A DNA stretch of 64,000 nucleotides from Planoprotostelium fungivorum. Taxonomy: Eukaryota > Evosea > Variosea > Cavosteliida > Cavosteliaceae. Of this stretch, positions 1 to 64,000 are shown piece by piece (within the stretch, counting starts at the first letter, position 1; every line of letters begins with the position of its first letter). The position numbers were made by a program, and so were the translations under genes. The stretch spans positions 1 through 64,000 of the forward strand of contig MDYQ01000079.1 of assembly GCA_003024175.1 (NCBI GenBank), given 5' to 3'. Under the pieces are notes generated by a model. That model had not been told where the DNA came from. It did no database searches and saw only the letters and a program-made list of their open reading frames with translations.

Positions 1-1
1 C

Positions 2-325
2 ATCATCCAGAGTCAGTATGTCCACCTCTTGAATGATGTGACATCATCTGTCGATCTATCAGATCATGATGTGCAAAAGAAGTTAAATGTGATGGTTGAG
101 CAGCGTGCTAGAGTTGTGAGCGTTTGTGATTATGCTCCCGATCCATCGTGCCGTCGTGAAAATGTTGTCCTTCGGTTAGCTCAGTTATGTATAATGGTCT
201 CTTCGTCTCATCTTCTGGCAGCCAAAGAGCAGAAAGATGGAATGGGAGAAGATGTTGAAATGAGAAGCAAGGCAGATGAGGGTCAGAATGTAGGATATAA
301 GGGCATCCAGAAGAAAAGAAAATAG
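2..325 (+). CDS. C-terminal part of unknown protein (partial, 5' end off window)
   Basis: The reading frame is open from base 2 to a TAG at 323-325, so the gene enters from the left. About 107 residues are visible. The first ~75 are a well-mixed sequence with a Cys-containing stretch (VVSVCDYAPDPSCRRENVV) and a leucine/valine-rich segment. The end is charged (KRK at the terminus). I do not recognise the family. The next ATG is at 29, but the frame continues upstream of it, so it is probably not the start. The region downstream is repeat-rich, so this could be the last exon of a normal gene or a remnant of an element. Confidence 0.45.
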   Translation: MIQSQYVHLLNDVTSSVDLSDHDVQKKLNVMVEQRARVVSVCDYAPDPSCRRENVVLRLAQLCIMVSSSHLLAAKEQKDGMGEDVEMRSKADEGQNVGYKGIQKKRK

Positions 326-420
326 GAAAGGAATCGAAACGCGTGAGGACTTGATTCCAGAGAGATGCTGATCGGATCAGATCTTGGGCCGGAAAAGTCA
401 TCAGTTCAACCCGCTGTCAC

Positions 421-800
421 GAAAAGAATTACGAATTGCAACGCGTGTAACTTAGTTGCCAGCCAGTTCATACGGTCGAAACACATGCCATTCGACGTAA
501 TTTTTGACGCTGAATCGAATGATATAAAATAAAAAGATTCTTGAAGCAAGGTGTTAGAAAATTACGATTTGCAACACGGATTTCTCTGTTGTGAGATGTC
601 CAATACAGTCGAGACTGGCATCATTCGATGTGACTTTCAATGCTGAATCGAATGATGTAACAAAACGCAAATTGTGAAGAGTGCTGTCGAAAAGTTACAA
701 ATGTCGAAGCGTATAACTCGATTGCACTTGCTCTGAATCTCAATCTGACACCATACTCATCAGGTTTGAGGCTTGATGTACCTTGGATGATGGTTTGAGC
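421..800. repeat. Three diverged tandem copies of a ~132-bp sequence
   Basis: Similar blocks begin near 427, 560 and 693, each starting with a version of AATTACGAATTGCAA and continuing into ...TCGAAACA...CATTCGA...GCTGAATCGAATGAT. Copies one and two align over almost their whole length with many substitutions. The third matches only at its start. The regular 132-133 bp offset indicates old tandem duplication. No convincing gene is seen between 326 and 1452. Confidence 0.55.
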
Positions 801-1452
801 GAAAAAGAACGATGTCATGATGGACTTTTCGAAAATAAAACTCCTGAATATGTTTACCGAGCTTTATGTTGTGTGGAAAAGGGTATTATTAAGACGAACG
901 CGATGCGGCTTCACCAAGGGCATTCAGGACCCAACCAAGGCCCTACAAATTTGAAGCCACCGAGGAACGAAGAGGAGAAAGGGACAGAAGAGGAGAAGAG
1001 AGGTGAGAAGAGAATAATTTGAATGTATATGGAACGAGAAGGTGAGATGCTGGATCATAAGGAAAAAAGAAGAGGAGAGGGAAGGAAAGGAAAGCGACGT
1101 CAATTAATGGATCACAGGGAAATTCACACGTTTGGCGAGAAGTGATCAATAAAAGATGATTCAATCTCCTCGCATAATGTTGGTCATCACACATCATCTG
1201 GATCGTCATTGTCATCAACGTGATGTTCTTATAGCCTCGAGAAATCAACCTGAGAGGAAAAACGAATTCGAGGTAAACCAATTCGGGACAATGGACACAT
1301 CGACACAATGGACAATGAAATGGACAACTTGGACAACAAGATCAGTACAAACAGAACACGAGAAAATGAATAACAGGTACCAAAAAATTAGAATAGACTG
1401 TAATCAACAAATGGGCCTTCAGACGTGAAAATACGAACAAAATATGTGATCA

Positions 1453-1487
1453 CCCCCCCCCCCCCCCCCCCCCCCCCCACCCGNCCC
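1453..1487. repeat. Poly-C run ending in an unresolved base (N at 1484)
   Basis: About 26 consecutive C are followed by a mixed C-rich stretch with an N. It lies directly at the left border of the satellite array. Homopolymer plus N suggests a closed or low-quality assembly gap, so the copy number of the adjacent satellite may be under-represented. Confidence 0.8.
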
Positions 1488-1496
1488 GATGATTTA

Positions 1497-2793
1497 TTCG
1501 TTGTAGAGGGTCGGAGTTCGCTCCAGTCAACTCAGATAGACGTAAGATACGTCAGAAGAGACTATTCGATGCACGAAACTATTTTTCGATCGAGTGTGAT
1601 CATGTGTTAATCGATTTATCCATGTGTTTACACATGGATACAGATGGACCAACTTCGTTGTAGAGGGTCAGAGTTCGCTCCAGTCGACTCAGATAGACGT
1701 AAGATACGTCAGAAGAGACTATTCGATGTACGAAACAAAAATTCGATCGAGTGTGATCATGTGTTAAGAGATTTATCCATGTGTAAACACATGGACCAAC
1801 TTCGTTGTAGAGGGTCAGAGTTTGCTCCAGTCGACTCAGATAGACGTAAGATACGTCAGAAGAGACTATTCGATGCACGAAACTATTTTTCGATCGAGTG
1901 TGATCATGTGTTAACCGATTTATCCATGTGTTTACACATGGATACAGATGGACCAACTTCGTTGTAGAGGGTCGGAGTTCGCTCCAGTCAACTCAGATAG
2001 ACGTAAGATACGTCAGAAGAGACTATTCGATGCACGAAACTATTTTTCGATCGAGTGTGATCATGTGTTAATCGATTTATCCATGTGTTTACACATGGAT
2101 ACAGATGGACCAACTTCGTTGTAGAGGGTCAGAGTTCGCTCCAGTCAACTCAGATAGACGTAAGATACGTCAGAAGAGACTATTCGATGTACGAAACAAA
2201 AATTCGATCGAGTGTGATCATGTGTTAAGAGATTTATCCATGTGTAAACACATGGACCAACTTCGTTGTAGAGGGTCAGAGTTTGCTCCAGTCGACTCAG
2301 ATAGACGTAAGATACGTCAGAAGAGACTATTCGATGCACGAAACTATTTTTCGATCGAGTGTGATCATGTGTTAATCGATTTATCCATGTGTTTACACAT
2401 GGATACAGATGGACCAACTTCGTTGTAGAGGGTCGGAGTTCGCTCCAGTCAACTCAGATAGACGTAAGATACGTCAGAAGAGACTATTCGATGTACGAAA
2501 CAAAAATTCGATCGAGTGTGATCATGTGTTAAGAGATTTATCCATGTGTAAACACATGGACCAACTTTGTTGTAGAGGGTCAGAGTTCGCTCCAGTCGAC
2601 TCAGATAGACGTAAGATACGTCAGAAGAGACTATTCGATGTACGAAACAAAAATTCGATCGAGTGTGATCATGTGTTAAGAGATTTATCCATGTGTAAAC
2701 ACATGGACCAACTTCGTTGTAGAGGGTCAGAGTTCGCTCCAGTTGACTCAGATAGACGTAAGATACGTCAGAAGAGACTATTCGATGCACGAA
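1497..2793. repeat. Satellite array of two interleaved unit types (157 bp A and 147 bp B)
   Basis: Units begin at 1497, 1654, 1801, 1958, 2115, 2262, 2419, 2566 and 2713 (the last is partial), each starting TTCGTTGTAGAGGGTC (the 2566 copy reads TTTGTTG). Spacing gives the order A B A A B A B B and a truncated copy. Type A carries CGAAACTATTTTTCG and a 10-bp insert (GATACAGATG) near the end. Type B carries CGAAACAAAAATTCG. Both contain the hairpin GACGTA-AGA-TACGTC and the near-palindrome TCCATGTGT-NN-ACACATGGA, where the centre is TT in A and AA in B. Conservation between copies is very high, indicating recent homogenisation. Long open frames on both strands are a by-product, since 147 is divisible by 3. 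The flank 2794-3538 shows no gene I can support. Confidence 0.92.
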
Positions 2794-3538
2794 CCTTCTG
2801 AGAGGTTTTTGAGGTACAGAGGTGCCGTCTATCAGACTGTCGTCGTACCAGTTCACCCACTCAACGAACTCAGGTATGTGCTCTACACAACTTTCTCCCT
2901 CGATGATTTTGTCTCACGTGCTTATCACGTGATTCCGTGATCACACGTTTGTGGTTATCGTCGATGATGGATTGAACGCCGAGAGAGACACTGTCGATAC
3001 CTTCAGTCTCGAAAAGTTCTGATAAATCAGACGTGAGGCAATCCTATGTGATGATGAGAATCGATCATCTGAGAGATGATGATTTGAAATGTGATTCGAT
3101 GGTCGAAGGTGGCGGGTGGGATTATGCAACTGAATGGGATCACCTTTGGATTGGCCTCCAATGTGATCTCGACATCGGCTTGATCATCGGTCATCATGTC
3201 ATCACAAATTTGATGATGGACAACATTGCAGGTCAGGGGAGGAGCGCGTGTGGTCCATCAAGTCGGCAAAGACCGTCCAGTTTGGACAGAGTACTTTCAC
3301 GGCATCTCATTGACCCCTCATCTACACCATCCTAAATCAACAACACAATCATATGTAATTTATATAAACGTATAATTTCAGCGCAGAATTAGACGTGGAT
3401 CTTCTTTCAGATATCCTCAACGGAGGGACGATGAAACAGACCTTTTGCTGATATGTAAACTGACGACTACAATGCACTGCTTGATTTGCGTGAAGAAATT
3501 TCTTCTCTCGCGAGCACCTGACAGCCGCACAGAGATCG

Positions 3539-6428
3539 ATGAAGATGGAAGCGGCTTTGAAGCTCTGCTTCCTTCTCCTCTTTGTGTCTTCCGTTTCCAG
3601 TACTCTCAGATATGATAGAGGATTGACCATGGTGTACGACGTGGTCGGTACTTTGACATCCAAAGGCTCGAGCTATCTGTCCGATCTGGAGACCAATTCC
3701 ACTCAATCTACCTTCACCGCTCAGTTCACCACCGAGTGCCTCTTTTCTGTGAGACCAAATGCATTTTCCTTCTCGATCTCTTACACTCCGACAGACCAAA
3801 GAGTATGCAACGTTCTACGCTTACGTCAGCCGAGCCACCGTCTCCAATGATGTCTCCACTCAGAAGTTGTACGGACTCTTCTCAAAACAACTGGGTCACG
3901 CCTTCTACTACAATCAAACCTTCCAGGGAAGAGTCACATCAGTTCAGCTGGACACTCGTGATAATGCCCAATATCAGCAGGTGACCTCCCCGATGAACAA
4001 ATCGGATGCATTCTCTTCGATTCCGATTGACACGGATCTCAGATCAAATTGGGAGTCATCAACGCTCTGAACACCAGGATTCTATCACCCCTCTCAACTG
4101 AGCTCGTAGAAGATTTCGATGTGATCGGTCGTCACCGCTCTCACATGTCCGCCGCCTCCAAGACAGCGGAAGACATGCTGCCCATCAAGAAGGTGAGTCT
4201 CTCCATAACCAATCGCGACCCACACATTCAACAGGAGTTCAGCCAGACCGACGTCGTCCAGTACTCCGACCCCGAAGTTCAGGCGAGACATTCTGAAAGT
4301 GCATCATCACACATCCTGACCAACATCAGCCCCACACCATTCAGATGCAAGCATTGGGTCACGCCATGATCCACTCGAAGGGATACATCCATTCGGCCAG
4401 TCTGCAACAGAAGATCAGTATGACGCAGGGCAACCAGAGTGAGCAGCGATGCAGAACGATACGATCCACTCAACCTCTACAGACAACGGAAACGGACAAG
4501 CCGCCGCGGACATGTCCCCCACTTGCCTCGGTCATCTCAATTTGACCCTCAACGATGTGAGATCTCATCCTCATCGTCATGATGAGATAATCGATCGCAT
4601 TCGAATGACAAGACTCACCTCCAACAGATCACTTATGATTCTCTCATCAACAACAAGAGGGCCGAGAGAGAGACTTCCACCACTACGAGTGAGTACTCCG
4701 TCTGCCTCCTCGAGCTGACCACGTCAGCTCACTACGATTCGTTGAAGGAGGCTGCTACGTCCATCATTCTCAAGTTGGCCACCGAGAGGGCAGAATCACA
4801 CGACACAGAGTCCGCCCTGGCAAGATTTTTCTCCGCGGAATCTCTCTCAACACCGCTCGCCCACGAGGTGAATTCCATTCGACGTTCACGAAGTGACCCA
4901 TTCGGCAGATCGCCAGGGTCTTGACGCAAGTTCCCGCCAAGATGAAGCTGATGACTTCCCGCCTGGAAGACGTCCGCCACACCGTCCGCGCCCTCTACCT
5001 CCTCTCTCTCGTCAGGGAGCAATCCACCGCCTCCAAATTCTTCGTTCACTACGGCCTCAAGTGAGTCGCTCCGTCTACAACGTTGTAATCGGACGAAACA
5101 GGTCCGAGCACCGCCACGTGAGAGAGCAGGCCGTGTCGATGTCCCACCACGTGGAGTCCCCCAGCGAGGAGATGCTGCACCACTTGTCTTCTATTCGCAG
5201 CAAGGATTCCGCCCTCGCCTACGTCTCAGTGGCTACCAGATTGAACCTCAGGGCACCTTACGTGAGACAACTCTTGCCACAGAGATACACCGGTGAGGTC
5301 ACGTGACCCGTCAGACGATAACGGAGGCAGGAGCATCAGTTATGGACTACAACATCAGCCGAAGTGCTAATTATAGCCTGGGTGGAAGCTGGGTCGGTGC
5401 TGGTGAGAGAGAGGAGGGGGTGGTCGATGACATCTACACAGGTGTAGAGGGAAGCATCTCGTTCAGAAGTCAGGACAAGTGCACGAACAAGGAGGGTTTC
5501 GATTTCGATTTCGATGCCACGGCAGATCTGTACCTGGAGATGTTCATGCAGAAGCAGAACGCACTCAAGGCCACTGCTTCTTACGGAAACCACGCACACC
5601 CCAAGGCCATCGATTTCGAGGTCATTCTTCTTCATCGTCACATCATCATCACATCATCATCACATCATCATCGTCCAACATCACATCATCATCGTACATC
5701 ATCATCATCGTCAAACATCACATCATCACACGATCGTGCATCATGAACCTCATCCGAGTATATACATCCACCACAAAACAACAACCAGATGACTTACGGA
5801 AACAGGTTTGGGGTAAAGTGGTCAAGCACGTCAGCCTCCCCGACATCGACTGCACATCCCACGTCTACAACTGGACATCTTACCACCCCGGTTTCAGCTT
5901 CTCGTACAACCTCTGGACCGCTGTCATCCCCGTCACCTTCTCTGCCGTCGCCTCTCTACGCTTAGACGTAAATCATTCCATCTACAACGCGCCGACTGAC
6001 TCGTTGTAGATCGCCTACGGCTACGAGGTCTGTCCGTTGGATCTCAAGGCCAAGGTGGACGTCATCCCCGACGCCTCTGTCATCGTCTCTGCCGAGATGA
6101 TGGTTGACCTTCTATTGGTCAAGTCTGGCACCAAGTTGGCCGGTCAGCTGTCCACAGTAGTACAGCCCGAGGTTTCTATCGATACCTGCGAGGCCACCGC
6201 AACGGTGAGTCATGATGGATGATGATGATGGACGTTGACGGGAAACAGGTGACGAGAAAGGACAGACCGATGGATCTGTCGTTCGATGTGTACTACCAGT
6301 GGAGAAGGTGCAAGATCTTGTGGATCTTTGATTGTGTCATGGATGAGATGCACGAGCCTGAGCAGTGGAAGTGGTCTCTCCCCGCCTCCGAACACGTCCT
6401 GGCCAAGTGGAACTTACTCACTCTATAA
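3539..6428 (+). CDS. Large secreted protein, possibly lipid-transport/vitellogenin-like
   Basis: The first exon encodes a clear signal peptide (ALKLCFLLLFVSSVSS) followed by TLRYDRGLTMVYDVVGTL, so the product should enter the secretory pathway. About eleven exons follow in frame through short GTGAG..AG introns, for example 3750-3801 and 5968-6009. The ends of exons include RHTVRALYLLSLVREQS and, near the C-terminus, DYNISRSANYSLGGSW and YEVCPLDLKAKVDV, which look like beta-rich repeats. The N-terminal pattern and the helical middle region resemble large lipid transfer proteins, but this is an impression and not a motif match. One intron near 4287-4342 could use either a GT donor or a GC donor without changing frame. 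Another, about 5626-5815, is filled with CATCAT simple repeats. The stop is TAA at 6426-6428. The gene structure is fairly certain; the family is tentative. Confidence 0.72.
5980..6011. repeat. Short palindromic intron element (type copy)
   Basis: ATCTACAACG (5980-5989) is matched by its exact inverse CGTTGTAGAT (6002-6011) around a 12-bp centre, GCGCCGACTGAC. It fills most of a 42-bp intron (5968-6009) of the secreted-protein gene, and its right arm provides the AG acceptor. Related copies are at 37772-37788, 38201-38217 and 38393-38424, and palindromic short forms at 5074-5088 and 20705-20720. Confidence 0.75.
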
Positions 6429-6582
6429 AACGTGTAACATCACGAGTCACATCAGAGGTTTACTTTCGTTTTCGTATGGTTCAGATGTTCATGTGAGGAT
6501 GTGAATGAATCTGCTGCACGAGGTGTGTCTATCATCAGATGTTGGGTGATGGTGTTTCCTTGAATGTAATTCGTGGAATTCT

Positions 6583-6598
6583 ATTTTTGGCGCCAAGA
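6583..6598. promoter_or_regulatory. E2F-like palindrome upstream of tubulin cofactor B
   Basis: The sequence contains TTTTTGGCGCCAAGA, whose core TTGGCGCCAA is a perfect palindrome and agrees with the E2F/DP consensus. It lies about 60 bp before the TBCB start codon. The position fits a promoter element, but binding is inferred only from sequence. Confidence 0.35.
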
Positions 6599-6657
6599 GG
6601 AAGATGTTCCCGCGCTTCACTTTTTTCCGGTTGCGAATCAGATCAAGACAATCACAG

Positions 6658-7462
6658 ATGGCTGAAACGTATCGTGTTGATGTTACACACTCTGTATTAT
6701 GTCCCAACGGTCCTGGAAACCGTAAGACCTTCCCAGCCACCATTACCATCGGTGCTTTGAAAGAGAAGGTGAGATCACACAGAGGAGGATACAACTGAAT
6801 ACAGCGTAGATCCATCTCTTTTTCGGTACTGATCCCCAGTTTCAAAAGTTGGAGCTTCGAGTAGATGGAAATACCACCGTGGAGATGAACGATGATAACG
6901 CCACACTGGCCACATACAACCCCGCAGACTATCAAGAACTGCACGTGATCGACACCGACCCATCCAATCAAATTGGAAACCTCCAAGACATAAGCAAGGT
7001 CGAGAAGTACGTCATGTCTGAAGAGGCATACAGCCAGAGAGAGAATACGTACAGAAAGCACAAGTGAGAATCACTTCGTTTTCTCTTCCCATCTGATCTC
7101 TTGCAGAGAAGAGGAGACGAGGCAGAAGCAGCAAGCCGAAGAACCCTTCCCAGATCATATCAAGGTACCTCCCATCATATCACCATCACATCATATCACC
7201 ATCACATCATCATACACCATCCTGATCGTCCACACAGGTTGGCGACAAAGTCATCGTGCCTGGAACAGAAGGTGCCGAGTCTAGAAACGGAACGGTGGCT
7301 TACGTTGGAGCCGTCGATGGATCGAAGGGCTTCTGGATCGGTCTCATCTTTGATGGACCCAACGGAAAGAACGACGGTAGCGTGAAGGGAAAGAGGTACT
7401 TCACTTGTGAGCCCAATCACGGTGGATTCGTCAAGCCAAACAAGGTTGTCCTGCAGCAATGA
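6658..7462 (+). CDS. TBCB: Tubulin-folding cofactor B (ubiquitin-like + CAP-Gly)
   Basis: Cofactor B helps fold and release alpha-tubulin in the cytosol together with cofactors A, C, D and E. The start MAETYRVDVTHSV leads into a ubiquitin-like N-terminal region (ATITIGALKEK, FFGTDPQFQKLELRV). A charged middle part with the family-typical AEEPFPDHIK follows. The last exon (7240-7462) encodes the CAP-Gly domain with VGDKVIVPG and GKNDGSVKGKRYFTC, the tubulin-tail-binding signature. There are four exons. The introns end at about 6818, 7106 and 7238; the third is rich in CATCATATCAC repeats. Length, about 230 residues, is close to animal TBCB. The protein ends VVLQQ and lacks the usual acidic DEI/DEM-type tail. 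The assignment is secure. Confidence 0.93.
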
Positions 7463-7732
7463 AGAATCGAGAGGTTGTAGAGAGTTGCCTCGTGTCGATT
7501 CATGAGATGTGATCGGGTGACGATGATGGATGGGAGATCATCTGAATGTGTCGTGCCTGATGTGGCGCTCTGCTGTGTAGAGCGATTTTTCGTGTGGAGG
7601 ATCGATCACCAATGTGATCTCAAATGAGAAGACATGAGAGAAAGGATGAATGAGATCGCGATCGACGTCACCTGATTCGCGTTTTGCTCACGTGACATCA
7701 TCATAAATCATCAAGCGCTCATACCGAAAGAG

Positions 7733-8096
7733 ATGGTGAAATTTGACCCAGACGACCCGTTAGTCGTGGTCACAAAGATTCTAAATGAGCTAAGAGCTCA
7801 TATGAACAACACGCCCATGAATAATCTCCCCCCAACAACAGACAGTATGTCACGCTGCGTTAACCACCTGATTAAATGATTCAGGGTCCAGCATCGGAGA
7901 GGCGCTTGGTGCATGGACAAGAATGGGAGATCAATGGACAGTCACTGCAAATGCTTGGACAGACACGGCTAGAGGCTTTCAGAAGTTGATGGACGTAGGA
8001 AAATGGGCCATCATCGCAGTGGGAGGAGTGGCCGTGTTGTGTGGACTGAAGTACCTCCTCATCGATGGAAGATCACAAAACAAGAATACAAAATAG
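7733..8096 (+). CDS. Small single-pass membrane protein, unknown
   Basis: Two exons are joined by a 40-bp intron (7845-7884). The product is about 107 residues. A soluble N-terminal part (MVKFDPDDPLVVVTKILNEL) and a helical middle (DQWTVTANAWTDTARGF) precede one membrane segment, WAIIAVGGVAVLCGLKYLLI, and a short polar tail ending NKNTK. This topology suggests a tail-anchored protein of an internal membrane. I do not recognise a family. There is no signal peptide. Confidence 0.62.
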
Positions 8097-8528
8097 GACC
8101 TACAGCTCCAATGAATGTCTTCGAATTTTAAACGTGTAGCGTTCATCAGGGGTGATGGCTTTGCGAGGTTGTGAGGAACGCACAAATCAATGTAGGTGAT
8201 GATCAATTCCTCGTACGGATGAAAAGTATCAAGCACAGTGCTGTACGAGCCCCACGGTATACGAGTAAACCTCGTACAAATCAAACAATAAGGTACTTCT
8301 TGTGGTTGGTGACGAGGTGTTTCACATCACATCTTTCTGGCAACATGGTGACGATGACCCAGATCAGGAATAACGAAAGAACGGATTCTCGTGAGAGGTT
8401 CACGTGGAGTGAAGGGGAGCCACTCATTACATCATTACGGGGTAATGTTGATTCTCTACAAAGCAACGGGTATACAGCGGGTAAACCATTCTGCCGAACC
8501 CGCGAGACAGCTACAAACAAGATAGAAG

Positions 8529-9603
8529 ATGGAAGGAAAGGTCGCGTTCGTTTCTGGTGGAGGTACGTCCTCTGTCGGTTCATCATTCTGATGTATAAAC
8601 GTAGGTTCGGGCATCGGCAGAGGTGCCTGCTTGAGACTCGCGAGTCTGGGTGTATCTGTTGTGATTGCTGATATCAATTTATCCACGTGAGTGATTGCAT
8701 TGTGAAGCATCATATGATTCAGAATTCATCTTCCTTCAGAGCACAAGAGACGGCTAAACTGTGCAAGGGCGGAAAGACACTGGCCGTCGCCTGCGATGTC
8801 ACAAACTATAAACAACAGAGACAATGCATGGAGACTGCCGTCACTACCTTCGGATCGTTAGATTACGTCTTCAATAATGTGAACGATCTCACCTTCACAT
8901 CCTCTCGTCTGATTTTTTCCAGGCCGGTATCGCACAAGAGGAGAAGTTCACGACAATCGATGGAGACGCTTGGAAGAAGATCATCGACATCAACGTCACC
9001 GGTGTTCTTAATGGTTGCCATGCTGCCATCCAGGTATGAGACACCACCTCTCTCGGACAGTCACTCACGACCATTAGATCATGAAGAAGCACAACATCGC
9101 TGGTATCATCGTTAACACCGCCTCCATGGGTGAGAAGACGTGATGTAACGGCAGGTGGTTGACGATGAACAGGCGGCATCTGGACCATGCCCACTGCTGC
9201 ATGTTACGCCGCATCAAAGGCAGGAGTCGTTCACTTCACCACCTCCCTCTCCAGAACTCTCATGATGGAAGACTCACCCATTCGTGTTCACGCCTTGTGC
9301 CCCGAGATGACAGGTACACACTCGCATCATCACCGTCTAATGTGGACGATGGCTAATGTGCGACAGACACACCTCTCATGGTCATCGGACAGACGAAAGA
9401 AGAGATCAAATCCATCTTTGGAGGGTACCTCACGGTCGAACAGATCATCGATGGTGATGGACATCCATCTCATACACCATCACGAGCACTGACATAGACA
9501 ACCAGGATTCATTGAACTTCTCAGCGACCGAGAGAGAAGAGGAGCCGTTCTCTGCATCACCTACACCAAGGGAAAGTTCTTTATGAAGAGGGCAAAGTTG
9601 TGA
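8529..9603 (+). CDS. Short-chain dehydrogenase/reductase
   Basis: This is an NAD(P)-dependent oxidoreductase of the classical SDR family. The start MEGKVAFVSGG continues after a 42-bp intron into GSGIGRGACL, giving the TGxxxGIG-type cofactor loop (here SGGGSGIGRG). The acidic residue after beta-2 (VVIADIN) favours NAD. The CDVT motif, NNAG (split by an intron near 8879) and the catalytic YAASKAG (Y-x3-K) with an upstream Ser in NTASMGG are present. About eight exons give roughly 255 residues, the usual SDR length. The substrate is unknown; the overall pattern is closest to 15-hydroxyprostaglandin dehydrogenase-like enzymes. The gap 9604-10035 after it shows no gene I can support. Confidence 0.88.
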
Positions 9604-10035
9604 GAGCTCTCAAACGTGCAAAAATAAAACAAGACTGTGACGTAGAGTCATTCTTTTCACGCGAACGACTCGCTGTCACCATCTCCAACTTGTTTTCCTC
9701 TTTCGTAGTATCTATCCGCACTGATTACAGGTACGCAGAATGGAACCTTTTATTCTTCATAGACGACTAAGACATCGACCGGTGGTTCTTTTCCAGTGAA
9801 AGAAACGATATAAGAGATTGGAAACACTGCAGTTGGTTTGGAACCACTGAGGTGGGAACTTTAAATGACCTCAATGTATTCGTATCATTGTAAGGAGATA
9901 TTTCTGGTGTCACTCTCACACTTTCGATGGACAGTCACCATGGTGAACATCCGTTTCATCCTAATCGCAGGACAATGACGCTAGCGAAATGTTCTACGCT
10001 GCTCTCAAATCTCTAATCTCAGACAACCACAAAGC

Positions 10036-11528
10036 ATGAAGGCCGCAACCGCCTTCCTCATCTTCCTCTTCAGTTCGGTGTTGGCCGCCACAAACTGCCA
10101 CACTGTCAATCCCGACTGTGACGGTTATGGTGTCTGCATGGACACTGGCAAGTGCAGGTGCTACCAAGGGTGAGTGGCGTGGTCAGCTTCGGCGCCGACT
10201 CAAACGGTCGCAGATTCTTTTCGAATAATGCATCGACCCCGTATGACTGTCTGGCACGTAAGTTGATCCACGGTCCATCACCTTTTAACGAGTGCCAACA
10301 GGAGCCATCGACTCTTCTGATGCGAGGGGTCTCTTCGACGCTGTCCTCATCATCGGAACCGTCCTGTACTGCGTCACATTCCCCTTTGTCATTTGGAGGT
10401 TGATCATAGAGTTTCGCACACACAGCTCCAGAGCGGATCGTTCGGTCATTACCAAAGTCACAAAGATCTCTCTCACCAGTCTGTCCATCGTGTCTCTGAG
10501 TGAGACTTTCTCTCACATTACATCATCGTCTGACCCCGCTCAGTGTCCGTTCTTACGTGCTTCGATTTCTTCGGCATGTATTATAGACTTCCCCCCAAAG
10601 TCTTCTTCACTCTCTTCTACGCCAGAGATTGGATTCTCCCAGTCTGTTTCAGTGCCATCTTGTCTCACTGGTTCGTCATCTCACATTACATCTCGAGTTA
10701 ACACGAGACAGGGTCGAACTCTATCAATATAGTCTCAAGAGTCTGAGGCAACAAGAGATGATCCGAAAGATCAATGTCAACTACTCGGGAGCGATATCGA
10801 TGGAGGACATCTTGAAGAGGATCGCCTTTCTACAGCGCTTCCGCATTCCATTCGGCATCGGTTCTCTCATCACCATCGGATTGTGGATTCTATGGGTGAG
10901 CCTTCCACCATCTTCATCTCATCTGACGCATTACAGATCGTCGGCACTTATCACTTCACCAACACGAACTCCATCAAATCACTTCAAATCGCTTATAACG
11001 CCATTCAAGTGGCCATCTGGTGCCTCTTCTTCCTCGGTTTCGTCCTCTGTGGCATACGTTTGTTACGTATCTTACCTCCCACGGTGGCTCCAAAGATCAG
11101 AAAGGTGAGCCGGATCGTCTCACGATCGCATGCATCGCTGACGGTTATCGTAGATGACCTATCAATTGTGTTTCATCGTCAGCATGTGCATGTTAGACAA
11201 AGTCGTCTCCATCTTAAACTTCCAATACATCGCCGGAAGAGATGGATACCTTACGGGATGGAGGCGCATGATCAACGTCTGGATGATCTGGCTCGCCATC
11301 ATCGCCATGTTGGAACTCTACATGCCCATCCGTCAATACAAAAAGTGAGAGAGACACACCGTGAGGAGACTGAACGAATTCAGATGGTTGAGATTGAGTG
11401 CACTGTGGCACAACAGCTCGTCAACGAGCGGAACGGGGTCTGGCGGCACGAAAGCAACGAAATCGGGGACGGCACAGATCAGCATGGAAGTGGTGGAGCA
11501 GCCCAAAGAAGCCAGTGGCGCCGTATAA
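10036..11528 (+). CDS. Secreted-start EGF-like plus seven-TM-type membrane protein
   Basis: A signal peptide (AATAFLIFLFSSVLA) is followed by a short Cys-rich segment, CHTVNPDCDGYGVCMDTGKCRCYQG, that looks like an EGF-like module (its Cys spacing is C-x6-C-x5-C-x5-C-x1-C, with one more Cys after the next intron). Then come about seven hydrophobic segments, including DAVLIIGTVLYCVTFPFVIW, GIGSLITIGLWILWIVGTY, IWCLFFLGFVLCGI and VWMIWLAIIAMLELYM. The C-terminal tail is Ser/Thr/Gly-rich and cytoplasmic by prediction. Nine exons are joined by roughly 40-45-bp introns. The architecture, an extracellular EGF-like module on a polytopic protein, suggests a surface receptor or adhesion protein. I do not see conserved motifs of a named GPCR family. 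Confidence 0.75.
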
Positions 11529-11669
11529 ATAGATGAAGATATTTTGAACACAGACGGCATCCGTCACCTTCATCTCCGTCGTGATTACACACGATCTCCA
11601 TCATGATGACACGCGATCTCCGTCTTCATCATACGAAGCGACAGTCTTGATATGAATAAAATTTATCGT

Positions 11670-14600
11670 CTATTGGAAGATAGCTACTGCCACCCAGGCC
11701 TCCGGGTTCGTCAGGCCAGGCGTTAACGATTCTTCCTTCAAGAACTCGAGGGGGAAGTGACACAAGTGTCCCTTCAAACGGTTCAACTTGTCGATGGATT
11801 GTTTCCTCTTCTGATCGTCCTTTGGAGCTGCACCGAACGAGATACCTTCTAATTCTTCCTTGTCTGCCTTCTGCGTCACCTGCATCGATCAGATGGTGAT
11901 CGTGATGCATCGTCATCACCTCTACGGTATCTCTCGCGTCTTGTTGATCTTCTGCACTGGAACTCTCTCCCACGTCTTCGTTCTGTACTCTGTCACGCCC
12001 ATCTGATGTCACATCTACTGCATCACCTTTCCCCTCCTGAATCGATGTCTCTTCTTCTTCTCCTGCTCTCTCTCTTCCGTCACCTGACTCAACTTGTGGA
12101 TGCTGTTCTTCGGTATTCCGTCAAAGACATCGTCCAATATGTCCGTATTGTGTGTCGCCGTCGCCAGCCAGATTCCGTGGTAGACCTTATCGTCTAAAGG
12201 GTCCCTGATGCTGTTGTCTCCCTCATCTAACCCACAGTGTTCTCTCCACAGTCTCTTCCTCAGCTCATGAGCAAATTTTCTGACCTGATGTGAATCAGTC
12301 TCCACCTCTTCATATCTCATATCAGATATCGTTCAGACCTCGAACGGCTTTCCATCCATAGTGCCCTGCATGACCTCACTGTCCTCGACTACGGCGCAGA
12401 TTTCAGAATCTCTGTCTCCCTTCATGCTTCTGTCGTTGATATTCGCACTGCCCATGACAACCACTGCGGAAACATTCAACCATCGCTGCTCCACGTTCTA
12501 TCTGTATCACCTCGGTCGTCTACAATGAGAAGTTTCGAATGGACGTAAATCTGCTCGGAGACTAAATCTTCTAGTTCGTGCGACACACTTCTGACGCAGT
12601 GAAATGAGATGTAATCGGTGATCTTGGCCCTGGGATGTTTCTTCCTCAACTTCTCCATGATGGACGATCCTTCTGAGGTCACGTGACGTACGTACGTTAC
12701 GCTTCACCTCCTCGGTTGATGGTGTCATACTCCCACTTCATGACGTACTGTACGGCCATCGTGTTCTTCCAGGAACCACCGGTGGGAAATGCAGGCATCA
12801 GAACTACCACCCTGTACTTTTCGTTCCTCTTCATGGCTCTATTGTACGGTGAGGAAGGTTTTAGGGTTTAATTTAAAGATGATGATTCACCGGTGGATTC
12901 GTTTGTAGAGAGCGAGACCGATCTGGTTGTGACCGGTACCGTCTATGGGTGAGATGAAGTATTGATTCTCGATGTAGATGAATTTCTCGGAATTTTCGAT
13001 GAGGGACAAGTACGCCTCGTGGATGGAAGTTTCCGTGAAAAGTGCGCCAGACCAAGGGGACATCGATCGTGTGATCTGAACCTGTTCGCAGCCTCAGCCC
13101 CACACTGGGAAGACATACCATCCGCTATAGATAGAATGGGATCTATTTTTAGAAGATGGATGGAGGTCATCACCTGACACTTTGAAGAGAAGCTGTTGGG
13201 CAATAGAGGTGAATCTGATGCCGCCCATTCGTGCCATCCAACATGGTCTTCACCGTCCATCTCATCGGTGATCTACAATTCGTTTCAGTCACACAGCTTC
13301 CATCGTGATCTAAAAATAGAACTGTGAGGATGAAAACACCTCCGGCCCCCTCGTGAGGCTGTTCGTCCTCGCTCTCTCATCTACAACGATCAGTCCATCA
13401 TGACATCATCCACGTGACATCGTGACAAGGTCGATGCCACTCACCTGCTGATATGGCGGCCTCTTGCTCGTTGTACTTGTTCAAGCCCTGACTGTTCCTG
13501 AGGTCCTGCGGTTGTAGATTGGTCGAGGGCTCCTTTCTGGGATCATCAGGGTGGGGCAGATCCGGCTTGCTGTGAGACATGAGATGGAGCGTTGTAGATG
13601 AGACATGAGATGGAGCGTTGTATATGAGACACGAGATGGAGCGTTGTAGATGAGACTTACCTCCTCGAACGATCGATGCTGTCGTCTGGAGCGTACTGTA
13701 CAGAATGAGAAGACGATAAAATAAAATGAAATCAATCCATTTCATGTGATTTCAATCCTAGAGAGAAGATAGAATAGAAGGAATGGAAACCTGATGAACT
13801 GGATTCTGCACGGTACAGCCGATGAAGTTCAAGAGAGGTTGAATGGGGTTGCTCGACATGATGCCCCTGTCATTGCTCGTATCCTTACTCACCAGAGAAG
13901 AGATCATCTTCTTCAGTAGTGACCTCTTCACTCCACTGTGTATGCCTGCATTCCGTCATTTCCCTTCTATTACCTTCTCTGTTCACCCTTCTCGGTCAAT
14001 CGATGCATCGGGGGTGCTGTCTTTGGGTACAAGTGTGGTGATGATGAATTGAGGACAACGATGTGGTGGTTCCACCTCTGAACAAAGACTCTCGCTACGT
14101 CTCTCGCGGCTTCACCGTCCAGGGCCATCTGGTAGGGTGAGGGGGAGATCTCGTGGAAAACTCACGTGGATGTCGTGCCAAGGTTGACGGGGTTCCTTCG
14201 ATCGGTCCATGATGTCGTCCCCTGGTTTGTCGCAGCCTGCGGCGGCCTTCAAGCTCTCGTTGCTGATGAACGCGTGAGGGAGATTTCAATGAGATTCGAA
14301 GGAAAATCGGAGGAAATCTCACAAGTAATCCTTGCCGGGCCATCTCGTTGTAGACGGATCTTTTTCGGCGCACATGTGAACGGAATCATCGTATCTTCCG
14401 TAACATAGATCTGTTGGGGTGAATATGTCTTTGTGACGGAGGATTTACCTAAACCTCCGACGAAGGAGATGTCTTGATCAATGACGACGATCTTCTGGTG
14501 ATGTGTCCCTATTCGATCATCAGTCATTGCGATCATCGTGATCGTGATCGTCAGTCATTGCGATCATCGTGATCGCGATCGTCAGTCATTGCGATCATCG

Positions 14601-17116
14601 TGATCGTGATCATCAGATCGCGATCGTGAAGTACCACATCATGACAGAAAAGAAACAACTCACAGTAGATAGGAACGGTGTGTGGATGCCTCATGACACG
14701 AATGTTGGGTGACAATGCTTCCAAACAGCTCTTCGTGTATGAACTCTGAAGATCCATGGGAACCGATTCGTTCCATGCGATGACCGAGATGACCACTCCT
14801 GCATGACGTCATCATCGATCTACAACGAGCCATCTCACCTTCGTCTGCTTTTCTCTTGAGGATGTTCTTCAGTTCGTATCGGTCTCCCACGCTCTCTCCT
14901 CTGATCAATTGCAGATGAGGACACACCCACCAACCTACGTTCGAATTAAAATCCATCGAAAATGATTTTATATCTGGTGGTGAAGGTCTCACCTGCAATG
15001 AAAATCTCTTTCTTCGCTCTCTCCATAGCGTAAGCTACGAAAGAAAAGTAATGTGTGGCATCTACAAACCATCTACAAGCAATGTCGTCCTTGGGTGAAG
15101 CGAAAGAGTGGTAGCGGTTGTGTGGTACGTCTGTACACGTCAACATGACATGTGACGGGTGACACTTCACATGGAGAATTGGCAATGATGGCGTACATCC
15201 ATTCCAACCTCTCTCTCTGCTCTGCCGCCAAGAAATATCTCTTGTACCTGTACACATGAGCGTTGTAGACGGTGAAATTTCACTGACTTTCCCTTGGCAG
15301 CGGACAGGTAGAAACACCACGTTCCCGCCAAAAGTCCGGAGCCCTTATCATCAGGTATGCTCAACGTGCCCCTGGCTAATCCTTGTACAAGGGATGATTC
15401 GACGATATTTCCATCGGACATCTCTCTGTGTAGGATGAGAGGAAAGAATAAAATAGAATAAAATACTTTGTGGGATTATCCAAAGCCTCTTTGCTGTCGT
15501 CTTTGATGATGGTGGGCTGGTCGGCTGCGCTTCCTTGGTTTACCTCTGTTTCTGTGAGTTTTCATCGAGTTTTCTCTTCACCTTTTCCCTTGTCGATCAA
15601 CTCTCTCTTCTTGATCTTTCGATGCTCTCCTTCCTGTTCTCTTCAGCACGACATTAAAATAGAATAAATCATGTAGAGTGTCACATCATCGTAGTTTGAT
15701 TCAAACGAATTTCACCTGGAAGAGTGGATTGGCATTCTTCTCCCTCGCTTGATTCTTCTTGGCTCTGTTACTGAATTTGAAGATGTCGTTGTTCTCTTCA
15801 TCTTCAGGATGATCTTCTGCAACATAGACTGTCCTCCATCAGCATATCACCCGTGATATCACGACATATCTCATGATATCATACCGTTTCGTCTGGGGCT
15901 ATTCATGTGATCTTCTACGTCATAATCATACTTCCTGTCTTCTTTCTCTATGTCAGACTGCCCACTATACTTCTTCGCGATGTTGAGATTATCTTTCTTG
16001 GCCTTTCGATTCTTTTTCCTCCTCAATCGATGGGGCCAATGTAGTCTGACCCTTTGCTTCAGCAATTGACATGCATCGAGACGTCACCTTCCGTGTTTGA
16101 ATTCATCTCGAATGTGTACTTTGGAATTGGTGAGAGGAATGGCTCTCGATGGCTGCATGGCCTGCGATGCATTCATTTCACATTCATTTGAATTGATATC
16201 TATCCGTTCATGATGATCTCTATATCGAAAGACGCACCTGTCCCTGAGTGGGTCGCTTCTTGAAGATGAAGAGGAAGCCACTTCTTATGGAGACGAAGAC
16301 TCTGTGGTGACGGCCTCGGAGGTCGCGGCTGTTGAAGAAACCTGGGTTACGCTTGAGGAGGGTGCCCTCCATGATGGGAGGTGTCAGAGTGTCTCTCCTG
16401 ACCTGAAGACACGGGTGAGGTCATGATGGTGATGGTGATCGTCATCAGCGGTGATGGATGATGATGGTGATCGTCATCAGCGATGATAGATGGTGATGCG
16501 TGTGAATGGATGTGACGTCATCAAATCACCTTCTTCTCTAGTGGACCGAAGAAAGAATCACGAAAGTAATCGATGAGACCAACACCGGAGAAGATTGGAT
16601 TTCTTGGAAACATCTTTGATCTCCTCTTGAATGTCTCGTAATCGATCTTATCATGTCCTGACATCCATCAGATCAAATCAAGTTACATCGAATCAAATCG
16701 TATCACATCAAATCAAAGTTACATCAAATCAAAGTTACATCAAATCGAATCGAGGAACATCAAAGTGACATCAGATAGAATCACCTCCAAATGCCTCCGA
16801 TAGCAGGTGACGTAACTTTGTCGTACGTTCCGTACGCAGCTGATTGATCTGTTCCGGGGATAGATCGTCTTCGTCGTCATCGTCCGTCGCATCGAATTGT
16901 ATCGTTTCATCTGAACGCATCAGTCGGCGCCAAATTCAAAATTCAAATACATGGTCGACGGTTCTGTCCCGCCAATTCGTTGATCTGTCTGTCGATGTTC
17001 TTCTCTCCTCCCTTCTCTTCTCAGCCTGTGCGATCTATTTATAGCCTCACCTCCTCTACAACTTGTTCGTCATCACTGCTGGTGGCATCTTCATCTACAT
17101 CGTTCTTCGGTGCCAT
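11670..17116 (-). CDS. PLD1: Phospholipase D (PH + two HKD motifs)
   Basis: The enzyme hydrolyses phosphatidylcholine to phosphatidic acid and choline and would act at the plasma or endomembranes. The N-terminus is acidic (MAPKNDVDEDATSSDDE). A PH-domain-like part follows near 16050-16540 (EGTLLKRNPGFF, HHRVFVSIRSGFLFIFKK). HKD1 is HHQKIVVID at about 14490-14510, followed by FVGGLDLCYGRYDD and RWPGKDY after a short intron. IYIENQYFISP lies at about 12955-12985, HKD2 is VHSKLLIVDD at about 12520-12550, and then MGSANINDRS. The C-terminal region has RKFAHELRKRLWREH and the family-typical GHLCHFPLEFLKEE. No PX domain is visible. There are about 20 exons. Introns hold several tandem repeats (14521-14613, 13570-13660, 16680-16760). 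The start lies only 53 bp after the stop of the upstream EF-hand gene. Confidence 0.93.
13575..13660. repeat. Three ~30-bp tandem repeats in a PLD intron
   Basis: The unit is GAGATGGAGCGTTGTAGATG plus AGACAT or a variant, repeated three times with a few changes. Each copy contains CGTTGTAGA, the arm of the intron element found elsewhere in the window. Confidence 0.75.
14517..14622. repeat. 31-bp tandem repeat (x3) in a PLD intron
   Basis: CAGTCATTGCGATCATCGTG begins copies at 14521, 14552 and 14583, with GATCGTGATCGT-type filling. The units are nearly identical and rich in overlapping GATC palindromes. They lie in the intron preceding the HKD1 exon in transcript order. Confidence 0.8.
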
Positions 17117-17169
17117 GTGAAACGATTCTCGGTTAATGGGATCGTTGGCTCGTTGTAGTGCGGGGGTCT

Positions 17170-18293
17170 TCACCTGCAAGCTTTCCTCAGTTTCTTATGG
17201 TTTCGTTGTGTCTCGTGTGTTTCGTTTCACGAGATCGACGGTGATGGATGTCACATCATCACCTGCTGAAGTGAAAACATGGATGCAGATTGGTCCTGGC
17301 TTAGAACCGTCATCGTCTGGGGCAGTGGTCTCTCCTCTTCCAATCGAAAGGCCTGGAGACGGTTGGCCGATAGAATAAAATGAAATAAAATACCTGACCG
17401 GCCACGATGAAGTCATCTGGCCTGCGAGGACCTAGAGCGGGAACAACTTTGAAACCCGGTTGAGAGATGACTGTAGACGTGCATCAGATGTGGATCCATC
17501 ATGGACACTCACCCTCATCTCCGGGAGCTCTCAACACGTTGTTGTAATTTGCGTAGCTGGTACTCTTCTGGTAGGTACCACGTGAACTTTGTGGTGCGAA
17601 ATCGTCTCTCACGATGCTGGATGGATGAGTCGTGATGGTTGAAGTTGATGTGAGTATCACCGGTCGGTTGCCAATCCTGCCTCTCGTAGAACTTTCGATT
17701 TGATGTCCCATGATATACTGTCGACCAACTTGGAGATCTCGGGATAGCTCAAGTGTCCATCTCGATCGTCCCAATCGTAGAATGCAAAGACGACTGGAGG
17801 GGTTTCAATCACAAATGACGATCCATGGAGATGATATCACGTTGTGTCTGCTCTTCTTCTGTGCCTCTCGTGATGACCCGAAGTAAACTGACAAACTCTA
17901 TGAAATCGATGCCGTTACTGTCGCTGTCGATGACCTTCAAGATAGCCTCCTGCACAGGTGTGAATGACGTCACACCGCACCGTTCTCAATCACCTGCAGG
18001 AATTCATCTCCAATGTCTTTGAAGCGATCCTTGAACATAGACCGAGTGATTCTACCTTCAGTGCCGAATCTCAACAATTCCATTCGATACAGATTCCATA
18101 ACAGTAAGATCTCCTGAGTCGTAAACGACTCGACTATAGTTCTTCAGCCACACTCTTGTGACGGAATCGTCTCACTCTCTTCTTCTTTCTTCTGTCCATG
18201 AGAGAGCGGATTACTTCCTAATACATCCTTGATCTTCCTCAACTGACCCTTCGCAAAAGCTGAAACCTGCCCCTCCGGCACGGTCTGATTCAT
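17170..18293 (-). CDS. EF-hand calcium-binding protein (calcineurin-B-like)
   Basis: Exons join to about 260 residues. The N-terminal helix region (SFTTQEILLLWNLYRMELL) resembles the start of calcineurin B-like proteins. The first canonical EF loop is DSDSNGIDFIEF and the second is DWDDRDGHLSYPEI, linked by EEEQTQLVFAFYDWD, as in calcineurin B. A second half without clear loops (DDFAPQSSRGTYQKSTSYANYNNV) and a short Arg/Lys end follow. The product probably acts as a Ca2+ sensor or regulatory subunit. One intron, 17359-17399, is of the TTTTATT class. The stop TGA is immediately followed by a plausible splice donor, but the frame does not continue into the PLD gene, so I keep the two genes separate. 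The 18294-18629 gap has no supported gene. Confidence 0.82.
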
Positions 18294-18629
18294 CTTCTAT
18301 GTGGTGTGGTGTGCTGCGCAACTGCCTGCACTTATACAAGGCATGGGAAAACTCGTTGAAATTTGTCCGTAGATTTTATTTTGTGAAAACTGAAAGAAAC
18401 AAGTCTGATCTCAAGCTTAGAGAAACACCGTCACGGTGCAGGTATGATGTCTGTGTGTCTATATGTCTAAACGTCCACACCACGAAGATGAAGAGGAACA
18501 GACCGTTATCATTGAACATCACGAGAGGACAACCGTTAAATATGAAGCCGAGTTTATGTATGGAGTCTATTCAGACGTGAACCATTGAGTAATGACCCTG
18601 TTCTTTTGAGTTTTATTCCACTCTACGTC

Positions 18630-21404
18630 CTACCTCGGTATGTAAAAGTTGTTCGTCTGCTCGATTCTGTTCGACCTCTCTAACCACCCCGTACCCTCTT
18701 CCTTCTTTCCAATGCTGATGAGGACTTGACTCAACTCCCTGCAGCACCTGCATCCATCCATCAGCCTCCATCATCATCATGAGAGCGTCACCCGATGAGA
18801 TCGGTCCGAATCTTCTCCGAAGTCTCGACGTGTTCCCGCCTCATTTCTTCCAATTCCGAGACGGTCCTCTTCGAATTGGAATACTACAACGAGTCAATTT
18901 TTTTCCCGCGACGTCTACCTCACCTCGTATCCCTCCCTCTTCATTCGTGATATCTCTGATGATATCATCTCTGCCCACTCTCTGTGGACTTGGATGTGCA
19001 GGGGACTGATAGACATGACCCTGTGGAACAGCTGTATGGCTCTCTCGTTATCTTGCCAATTTCTCCTGCGGCTGGCCGCCCACACCATCAAGTCCGACTC
19101 ACTGACGAAAGTTAAACCCTAAATCCCACCGTACGCACCTGAACTCGACGCCCTGTATCGACTCTTCAAAGTACCGGTGGGACATGGAGAAATTCTCCAT
19201 CTTGGCGTGGAGCGTCGCAAGCCCGTAATACACCGTCTTGTGCTTCGAATTGTTCTGTGCCTTGTTGTAGTGCTCCATCGCCTTCTCGTATTCTCCCAAT
19301 TTCTGATGGACGTCCCCCATTAGAATGTGCACCCTTGTCAGCTGCCTCTTGTGTGATTCCTTCAACGAGCCGTTCGTGTTGACATGGCAGATGACGTGAC
19401 TCGTGATGCACTCCTCTATGAGTCTCAATTCTTCTTCCAATTCTCTCTTTGCTTCCTCGTAATTTCCGAGGACGTAGTGACACTTTGCCACTTCGTAGCA
19501 CAACTTTTTGTTGGGAGCTAATTCCATGGCCTTCTTGAAGGCAGTGAGAGCGTTTGTGAATTCTTCTAATTCGGTGAAGTAGAGGGTACCGAGTAGAATG
19601 TAACCGTTCGAATACTTTGGATATTTCTCGAGTAGCAGCATGAGCTGATGAGAGTGAGTCGCGTGTGATGATGAGGTGAATCGAACCTGACCGATGGATT
19701 CTCTCGCTCGCATGTTGTCTGCCAAGAGGGCGATGTCGTATACGAACGTGTCGGCCATTCCATTCTGTGCTGGAGCGTAATTTGGATCCAACTCTAATGA
19801 CTTTGCAAAGTACTGTCTCGCAGTGTCTTCGTTTCCTGTGGTCATGATGAGACGTCTCATCATCATCATCGTGTTCGTGTCATCATCTCCATGTGGAAAC
19901 GGGAGCTCACCGGCTTCGGCGTGGACCCAACCCAACTTTGTCAGGGCGTGTATGTGTGATGGATTCAATTCGATCGCCATTTCAAAGTGGTATCTCGCCT
20001 TGTTGACGTTCTTGTTACTGTTGTAGAGCCACGCCAGGCCGTAGTGAACGTTCGGCAGGTCGTAATTCTCAGACAGAGCTTTCGAATAGAACTCAAAGGC
20101 TTCGTCGTTCTTGTCTAAGAATTGCAGAGAAGTCGCGATGTGGTTGAAACACCTGATCAGTGATGTTACGAAGTGGAATTTCGCGGAAAATTCACCTGGC
20201 GAGAGATATGGAAGAAGAGAAGAGTGATTTGGGTGTCTTCCTCTCCCTGGAGAATTCATTCAAAAATCGACAAGTTCGAATGTCTATGGCAACCGACTTG
20301 TGGTTGTTGCGGTCTGACCGGCCTGAGTTCATGAGAAGAGGGGACACGATGTCATCATGACGATCACCTTCTACCGATTTAGAGGACGATGCTGATGTCT
20401 TTGGGAGAGAGGAGATGATGGTCTGTAAGAGAGAGAGGACGGGACGGTTGGTGTGGTCGTCTGGAGGCATGACTTGGCTTCTCCTCTGAAAATAGGCGGC
20501 GCTGAATTCTATGGTGGGTGCCATGTTGTTGGACTTGAACGGGAGATGGTACAGCTCTAGGCTGGATGGATGATTTAGACGAGTAAAATGATATCACTTA
20601 CCTCTTTTTGAAGTATTCGAGAGCTGCATTGTCATTGTTCAGGCGATAGTACGTATAAGCCACGTTGTAATAGTACGAAACCTGCTCTCCTTCAATTTCG
20701 ACCGTCTACAACGTTGTAGATGGACTCACCTCGGCCTCGTTTCTCGTGAATTTCTCCAGTGCTGTCTTGAACGCTCGCTTTGCAGATGCGTAATCGCCCC
20801 AGGTCACAGAGAAGTAACCATGGTTCATCCATGCCATGATGTTCTTTGGATTGAGCTCTTCTGCCTTCCGGAGATGTTCTATACACTGTTGGCGAAGCTT
20901 ACTCGTCACCACTTCGTTCGGGTCGTCTGTCGAAAGGGCTGTCGAACGATTAGAGGTCGTTCGGTCACGTCCATCTCCACGGAATGGATGCAGATATGGA
21001 CGATGGGATGAAGGAGATGGACAATCACCGGTGAGTGTGTGCACCCATGGGGAGACTGCATGTTCTTCTTCGATCTGTTCGTTGATCATTCCAAAAAGGA
21101 AACCTTGGAATGTGTGTGATGAGTCGTCGTTATTATCGCACAGGAGTGCGTTCTTATTGTAGTAGACCAATTTCTCTAAGTCTGCCGGTGGCACGATGCC
21201 CAGCGAGGAATGTGTGAACGGAAGGCATTTCCATTTCATCACAGAATCCACGATGGATCTCCAAGCGAAAGACGTGTCTCTACATGCACAGAGATCGAAG
21301 GGGTGGAGATTTTCTAAAATGTGTACAATGAGCTCTACCGATAGAAGATTGAAGCCGTTGTGACTGTTGTGCTGGTTGCCTTGAGATACATCCATACTAT
21401 CCAT
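18630..21404 (-). CDS. F-box and tetratricopeptide-repeat protein
   Basis: The N-terminus carries an F-box-like motif, FNLLSVELIVHILENLHPFD, followed by CACRDTSFAWRSIVDSV, which in this family binds Skp1 in SCF ubiquitin ligases. The rest is a long TPR array: examples are NIMAWMNHGYFSVTWGDYASA, HYGLAWLYNSNKNVNKARYHF and TRVHILMGDVHQKLGEYEKA. At least ten TPR units are seen over about 700 residues. The exon ends fit short introns, two of which carry the TCTACAACG element (18884-18897 and 20705-20720), and two carry TTTCCCGCG- or TTTCGCGGAAA-type sequences. The substrate is unknown. It could instead be a scaffold, with the F-box as a weak call. The stop is at 18630-18632. The upstream gap 21405-21888 contains nothing I can support. 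Confidence 0.8.
20705..20720. repeat. Perfect 16-bp palindrome, short form of the intron element
   Basis: TCTACAACGTTGTAGA is exactly self-complementary and lies just inside an intron of the F-box/TPR gene. A near-identical form is at 5074-5088. It equals the two arms of the 5980-6011 copy joined without the spacer. Confidence 0.75.
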
Positions 21405-21888
21405 TTCTTTCTAAAATATGCATCAGAACCCGAGTGTGATACATAATGTTTCGTCATCAAGATATCACAGAGGACAACTTCAATAAAGAGCAGTATCATA
21501 GCAGATAATTCTCAGCGCCCATCGAAGGCGCTCGAGGCACGCTGACAATCTTGCGGGCCGCACACATCAAACAGAGGGGAATGGAAGAGGCGACTCACCT
21601 CTATATTATCTACAATGAAAGTGGACGACTGAGAGACATGCAGTCTGTCGCATGGAATGTGAGTAACAACTGACCCTGACCATTTCTTTTATCCATTTAC
21701 AACTCTTTTACAAACAGAGAGATGCCTGTGCCTCTGTGCCTCTCACTTGAGGTAGTCTCTGTTTTAGAAGGTCCCGCTGGGTTCTAAGCTATCCTCCGTC
21801 CTTTAGAGGTAACTGTAACGTGTCATTGTGACGTCAAAACCATAGGCCTCAGAAAGTGAATATTGTCATCAGAAACTCCTATTCTTTA

Positions 21889-24582
21889 TCTTCTCCCTTC
21901 GCTTGAACTCTCCTCTTCTTCTTCTCTCTATTCTTCTCTTTCTTCTCCTTCACCTCTTTGTTCTTACTCCACGCTTGTGTCGTGGATAATTTTCTGAAAC
22001 GTCCATCAGATACACCGATGCATCATGGTGCATCACCTCTTCTTCTGCGTTCTCAACTCGATGGCAGGCAAATCTTCTTGTTTGATCTTCTTGTTTCCCT
22101 TCTTCATCTGAGTCAACATCTCTTCTCTCTTCCTAATCACATCATCAGATCTCATCATCGGATCATGTCTCACTTTCTAGCTGCCAGCATCCTCTGTCTC
22201 TTCGCTTCTTGGTCTGCCTTCGGATAAGGTATCGTGTCGGTGTCCACATCGTCTCCTCTGAATCTGGAGTGGTCCAATATCTTCATCTCCGGACTCTTTG
22301 GTAACTGTTCCTCTCATCAGCCTCCACATCATCAATGATCATCATCAAAGATCATCATCAAAGATCATCATCAAAGATCATCAAAGATCATCATCAAAGA
22401 TCATCATCATCATCATGCAATGTGTCACCTGCAACAGACACAGACCGTTTGCCAATCTTCCGGCGTCCAAACGGTTGAAAGGGAAGATGTAAGTCAACGT
22501 GTGCTCTTTGTATGCTCTCAGAAAGGACACGAAGGCAGTGATGGACTNCCAATATCTTCATCTCCGGACTCTTTGGTAACTGTTCCTCTCATCAGCCTCC
22601 ACATCATCAAAGATCATCATCAAAGATCATCATCGTCATCATGCAATGTGTCACCTGCAACAGACACAGACCGTTTGCCAATCTTCCGGCGTCCAAACGA
22701 TTGAAAGGGAAGATGTAAGTCAACGTGTGCTCTTTGTATGCTCTCAGAAAGGACACGAAGGCAGTGATGGACTGTCATCATCACTCGATGAACTCCACCT
22801 CCTCTCACCTTATCCATCACACTGCGATCAGACTTGATGCACTGCAAGATATCCTGTCTCAGATCTACTGCATCTGCGTACAGCTCCATCTCATTCATCG
22901 GTACCTTCTTCACCTTCATGAATTCTATCGAAATTTCAAATTACGTTCTCAACATCTTCTCATTCTCACCGACGTAGGCGTCCTGGGCGGGAGAGAGGTA
23001 TAGAAGCGCAGATCCGCGATTTCCGATGCGAGCGGTTCTGCCCACGCGATGAATGAAGGTGTCAGGGTTCTGAGGTGGATCGTATTGTACGATCCAGTCG
23101 ACATCGGGGATGTCGAGACCGCGGGCGGCTACGTCGGTACAGAGGAGGATGCCGTTTCCGTCGGCTAAGAAGGAGTCGTGTACCTCTGAGAGACGTGAGA
23201 TGGTGATCATCATGATCATCACATCATGATCACGATCATGATGATCGTGACGATGTGATGATGAGATGATGATCACGATCGTGATGAGATGATGGGGTGA
23301 TCATGAGGGTGTACGAATGTGTACATGTCGATGACGATGACGATCAGATGATCGAGTGCACGACTCACGTTGTCGGACTTCCTGTGGGATCTTTCCATGC
23401 ATGCTGTACACTTTCGATTCGATCATCTTCTTCTCCTTGAAGACCTCCCCCCCGTCAGCTTCTATCCATCTCACACAAACTTCACCTTGGAGAAATAATC
23501 CACTTGGGCGCAAGTTAAAAAGTAAACGATGATCTTGTTCTCCTTGTGTTCGTTGAGGAATCGAACGAGCTGAGAGATACGATTGTCGTATTCGCAGAAG
23601 GAATAAAAGTTTTCGAGTCTGGTGATGATGAGTTTTTTTGTCATCTCGTTCTCCTCACTTTTGTGGAGTCTTTTGCATGCTCTGTCCTTCTTTTCCTTCC
23701 ACTTTGATCGAAATCTTGACTGGATTACGCATTCCAGCCCGGGCGAGATCAACGATGCGGCTGGTCTGTGTCGCTGAGAATAAACCAGTCCTCCTCTGTT
23801 TCGGAATGCGACTGAGGATGTTGTTCAGACTGATCTGGAAACCCATGTCCAAGAGTCGATCGGCCTCATCCAACACGAGGACGTCTAACTCTTTCGTGTT
23901 GAACTCTCTCTGGGATACGAGCTGTTCGATCCTGCCGGGTGTGCCGATGACGATGTTGGCACCTTGGGAAGAGTTTGAGATGGAAGATGGGATGATTTGA
24001 GATCGCATGTGGGCCATACCTGATTTTCGGTATCGCTCGAGATCGTCTGTGATCTGTTTGCTTCCTCCGGTGAGAAGGAAGAGTTGGAGAGGAACAGATC
24101 CCTCTCTCCCTTTGATCTCCTCGTTGACGTAAGGAATGATGGTCTCTGCGATATCGTAGATCTGTTTGGCCAATTCTCTGTAGGAGTAAATCGTGAGGTT
24201 ATGAATGACTTTAGATCACCTGACGGGAACGATGACAAGGGCACCGACTTCATCTGATTGAAGAGGCATTTCACGTCTTAATATCAATTCGAAGATGGGA
24301 ATAAGGAAAGCCAAAGTCTTTCCAGATCCTGTGCAAGCCTTTGCGGTTGTCAGTATGATGATGATCGGCGATCACAACATGTTATACAGTGCAAAATAGA
24401 CTCACCTCAACGCACACATCTTTGTTTTGCAAGAAGAGAGGAATAGACGAAGCCTGAACGGGTGTCATACAGTCAAAGTGAAACTCATTCTTCAGACATT
24501 TCAATATGCAAGGGCTGAGCTTCCTCGGTGTCTTATCTGCACCGGGAAAAGACATCGCGTCCCATCTTCCCGCTGTCGCCAT
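21889..24582 (-). CDS. DDX55: DEAD-box RNA helicase, DDX55/Spb4 type
   Basis: The product is an ATP-dependent RNA helicase for 60S ribosome assembly in the nucleolus. The start [18 protein letters not shown] leads to [18 protein letters not shown] (Q-motif region). Other motifs are [10 protein letters not shown] (motif I), [21 protein letters not shown], and [10 protein letters not shown] (motif VI, about 23025-23055). The C-terminal domain has the DDX55-specific [36 protein letters not shown] and [14 protein letters not shown], which separates it from other DEAD-box families. The exon with AFVSFLRAY appears twice because of the duplication around an N at 22548, probably an assembly error; only one copy belongs in the gene. 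An intron at about 23185-23300 is made of GATCATGATC-type repeats. The gene is divergent from the one at 24748, with a 165-bp shared promoter. Confidence 0.93.
22274..22773. repeat. Direct duplication joined by N, probable assembly artefact
   Basis: 22274-22547 (274 bp) and 22549-22773 (225 bp) are the same sequence, each running from CCAATATCTTCATCTCC to GGCAGTGATGGACT. They differ by one point change (CGGTTG versus CGATTG) and by the number of ATCATCAAAG repeats. The single N at 22548 is exactly at the junction. This is the signature of two contig ends that overlap but were not merged. Confidence 0.85.
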
Positions 24583-24747
24583 GTTGCAGTTGATGTCTTC
24601 CTTCTTTCTCGGATCTATCCCGTTGTAGAAGGTGGTGCAAATTTCCTCGTTCCATTTCCAAATGTCACCGCCTTGGAAACAGACGCAACACTATCATTCA
24701 ACACAACAGACACAACGAACACACGACGACTATCTAATTGAGAAGAC

Positions 24748-25048
24748 ATGGAGATCGACTTTGAGGCATTGTGGGATAACTGGGATTCATCGGAGGCGAC
24801 TGAGATCAACTTTCAGAACTACATGAGAGTGTTAGAACAACAGAGAGAAGCTTTCCGTCAACAATATCTTCAGATGGAAGAAGACAAGAGGGTGAGAAGA
24901 GGGAGAAGATGCACGCTGACACGTCATGCAGAGAGACCTCAGGGACGGTATCTTGGAACATCTGAAGAGGTTTCACAGGATGGAATTGCAGAGAAGGACC
25001 AGTCTGTGGTCCATCACTCATCGTACTAGCTACAGTTCTATGGCTTGA
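24748..25048 (+). CDS. Small coiled-coil protein, unknown
   Basis: Two exons with an intron at 24892-24931 give about 87 residues. The start MEIDFEALWDNWDSSE is acidic. The rest is a predicted long amphipathic helix (MRVLEQQREAFRQQYLQMEE) and a basic second part (RDLRDGILEHLKRF, RRTSLWSITHR). It may be a small subunit of a larger complex. No family is recognised. It shares a divergent promoter with the DDX55-type helicase gene. Confidence 0.6.
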
Positions 25049-25099
25049 ACAATGTATCACGAGATAAACTGTATTGTAACAAGATGATGATTCCCTTCT

Positions 25100-27932
25100 T
25101 TATTCGTTTGCACTCTCGGGTGCGTTGTATAGTGACATATAGAAGGGAAGCTTCTTCTTATCGTGATTCAGTACCTCAGAGGAGGCTAGCATCTCCGCTC
25201 TACGTATAGAGGTAGCCTTCGCTTCTGCTTTCATCTGCCCGTCGATGAACAATCCAACGTGAAAGTTGATGTCTCCTCCCATCCTCTCTCTCCCCAACAC
25301 CTGCACACCTCCGTTCAGCTTCACGTGTATCATCTTAATACTTCTCACCTTGTATTCGATCCTCTGGTGAGAGTAGATGTGAAGAATGCCGCTCTTCCAA
25401 TCAGTCTGCAGCTGATGGAGGTTCTCTTCAGAGAAAGAGACGTTGTAGTGCAGGATGAAGCTCTTCGCTGCATCTGCACCCAATTCGAGATAAAGGACAG
25501 CGATGAGTGATTCAAAGACATTGGCCGTCGTCTGTCTCACGTTCAACGCTGAACGGAAGGAAAGATGTGAGACAGAATAAAATAGAATAAAATGACCTTT
25601 TCGGATAAACCTCGAATGACTGTGCCATCCTTCGTGGATAACAATTGATCTAATTTGAGATTCTTCGAACAGAAGGACAGATTATAATTGGACACCAAGT
25701 TGGCCCTACACACGTGAGGAGGTGAAGAGACATCCACACTCACTTGGTCTGTGTCAGTGGTCCCTCAGAAGCCTTTGGAAACTTTTCGTAGAGGTAGATC
25801 GACACGAACATACCCAATATAGAGTCTCCCAGGAACTCTAATCTCTCGTAGTTGTGTTCGGTGCCTCCAGTAAAGGCCTTAAAACGGTCAGTTGTAGATA
25901 GAACTTGTCACGCACCATGTCTAACGTTCTCCCGTCTTTCAGCGACACACCGATGTCTCTCATGAGAGGAAAGAACTTCTCATCTACAATGCAGTTGTTC
26001 ATGAGATGGTCTCGTCTCTGTTTCTGTGTGGATTCTTTTGAGTTTCCGTTCCACAAGCCTCTTAAAGTGACTTCTCCCTCCTTCGTCTCGTTCATTCACC
26101 GAACGGATCCATTCGTACTCACGTCTCGTTGTAGATAAGTCGTCACGAACTTTTCGAACAATGATTTCGCCTGATTGATTCCATGATCGATCAGAACTGC
26201 ACCTGAACTAGGAAGTGAGTGACAATTGACACGTGCGACATCACCTAGTATGGCTTCTAAGACATCAGAGCCCGCGCTGTCGTGTTGGATGTCTAAAATG
26301 TGATGGATATCCGTCGCTCGTGCTGTTGTCTGTCAGCTCTTGTGTTACCTCCCTTTTTATCACCCAGTTTCTGCAAGAAGGAATTTCGGATAAATGATTT
26401 AACCGATTCTGTGAGTTTTCCCTCATCATGCTCGGGATGGAGTCGGTACATCCTATTCTCTTCACCATCGAATTTTCATCGAGTTTTCACCTCTCGCTGA
26501 CCATAAACTTTAAAAAAGAATCACCCACAAATTCCAACCGCTGTCCTTCTTAACCGATGTAGATGAATCGAATACAAGTGTCTCATCAGTCAACTCACTT
26601 GATAATTCGAATCGAATAGGAGAGATCCAGGTAGAGTGATCGCCTCTTGTAACGTCTTCTGTTGTCTCATCTTGAAGTGTAACACGTTCTCCTCCAATCT
26701 ATCCTCTTTCACCTCCTCGTCTCTATCTTCTCCTCACCTTCCCGCCTGAAGAGACACTTGTAAGATGTTCCACACGTGATGCAATGTCTGAAACATCGTC
26801 TGCACACCACAATTCATCTCCAACACACTGCACAGCTCGGGCACCAATAGATTCTTTCTTCACGTCAGATCTTCCAGCGTGGACGATACATGAAGAAGTG
26901 GGACAGACGTACCCCCGACGTACTGTCCGCATTGTCTGACGGAGGTCCGGCGCCACAGTGCAAGAGAGGCTGCTCGTGATGGAAGATATCGACTCCATAC
27001 TGTTCGGTACATTCAATTTGGTTCAGATGACTCGTTATTTCTTAGAATAGAGAGGAAGGAAGGACACCTTGTCCTTGTAATAGTGGATGTAGTTGGTCAC
27101 TACTTTCTGCTTCTTCACTCGAACGATGAATTCGGACGTTGGCTTGATGTTTGAAAAGATCTGAGTGTGTCAGAAGAGATGGTGGCAGGTTTCGTGTTGG
27201 TGAAAATCGATCACGCATGATCACGTCTCTTTTGATGATGTTCCAATGATCATGATCATATCGTGATCACCATCATCAAACTTCATCATGGATTGTGATG
27301 TGATCAAGTTTCTCACCTTCTTGATGCAGTTATATCTGTCGTTATAATCTGAACGGATAACTCTACCCAGTAGCATAGACTTCAACTTCGAATCGGTTAC
27401 TTTTGAATCTTCTGTGTTCTCACCTGTTTCATTCGTAACGTTTCATCTTTTATCAAATCGGTCTGATGAATGAGATCGATGACAGGATATCTGTCTCGTC
27501 TTCATCTTGAACCCAGCACGGTCGATGATCGTGAGGTAGATGATGACTCACCTCTGTTTCATGCGATCGACGAGAGAGATGTTGAGATTGAAATCGATGG
27601 ATGATAGACTCATGTCTGTGACGTATGCAGGTAGAAAGATGGTCCCACTCCTGAGATGGTACGGTGAGGTCTGGTGTGATGTCATCTGATCTCACCGTGA
27701 AAGTGGCTCCATCAAGGTGGACTGTTGTGTTAGATCACAGAGGAGAAATTTCTGATATTCCAATAGTGTTATCCAGTCCTCGACCGACACGGATTTCTAT
27801 CGCATCTTGAGAAGATGCAACCACCATCTCAATAATATTCACTTCGTATAAGAATTGCCCGGATACTCTCGCTGTATCACCGTCCATGAGAACTTTCCCA
27901 TCTGGAACGGTGACTTCTAATCGCGTGAGCAT
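25100..27932 (-). CDS. Dicer-like ribonuclease III (PAZ, RNase IIIa/b, dsRBD; no helicase)
   Basis: The product should cut double-stranded RNA into small RNAs. The N-terminal part has [35 protein letters not shown] and [20 protein letters not shown], a platform-like region. The PAZ-like segment has [13 protein letters not shown] (about 27080) and, after an intron, [12 protein letters not shown] (about 26830), the family LVPEL motif. RNase IIIa has [13 protein letters not shown] (about 26520) and SDVLEAILG. RNase IIIb has [14 protein letters not shown] (about 25830) and [12 protein letters not shown] (about 25520), where Asn replaces the usual catalytic Asp. A C-terminal dsRBD-like part has [16 protein letters not shown]. 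The first in-frame ATG is at 27932, but the frame stays open to about 28105 (KVYWIKIRREQN), so a short upstream exon is likely. The divergent gene at 28316 leaves no room for a helicase. About nine exons. Confidence 0.88.
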
Positions 27933-28315
27933 CAAAAATCCAGATAGATGGTACAGAGGAGAATCATCCCTCGAGCGGATCTCTCTCCAAGTTGATGCTG
28001 CATTCTGCTCTCTGCGTATTTTGATCCAATAAACCTTAGTTACCTTTGGAAGTGAGTCTTGATCGACAAGCGAAAGCTCACGTGAACGTGTGTGTATACA
28101 TCATCAATCATCGGTTAACTTTCTTGTGAGAATGATCATCAGTTATGAGGCTCTCTATTTGAGTTTCGAGATAATACAATCACCAACTTACTATCTATCC
28201 TCCACACTATGTAGGTGATGTCTGGACCAATAGAGCTGTGCCAATTGATTAGAGAAATTCGGACTTACGTTCAAGTTAATTTATTCCTAGATTTACATTG
28301 ACGCAGCGAGGCGAG

Positions 28316-29746
28316 ATGATGGAAGGTTATCACGAATCACAAGAGAAGATCGAAGTGGATGAGTTCCATTCTCACGACAAGTTACATCATACATTCGATC
28401 AATCAGGAACTTTGGATGATTTTCAAACGGAAGGAGGGGAGGTGGAATTAGAGGAAGAGCTGGAAAGAGGTGGTCACAATCATTCACCGTTAGAATATGG
28501 TGTCGATCTCAACACCCATCACACGATCATGCCATCCCCAATGTATAACACCTCCTCTTCTCTCCCCTCCTTTGGCGCTTTTCGTATGCTCGATCCAAGT
28601 CACCTCGATCCACATTCGATTCCAATGCATCATCACCCATCTTCCCTCCACACCAATCAAGGTAAACATCACATCTCTCTTTCACGTCACATCCATCCAC
28701 TCTCCCATCATGTTGATCGTCCATTTAGAAGATGAACTCGTCGACGCCGGCAAGCTATTAGAATCAGACTTGTCTGAAGAGATCCTCAACGAACCGGTCG
28801 ATCACCTCATCAACGGCAACGGAAAGAGAAAGTCATCGACTCCGACAGAAGAACCGTTCGAGCTCCTCATCTCAAAGTACATGATGATGATCCGAGGCAA
28901 AATCTTCTTTGACTGGGAGAGGATGACTTCGAAATTTTCAAAACCGAAGACGGGCAAGACTCATTGGCACAAGATATTGGACCTCACCAGCATCGTAGAG
29001 CAGAACAGCGTGCAGTACGTACCTCTGAATGACATGCTTCCATTCTTCTTGTCAAAGTTGTGCACGAAGAGGGAAGAATTCCAGAGGTGGCAGACAAAGT
29101 GAGTCGTTTTATTTTATTTCGATGATCATCATCAACGAAACGATGATCATCGTTCATCTCATCGTAGACATCTCGATGCATCTCGTTTCATCATGACATG
29201 AAATCATTTTGTGTATTGGACTGAGTCATCGATAGACTTTTAGAAGAGAGATTGAGAATACCGTACGATAGAGAAGCAGACAGGAAGAGAGAGACGAAGA
29301 GAAAGAGACAAGAGAAGGTGAGACCATCACATCTCTCCTCATCCATCACCACCTGATCTCACATGCAGGTCAACATCAACAGCCTTGGTTTGCAATCGAG
29401 CTGTCCCTGCAAAGTCTCACAAGTGGAAGCCTCCGGCAAGAGAAGAGCCATACGAGACATCAGAGAGCTACACAACCAAGGAGACCAAGTCCGAAGGGTC
29501 CGCGAGGTCATGTGCACCTTCGAGGAGATGCTCACCACGTCAGACCAACAGTTGAAACATTATATAGACATCTACGCCAACTCTGAGAAGCAATGGTTCG
29601 TCGAGAGAGTTCAGAACTTCATCGAGAAGCCGAGAAATCGACTGAAGGTGGAGCAGCTGCTCAAGAGTCAAGGATACGAGTTAACTTATAAAGACACGAA
29701 TTACGTGCACAATGAGAAGCCATTAGAGGCGACGGCTCTGGAATAA
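28316..29746 (+). CDS. Unknown protein with His/Ser-rich N-terminus
   Basis: Exon 1 (28316-28661) encodes a low-complexity, His-, Ser- and Met-rich region after MMEGYHESQEKIEV. Exon 2 (28729-29099) encodes FELLISKYMMMIRGKIFFDW and KTHWHKILDLTSIVEQNS, which look like a folded domain. A short basic exon near 29245-29317 (DRKRETKRKRQEK) and a last exon (29369-29746) with LHNQGDQVRRVREVMCTF follow. The acceptor of the third exon is ambiguous by eye. A basic stretch and a low-complexity N-terminus suggest a nuclear protein. I do not recognise the family. It is divergent from the Dicer gene. Confidence 0.65.
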
Positions 29747-29885
29747 ATTCCATTTTGAATTAAATTTTGAATTGATTCTCGTGGGGAGGAGATGTTTCGG
29801 AAAAAAAGAGAGAGACAAAGGAGCTGTCATACTAGGAGACACAGACTCACGTGGCATCACCACCCGATCCATTAGACATTAGAAC

Positions 29886-32800
29886 ATGTCCGAGATATCG
29901 GCAGCGGAGCAGAGTGAGAGTCGTTGAGAGCGGTCTATGCTCTCACGAAGGTAGATGAGATGTTTACACTCTTTTGTAGGAGCCATCCAACAGATCTTGT
30001 CTCAACGTCAAGATGAGAGCACGTGGGAGGGTTACGTAGAGAAGCAGATGGACAAGAAGACCGAAAAGAGGATTGTTGTCATTGGACAAGATCGCATCTA
30101 CTCTCTCGCACCTGGAGGAAAGCTGGCAAGAGAGGCTACTTACTATGATCTCACTGAGCTGAAAAGTTCGAATCCCAAAGATGTTCAACTCACATTCAAG
30201 GATTTCGTCCTCAACTTTGTTCACGAGAGGGGAGAAGACATCATTCACATGATCAGAATGTGAGTCAAGACGTCCCCGCGCAGTCACTCACTCTGGAACA
30301 GACACCATCGAAATGCCTTCGGAGGAAGCCCTAATGCACCCAAATTCAAGTTGGAACTCACACCTTCTTCGAGAGTCCGAGAGCTCGACGCTTATCAAGA
30401 GCAGCCTCTGGGAGGTTTCCTCAATGCATATCACACCATGAGTATCTCCAACAATGATAATCGTCATCGTGGAGACATCGCATGGGATTTGGAGAACCTT
30501 TTCTCACCCAGGAGACTCACCGACTTCAACCTCAAAGAGTTCGAGCAGCCCATCACATCTCAAGAATTGAGACCTCTCCTCGCCGCACTCCAAGTTAACA
30601 CCTACTTCCGTTCATTCAAAGTGAAGAAGATCCAATTAGACAAGGCGGACATCATCACCATCGTAGAGCTTCTCAAATACAACACCGCCATCGAACAAGT
30701 CGTCCTTCAGAGGAACAACATCAACGCCGCCGCCGTTGCCGCCATCTGGTGAGATTCAAAATTCAAACGGGAGGTACTGAATTCAGGCAGCGATGGAATG
30801 GCGGCCAACAAGTCGTTACAGCTTACTCGACTGTCACTAGATGACAATCCTTTGGAGGATAAGGGAATGACCAGCGTGTCCACTTATCTGGCTGGCATCA
30901 ATCGCGGCCTCGTGCACCTGTCTCTGGCCAGATGTAACGCAGGAAAAGTGGTATGTCATCTTCATCACTCGCACTCTCATGACGATCATGACATCATCTC
31001 TCATCTCATGACGATCATGACATCATCTCTCATCTCATGACGATCATGACACCATCTCTCATCTCGTGACGAAACTGAGTGTAAATAGGGATCGGTTGCC
31101 CTTGGTAACGCTCTGAAGAAGAACGTCCACATGTCGACCACCATGAGCATCTTTGATGTCTCCGGTAACAAATTCGAAGCTGATGGAAGCTCCGCCGTAG
31201 CCTCCTTCTTAGCCTCGGCCAACGGCCTCACGAAGCTAAATTTAGCCAACTGCTTCATCAACCCGGAAGTCATTCTCAACGCCATCATGAGAGGCTGCCC
31301 CGAGCTCAAATATTTGGACCTCTCCGGAAACAAGCTGACGAAGAAAGACGTCACCGTACTGGCCAAGTATCTACAATCAGCCACACAACTCGTCGAATTG
31401 AATCTGAACAACACGAGCATTCCACCGGAGAACATACAAGAGGTCATACAGAGCATCAGCAACAACCCTTACCTGAAGGACTTCAAATTGATCATGGGAG
31501 AGAACAAGCTAGGAATCGCCGGAGCGAGAGCGATTGCAACCATGGTGGATAAGATACAACACGTTTACAGTTTGGACTTGCACGATAACGAGTTTGGAGA
31601 GGAAGGTGTCACTGTTCTCATCGGTGGTCTCATCAACAATCGATGCATCAAGCATCTTAACATTGGTGAGAGAATTGTGTCGAGTCTTTAGTTTGATAGA
31701 ACATGACATCCATCACCTTTGATGATCATGATGATGATGGTCAAGAGGATGATCGTGATGATGATGATGGCTGACGATGACAGATGCAAACTTCAAGACG
31801 AGAGCCAAGGAAAAGTCGAAGGGTTTCATCGAGCCACTCATCGCCCTCATCGGCAGCGAGACCGCCCTCGAATCGGTATTCAAATTTCAAACTCCCCGCC
31901 GAAACTGACGACCCCAGCTCAGCATCGCCGGTGGTCTCAAATCCGAGTTACGTACCGACGTACTGCCTCTCATCTATGCCCTGGCCACAAACAACACCCT
32001 GAAGTCCATAGACATTTCGGGTCATCTGATGGGCAACAAGGGTGCAGCAGCTCTTGGCAAAGCTCTACAGACCAACGAGACGTTGGACACCTTGAGATGG
32101 TATTATTTCATTTTATTTCTTTCTTTTAGGCGGTTTTTTTAAACTCACCAGGGACGGTAACGCGACGACCGCCGTCGGTTTCTCTTCCTTCTTGATCGGC
32201 CTCAAGCGAAATTTCACGCTCAAATCCATGGTTGTCCCAATTTACGACATCGGCAACGCTCTGAAGGGAGCAGAAGTTCAAGACATCACACGCTCCGTCA
32301 GTGAGATGGAGAAGCTGATGATCAGAAACCAATCCCCCGTGTCACAATATCTATCGAACGAGTCTGCCGGAGCATCCAGCCAGTTTGCCTTCCTGGTGGG
32401 TCGCATTCGAATGAAATCACCGGCTGATGGTGTAGGGGTCTGTCGGTCGTGATGAAGTGACGAAGCTGAGCAACAAGATCAAAGCGAGTGGAAGGAAGGT
32501 CAACAATGAAGAATACGGAAGCAAGATGAAGGAGATCAACCAGTCGGATCAGCTCATGGCTTCTCTCTTCAATCTGAAAGAAGAGTCCAATCAGTTGTTC
32601 GAGATGGAGCTGAAGAACAAGTTGATCGAATTCGTCAAGGTGGGAGATGGATAAGTGTGAATGACTGAAGAAAAGTAGAGTTGCGTGCCGCTGTTCAGTT
32701 CAGTCAAGTCTTCTCTCATAGAAAATATGGCAGCCAACATCAACAAGGAGAGTAAGGTGTTGGACAAGAACTCGGTCAAGAGACTAGAGAACAGTCTACA

Positions 32801-33474
32801 GTACGGAGGAAAAGATCTACCTGAAGAAGAATTCCAACGCATTTTAACTGGACAGGCTCACACTGAATTGTGCCAGAAGGTGAAGTTTTATTCGATTTTA
32901 TTTCGATCGATTTGGGACTTATATACACAGGCCAACACTGCGTTGCACTCCACCGTGAGCATCACCAGTGACTACCTCTATGAGAAGTATCTCAATGTCC
33001 TCCAAGAGGTAGACTACGACATTGCACAGTCGATCAAATCTGAAGAGGCCTCCTTACCGTAAGTCGAACACCCTCTCATCTCCTCATCGCACGTCTCATC
33101 TACATCACTCATCCTCCATCTCATCTTCTCATCCACATCACTCATCCTTCTCATCACGCGTCTCATCTTCTCACGTCCTCTATAGAACCCCCACAGCCAC
33201 ACCTCCCATAACCCCCAGAGACAGCAAGCCCCCCGCCAAGCCCCTCCCAACTCCCGCCAAAAAGTCCGCCCCCCCTCCCACCCCCTCCAGAGTGGGACGT
33301 CCCGATTCCGCCGCGGCAGCCGCTCCCGCCGGCCCAATTGTGAGCGTGGAGAAGATACCAAAGACGGAGAGCAATTTGGAGCATTTGGCCAAAGGAAAAC
33401 CGACTGGACCGGCCGGAAAGAAACCACCGACCAGGAAGCCGAGACCTGCACCGCCAGCCTCTTCTACCATGTGA
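29886..33474 (+). CDS. CARMIL (capping protein, Arp2/3, myosin I linker)
   Basis: CARMIL is a leucine-rich-repeat scaffold at the leading edge that binds capping protein and type I myosins (Acan125 in Acanthamoeba, p116 in Dictyostelium). The N-terminal PH-like part (TEKRIVVIGQDRIYSLAPGG) follows a short first exon, MSEISAAEQ. The RNI-type LRR array spans about 30540-32100 (LTRLSLDDNPLEDKGM, LKYLDLSGNKLTKKDV, LDLHDNEFGEEGV). A helical dimerisation-like region follows (to about 33060). The C-terminus is Pro-rich (PPAKPLPTPAKKSAPPPTPS), an expected ligand of myosin I SH3 domains, and then LEHLAKGKPTGPAGKKPP, which resembles the capping-protein-interaction motif. About 14 exons. Introns at 30952-31088 and 33061-33185 hold simple repeats. 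Confidence 0.93.
30975..31068. repeat. ~30-bp tandem repeat (x3) in a CARMIL intron
   Basis: Three copies of CTCATGACGATCATGACATC with ATCTCTCATCT spacers lie in tandem in one intron. The unit includes the palindrome-rich GACGATCATGAC. Confidence 0.75.
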
Positions 33475-33548
33475 AGGGGAGAATGAATGTATTTTTGGTA
33501 ATCACATCTGTAATGAGATATTGTGAGTGGGGATGAGATCAGGATGAG

Positions 33549-35388
33549 ATGATCCCGAGATGGCGTGTCAGTGTAACATATGGGATTGGTCAATACGATC
33601 ATCATCGTGTGGATTTCGAACAACAGTCTCCATCCACATTCCCTTGCGATTTTGGCGTATGCGAACGCGAATCTTGTAAGCAGCTCCGCGGTTTCATATC
33701 AGCTCGTGGAGGATGGATACACAAGTGCACCATTCTAGTACACAGGAACAAGAAGATAGTACGTGCTGTAAGACTGTAAGAATTCATCGAGGTATAGTCC
33801 AAATTGACGGAAGCAGCAACGCGTTTGTTCGCATCAGATCTCAATCGACCTCAATGTTCTTCGAATCCACTCGATGTCCCACCCCAGGATGACGTAGAGG
33901 GTCTGTGTGAACAGATGAAAAACAAGATCTGGGGGGGAGCGCCGTGGACAGAAGATGCAGAGGAGCTATTGGCTCTGATCGAGCAACAAGGGTTCAGAAA
34001 TGTCCTCCAATTTGACGCTCAGAGCACAGTATTCTCTCTTTCCGGTAGAGATGGAACATTCAAGCCCAAGTTCGGTCCAAGCAGGTGCCCTCAGATCGAA
34101 ACGAGAATGATCTCATCGAAACGTAAGTGAACTGTCTCTGGTGGTGCTGTCTCTGAAGGGGAACAATTACGGCTCTTCCACCACAGACATCAGATTTGGA
34201 GGCAACCGCGGTGCCAGAATGTCCGGCTCTGATCTCTTATCTATGACGACAACATGCATAGACGGAACCTACGCAACGAAGATCTACAGACCTAACACAG
34301 TGAGCCGATCTGATTGATCGATCATCCTGAAATCTCGTGCAGAACTTTTGTATTCTCGTCTTATCCAACTATCATTGGGTGGAAGATCATCGTGAGATCA
34401 AGAGAAAGAGACCGACATGTATCCCACCACCTCGACGCCGACAGAAGATGAAAGTCATCTCGAGTCTACCGTTCAATCAGGAGGAGAGGGACTTAGTCTT
34501 AACCTACTGTCAAGATAGGGCCAACGAGCGTGAGCTGGATCTACGGGATCCTCTCGATGAACCTGGATCGATCGAGCTTACCTTCGTGGTCACCTACGCA
34601 GACCTCTCACGGGTGAGTTCGTGTTCCATCTCGATATGATCCCACGCCGACATCATCGATAGATGAATGATTTTGTGCTTCACCTCGTGGAGATGATCGG
34701 GCAGGGAGCACCTCTCTATCTCACCCAAGTGGCGTACATACAAGAAGGTGCGTACACATGGGATGTCTCCACTGATATCCATAGCTCTAAATGAAGATAA
34801 AAGAAACCTGGATAGATACAGTCAGAGAGAAGATCGGCAACCTATCTATTCCCATCGTATCGTGAGAAGACATCCAACTGCGACATCAAACCTGACGTAC
34901 AGCAGTACCGTCAACCTGCTCAAGATCATCATGATCTCTCTTCAGCTCTTTCACATCCTCTACTTGTCCGGCTTCACTACCACTCTACCTCGCACTCGTC
35001 TCCTCTACGACAGGACGGACAACATTCTCCGCACCATCACCTGCCTCATCTTCTTCTCTGCATCCATCTGGCAGATGGTCTACACCCACAGACCCTCCAT
35101 GACGGTCTACTACTTCGTGGCCACCCTCCTCATCGGCAGGATCAACCTGCTCGAACTCATCTACCTGGCATTCACCATCTACTGGATTGGTGCTGAATAC
35201 CTGTGGAACAATTCGAAGACTGTCGCAGTTTACGCGGGAAACACTTCGAAGGTGGACGACACGGATCGGGCTTACTTTACGCCCTGGGAGGAACAAGCAT
35301 CACCGATGGAAAGATGACCACCTTAGTGGGCGATCGCGAGTTCTGTCACAAGATCAAGGGAGAAGAGGGAGTGCTCACTCCCTATTGA
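33549..35388 (+). CDS. Unknown protein: Cys-rich N-terminus, polytopic C-terminus
   Basis: Exons join in frame from ATGATCCCGAGATGG. The first part has PCDFGVCERESCKQL and GFISARGGWIHKCTILVHR, a possible zinc-binding region. Later exons have LCEQMKNKIWGGAPWTEDAE, GGNRGARMSGSDLLSMTTT and YCQDRANERELDLRDPLDEP. The last exon has about four hydrophobic segments (LLKIIMISLQLFHILYLSG, TITCLIFFSASIWQMVY, YYFVATLLIGRINLLELIYL). The 3' end has two readings: a stop at 35315-35317, or splicing of 35251-35313 to end at 35388. The soluble front half and the membrane half may be two genes; the intron at 34757-34783 keeps the frame. No family is recognised. Confidence 0.5.
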
Positions 35389-35593
35389 TCTTCCACGAAG
35401 AAACTGGAAATGAAAAAGTCAATTGCATCATCGTCTGTTCGTCACAGAATCATCACCATCACGGATCGAGAGACGATCATCAAGAGCTCCTGACCATCTA
35501 ACCTCAACAAGGAAGAAGGAAAGAAAGAAGAGTGCAAAGATGAGATCGCACCCCGAACTCTGCCACGATGATGATGGATCGATACGAGTGCCT

Positions 35594-36573
35594 TCATTTA
35601 TTGTGAAAGTCTAAATAATCTGTGAGGCTCTCGTTCGTGTCTCCAGAGTGGTTGATTGTGAGAGCACCAGCCGTGATGTACAACACATTGGCAAACATGT
35701 TGAAAAAGTTTGTCCATGGTAAGAAGCGTGAGAAGAGGGCGAGATAGAGAGAGTAAGCCGTCGTGAGAGCTAGACCCAAGTGTCTCTTCCATGATCCTGA
35801 TGGACGTGAGCACGTGTCGAATGGACAGTGTGATGATATGAGATGGAAAGAGATGGAGGTGATGTACGTGTTCGTGTCAAGAGGAAAGCTCCTGCGAAGA
35901 AGACCCAGCTCTTGCTGATGGCCTTGACGCCTCCTTCTGTCAAGATCTTTCGCAATGAATATTCGCCCGTCTGTGTGCCGATCCGAAGGTGTGGCATGAC
36001 GAAGCCCAAGAGCTTTCCCTTGTTCGTGTCAACGATGGAGTTTGGTTCGATGCAAAATGGTGATATGGATGGAGGTGGGGTGATGATATGGAGGATGTCT
36101 CTCACTTTGTGTTGTTTCTGAACGTGACTTAAGAGTCTCGACCAGAAGATCCACAGGCCGAGGAGGAGATTAGAGAGGATGGCCATGTTTCTACTGTAAC
36201 GAATGTTCCAACGGTTTCGATTGGTTTCTTCCTCAAATAAGAAGACCTTTCTCTTCATGCTAGCCACCTTTAAGAGGTGCATCAGTTCATATGGAACATA
36301 TTGTAACATCTGAGTGATGTACTACCTCTTCTTGTAATATCCGGACTTGAGCCTCTAGATTCTTGTGCTGTATAAAGAATGTCTCTGTCATCGAATCAGA
36401 CAATGATTCAAATCGAAAGACGACACAACACATCATATCGTCCATCCATCCTCTATATCACACATTCACTCACCGAATCCGTCAGAGCTCTTCGTCAGAT
36501 CCATCTTCGGCATGATCCTCAACTCCGCATTGAGATTCGTCGGCTTTCTCTCCGTCGTCTGTCTCGTGTCCAT
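35594..36573 (-). CDS. Unknown membrane protein with coiled-coil linker
   Basis: The start MDTRQTTERKPTNLNAELRI lies in exon 1. Exon 2 has a helical stretch (FIQHKNLEAQVRILQEE). Exon 3 follows an intron ending near 36270 and has VFLFEEETNRNRWNIRY and the first membrane segment ILSNLLLGLWIFWSRLLSHV. Two more exons give SWVFFAGAFLLTRT, LALTTAYSLYLALFSRFLPW and FANVLYITAGALTI. The product is about 220 residues with about three or four membrane helices. No family is recognised; the length and the charged linkers fit an organellar membrane protein. Its 3' end faces the gene ending at 35388, with a gap of about 200 bp. Confidence 0.62.
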
Positions 36574-36643
36574 GGTTCTGATGATGGATTCTAAATGATC
36601 CATCGTCTAATCATATGAACACATGCTCGAAAATGTTGCCATT

Positions 36644-39600
36644 TTATTCTTCATTTTTCTGAGGTCTGGGTGGCTTCTGAACGTCCTCCATGGTGGGTGA
36701 CGATATAGCCCACCACGGTGCCGGACGGTCTTGTCTTCTAACCGAAGTGTCTCCCTGCTTCTCTTCAGTCCTCCATCTCCATCTCCATCGTGACGTTCGA
36801 TCACGTGCATCATCATCATGTTCTTTAGAGGATGAGACGTCACCTTGTATGGCTTCTTGTAGATGGGGACGGCACCTCCAAAGTAGAACTCTTTGATGGT
36901 CGTTCTTAGACGTCCGGGGCCGAATGGAAGCTTCTTGTGTCTCTCGATCATCTCATCGTAGTTCTTTCGGATGTTCTTCTGTACGGCAAAATATCTCTCT
37001 CTCGCTGCATCGCTGTACATGTCTCCTACAACCTGTCATCATCATCAGCTTCACATCATCATGGTGTCCAAAGCGTCATGTGATGGTGTATCGTGTGATC
37101 GTCTGATCATGTGATGATGGATGATGATGTATCGGTTGATCATCTCTTGTGATGATCGATGGTGCATCATCCGATCATCATGATGACGACCGATGCATCA
37201 TGATGCGATGTCTTAATCACGATCATGATGGTTCTCACATCCTTCACGTGCTTCTTGTAGTTGTTGGTCTCCACGGTGGGCTTCGTCAACAACACTCTCC
37301 TCTCATCCCAGGTGGCCATTCTCTTTGTTCCATCGATCTCGGTGACCACAATCTCTCGGTTGAAATCGTCACGGGCTGGATCAGCGTTGATCTCGTACAA
37401 GTTGAAGTTGACTGTTCCGGGGGGGAACTTCTTCTTCTCTCTGTCGAATGCATCAGCCACACCATATAGACATTCATCATGATCATGGTGATCACCATGA
37501 TCGACACGATGATGTCGATCACTATCACAAGATGATGTCGATCGACAGCACACGATCATGATCATGAGAATCACATGTGATCGCGATGGATGATGATGAT
37601 GATCACCTCTCGATGTCCTTCTCTGACCGGTTTCCCTTGACAAAGACGATGGGCTTGGGGTATCCATTCGAATCAGGTGTACCGTTGGCTCTAAAGTAAG
37701 TTCTGTGCGCTCTCCTCATCTCTTCGTCTTCTTTCGCCTTCTGCAAGTCCAACATGTAACGAGCGTACTTGATCTACAACGCGCCGATCAATCCTCCGAA
37801 CCATCTCATCACGCACACCTCATCGTACTGATCGTCCATGATGAACTGCGTCTGTGGTGGTCTGATCGGCTCGGGCTCGTAGACATCGCCACTCTTCTCG
37901 TTCAGCGTCCAAACGATGTCTTTCGCAAACGTTTCCTTCATGAGATGATGAAAAGTCGGGTTGAAGTGCAGGTTCTGCTGGGTCTCCACGGTCCTGCCCG
38001 TGGTGAGAAAACTCGATGAAATTTCGACTCGTACTTTTTCCTGTGGACCATCTGAAGGATGAGAGAGATCTTGTCCGGGCGGATGGCTGTCTCTACACTC
38101 AGGCGATCGACGTCATAGAAGACGGGGTCGGTCACGTGACGATCGTAGATGTCGTTCATGGCATCGGACGATAAGATTTTCACCGGAATTTCAAAGTCCC
38201 TCTACAACGAGTCAGTTGGTGATGCAACGGGAGGACAGACCTGATCGTAGAGCATGTCTAATCTCTCCTCTTCAAAGGCAAGGAGGCGAGTGAATTTCTT
38301 GTCTAAGCGGGCGGTGTCTGGATCATTCTCGTCCATCTGTTTCTCGGTAGGGTAGTTCTTCAAGACACTCATGGCCTGACGGTGTCAGTTCCATCTACAA
38401 CCAGCCGATTCACTTGATTGTAGAGGGGATAATCTTCCGGTTGGGGTGGCTTGCCTCCCTTGCGTAACGGTACGTACGGATCGATTGGAGCTGTCTCCTT
38501 CAGTTTCTACCCTTCTCTTTCTCCTCACCTTCTTCCTTCTTCATGTATTTGGCCAGACTACCCGAACATCAATCGATAGAGAACAGTGGTCAACTCACCC
38601 TGATACAGAGAGGTAAGCGTCGGACTCTCCTTCGTCTTCTGGTGCATCGAATTCCGTCACTTCGGGGAGGTGTTGGTTGGGGTGGAAGTCTTCTGAGACG
38701 GGGTAAGGAGAGTCCCAAAGGGGGTCCAAGTCTTCCTTGTCGATGGGACTGAAGGCTGTCGATCCATCAGTGAATGCATTCGAATGGATTGTATATGAGT
38801 GGATGCATTCGAATGGATTGTATATGAGTGGATGCGTTCGAATGGATAGTATATGAGTGGATGCATTCGAATGGATTGTATATGAGTGAATGCGTTCGAA
38901 TGGAGTTTGAATGCATGAAAGTGTACGAGTGCATGATAACAAAGTGTGAGTGCATCATGAGAGATAGATGGCGACGATCGATGAGATGAAAGTGCGTTGT
39001 AGATGAGAGTGCGTTGTAGATGAGAGTGCGTTGTAGATGAGAGTGCGTTGTAGATGAGAGTGCGTTGTAGATGAGAGTGCGTTGTAGATGAGAGTGCGTT
39101 GTAGATGAACCCCACCTCCTGCAAAATGGGGATGGTCCAACGGAGAGTACGTCTTCTTAGCATAAGCTCTCAGATCTGATTCCTCCCAGCCTCCGGGCTT
39201 GAACAGATGCTCTTGACCTTCCTTCAGCTCGGGGAAACCCAGCCAGTCGTGCGGTGGAGGTCTGGCAGCTTGAACCAACTCCTTCAATATGTTGTCCGGG
39301 ATCTTTCCGTCCACCAGATGAGGGGTGAGGCCGTCAATCACGGTACCGTTCTTGATGGCTGCAGCCAACTCGGCGGGAGCCTGCATCGTCATGAGATGAT
39401 GATGGCGATGACTTGATGATGATGAAACACACCTCTTCACGGTAGATCTCAAAGTACTCGCGAAGGACTGGATCCTTAGCCCAAGCACTGTGCTCGGTCG
39501 GGGGAGGGGGCTTAGACCACACCTCAGGTCCGGGGCCCATGGGTTCTCTCTTGGCTTCCTCATCGATCTCGTCCATCAGTTTGTCCATGACTTCCCGTCG

Positions 39601-40277
39601 GCCGGTTCTGTATTCAGCCACGAAAGCCATGCGGTCGACCTTGCTCAGATATTCCTTCTCTTCTCGGATCTACGGACATGAGTCGATCGAGATGGAGAAT
39701 GACGACTTCACCATGCTGAGTGGTCTGAGATCAGGCACGGGGGCCGTTTCTTCTCCATCATCGTCATCATCGTCCTGCATAGCTCGTCGGGGGGGTCCAG
39801 AGAATCTCCTCCTAGGATCTCCTCTAGGATCTTGTGGAGCTGCACCTCTCGTGTCTCGTTTGTCCATTCTCCTCTTGTGCTCTTGTTTCAATTTCTCCAG
39901 CTCATCCTGTTCTCTCTGTTGTAGTAAGCGCTTCTCTTGGGCTTCTTCTCCGCCGAAGTGTTCGGCCAACATCTTGTTTCTGGACAATATATTTTTCGGA
40001 GCACGTCTTTGAGGGAGAGAATCGAGGGGGGTAGCCACTCGAAATGAATCGTCATCTCTTCTGCCCAATCGTCTACCGACGATATCGGGGTTCTCAAGGT
40101 CTGAACGCTTATTATTGGGAAGGGATGGCTTATTGGTTTGGAATTTATCCTTTCCATCAGCATAGAATCGCCTGAAAGTGGCTGTGATTCGAATCAGATC
40201 TGAGAGGCAGGTGCTGTCAGTCACAAACCTGATCGACCGGGAAGAGGGGGTCTCACTTGACCAGCTAATCGCTGCAT
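36644..40277 (-). CDS. Large mitochondrial-targeted protein, unknown
   Basis: The N-terminus, after a first short exon MQRLAGQ, is basic and amphipathic (LIRITATFRRFYADGKDKF), typical of a mitochondrial presequence. A charged coiled-coil-like segment follows (HFGGEEAQEKRLLQQREQDE). Later exons have REYFEIYREE, DGLTPHLVDGKIPDNILKEL, HDWLGFPELKEGQEHLFKPG, DVYEPEPIRPPQTQFIMDD, EIDGTKRMATWDERRVLLTK and RERYFAVQKNIRKNYDEMIE, and the C-terminus reads EDVQKPPRPQKNEE. Over 800 residues and about 14 exons. It may be a taxon-specific subunit of a mitochondrial complex or ribosome; no family is recognised. Its introns carry four copies of the palindromic element and two tandem arrays (38769-39108). Confidence 0.7.
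37772..37788. repeat. Intron element copy (17 bp identical block)
   Basis: ATCTACAACGCGCCGAT matches the first 16 bases of the copy at 5980 in a different gene, on the opposite strand relative to transcription. Its left arm forms the 3' splice site of an intron of the mitochondrial-targeted protein gene. Confidence 0.7.
38201..38217. repeat. Intron element copy
   Basis: TCTACAACGAGTCAGTTGG matches the reverse complement of the right half of the 5980-6011 copy over 16 bases. Read on the transcribed strand, the intron ends CTGACTCGTTGTAG directly before the next exon. Confidence 0.7.
38393..38424. repeat. Intron element copy, full length and diverged
   Basis: It has ATCTACAAC at its left end and TTGTAGAG at its right end, with GCCGA and ACT of the type copy conserved between them. 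The total length of 32 bp equals that of the type copy. It lies in another intron of the same gene. Confidence 0.65.
38769..38906. repeat. ~32-bp tandem repeat (x4) in an intron
   Basis: The unit GAATGGATTGTATATGAGTG plus GATGCATTC recurs four times with a few substitutions (CATTCG/CGTTCG). It is in the same intron as the 17-bp array that follows. Confidence 0.8.
38990..39108. repeat. 17-bp tandem repeat (x7) built on the intron element arm
   Basis: Seven perfect copies of AGTGCGTTGTAGATGAG follow each other. Each contains CGTTGTAGATGAG, the arm of the palindromic element, so the array looks like local expansion of one element end. It is not a CRISPR array: the units are contiguous without spacers. 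Confidence 0.9.
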
Positions 40278-40544
40278 GATCGTCTACCTCTGTGATGTGA
40301 TGTGCTCGTTTCAAATGAATGAAAATCATCTACACTTGTTTTATTTCCTTTTTCTCGGCTTTTCACACGAGCACAGCGGCTATACGTCGTCTATATCTCC
40401 TATACAACACCGGTGTCAATTGAGAACATCTCAACAAGTCGAAATGTTCGGACGACACAATTGTATTATGATTTCAATACTTCCTCTTGGAAGAGAACAA
40501 GATGAGATAAGGTGAGGAGTATATTTATAATCTATACACATCGA

Positions 40545-42076
40545 TTAGACGTTGTTATCTCCGTTAGAAGAGTGAGCCAGAAGGCTTGCCACTTCGATGG
40601 AGGAGCCCTTCCTTCCTTGTGACCTGCTCAATCTGTTTTCCTTATTCATTATCTCTCATTCACATCCTATTCTCACCTAGCTTGCTCAGGGGTGACCACA
40701 GGGGTCAAGTGTTTTTGCAGGCGCCTCAATTTTATACTCTGAGAATAAAATCAATTTCAAATGGTTTATTCTTTAGATAGTCCTCTCACCTTCTCTTCAG
40801 CTGGCATGGCATCGGTCTCATCTTCAATCTCTTCTTGGATGAGCTCCTCGATGACATCCTCTAACGTGATGATGCCCACCAATTCTCCACGAGAACTGTC
40901 CGTAACCGTCGCCATGTGACCTGCGTCCATCAGCGACACGATGCAACATGATGTCTATCTCACTTCTTCCCGTTTGGAATTCGTTCAACATATCGTAGAG
41001 AGGCTTATCAGTTAAGACACCGGGTAGAGGTCTGAGGCCAATCTGCTTGATTGGCATTCTCTTGTCTGTGGACACACCCAGGAGATGCTTGACCAACAGC
41101 AGCCCAACGATGTTGTTGCGATTGTCACGATAGACAGGGACTCTCGAGTGTCCGTCTGAGATGAGCTGTGAAGGATGAGAATGAGATGGGGTGATGTGAA
41201 ATCACATTGTTGGACATGATCTCGTCGAACACTTCATCTTGGCCAACCATAAAGACCTTCTCGAGAGAAGTCATGCAGTCCTGGAAGAGGTGAGTGGTGG
41301 AAGATGGTGTGATGGACCACCTTGACGGTTTTCGTCTTCATGTCGAGTGCTCCATTGATGATGTTGCACTCGTCGATGGAGAGGGGGCCTTGATTGACGG
41401 CAGCATGCATCGTGACCAACTCTTTGAGCTCTGAGCGCTGGATTTGCATCAGATCGAGATGGAGGTCGTGTTGACATGAGACTCACTTTGTAATATTCTC
41501 CATGGTCTCCACCGAGAAGACGATCGAGAAGAAGTCCGATGGGGTATGATATGGGAAAGGTGGCATACATCAGAGCACGAACGAGCCAAGAAGTATAAAA
41601 CCCGATGGCTAGACCGTAGCGGACGCAGAGGGCTTGGGGAATGATTCTAAGAAAATGATTAACTCTCGACATGGATAGTTTGTAGTGGACTCACTCTCCA
41701 AAGAGAAGGACGGCAGTGACGGAGACGATGATGGCAATGACGGGGTCAGTCAACTTGTCCAAAAAAATGGGGAGAGCCTCCATAGCGCAAGCGTTACATA
41801 ACAAAAGTGTGACCATGAGGTGGTGACGGTTCTTGAGGATGGGGATGATGCCAGAAGCATACTTTTTCTGTTTCACGTCGCCGCTGTGACTCAGAATCTG
41901 AAGGTTCATTTGATCGAGAGACAGTAATCCGACGGTCAATCCAGACATCATTCCTGTCCACTTCAGCACCTCTTCCCATCCCAAATGTGATTCTCACCGG
42001 AAGTGCAGACTAAAAAGATGGAGACTCCTGAGTACAAGAGTGTTGTTGCCGGAGTAAGATCTTCATGATGTTCCAT
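40545..42076 (-). CDS. CNNM/CorC-type membrane protein (DUF21 + CBS domains)
   Basis: CNNM proteins are linked to Mg2+ transport or homeostasis. The start MEHHEDLTPATTLLYSG leads into VLKWTGMMSGLTVGLLSLDQ and a run of hydrophobic helices (LMVTLLLCNACAMEALPIFL, IIVSVTAVLLFGE, YGLAIGFYTSWLVRALMYA). These match the DUF21 transporter core, including the family-typical SGLT.GLLSLD. CBS motifs follow (DMKTKTVKV, LVGIITLEDVIEELIQEEI). The C-terminal tail is short (RLSRSQGRKGSSIEV) and lacks the cyclic-nucleotide-like domain of animal CNNM. Seven or more exons. A TCTACAACG copy lies in the presumed 5' UTR at about 42150. Confidence 0.88.
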
Positions 42077-42486
42077 ATAGCTCTAACGCGTATTCTTTGC
42101 TCTTCTTTGGTTGCAGCGGATATCTTCTCTACCAATGCGGTTTGGCTCGTTGTAGATGATCCATTTTTCACAGAACGAAATCCCCGATACAATTATCCGA
42201 TGAACGATCGACGCTAACTTCTGATAGCTGTCTGAACACAGACAGATGGTGAAGCCTCGTCTCTATTTGATACGACTCCTGAGTACTCAGCCGCAATACG
42301 AGACGATCGTTCATCGTGTTGGTATGGATGATGAGAAGAAGAACTCGATGGTCAAAAATGAAAGTCGTGTTACAACGATGAACGGTGCCTGTGGTGTGGA
42401 AGAAAGTTCCACTCTTCCTCTCTTCCTCTCTTCCTCTTTCTCAAATCGATTCGAAGCTATCATGTCGATCGAATCCGATCCAAACA

Positions 42487-42929
42487 TCAAGATGTGATCC
42501 CCTCTGTATCTGTAATTGATGAGAAAGAAGTCGATAGGTATGTCGCTGGCTTACGAGGAATAGCCACTTTCTTCTTCAAAAACAATTCTTCATTTCGACC
42601 GATTCGATTCATCTTCCTTATCTTCTCAGCCTAAAAAACAACTCTTAATCTCCAGATCTGCTCGCATGTAGACTCACCGTCGTATGATATCGAAGAGCTA
42701 ACCCCTGCATACTATCCGAAGGCAAAACATTGTGCCACAATACATCTTGGCTCACATTGATGGTATACTTCTCTTCCAAAGAAGGCGATTTCGGTGGCGA
42801 GCGTTCACATACCGATCCTGATGTCTCTCCAATCGTCGAGCGAGCACGAACCGGTTGCATTAGTATGGCCGTATACCTTCCATCTTCTGTGACATCCGTG
42901 TGGCTGTTGAAACGGGGCCGAAAAGACAT
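42487..42929 (-). CDS. LysM-domain protein (LYSMD1/2-like)
   Basis: Two exons, split by a 47-bp intron inside the LysM domain, give about 132 residues. The start MSFRPRFNSHTDVTEDG is followed by a Ser/Pro-rich linker (SGSVCERSPPKSPSLEEKY) and then the LysM motif WHNVLPSDSMQGLALRYHTT joined to AEKIRKMNRIGRNEELFLKK and KVAIP. This agrees with intracellular eukaryotic LYSMD proteins and not with secreted chitin receptors, as no signal peptide is seen. The role of LYSMD1/2 is poorly known. The frame is open upstream of the ATG. The + strand gap 42240-42486 has no supported gene. Confidence 0.82.
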
Positions 42930-43101
42930 GATGTCGGTGTGTGCGCCCGCTGAAAAAGTATGCCGGAGTGAGAAGTTGCGACGAAGAAAAAGGATGCGAA
43001 AGAGAGGAGAAGCAGACAAGACTTCAACGTGTCTTTAAGGGGAGACGTGAATATGTTAGGAGGTAGTCAGGAGAGTTTCCATTCCATCTCTTTTGCGATG
43101 C

Positions 43102-43141
43102 GTCTGTAACGTAGAACTCTCGAGTTCTACGTTACAGACGA
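43102..43141. repeat. Perfect 40-bp inverted repeat (19-bp arms, 2-nt centre)
   Basis: CGTCTGTAACGTAGAACTC is followed by TC and then the exact inverse GAGTTCTACGTTACAGACG. It lies about 370 bp upstream of the HSP20 start and 170 bp before the LysM gene start codon. It could form a strong hairpin or cruciform. No matching copy is seen elsewhere in the window. Confidence 0.9.
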
Positions 43142-43516
43142 ACACCGATGCAGGTTGTACGACATCTATCTGTTAGAGGAGAGAAGTAGGTGTGACTTTC
43201 CTCGTGAGAGGTGCTATTCATCTTCGAGCTGTTGCGTCTGTTGTCTAAAATATAGAACCAAGTCAGATTTATTCTTTTCACACGAAGAACGATACCCGAG
43301 TGTTCTCATGATGTTCCTGATGACTTCCCTGAGACTCTATACTTCTTAAGAACAAGCTCCTGGCACACCAAGACCAAAATGTAGAACCCCTCGTTTATCG
43401 ATTTCACTCGATTTTCCTCACGTTGCACGATATCAAGAACAGCACTGGAGCCACCCTTCCACCACTTTCACACGAACCAACCAAACACAAGCTCACGAAC
43501 AACATCGACTATCATC

Positions 43517-43957
43517 ATGCCCAAAGAGGAATCCAAATCCATGACACCCTTCCAGCCCGAGAGTGTCTTGGACTATCTCGGCAACGAGATCTTCTCTCCC
43601 TTCGTGGCCCTCCAGACCCTCAAGCCCTTCTGAGAGGATAAGCAGAGGAGTTCCCGCCTGGGTATCCAGAGGACCGACAACGGCTACCTCATCGAGGCCG
43701 AGATGGCGGGAGTGCCGAAAGAGAACGTGTCGGTGGAAGTCAAGGACAGCATACTTCACATCAGCGGCAAGCAGAAGATGGAAGAAGAGAAGGACGGAAG
43801 GAAGATGTGCAGCCGCAGTGACTTCTACCAGTCCGTCAGACTTCCCAAAGATGCAGATCATGAGAGCGTCAAGGCCGTCTATGCCGATGGACTTCTCAAA
43901 GTATGCATGAATCGATTCGAAGAGAGAGACAGCACGAAGAAGATCACCATCCAGTAG
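43517..43957 (+). CDS. Small heat-shock protein HSP20 with an in-frame TGA
   Basis: The single-exon frame starts MPKEESKSMTPFQPESVLDY and runs to TQTLKPF-type sequence, then TGA at 43631-43633, then continues in the same frame through the alpha-crystallin domain. The domain shows GIQRTDNGYLIEAEMAGVPK, ENVSVEVKDSILHISGK and ADGLLKVCMNRF, and ends KKITIQ. The stop falls in the short linker before the domain. No GT-AG intron can remove it. A downstream ATG at 43703 would give only part of the domain. Explanations are a sequencing error (one base), a nonsense allele, a pseudogene, or readthrough. The domain itself shows no decay. The stop of NHLRC2 lies 40 bp downstream on the other strand. Confidence 0.75.
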
Positions 43958-43996
43958 ACAACAGAATAAAAGATTCAATTCGACATCCCAATACAT

Positions 43997-46085
43997 TTAT
44001 TTCTCTCTCGTTACACCCCGATCATGAGGCAGACGAACAGACAGAGTCGACATCTCATCACCGTCTACGTGAAATCTGAACGGCTTTATAGGATGTCTAC
44101 GTCCTCTCTTCACCTTCTGATGCAGCCGTTGTTCGTGTCTGCCACGTAGACTTGATCTCTCATGAGAGCTAAAGCCGAAGGATGATACAACCTGCACGTG
44201 TCTCTTTTTCCATCTATCTTTCCATTGTCTGTCTTCAGAAGGTCAGCTGTCACCGTCTTCGCAGGAGCTGCGGTCACCTGTCCAAAGAGGGTTGTCACGG
44301 TGTTTGTGTTCGTGTCGATGCATTTGATCTTGTTGTTGTACGTGTCGGCAACGAATAAGCGATGATCATTCAGTTTGAGAAGAGCCGTGGGGTGTTGGAA
44401 TCTGGCCTCTCTGCCTCCACCATCGACATCACCTGCTCTACGTCGACAAGAGGTGAAAGTTGAAGTACGTACCGTACGCAAAGAGGTTGATGGGGTAGTC
44501 TGGGTCTCCTCCAGCCAGGGTGAAGGTGTAGTTTTCCTCGAAATTTACCCCCCTGACGCTGCTGCTCTCTGCATCTGCTACGTACAGTACGTCTCCCCGT
44601 GAATTCAAGCACAGACCTGTTCATCGTCACTTACTTCGTCTCAACGAAAGCAAACCTGAAGGTTGGGCCCAGTCAGCAGATTCGATCTTGACTCTATTGT
44701 TCAGACTCCTCTCCTGCCCCGTCCCACTGATTCTCCACGTCTTTCCATCTTTGAGATCGTGTCGCCAGATCTATACACTCTTCAGTTGTCTCATGAGGTG
44801 ATGATGATGATGATCGTCGATCATATATAGATGATACAGTCACTCGAAGATCGTGATGACGATGATGTCGATGTCGATCACCTGATGACTTCCAGCCATG
44901 GCAACGAAGAGACCTTCTTTGTCTCTCTTGTCCATGCAGACGTCCCAAGGACTCGCCATTCGCTGCTCCTTTCCGTATTTTCCTCCGATCAGATCATCAC
45001 CACGCGTTCCATCACCTGATCTTCTAAATTTTCGTCTTCAAAGAAAGAATCACCAGCTATCGTTGTCACGTGACCTGCAGACAAGTCGACTCTTCTCAGA
45101 GAATGATTCCGAGTGTCTGATCGTTTGTGTCATCATCGCACGTCCATCGCGATCATCATCATCACCTGCCACATAGAGATGATCGCGCGTGTCATCGTAA
45201 CAGATGCCTTGCTGTCGGTTGAACGCAACACTCGTCAGATTACCATCCGAAAAGCCTCTCTCCCCGCTGCCGATCACGTCGATGACTTCACCATCTGCAC
45301 GAACTACAAAGATCTTGTTCTGGCCGCTGTCCGAAACAAAGAGTCTTTGTCTCTCATGATCCACCGCGAGTTTTCCTGATGGAGACGTCATCACATCATC
45401 CAGTGATGATTCAACCCGGACGTGATGGAAGACACGGATGGATCACCTGGAGAGATGAAGAGAGGAGGTGATGTGATGTCGCTCTGTTCGTCTGTCTGTC
45501 GATGGAGTGGTGCTTCATCGATGAGTCCCTTCTGTCTATAATACCCCAAGCACTCCCGAAGGAAACTCCTCATCTCTTGCATCTTTCCTTCTCCCTCCCA
45601 CTTTTAGACGTCAGATCATATGTCGTGGATGATGTCATATCGACCCACTTTATAGAGGAGGTTACCTTCTGGGCTAATGACGATGAAGGTCGGCCAGCAT
45701 CGGACTCCAAACGATTTCCACACTTGTCGATCGACATCATGCACTACGGGTTGTGTCATACCGGTATTCTTCAAGAACATGCGGAGCGTCTCTTCCTCCC
45801 TCTCTGAAGGAAATTTTGGACTGTGTACGCCCAAGAAGACCATGCCTTCATCGTCTTTGAACTCTTTTCTCAAGATGGATGTCTCTTCTTCACTGTGATG
45901 ACAGTTGATGCAACTGTGTCGAGATTAGAGGGACACGATGTATAGTGACAGAGCAGTCACCATGATGTCCAAAACTCCAACAGGAGTAATTTTCCCTTCA
46001 ATGAATCGATGTATAGTGGTTCTTCATCTTTCGTATTCAGCCATTTGTTTCCATAACCAAAGCTGACTGGACTAGCGATTGTCAT
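43997..46085 (-). CDS. NHLRC2: NHLRC2-like protein (thioredoxin fold + NHL propeller)
   Basis: The N-terminal thioredoxin-like domain has LLLEFWTS and CCINCHHSEEETSIL (the CCINC motif split by an intron at about 45900), FLGVHSPKFPSEREEE and GVRCWPTFIVISPEG. NHL repeats follow: DHERQRLFVSDSGQNKIFVV, GFSDGNLTSVAFNRQQGICYD, LNDHRLFVADTYNNKIKCID and ALALMRDQVYVADTNNG. The product is about 550 residues with an end reading FHVDGDEMSTLSVRLPHDRG. About 11 exons. The domain order and the CCINC motif fit NHLRC2 specifically. One intron region near 44790-44880 is a GATGATGATG simple sequence. Confidence 0.9.
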
Positions 46086-46532
46086 CTTTGTATGGAATCT
46101 TGAATCTTGCACCTGTCTTGTGATGTAACATCCAACTTCCAGACGGTGTGTCTTAATTGTGAATCCCCCTGAGAGCTAGAAGACATGCGATGATTCCAGA
46201 GAATATCTCTGCTGACTCGAACATCACTGGATGTTCCGTTCCAACATCTCTCAAAGGACTGATGACGTATACGACGAGTGAAATTCGGTTTTGTGTGGGA
46301 GAAGATGAGTCGGAGCATCTGTTTCCATCGATGATGATTGTGATGTGATTGAAACAGACGTTCACGTGACCCAGCGTATTACAATTCATTTCATGAATAC
46401 GTGCATCATCAGCACATTCGACGAATCATCCACGATGATCACGGGAGCCACCACACCTTCAGCATAGGGAGACACTCGATAGACGAAGACACTGAAGGAT
46501 GTCTTTGTCTCCTGAGCTTCTCGTCCGCAAAA

Positions 46533-47561
46533 ATGCGTGTTCCTGTCTGTCAGGATCCTGACACAAAGGAGATCAAGACTATTTCCGAACCCGCTTTTCG
46601 GTGTTCATTTCAAGCCAGGAGAGAAGATGAACAGCAGAACCCTATCTTCATCCTCTTTGTACTCACGGCAGCTCTCGCCGACGACTTCCAGAATGCCATC
46701 TTGACCACCCACAATCAGATGAGGGCGAAATACAATCTAGCACCTCTCACTTGGTCGGCAGCCGCAGCGAATGTCTCCCAGACTTGGGCCTCCGTGAGAG
46801 ATCACATCACATTAGATTATCCTCGTGTCTAATATGCCTGATCAGAAATGTGGATGGGCACACAACTCAAACAGATCTGGATTCGGAGAGAACATCTACG
46901 GCGGCTCAGGAGGCGCCGTCACAACTTCAGATCTTTCGGGTGCCGTAAATAGCTGGAACAGTGAAGAAGCCAACTACGACTGCAACACCAACACATGTGC
47001 GAGCGGTGAAGTCTGTGGACACTTCACTCAGGTACATCACTCTCTTTATTTCAACTCTGACCATCTTCAGGTAGTTTGGCGATCGACAACTGCCGTCGGT
47101 TGTGGTTGGGCCGCTTGCACCACTGGTTCACCTTTCACTGGCTTCCCTAATTGGAAGTTTGTCGTCTGTGATTACTCACCAGCTGGTGAGAAGATTGTGT
47201 ACATTGTGGAGGTGTGATTCACTCCAACGCAGGTAACTATAACGGACAAGCACCCTTGACTGCGGCACAATGCAACTACCCCAATGCTGCTACATCGGCG
47301 TCGCCGTCCACCAGCTTGACAACATCAGTGGCTAGAACTACTGCATCAGGTAGTGTCACACCTTCCAGCTCGAAGTCGTCCAATGCACCATCCACATCTG
47401 GAAACGCTGCAACATCATCGACCACATCTGGAGGGTCCTCCACTCCTGGTCTGCTGGGTAACGCAACAACTGTTTTACAGACGACACCTGGAACGGCATC
47501 TGCATCATCCTTCACCTTCACCGTCTTACTGCTGTCCATCATCGGCTGCCTCTATGTATAG
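46533..47561 (+). CDS. Secreted CAP/SCP (PR-1-like) protein, probably GPI-anchored
   Basis: A hydrophobic segment IFILFVLTAALADD serves as signal peptide, but the exact start is unsure: the frame is open from 46401, with ATG at 46533 and no intron obvious. The CAP domain has ILTTHNQMRAKYNLAPLTWS, KCGWAHNSNRSGFGENIYGG, VNSWNSEEANYDC, CGHFTQVVWRSTTAVGCGWA and NWKFVVCDYSPAGNYNG, matching the CAP signatures including HFTQVVW. After it is a long Ser/Thr-rich stretch and a C-terminal hydrophobic segment (FTFTVLLLSIIGCLYV) without a charged tail, a GPI-signal-like end. Four exons. CAP proteins act extracellularly; the role here is unknown. Confidence 0.85.
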
Positions 47562-47780
47562 ACGATTGTAACAATAGATCCATGTTCTCCACCTGAAAGA
47601 TGCATAATCAATCATCTTCACACGATCCACCGAATCATCCATGCGTCCCATCTCAGAAACGACAGAGACACACCAATCATCTCATCTCCATCCATCACAT
47701 CACATCGACACAAACATCCATTTCCATCACGATAATGCCGTTGCATCCGTTCCATCTTCACCACCCGTCCCATTTATTTC

Positions 47781-49389
47781 TCACAAATGTCTTAACAGGT
47801 CGTTGTCTTCTATGACACGATTGGCGTTGTAAGAGCCTCCCAGTTCAGAGAGGGTCTTGTTCAAGTTCTCGGAAGGTTCTAAAGGCAAATCGAAGGTGAG
47901 CCTGCCGTTCATGAAGTCGTTGACGATGGGGTTAGACATTCTCAGTGGAGTGAACGTGTTGACCTCTAACTCCTCCGGCGTCTGTTCCTTGTAGGCCACC
48001 ATGAACCTATCGGCCTTAAGAAGGTGACGTGACGGTGTAGACACTCACTTTTGGGTGTAGATGGAGTCCGTGTAGCCGGTTCCAACTCTGACGTCAGACA
48101 GCTGACTTCCATAAGCTGCTTCTAAGAGCTCTTTCCTTCGATAGAAAGCTGAGGAGGTCAGATGAGGTGACGCATGAGGTATATAGAGGTCACCCGTCCA
48201 GTAGGCATAGTTGGTCAAGAAGGCATCGTCTTCCGTGTTCGTGTCTGGGAACTTTTCTTTCACGTGGCTGTGGAGCTGGAAGGGTGAGAAGATGCAGAGA
48301 TGATGATGACGATGAGAAGATCAAGAGATGATGATGAGTCTCTCACCTTAGGTAGGGCAGGGTGGAGGGATACGTGAATGAGCTTCTTATCCAGATCCTC
48401 CTGTGAAAAATGAGAATAAAATACATTTAAAACGATTTTATTCCTCACCCCCATCAACTTGATGGCGTCCTCCATAGGACCGTTGATGGTCGTCTGCTCA
48501 GTTCCTCTCTTCACTTTTTCGATCCAGTTCAACAGGAGCTTCGTACCTGGAAAAGTTAAGAGGTGACGATGATGATGAGGTCCCGACCTCTCTCCATGAG
48601 AGTTTCCATGGTGACACCGAGGGCGGCTTGTTCGTCGATGTAAGGAGAGGTGTAGACGACAGATGTGATGTCGAGACCTGTGGGGGTGAGATGATGGAGG
48701 AGATGGATGTGCATGGGAGTGGATGATGTGGGAAGATGAACACCTGGGGGAGGGGCGTTCCAATGTTCGGCGACGTAGGACTGCTCGGTGTGTTGTTTGT
48801 AATCCACTGTAGATGGTGAGGGGGTGATGTGATGATGGAAAGGGGGGAGGATGTTTGAAGAGACGACCCACTCTCAGAATTGATTTTAAAGTGCTCGTAT
48901 CTGTTCATGACAACGGCAGCTGTCCCGAGGGATCAGTTCATCGTGAAAAGGGGAGGAAAGATGAACGGGTTGAAACATGAAGAAAGAATTCTATGGAGAA
49001 GAAGAAGACAACTCACAGATGACAACGGGTCCCAAGACTGCATTTTGTCCCATCACGGCGATGGAGGCCACAAGATCCTTCTCTTCTCCCTCAAAGGTTA
49101 TCTCCCCCTTCTCATACTTGTCAACAAGTCTGCTGGTCGTATTCATGAATGGATCGAGGTCTCTCCTCTTCTTTGAGCTCAAGAGTTTGTCGATCTCGAG
49201 GGCCAAAGGCAGCTTCTTCTGGGCGAATTCCATGGACTTGGCTTCCTTCTGCAAGACCTCGGTTTTTTTAGATACGATCTCAGCCAGATATGTTTCGGTG
49301 CTCGACTTCCTGTTGGCAATCTGGGGTAATCTGGTTAATCCAGACAGGCGACATAGAGTCGATCTCTGAGCTAAAACTCGCAGCATCAT
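47781..49389 (-). CDS. Mitochondrial-targeted protein, unknown
   Basis: The start MMLRVLAQRSTLCRLSGLTR is a typical mitochondrial presequence. Then TETYLAEIVSKKTEVLQKEA and DLDPFMNTTSRLVDKYEKGE form long helices. Later exons have HSEQSYVAEHW-type sequence, SVVYTSPYIDEQAALGVTME, LLLNWIEKVKRGTEQTTING, FYRRKELLEAAYGSQLSDV and EELEVNTFTPLRMSN, ending IEDNDLLRHL. About 330 residues in about 10 exons. It may be a lineage-specific subunit of a respiratory or ribosomal complex. It shares an 81-bp divergent promoter with the HemW gene, also mitochondrial by its N-terminus. Confidence 0.68.
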
Positions 49390-49470
49390 GATATCTGATC
49401 TGATGTGATCTCCGAAATTTATAGAAAATGAAACTACAACGAAAAATTCGGACAGGGTGATGATCACACG

Positions 49471-51253
49471 ATGTTGAGAAGATGGTCGATCGACCTCTCC
49501 AGATCGTGGAGATTGACACAGAAACGAAAGCCTTTATCTTACAGGAGATATCAATCGGAGGTGTCGATCTATGTGCATTGGCCATTCTGTTCGCAGATAT
49601 GTCCATACTGTGATTTCAACAAATACCTTGACCCGAGAAAACTCAATATGACACATTCGAAATACGATCAACATGAAGATCGAATGATCAAGTGGGTGAT
49701 CATCCATCACCCACCCCCTTGACCGAGGCTTCAGGTGTCTTACAAGTGAATTGGAACACTTCATGAAGGAAAAATCGACAGAAAAAGCTGGCGATCTCTC
49801 CGTTGTCAGTGTCTACTTTGGAGGAGGCACACCCTCTCTCGCGCGGCCCAAAATGGTCGGAGACATCTTGTCCACCGTCAAACGGCATGCCAACATGACA
49901 TCCGATGTCGAGATCACATTGGAGGCCAACCCAAAGGTGATCCGATGCAGTTGCATCATCTCGCCACCTTCGATCATCGAATCACGTTTCAGGTCATCAA
50001 TTCTCATCTCACGTAGGATTGCCTCACGTCTCATTCATTAGAAGATTTCAAGACGGAAGGCATCAACCGTGTCTCTCTCGGCGTCCAATCCATCATCGAT
50101 GATGATCTCAAACACCTCGGTCGCTTTCACTCTTCTCAAGAGGTGAAATTCCACTGAAATCTCGCGACTGACACCATCAGTCTAGAGAAGCCATCGATAC
50201 GTGTCAAAAATTGTTCGACAGCGTCAGCGTGGATCTTATCTGTGGCAGACACCAGCAGAAGCCTTCTCAGTGGAGAGAAGAATTGAGACAAGTGTTGGAT
50301 CTCCACTGTGACCACCTATCCATCTACAACTTGACGATCGAAAAAGGCACAAAATACGATCGAATGAAGCAAGAAGGAAAACGTGAGCCATCGTGCATGA
50401 TGCATCACGACTGATCGTCAAGTCTCATTACCCGACGAAAATGAGTCACTCGAGATGTATAGAGACAGCCGCAGTATCTGCCAAGAGTTTGGACTGAAGC
50501 AGTACGAGGTCAGCAGTTACGGCCGCGACGGACACCGATCCAAGTGATGATATCAGTCGTGATATCTCTGACGGTAAAGGCACAACTTGCACTATTGGAA
50601 GGGAGGGAGTTACATTGGAATTGGACCGGGAGCGTGTGGTAGATGGATCGACACAAGTGGAGAAGTCTACGAGATGAAACAAGTGAGACACCTTCACGAT
50701 CATCATCCATCGCATGTCGTCATCATCATGATCATCATTCTTCGCTGTGTCGTGATGGTGACCCGTGATCACGAGTCATCGTCATCATCATCAAAAGTCT
50801 TCACGAGCTGTCTATCTCCATCTTACCATTCCAACGATACAAACGATCTCAAACAACAACAGATGAAACATCCAACCCAATGGATGAAGTCAGTCGAGTC
50901 CATTGGACACGGAACACAAGACAGAATTCGATTAGAACCTTCCGAAATCATACAAGAATACATTCTATTCAACATGAGAAAAGTGATTTAAATCCGTCTA
51001 CAACGAGACGAAAGACTGACGACGAGAAGGTGGAGGGAATCAAGAGGAGAGAGTTTGAAGAGAGATTTAAGAGGGAATTGAAAGACGTCTTTGGTGTGAT
51101 GACAGAGGCCATGAGGGAAGAAGGTGAGGGAGAGGATAGAAGAGGAACTGAAAGGGGGTAGGACTTATCGTTGTGGATGAAGAAGGTGTGAGGGCGACAG
51201 ATAGAGGGAGGGAAGTGTTGGATGCCATCATGGACAGGATAAAGATCTCATGA
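49471..51253 (+). CDS. RSAD1: HemW/RSAD1-like radical SAM protein
   Basis: The N-terminus is basic (MLRRWSIDLSRSWRLTQKRK), consistent with a mitochondrial presequence. The radical SAM motif is CSQICPYCDF (C-x3-C-x2-C), which binds a 4Fe-4S cluster. GGGTPSLARPKMV, VEITLEANPK, GINRVSLGVQSIIDDDLKHL, SIYNLTIEKGTKY, YEVSSYGRDGHRSKHNLHYW and GIGPGACGRW follow, all HemN/HemW-family signatures. HemW inserts haem into respiratory enzymes and is not a coproporphyrinogen oxidase; lack of the fourth Cys of HemN (the motif ends CDF) supports HemW. The C-terminal region has IIQEYILFNMRK and DEEGVRATDRGREVLDAIM, a winged-helix-like end. About nine exons. An intron near 50681-50840 contains GATCATCATC repeats. 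Confidence 0.92.
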
Positions 51254-51362
51254 TGAGATCGTTCTGTATCCGTACAATTTATTTCATTTTATTGTTTCGG
51301 GCAGACTCAATTGTGATAAATAAAATAGATTCAATTGAATTTTGGGACTGTCATCATGTGCA

Positions 51363-52977
51363 TCACCAAGAGACGAGACAGCCCTTTACTCTCTTCTTTC
51401 CACTCGATAGAGGACCGTTTTTCGTTGGCGTGTGTGACGTTACATCGTAGACGAATGCACTCATGCCACTCCAGCCACTCTCGGGGTTCTCGTAGCAGAT
51501 GGCCATTCGACCTTGTGTGTCTATATCGATGCCGGTGATGCCTGATCCGTATTGCGAATGGGAGTGAAGATAGAAGGGTTGGTCTGATCTATAAAAGAGA
51601 GTCAGAGACTTGAGTGAGAATGATGACGATGTCATACTTCAGATCATGGAAAGTGATATGTCCATAGACATCTGCATAAGTGACGGTCTCCAGCCGTTCC
51701 CAATAATTCATACATTTGATCCCATCTGAAACATCCATCAGTAGATGCCACCGTCGAATTTTACCCCTAGAATCGATAACGGCCTTCACATCGTTGTCCA
51801 TCTTCCTCACATCTCGAACGAAAATTTTACTGCGATTCGCTGCAATGAACTGCATCACGTTCAAGATGAGATCGTCTGTGTTACTCGCGATCACCTCACG
51901 ATCTGATCTCCAGGAGACATCACAAACGGGTGCTTGATGTTCCGTGTTCGTTCGATCTGAGAAGGTGGGACTCTTTAGATGTCCATCGGGCTGTCGGCTG
52001 TCGAAGAGGAAACAATTTACAGAGCCCCGAGAACACATTGTGTCGGCTGGAATCACATCAGATCGGATCATGATGACTGATGGACATCACATCAGAAGGA
52101 TACTGGGAGACTGCTCCCAATGATTCAGAAGAGGTCAAGGACTTCGACTGTGAGACTCTTTCGTTGGACACGTCGATGAGATTGATGGTTCCGCTGGCCG
52201 ATGTCGCCCAGACATGATCGAGGGACCTCCAATCTAGTCCTAGAGAACCTTTCTGATATTCATAGCCTGATCCGGTGTATTCACCCTTCGATACTGAGAA
52301 GGTCAGTTGAGATCGATGGTGAGACGGTGTGATGGTCCATCAGATGATTGAGATCGGTAGACTGGAAATGCAACATGCTTTCGAAAAATCAGCATAGTGA
52401 TAGAACTACCGGATGTTGAGCGATCGAATCGATCGTCACCATTCACTCTGATCTTGTCATCGCCGCAAGCGGCTGCGATAGTGTTTCCTTCATTGTTCTT
52501 TCTCAACTTGTTCACGGCTGCACCTGACTTGATCTCTTTTTTCCTCCTCTCTTTCAACGTGCGGAAGTCCGCAGGGTTAAGAATGGACCGCTTAATGGCT
52601 CATCCGCTAAGAACATCAGAAACGGCGTCAACATATCGGCTCACTCAGAGAGTATTCCATGATGCCTCTAAGGACAGTTGAAGAGAATTTGTTGCGAGCT
52701 CCACATAAGATGGTGTTCTCATTCGTCCACAACACACACTTGTATTCAGGGCTCTTGAACATCTCAGCCACATTCTTTTTGGCTGTTGTGCGAAAGGTAA
52801 ATGGATGATTTCGAACAACATCACTCCTCACCTGAAGTATCCAACAAGATCCCGTATTGAGATGCAGTATCAAAGAGACTATCCATGACTTCCCACTCCC
52901 CAAAATGTCCATCATCCGCGATCGTGTAACGTCCATTCGCTGAATTGTCGTTGTAATACCCCACTTTCCCAAGTCAT
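51363..52977 (-). CDS. WD40-repeat protein, unknown
   Basis: Exons give beta-propeller-like sequence: DDGHFGEWEVMDSLFDTASQ, KCVLWTNENTILCGARNKF, GNTIAAACGDDKIRV, APVCDVSWRSDREVIASNTD, VTYADVYGHITFHDLKY and SGITGIDIDTQGRMAICYEN. The C-terminus reads SSGKKRVKGCLVSW. About 350 residues. The start is uncertain; ATG at 52975-52977 would need a very short (25-nt) intron, and an ATG further inside is possible. The radial-spoke gene stops at 53001, so the two genes are nearly touching. I cannot name the subfamily. Confidence 0.68.
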
Positions 52978-53000
52978 CGACACACACGTACACGTATTCT

Positions 53001-54767
53001 TTAATCCTCCTCAGATTCGTCCTGCTCTTCATCCTCTGAACCCTCTTGTTCTTCACTCTCCAATTTTGTCCTCTGTTCTATCTCTTCCTCCTCTTGTACG
53101 GAAGGGTCCACACACTCTTGAGGTTGTTTTGCTTCCTTCTGAATGGAAGAGGGTAGCTCCGGGGAGAATGGCTTGTCGCTGTATTTGAGACCGAAACCGA
53201 TATAGAGGTTGGCGAAACGGTCGTCCTTGGCAAATGCATGAGCTCCAGGCCACCGATTAGATCTGAGAATGACGTGGGCGAATTTAGACGTGATGGTCGA
53301 TGAGAGTTTGGCGGTCCATGCGTCGTGTCGGCCGATCTGGTTGTCCTCACTGAGATCGGTGAGAAGTCTGGGGCCCATCTCGATCTCTTCTTCGTTCTCA
53401 TCGTCTTCATCTTCGTTGGCGTTGGCTGTCTCATCATCAGATCCGGCGTCTCACAAAACAATCATAGATCACCTTGAGAAGGTCTGAAGAAGGTGCATCT
53501 TCCTTGGTTAAGAATGAAAGGGTAGTGATGCACCCAGTTGTTCATTCGGAGGAGATCGGCGGGGTCCAAACCTTCGAATTCGTGGTTGACTTGGATCTGT
53601 GGTACTTCTAACGCATCGACCTCTTCTTCTTCCAAGTTGTAGTAACCTCTCGGACTGATCACGGTGGCGGCAGTGATGCGAGCGATGACGGCACGGAGGA
53701 GGTTGGCCTCGTTGCCGGGAAAGTGAGGAAACTTGTCTACGCTAGAGGTGAGGTCACCCGTGAAAAATCTTCTGATCTTTCTGGACGCCACGACCTGAGC
53801 GGGTGTAACGTCTGGAAGCAATTCCCATCCCTCCTCAGCTGTCTATGTCAGGTTTCCCGCGCTCACGATCATGACGATGGACTCACCTGACTGAACCCAG
53901 TAAGAGAAACGATTCGTACCACTTCTCTGCTCTGATTCGATCTCGAGGTTGGTTGTCTGAGCGGGCGTCTCCTTCTCAGCGTTCTCGGTTTCACTTTCGC
54001 TGTCTTCGTGTTTGACCTCGTTCTCTTTCGGCTCTTCCTCTTTGGTCGCAGCACCTTCACCTTCCTTGAACTCGCTCTCGACGATGATGTAATCTCTCTT
54101 TCTACCGTAGATCTGATGCAATGATTGAGACACACAGATCGATGTTGATAGCCACCTTTCCAAACAAACGGACGTTCTTCAGAGGATTCGATTCAAGGAG
54201 ACGCTTCATGGACAGCTGCAGTCGAACCGTCTCTTCTCTACCAAGGCCGACACCTCCCCATTCGAACATGGATGATTCTTCGAGCAAGTCCGGAAAGTCT
54301 CCCTCGTTAGGTAAAATGGTCGTGTCTTCACCCTCTAGCAGTTCCAAGGACTAGTGATCGTGTCAGAAGATGTAACAGGACAGCACTCGTCGGCACACCT
54401 TGAACAGATTGCTTCGTGTATTGGCGAGTTTGAGGTCTAACGTCTCCTCTTCGATGTGCTGCATGAGATCAGAATTGCTCACTCGATTTGAAAGAAATCT
54501 CACCTGCAGACCAGACAGCTCTTCCTTTGGAGCGAGTTTAGACGCTTTGACATCACTCGACAAAACCTCGAATTTCGAATAGGCATCGTCCGACTGTTGC
54601 TCTAAGACACGAAGGATGATGTCGGTGAGATGGTCGTAGACGTTGTTACCGTTGCTGTCTGACTTCATCAGAGCGGCTTTCGCGTCATCGATGGTGGAGG
54701 GCAGGGAGATGTTAACGATGGGTGGCCTGAGGCCTCCCGATTTATCGACTGTTTCCATCTGAACCAT
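53001..54767 (-). CDS. RSPH4A: Radial spoke head protein RSPH4A/RSPH6A (RSP4/6 type)
   Basis: The protein is part of the radial spoke head of 9+2 axonemes and is needed for flagellar beating. The N-terminal part has NVYDHLTDIILRVLEQQSDD and SSMFEWGGVGLGREETVRLQ, followed by NPLKNVRLFGKVAI and YGRKRDYIIVESEFKEGEG. The core is NRFSYWVQSGE, RKIRRFFTGDLTSSVDKFPH, FPGNEANLLRAVIARITAAT, NQGRCTFFRPS, TSKFAHVILRSNRWPGAHAF and NLYIGFGLKYSDKPFSPELP, all family signatures. The C-terminus is Glu/Asp-rich, as usual. About 470 residues, six exons. This gene argues that the organism makes a motile flagellum at some stage. Confidence 0.94.
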
Positions 54768-55125
54768 GGTGGCTGATGTGTGTGAAGTTGAATTCAGACG
54801 GCAGTAGACCAAAATCTAAATATAGTCTCATGATTTTTTAAAAAGAAAAGAAAGATGGCTTCGTTGTAGATGATCAATATATTAGCCCAAATGTAACGGA
54901 AACTTGTTCTGATTGATGCCTTTGTGAAGCTTGGAGATAGAGGCCCAATATCTATTCTATCAACATAGCATTGGAGTACATACGGTCAAATAGACGAAGA
55001 GATGAGAAGTATGTCTTACGACTGGAGTTTTCAATGCACATCAGATCTTATGAAAGTTTCGATCTCATCAGTCCCCTTGCGCTGGTCAGACATACGCATC
55101 TCATCACCTTCGAAATTGCATGTAT

Positions 55126-55198
55126 GCCGCAATAGCTCAGTTGGGAGAGCGTTAGACTGAAGATCTAAAGGTCACGTGTTCGATCCACGTTTGTGGCA
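55126..55198 (+). tRNA. trnF: tRNA-Phe (GAA anticodon)
   Basis: The acceptor stem GCCGCAA pairs with TTGTGGC, with A as discriminator. The D arm is GCTCAGTTGGGAGAGC. The anticodon stem TTAGA/TCTAA encloses CTGAAGA, giving anticodon GAA. The T arm is CACGTGTTCGATCCACGTT-like with a standard B box (GTTCGATCC). There is no intron. A run of five T (from 55201) fits a Pol III terminator. Confidence 0.96.
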
Positions 55199-55206
55199 TC
55201 TTTTTA
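55199..55206 (+). terminator. Pol III terminator of tRNA-Phe
   Basis: TCTTTTTA starts directly after the tRNA discriminator base; a run of T is the usual RNA polymerase III stop. Confidence 0.8.
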
Positions 55207-55380
55207 CATCACCACCATGCTGTTCTTTTTGAAGGTTGATCTAGCTCTCACAGTTGGCCGCCAGCCTCTAAGGTGAACACACCCATCGCTACCATGATTG
55301 ACTCATCTGTTGTCTTCATCTGAAAAAATTGCGCTTTCATTTCAGTTATTTTATTCCGACTCGCAGATCCATCATCATCG

Positions 55381-56748
55381 ATGGGAAACGAGCAGAGCAC
55401 ACCTGCACAAGGTGGATCGAGTATAGGCGGATTCCACGTCCTTCAGGTGCAAGATGGAAGCCCTGGAGCAGCCGCAGGTCTCGAATCGTATTTCGACTTC
55501 ATCACAGGAGCCAACGGAAAGGCTTATGTAAGTAGACGAGCTCTGTCATGATCTAAACGTGCGTCGTTGATTCAGATTGAATGATGGCAATACAGGAAAG
55601 AGAAGACCCTTCGTTTGTGGAGACGTTGAGACAAAACATACACAAACCCGTCGATCTCACAGTATACAACAGTAAGAACGACACCATTCGCAGTGAGTCC
55701 ATTTGCAACGTCATCCCTCTAACATATCATCACAAAATGGTCGCCCGACACTCATTCGATTCGACTCAGATGTGACCCTCGTTCCAAACGACACGTGGGG
55801 TGGCAGCGGTCTCGCCGGCATCAGCATACGATACTGCACAGTTGAAGTTGCCACCGAATTCGTGTGGCACGTTCTAGAGGTGATTCCGTCTCATCCATCA
55901 CCTGCCATCATGATGTTGACCTCTATCAGGTCCACGATAAATCTCCCGCGTCGAAGGCGGGGCTCGTGGCCAACACAGATTACATCGTCGGCACACCCGA
56001 TCAGCAGTTCAACAATTCGGAAGATTTTTACACTCTCATCCAGAACAACGAAGAGAAGTCCATCGTCCTCTACGTCTACTCGACTCAACAGGAGAGGATG
56101 AGACAGGTACGTCCATGCGAGAAGCATCCGATGATGATCATCATGTCACCTCTCACCACCGATGATGATGCTGAGTGTCAACAGGTACAGATTACCCCCA
56201 ATTCAGACTGGGGAGGTGAAGGCAGCATGGGCTGCGACGTCGGTTTCGGTCTCTTACATCGAATTCCCGTTCACACCACCAGCACCGGCATCCAGCGGAG
56301 GAATTACAATTCGACGGTGAGCACAATGGCAGACGAGAGAAAAAACTGAATCGTAGGGCAGTCAGTCCTGGTACCCGAGTACCCGGCCATCATGCAGTCT
56401 CTTCCAAACAAGCCCGAAGCTTCCAATTCTGCACCGGGAACGCCCAGCCCCGTCGAAAACGGTCCCGCCGTGTTGCCCGTACAAGCCGTAGAGCCCGCAG
56501 AAGTTTTGGCGGGAACGGCCTCTCCCCCCCTGTCTTCACCCCCGCTGGCATCACCCCCCGTGATGTCATCTCCGACGCAACTTGCGTCTCCAGTCTTGCA
56601 AAAACAGGCCACACCAAAGAGAGATACACCTGCACCCCTTCACTCACCGTTTGCAAAGAAAGAAGAAGAGAAGACGGAGGATCGAATTGTATCGGAGGAG
56701 GAAGCAGTGGCCGCTGTGACACAATCACTGGAAGAGGTTGAACTGTAG
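55381..56748 (+). CDS. GORASP: GRASP55/65-like Golgi stacking protein
   Basis: The start MGNEQSTPAQGG carries Gly-2, the expected N-myristoylation site for Golgi attachment. PDZ-like domain 1 has GFHVLQVQDGSPGAAAGLES and YFDFITGANGKAY, with TLVPNDTWGGSGLAGISIRY. Domain 2 has HDKSPASKAGLVANTDYIVG, DFYTLIQNNEEKSIVLYVYS and PNSDWGGEGSMGCDVGFGLL. These are the twin GRASP signatures. The C-terminal part is Pro/Ser-rich and acidic at its end (EEEAVAAVTQSLEEVEL), matching the regulatory region. About eight exons, roughly 350 residues. The gene follows the tRNA on the same strand. Confidence 0.93.
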
Positions 56749-57166
56749 GATATAAAGTGTTCTGATGGAGATCTCTCTGTCTTCTCTTTTGGATACGTTG
56801 ATGGATGATGAAGTTGACGCATCACGATGACAAATCACACGGTGTGATCTACATTCATGTGAGATACGCGATGAGCATGATTTAGGACCACACGATGACT
56901 TTACTCAGACGAAAACAAATGCTGGAGTTTTCGCTCCTTCGTCTGACGTTCTTCGTGTCGCGACACGAACGGACACAAAATATCCTCCTTTGAAAGGTCA
57001 CCTCTAAGTCCTTCACTGCCACAATGACTGCTGTATTGACTCCCGAACGACAGCGCATAGAACTCCACTCGGACGATTCGATAAGGGCACCACCGAACCC
57101 TCTATCGACTCTTCCGCAGGCTCATGCTTCCATCTGTTCATTTTTCAGCCGACCAACATCTTTCAC

Positions 57167-57615
57167 ATGAAGTCAGTCGCCATTCTTCTCGCCTTGTTGG
57201 CTTTGGCTTATGCCGTCACCCCCGCCGTGCAGGAGGTCGCTAAGCGTGATGGTGGTGTCATCACTTACTACAACTGCGAGAGTGGACAGCAGGGATCTTG
57301 CGGTGACTGGCTCAGCAACAACGACTACGTCGCTGCCGTCGTGAGTCTCCCTCTCTTTATCATCACAACACATTGGACATCGGCAATGACAACATTCTGA
57401 TTTGTCTAAAGGGAAACGCCATGTGGAACTCTGGACAAGTCTGGTGTGGAAGACAAGTGACCATCCAAGGACCAAGAGGAACCATCACCGTCACCATTAA
57501 GGACAGCTGCGGAGACGCTTGCGAATGGGGACACTTCGATCTGTGCCAGAATGCCTTCGCCCAGGTCGCTAACCTCGACGACGGTTACGTCGGTATCAAC
57601 TGGTGGTTCTCCTAA
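57167..57615 (+). CDS. Secreted barwin/expansin-like (RlpA-fold) protein
   Basis: The signal peptide SVAILLALLALAYAV is followed by a small domain with YYNCESGQQGSCGDW, GNAMWNSGQVWCGRQVTIQG, TVTIKDSCGDACEWGHFDLC and DDGYVGINWWF. These match the double-psi beta-barrel fold shared by barwin, expansins and RlpA. Two exons join at an intron 57340-57411, giving about 125 residues. It lacks a carbohydrate-binding extension. It may loosen or bind wall polymers of prey or of its own spore/stalk wall; this is inferred. The stop is 187 bp from the facing gene. Confidence 0.88.
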
Positions 57616-57801
57616 GTCACCACTCACATAGACACCGAACATGTTGAATAGACAATAGTGTAACATCATTGCATCTTCGATTCACACGTCTTTATCGTTC
57701 AAAGACGTTCGACACATCTAATGCACCGCTCTGACTCGTTTCCTCTTTAAACTTGATCATTCCTTCCATATTTCGACACGTACTGCCATCATCAGCCACC
57801 T

Positions 57802-60800
57802 CTATACTTCCAGCATCATCTTCACCTCTTTCGTATCAGCCAAAGTCGTATACTCGTAACCTCTCGGGTTGTTTTCCTCCCAAAGAGGTCTCATCATCTG
57901 TCTCTGTCTGCGGTTGTGCTCGACAAACGATTGAACCATGAAGAGGTGTCGCTTGAACATGTCGTTGCTGGCCAGAACAGCTGGAGCGTAAGCAGCTGTC
58001 TCCTGCAAAACTCTCGAAGCAGTGGCTTCTAAGATATGCGGCTCTTGAAGATGAGACGATGATGGTTCGTATCGATTTAGAGGAGGCGCATGACGGTGTT
58101 GTTGATCCGAGAGATTCGAAGTCTCTCGATTGGACGTGGAGGTTGACGTGAAGTGAGCGAGCTCATCTGAAGAAGCGTTAGACTCATGCAACGATGGAAC
58201 GTTACCTAATGAGAGTGGAGCCACGAGGCCACGAGGGGAAACCTGAACGTAACTCTCTTCTCTCTTCTCCATCGTAGAAGTGGGTCTATAGTGTGATGAT
58301 GAGGGAGCCGATCGATCAATGTGGAATGAAGATGATGGATGATGCTGATACGGCACTTCCATCGATGACCTCATCGCCTCAGTATGTCTTCCACTCTCTA
58401 CAAATCGTAACAGAGGAGAAGGCATCAGACTGGGCATCGACGTCAATTGCCGCGGCACCGCCGCGATACCTGCTGACGTCACCCAGTTGCAGTGACATCA
58501 TCCCCTCACTCTTTATGGAGCCTATGGCCAAGCTGAGCGATGCAGACTGGGCCTCTCTCAATTGTGCGAGTTGTAGTTCGATCCGTTTGATGCCCTCGGT
58601 GAGAGAATCGACGTTGCTACGGTAACCGTCCAGGTCTTTGGACCGCTGGTTCATCTCTTCGTTTAGATCTCTGTTGGAGAGAAAGGGAAGAGAAGTCAAG
58701 CCTGGTTGGATTAGGAGGGACGCGATGAAGATGGAAGATGATGTCGCACTCGATGATGTGGAGTAGGACGAGTCTGTCGTGAGGGAGTTGTCTGAATCGA
58801 ATGACTCTTGGAGTCTGTCTCTCCTCGGTGTCTTCTCTTTCTCTCCTCTCTTCTGTATCTTCTCTTTCTCTCCTCTCTCCTCTTCTCTCTTTTCTCGTCT
58901 CTCTTCTTTTTCCTTCTTTTGTACCTTCTGTACCTTCTTCTCTTCTCTTCCTCTCTCCTTGTTCTCCTTTCCTTTGCCAATCTGTTTCTTCTCCTCTTTT
59001 AACGGTGTGGACTGGATAGGCTTTGGAGTGACACCCTTCTTGACGTTCACGATAGGTTTTGAAGGTGTGACGTGTTTTGAGGGTGTGATGGGTTTAGGTG
59101 GGACCTTTGTCGGTGTCTTTTTCGGTGTCGCCTTCTTCTGTGGCTTCTTTGGTGAAGGCTCTTCATCGATCGATTCCTGACGGACGTCATCAGCTCACAT
59201 CGACATGATGTTGTGATGGTCACCTCTTCGAAATCGTCAGAAACATCTACTTCTTCTTCTTCAAACTCTTCTTCGTACTCTTCCGACACCTCTCCATTCG
59301 ATTCCGAACCTTCCACAGACTCTTCTTCGTATCCCTCCTCTACAGGCTCTTCAGACTCTTCAGAAGAATCTTCCTCTTCTGCAATGGACTTTTCCTCGAT
59401 TGACTGAGAGGATGTGAATCACGTGTGACATCATTGTCTCCACCTCTTCTTGGACGGATTCTTCTTCAAAGTTTTCCTCCACAGCTTCTGTGTAGTGTCA
59501 GGTGTGAAAGGGGATGGTGCATCGTGTCGAGATGAATGATGTACGACCTTCACTCTCTTCGCCCTCCTCCTCTACTTCTTTACTGTCTTCCTCCTCTTGG
59601 CTCTCCTCTTCTTCTTCCTCTTCTTCACTCTCTTCTTCTTCACTCTCTTCTTCTTCGCTCTCTTCTTCTTCACTTTCCTCTTCTTCACTCTCTTCCTCCG
59701 TCTCTTCTTCACTGCTCTCCCTCTCCTCCTTCTTCACCGCCCGGCTGCTCTTCACCTCCCTCACCAACTCTCTCAGGACTTCCTCTATCTCTATCCTCTT
59801 CTTCTTCTCTTCCTCTAGCTCTTCCATCCTCTTCTTTTCCTTCTCCTTCCTTCTCCTTCTCCTCTTCTCTCGTCTCTCGTGTCTCCTCCTCCTCTTCCTC
59901 TCTCTTCTCATCTTTTCTTCTCTATCGCGCTCGTGTCTCTTGTCTTCGTCTACCTCTCTCACCACCTCTTTGATGGCGTCATCACACATTATAATTCGTC
60001 ATGATGACGTCACACCTCTTCTAGGGTATAAGAAGTAGCCGCCCGAGTAGGAGAAGGGTTGAGGAGCCTCGGGGTGGGTGGAGAGTGTAGCGAGGGGATC
60101 GTCGGTCATAGTACCGGTGGTGCAGGATGTCTTTGTCAGCTCGGGTGGAAGTGTGTCGTTTCTCTCTCTCTGTGTCGCCTCTCCTACTTGGTGTTATGAT
60201 GTGTTGCGTGTGCTCTTTCATATGCATTGTGTGATGTAATATCAGGTGAAGCAGTGAGATATATGATGCATGTGATGTGACGTATGTGATGTATATTATG
60301 ATGTGATGTAATGTGATGTATGTTATGTGGTGTATGTTATGTGATGTATGTTATGTGATGTATGTAATGAGATGCAATCCACTGCTCACCCATGGTAGTG
60401 TGCTGGTTCTTCGGAACCTCTTGGAAGACTTCAAGATGAGTTGAGGTGGGCTTGTCGGTCAAGACTTGAGACGCCAAGCTGAGAAGTGATGCGGTCGACT
60501 GATGAACGGAACTAGTGGACATCCTACGGGCAGGAGTATCTGATGGAGTCACCTCTGCTGGTGTTTCTGGTCAACATCAGTCGATGATCGTGATGTCGAT
60601 GAGAGTGTCTCTCGTAGAGATCGCGCTCATGTTCACCAGGACATTACCTTTATCATCTGGTTCACTCGCTTCCGAAGAGAATAGATTTACGTCACCCCCG
60701 GAAGCTCTGATTACTATCACCATGGATCTTCCTGGAATTTTCCTCACCTCTCCAGGATCCCACTGCCAGAGTGGTAACGATCAGTAGACGATAGAGGTGA

Positions 60801-63146
60801 ACTCTCCGGGGAAGAAGTGATGTCAGGTCTCTCCACCTTTGGTTCCGTCTCAGATTTTCTATCGTGATGCCGTCCCACTTCACCTTTGATATGATGGGGT
60901 CTAAATTAAGCTTACCAGGTGCAGGTCGGGTGCTGATGGATATCGTGTCGCTGTGATGCGACGATGATGGTTGTGATGACGGTGAAGGTGCCATCGCAGC
61001 GAGGTACTCTGCATAAGCAGAAGAGATCTGTGGCGCTCCGTTTGAATTTTGAATCTCAGTCGTCGAGTGGGAAGATGATCGCATAAAATCCGCCGCAGTA
61101 GATACTTTCTGTGAAGTTGAAAATCTTGAGCCACGTGATCAAATACTCACTGCCATTCTCGAATTTTCTATCCTCTTCCCCATGTCTAAACTGATGTCGA
61201 GCTCATCTGTTTCTCATCATCATCGTGATGATGACATCATCGTCAAGGACGAAACGAAGGACGAAGATTCACCTTGATCGACACTGCTGCGATCGAGTGA
61301 TAGATTGAAATCGTACTTGTCCAATTCTTTCTTCTTATCCCGAACAAATTTCGGTTCCTCCACAGAGGAATAAAAATTTTCGAGATCATCATCTGATGTC
61401 TGAGAACGATCAATGGATTCTGCTGTATGTAATATTGTAGAGAAGAACGTGTGATCACCTTTTGATCGAAGCTGCCGCTCAGAGCAGCGAAGTCGATCTC
61501 GTCGGCTTCTAGACTGGCAATGAAATCGTCGTCGATGATTGCTGTTGAATGCAGTGAGAAGAATTGGAAGGTAATGATCATGAGCCGGAGCTCATTATGA
61601 GCACCGCGTTGCGATTGTGATGGATGATGATCTCACGTTTTGCAGGCTCTTCCTTCTTGTTCGTTTGATTATTGAGAGTCGACGAAGTGATAGTGGCTGC
61701 TTTGTTAAATACTAGCGGACTGGATGTCCTCTCTGGCTCTGAAGCATCAAAAGAAGAATGCAATACATCATCTTCAGAGCTATATCCAATCAGTCATCCT
61801 TCTATCATCTCAACTCGACTAATAATCATGACGCTACTCTTTTCTTCGAGTGTAACATGTATGTATGTATGATATAGGAAGACATGAAGGAGACGAGTTA
61901 CCTGTAATCTGCAGAGATTTTGGCCGGTTTTTTTGAGATTAAGAAATTCGTCGCTTTGAGGTGAGAGTATTCGTCAGATGAAGCCAAAGAGTTGTCATCT
62001 GCGAGTCATTTCACTCATCCCATTTTCCACGTGACAGAATGACACGAATACAGATGAAACATCTCATATCATGCATATTACTGACCTGATGATTTTGCAT
62101 CGACTTGTGCTGGCTTTACAAATCGATTTACATTCTGGCCGATCGTAGTTGGAGCGACGGCGACACGCTTCATCACATCCGATGTCGCTGCTCTTCATCA
62201 GCATCATCCCTCTCATGAACGAACGTAAAACCATCCATCCATATCATCTCACCCAAGCTGGCCGTCCGCGGTGGAGGTCGATGTATCGCCTCCTCTTCTT
62301 CACTGCTCGAAGGTGTCGTCTTCCTTACGAATCGATCGACCGTCTTTGTCAGCTCGTCAGCAGGTGCCGCGGCTTTCTGTGGAGGCTTCGCTGGGCTGAT
62401 GGTGCTGGGGGCAGGTTTGGAGAATCTCGAGCTCTGAGCTTGAGCGGCGGAGAAACGACCGGATGTGGTCTTTACGTCTGGAATTGGTGACGCTCTTTTG
62501 ACTGGGATTGGTTCGTTCTTCTTCACCTGATGATGTGTCGGTGGATATGATGATGAATGGAGAGGTGTGGAAAGAGGGGATGAAGGAGGATGTTTCTCAC
62601 TTGGTCTTTCGATTGTAAAGCCCTCTGAGCTTTCACGGAGAAGGATTCGCCGTCGCTGGAGTCTACGAGACTGTCATCACTGTTCCTCCTCTGAAGAGTG
62701 GGCTTCGTCACGGTAGCCTTCTTCTTACTATCGTGAATGTCAAGATGTGAAGCGGTGCTCATTGTCCAATGATCTCTCACGCGGCCGATGTCCTCCAATC
62801 ATCGTCAGAATCAGAATCACTTCCAAAGGTGGGATTGATCGTCAGACCTCCAGTCGACGTGATGGTCTTTCGAGCTGGCTCAACCACCGGATTCGCATTC
62901 TTCTTTGTCATCACGGGAGATCTAAAAAGAGATGAGTGAAAGAGAAGAAGTCGCCTCTCACTGTGTAGGTTTGGGCGAATTGAGCCCGATTCGATCAGCC
63001 AACGTCATGGACAGCAAATCTTTTCCTCCTTTCGGTTTAGAAGCTGAGATAGACCGCGATTTGTTCGGTGCGGCGAGCTGATTGGAGAAGTCGATCTCGA
63101 CATCGTCTAAATCATCAATGTCAAAGTTAACATTAAAGCGAGGCAT
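57802..63146 (-). CDS. C19orf44/DUF4614-like protein with Glu/Lys/Arg-rich middle
   Basis: The N-terminus MPRFNVNFDIDDLDDVEIDF is acidic, followed by Ser-rich and Pro-rich stretches. A strongly charged part at 59498-59989 (REEKMRRERKRRRRHERREK and runs of SEEEE) and another at 58711-59050 follow; both are low complexity. The C-terminal domain has HILEATASRVLQETAAYAPA, VLASNDMFKRHLFMVQSFVE and YEYTTLADTKEVKMML, matching the human C19orf44 DUF4614 end. The function is unknown; related proteins are sometimes linked to cilia. About 20 exons spread over 5.3 kb. A repeat-filled intron or gap at 60240-60380 leaves open that two genes are involved, split near 60110 (MTDDPLATLSTHPEAP). Confidence 0.6.
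60240..60380. repeat. ATG-rich simple repeat (GATGTATGTTATGTG type)
   Basis: Units of GATGTATGTTATGTG and shorter GTGATGTA forms recur for about 140 bp between exons of the DUF4614-type gene. No coding frame is kept. It behaves as an imperfect microsatellite. Confidence 0.7.
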
Positions 63147-63448
63147 ATTGATACTCCTGGCCGCTGTTGGCCAAATGGCCGTCTCAAATTCGGCTGATCG
63201 TCTTTGGATGAGGGCGATGCGATTTTGGGCGGGAGATTTTTTCGCCTCTCTTTACAAATGACAATTTTAGTCAACTGGACCATTAAGATGAATGAAATAG
63301 AAGCAAGTGAACTGGAAGCCCTGTGGACATGAGAGGAAGATGACGGCTACACTCATCTTATTGAGGCTTCATGCTGATAAATGACTCAGCCTTACGGCGT
63401 ACGATGTCTTTATTAATTCAGACTACATCGACAAGTTTCCGTCTGTTT

Positions 63449-64000
63449 TCACTCGATCTTCATATCAGCAACCAAAAGAACTCGAGCTCCTCCCTCCAAT
63501 AGCACTCGCCCTTCTTCTTCTCTCCATTCTACGTTAATGCGACCTCCTCTCTCGCTCATCTGCCTCGCCTTGTGCTCCCTCTTGTTGAGAATGGGAGACC
63601 AATATACGGCAAGGACGCAGTGAGCTGAACCAGTGGCAGGATCTTCATCTACACCTGTGTAGATGATGGATATTGCACTTCATTCTGATTCATATCACCT
63701 GCCCACGGTAAAAAGTACCGGCTGACGTAGTCGTGATCATCGTGATCGGATGATGCAAGTGACGTGATGATGATCCCTCTGACTTCGATTCCGTAATCGA
63801 GGCGTGTCATGAGAGAGAAGTTTGGCTTGGCGGCCAGAACATCGTCTGATGATCGCAACCTCACGAGGAGTTTATTAGATGAGGTGCAAGTCGATGTGTG
63901 CTCGATGTGATCTTCATCTACGCCCAACATCTGAAGAAGATGAGTGACATCGAGCTGGATACCTGATGTGGCCTCACTTCTCCTATGGAACGTAAAGTGG
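63449..64000 (-). CDS. PhzF-family isomerase/epimerase-like protein (partial)
   Basis: The C-terminal half is visible; the gene continues past the right edge. Exons have VRLRSSDDVLAAKPNFSL, GIEVRGIIITSLASSD, DYVSRYFLPWAGD, then after an intron the family signature EDPATGSAHC with VLAVYWSPILNK, and the end RVLLEGGARVLLVADMKIE. These match the PhzF superfamily (phenazine biosynthesis-like domain), whose eukaryotic members include PBLD. The substrate is unknown. The gap 63147-63448 between this gene and the DUF4614-type gene is the latter's upstream region and has a GGGCGGGAGATTTTTTCGCC stretch. Confidence 0.9.

Follow-up and report, generated by a model that had tools for sequence, protein, structure and literature searches.

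Several kinds of recurrent intron sequence and of short regulatory words have been described to which the motif reported here can be compared; what is said of each below holds for the parts of the cited papers available to us. Introners are found by screens in which similarity must be at BLAST level and extend across the intron to near both of its ends (PMC9860276). Some of their families have terminal inverted repeats and some carry their own 3' splice site, while a target-site duplication is not required of them since only 49 of 130 scorable families have one (PMC9860276). The introner elements of Amoebophrya contain hairpin-capable inverted repeats of 8-20 nt inside introns; their junctions carry direct repeats of 3-5 nt, and their splice sites are mostly non-canonical (PMC7789003). 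The symmetrical stwintron-related introns of Hypoxylaceae have no target-site duplication, their terminal repeats are 45-55 nt long and whole introns are similar (PMC8469720). Finally, the cis-regulatory sites of compact protist genomes, for instance in Theileria, are short motifs in non-coding DNA near genes (PMC2612703).

The motif was studied in a window of 64 kb, the whole stretch of DNA that was analysed. Like introners it recurs in introns, but its similarity stops short of both intron ends, no target-site duplication accompanies it and its arms measure 8-10 bp (compare PMC9860276, as far as available). It shares inverted repeats inside introns with the Amoebophrya elements (PMC7789003, in part), from which it differs by a single spaced arm pair, by canonical GT-AG splice sites (the only ones that our gene model allows) and by the lack of direct repeats. 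Symmetry within introns and the missing duplication recall the Hypoxylaceae introns (PMC8469720, in part), whose repeats are much longer. As with the Theileria sites (PMC2612703, in part), the word is short and lies in non-coding DNA near genes; unlike them, it also forms 3' splice sites. Our tentative reading, to which we give slightly less than an even chance, is that the motif is a short constrained putative cis-acting recognition site, which spans about 16 bp, CCRTCTACAACGAGNC, has a near-invariant 9-bp core and is located in introns and less than 100 bp upstream of some starts. Such a constrained putative recognition site is favoured over a mobile element because little was found in the way of shared flanks, junction duplications, paired arms or a range of decay.

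The window is dense eukaryotic DNA, in which our own gene finder, trained on the 64 kb and allowing GT-AG introns only, placed 33 genes and 123 introns with a median length of 45 bp. Pfam and PDB searches with part of the predicted proteins recognised a phospholipase D, a CNNM transporter, a GRASP protein, a radial spoke head protein, a DEAD-box helicase, an RNase III and others. Introns 13093-13444 and 14411-14663 were dropped by hand and 13381-13444, 13570-13660, 14411-14448 and 50983-51026 were added; the corrected set was used for the counts of placement, upstream distance and junctions. Seven motif introns were predicted in all 18 gene-finder settings. Three hand-called ones are less well supported than the others: the two in the phospholipase D gene sit in an unaligned linker, and splicing out the one in the HemN/HemW-like gene yields a weak, sub-threshold HemN_C match across the junction (E 0.095).

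A first-pass annotation had described a short element that recurs in many introns and in both orientations, and this recurrence is real. The 9-mer TCTACAACG occurs in 33 exact copies, on both strands, against 0.35 expected in the 64-kb window, and none of 100 shuffles reached that number (the largest gave 2). Seventeen of these copies fall inside three tandem arrays (8 in 1497-2793, 2 in 13573-13656 and 7 in 38984-39108), which were left out of the Markov, compartment, one-mismatch and exact/near-ratio counts. Outside the arrays, 16 exact copies stand against 0.44 expected under the Markov model. The copy number is therefore above chance for a 9-mer, and chance as the origin of the recurrence is ruled out by the copy-count, Markov and shuffle comparisons. 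Within the window the density reaches 1.3/kb in introns and 0.04/kb in exons, and sub-words of TCTACAACG were the top over-represented intron-shared words by z-score for k = 7, 8 and 9 (30 shuffles). The gene-finder model assigned the non-array copies to introns (10), exons (1) and intergenic DNA (5); hand curation of the latter placed one in the HemN/HemW-like intron, one in RNase III coding sequence and three upstream of start codons. Sense and antisense copies both exist in introns, so the orientation relative to the gene is not uniform. No account of the motif was found in the literature, which was looked through superficially by topic and by sequence letters. The copies and related features are listed in Table 1.

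Table 1. Positions of motif copies and related features in the 64-kb window; settings are those of the gene finder.
Positions	Strand	Feature	Context
1497-2793	-	147/157-bp intergenic satellite, 8 exact copies
5074-5082	+	Sense copy, changed second arm	In intron 5061-5101
5968-6009	+	42-bp intron	Predicted in 18/18 settings; retention adds one in-frame stop, the motif TAG
5980-6011	+	32-bp unit ATCTACAACG...CGTTGTAGAT, both arms	Right arm is acceptor of intron 5968-6009
13381-13388	+	Antisense copy, acceptor of hand-called 64-bp phospholipase D intron 13381-13444	64-bp form in 3/18 settings
13570-13660	-	Hand-called phospholipase D intron with 26-bp tandem array, 2 exact sense copies	Exact intron in 0/18 settings
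14346-14354	-	Sense copy in phospholipase D coding exon, reads STTR	Linker region
14819-14827	+	Antisense copy near donor of intron 14799-14838	Junction within segment aligned to human PLD1
15261-15269	-	Sense copy in intron 15248-15287	Gene-model intron
18884-18891	+	Antisense core, acceptor of intron 18884-18923	Intron in main gene model
20705-20720	.	Exact 16-bp palindrome	In intron 20682-20729
24621-24629	-	Sense copy	39 bp upstream of hand-placed DEAD-box helicase start
26127-26135	-	Copy directly before donor-like GTGAGT	Intergenic per gene finder; RNase III coding by hand
37773-37781	+	Antisense copy, acceptor of intron 37774-37818	16-base block in common with 5980
38201-38209	+	Antisense copy, acceptor of intron 38202-38240	Intron in 12/18 settings
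38393-38425	+	Diverged full-length copy, one indel	Spans exon/intron junction in gene model
38984-39108	-	17-bp tandem array, 7 sense copies	Begins just after donor of intron 38756-39115
42148-42156	-	Sense copy	72 bp upstream of hand-placed CNNM start
50997-51005	+	Sense copy in hand-called intron 50983-51026, HemN/HemW-like gene	Exact intron in 0/18 settings
54862-54870	-	Sense copy	95 bp upstream of predicted radial spoke gene start

The motif can be written as TCTACAACGTTGTAGA in double-stranded DNA, UCUACAACG as sense RNA, CGUUGUAG as antisense and CGTTGTAG as the antisense acceptor end. When 21 copies (including arms paired within an intron and two one-mismatch copies) were aligned on the core, they shared the 16-bp consensus given above. 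Conserved columns run only from -3 to +12 and none beyond is nominally significant over the 25 bp to the left and 30 bp to the right that were examined, so that the similarity to near both intron ends which introner screens need is not found. A recurrent short word with a fixed core and unconserved surroundings is a feature of cis-regulatory protein-binding sites, of which the typical one is expected to have a less strict core than this motif. In non-coding DNA the core has 15 exact and 12 one-mismatch copies, letter-permuted words having on average 7.0 +/- 6.6 one-mismatch copies, and the exact/one-mismatch ratio of the core is the highest among 119 non-coding 9-mers with at least 6 copies. 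This suggests a word that is held intact and not a set of decaying repeats; a short unit copied very recently could give a similar pattern. Most copies are single half-sites. The two terminal inverted repeats that flank each copy of a MITE are not seen, as two exact inverted arms occur in only 2 of the 12 motif introns, spaced in 5968-6009 and overlapping in 20682-20729.

In the hand-corrected set, the exact 8-bp core is found in 12 of 125 introns and takes preferred places there: in 40-bp introns it lies either soon after the donor, mostly in sense, or at the very 3' end in antisense. Seven introns, two of which hold tandem arrays, have a sense copy, and in each of them the first one begins at position 11-20 of the intron. 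Five of the seven antisense intron copies make up the exact 3' end of their intron, CGTTGTAG (P 7e-7), which represents 5 of the 22 TAG acceptors, and all ten introns with non-array copies are at most 64 bp long (P 0.002). The antisense intron ends read CTGACTCGTTGTAG (5968 and 38202), TTGACTCGTTGTAG (18884), CTGATCGTTGTAG (13381) and TTGATCGGCGCGTTGTAG (37774), and the motif shoulder therefore overlaps the branch-point region. A CTGAC/TTGAC-like word precedes them, in agreement with the earlier claim that the arms supply AG acceptors after a branch-point-like CTGAC. In introns of about 40 bp the motif would have room in just two places, between the donor and the branch point or, when reversed, over branch point and acceptor, and this may be why its reverse complement was co-opted as a 3' splice site. 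A role of the sense CTACAAC as a branch point was rejected; it is possible in 15248-15287 and 5061-5101, but other sense introns have, by eye, a CTGAC-like word nearer to the acceptor.

The presence of both orientations had been taken to speak against a simple splicing motif. Both strands do occur, but the argument is weakened since the need for AG forces the antisense form at 3' splice sites, and elsewhere 12 of 14 copies are sense (P 0.013; 10 of 12 without exons, P 0.04). This 12:2 tally was made by hand, with only P computed, and leaves out satellite and one-mismatch copies; for introns alone, away from acceptors, the bias is not significant (7/9 sense, P 0.18). A simple splicing consensus is rejected as the whole account, because no splice site is formed by the sense copies, by those upstream of genes or by the satellite. 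The ten motif introns among the 123 of the uncorrected model, which covers predicted genes, are concentrated in 4 genes (P 0.002-0.004; same-gene pairs P 0.02-0.03), and a sense copy is likewise present in every one of the four genes whose introns hold antisense copies. Motif-like exonic targets were not significant, with a lowest P of 0.059 and 0.073 for TAC near the donor.

Retention of intron 20682, 37774 or 38202, in the same way as that of 5968, adds an in-frame stop that is always the motif's own TAG, and motif introns that have length 3n and do not exceed 64 bp contain no in-frame stop other than this TAG (4 of 4; chance 0.012, post hoc). A premature-stop role was rejected; the 360-bp motif intron, also 3n, has its stop elsewhere. 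Among all predicted introns up to 64 bp long, 25 of the 29 with length 3n have an in-frame stop ahead of the acceptor, compared with 10/28 and 20/31 in the other length classes; this would be expected if 3n introns that stay unspliced have to be recognisable.

Outside introns, the three curated intergenic copies are all sense and 39-95 bp upstream of starts (post hoc P 2.5e-4), two of the three starts having been set by hand once the motif was known, where the gene finder's own starts give about 355 and 203 bp. The copy at 26127 was left out of this group because it is read as coding. The satellite adjoins a poly-C run with N at about 1453-1485, where an assembly problem is possible. Its 22-mer is absent from viral and prokaryote contigs, and the radial spoke protein has no relative in viral contigs. 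A viral origin of the motif was rejected: the 16-bp palindrome matched 13 IMG/VR stretches, near chance by a hand estimate, and the spaced palindrome matched 5, representing 3 distinct sequences, without further copies in the fetched DNA. A known RNA gene was likewise rejected, Rfam at the gathering threshold giving only a tRNA.

The 32-bp unit said to fill most of the 42-bp intron is present and leaves only the first 12 bases of that intron uncovered, its own last two bases (AT) being exonic; the remainder is too short to have been an intron before, which speaks for a duplicated unit. As RNA, 5980-6011 is predicted to form a hairpin of -8.9 kcal/mol (z -2.4), and the intron folds with its arms paired, 6 of 200 shuffles being as good; four other motif introns gave z of -1.9, -0.6, +0.9 and -0.6. 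The related sequences reported with this unit were largely recovered. The 16-base blocks at 37772 and 38201 and the partial copies at 14819, 15261, 18884 (with one mismatch in the 9-mer) and 50997 all exist. Both palindromic forms were found, the one at 20705 exact but the one at 5074 with its second arm altered. The diverged copy at 38393 exists too, but not within one intron, as the gene model puts its right arm in coding exon and the donor in its loop. This loop resembles that of 5980 beyond the arms (loop-shuffle P 0.0055, for one selected pair).

The first-pass annotation explained these observations by a mobile, introner-like or MITE-like source. A short inverted-arm unit would insert into genes and found introns, the arm bringing branch point and acceptor and the donor coming from the unit or the target. 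Five acceptors that are the arm itself, the shortness of all ten non-array motif introns, one of them nearly filled by the unit, the likeness of 38393 to 5980 across the loop and copies on both strands speak for such an element. Yet conservation ends at about 16 bp, core decay is slight with few decayed copies, few copies are two-armed, and copies also lie in exons, upstream DNA and the satellite. The junctions show no target-site duplication, with a mean in-register match of 2.33 in the 12 motif introns against 2.60 in the other 113. The Amoebophrya arrangement, an inverted repeat joining the intron ends plus direct repeats at the junctions, is not found, the spaced arms being confined to one intron, and no transposase was recognised among the 16 of 33 predicted proteins scanned against Pfam. 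The mobility proposal thus fares poorly and a duplicative element appears rather unlikely. It is quite improbable that the motif is instead an intron seed, that is a word of about 16 bp which contains branch point and acceptor when in one of its orientations, which was copied into genes without target-site duplication and around which some one in ten introns (12/125) were begun or rebuilt. If true, this intron source would be too short for the introner screens that need BLAST-level similarity, as described in the available part of PMC9860276.

It is unlikely, too, that the motif acts on RNA, where an RNA-binding protein or a guide RNA would recognise sense UCUACAACG in the pre-mRNA, or where this word would pair with CGUUGUAG, its antisense form, at the 3' splice site of its own intron or of a later one. 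The sense bias away from acceptors, the sense copy in all four genes with antisense intron copies and the paired arms of intron 5968-6009 speak for it; the other four folded introns, the non-significant bias in introns alone and the satellite copies, which are intergenic in the gene model, speak against it. A word kept by copying drive, comparable to bacterial DNA uptake sequences or to a slippage or recombination hotspot and accumulating where coding constraint is lacking, would account for the exact repetition on either strand, for the inverted pairs and for the three separate tandem arrays. It leaves the exact acceptor use unexplained and we consider it very improbable. We know of no such drive in a eukaryotic nuclear genome; a narrow literature look for uptake-sequence-like inverted repeats in eukaryotic introns found nothing, which is no proof.

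The putative recognition site is favoured by the exact core, the sharp edges, the intron enrichment, the preferred intron places, the concentration in few genes and the occasional dyads. A sequence-specific protein might bind the motif to regulate the host gene, more probably on DNA, as a half-site or palindromic dimer site, than on RNA. This leaning to the DNA level is a judgement and not a result, made because of the exact palindrome at 20705-20720 and the three copies before starts (39, 72 and 95 bp; two hand-placed). The sense bias of 12/14 counts against it and would suit RNA better, while the common loop of 5980 and 38393 and the 32-bp unit filling a 42-bp intron count against isolated sites. 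A site that has another role and in several introns doubles as 3' splice site would illustrate how 40-bp introns accommodate regulatory words along with splicing signals.

Other words recur in the window. A second intron word, ATTTTATTC/AATAAAAT (for example in 25532-25596, 40739-40789 and 48401-48448), has 11 of its 19 8-mer copies in introns and behaves differently from TCTACAACG because it is strongly sense-biased. The palindromic GTCACGTGA is a further recurrent non-coding word with 10 copies, mildly enriched in introns (P 0.04, whole window). A tRNA-Phe (GAA) gene lies at 55125-55200. Finally, introns 12839-12890 and 19102-19138 contain TTAAACCCTAAA or its complement, which resembles a plant-type telomere repeat.
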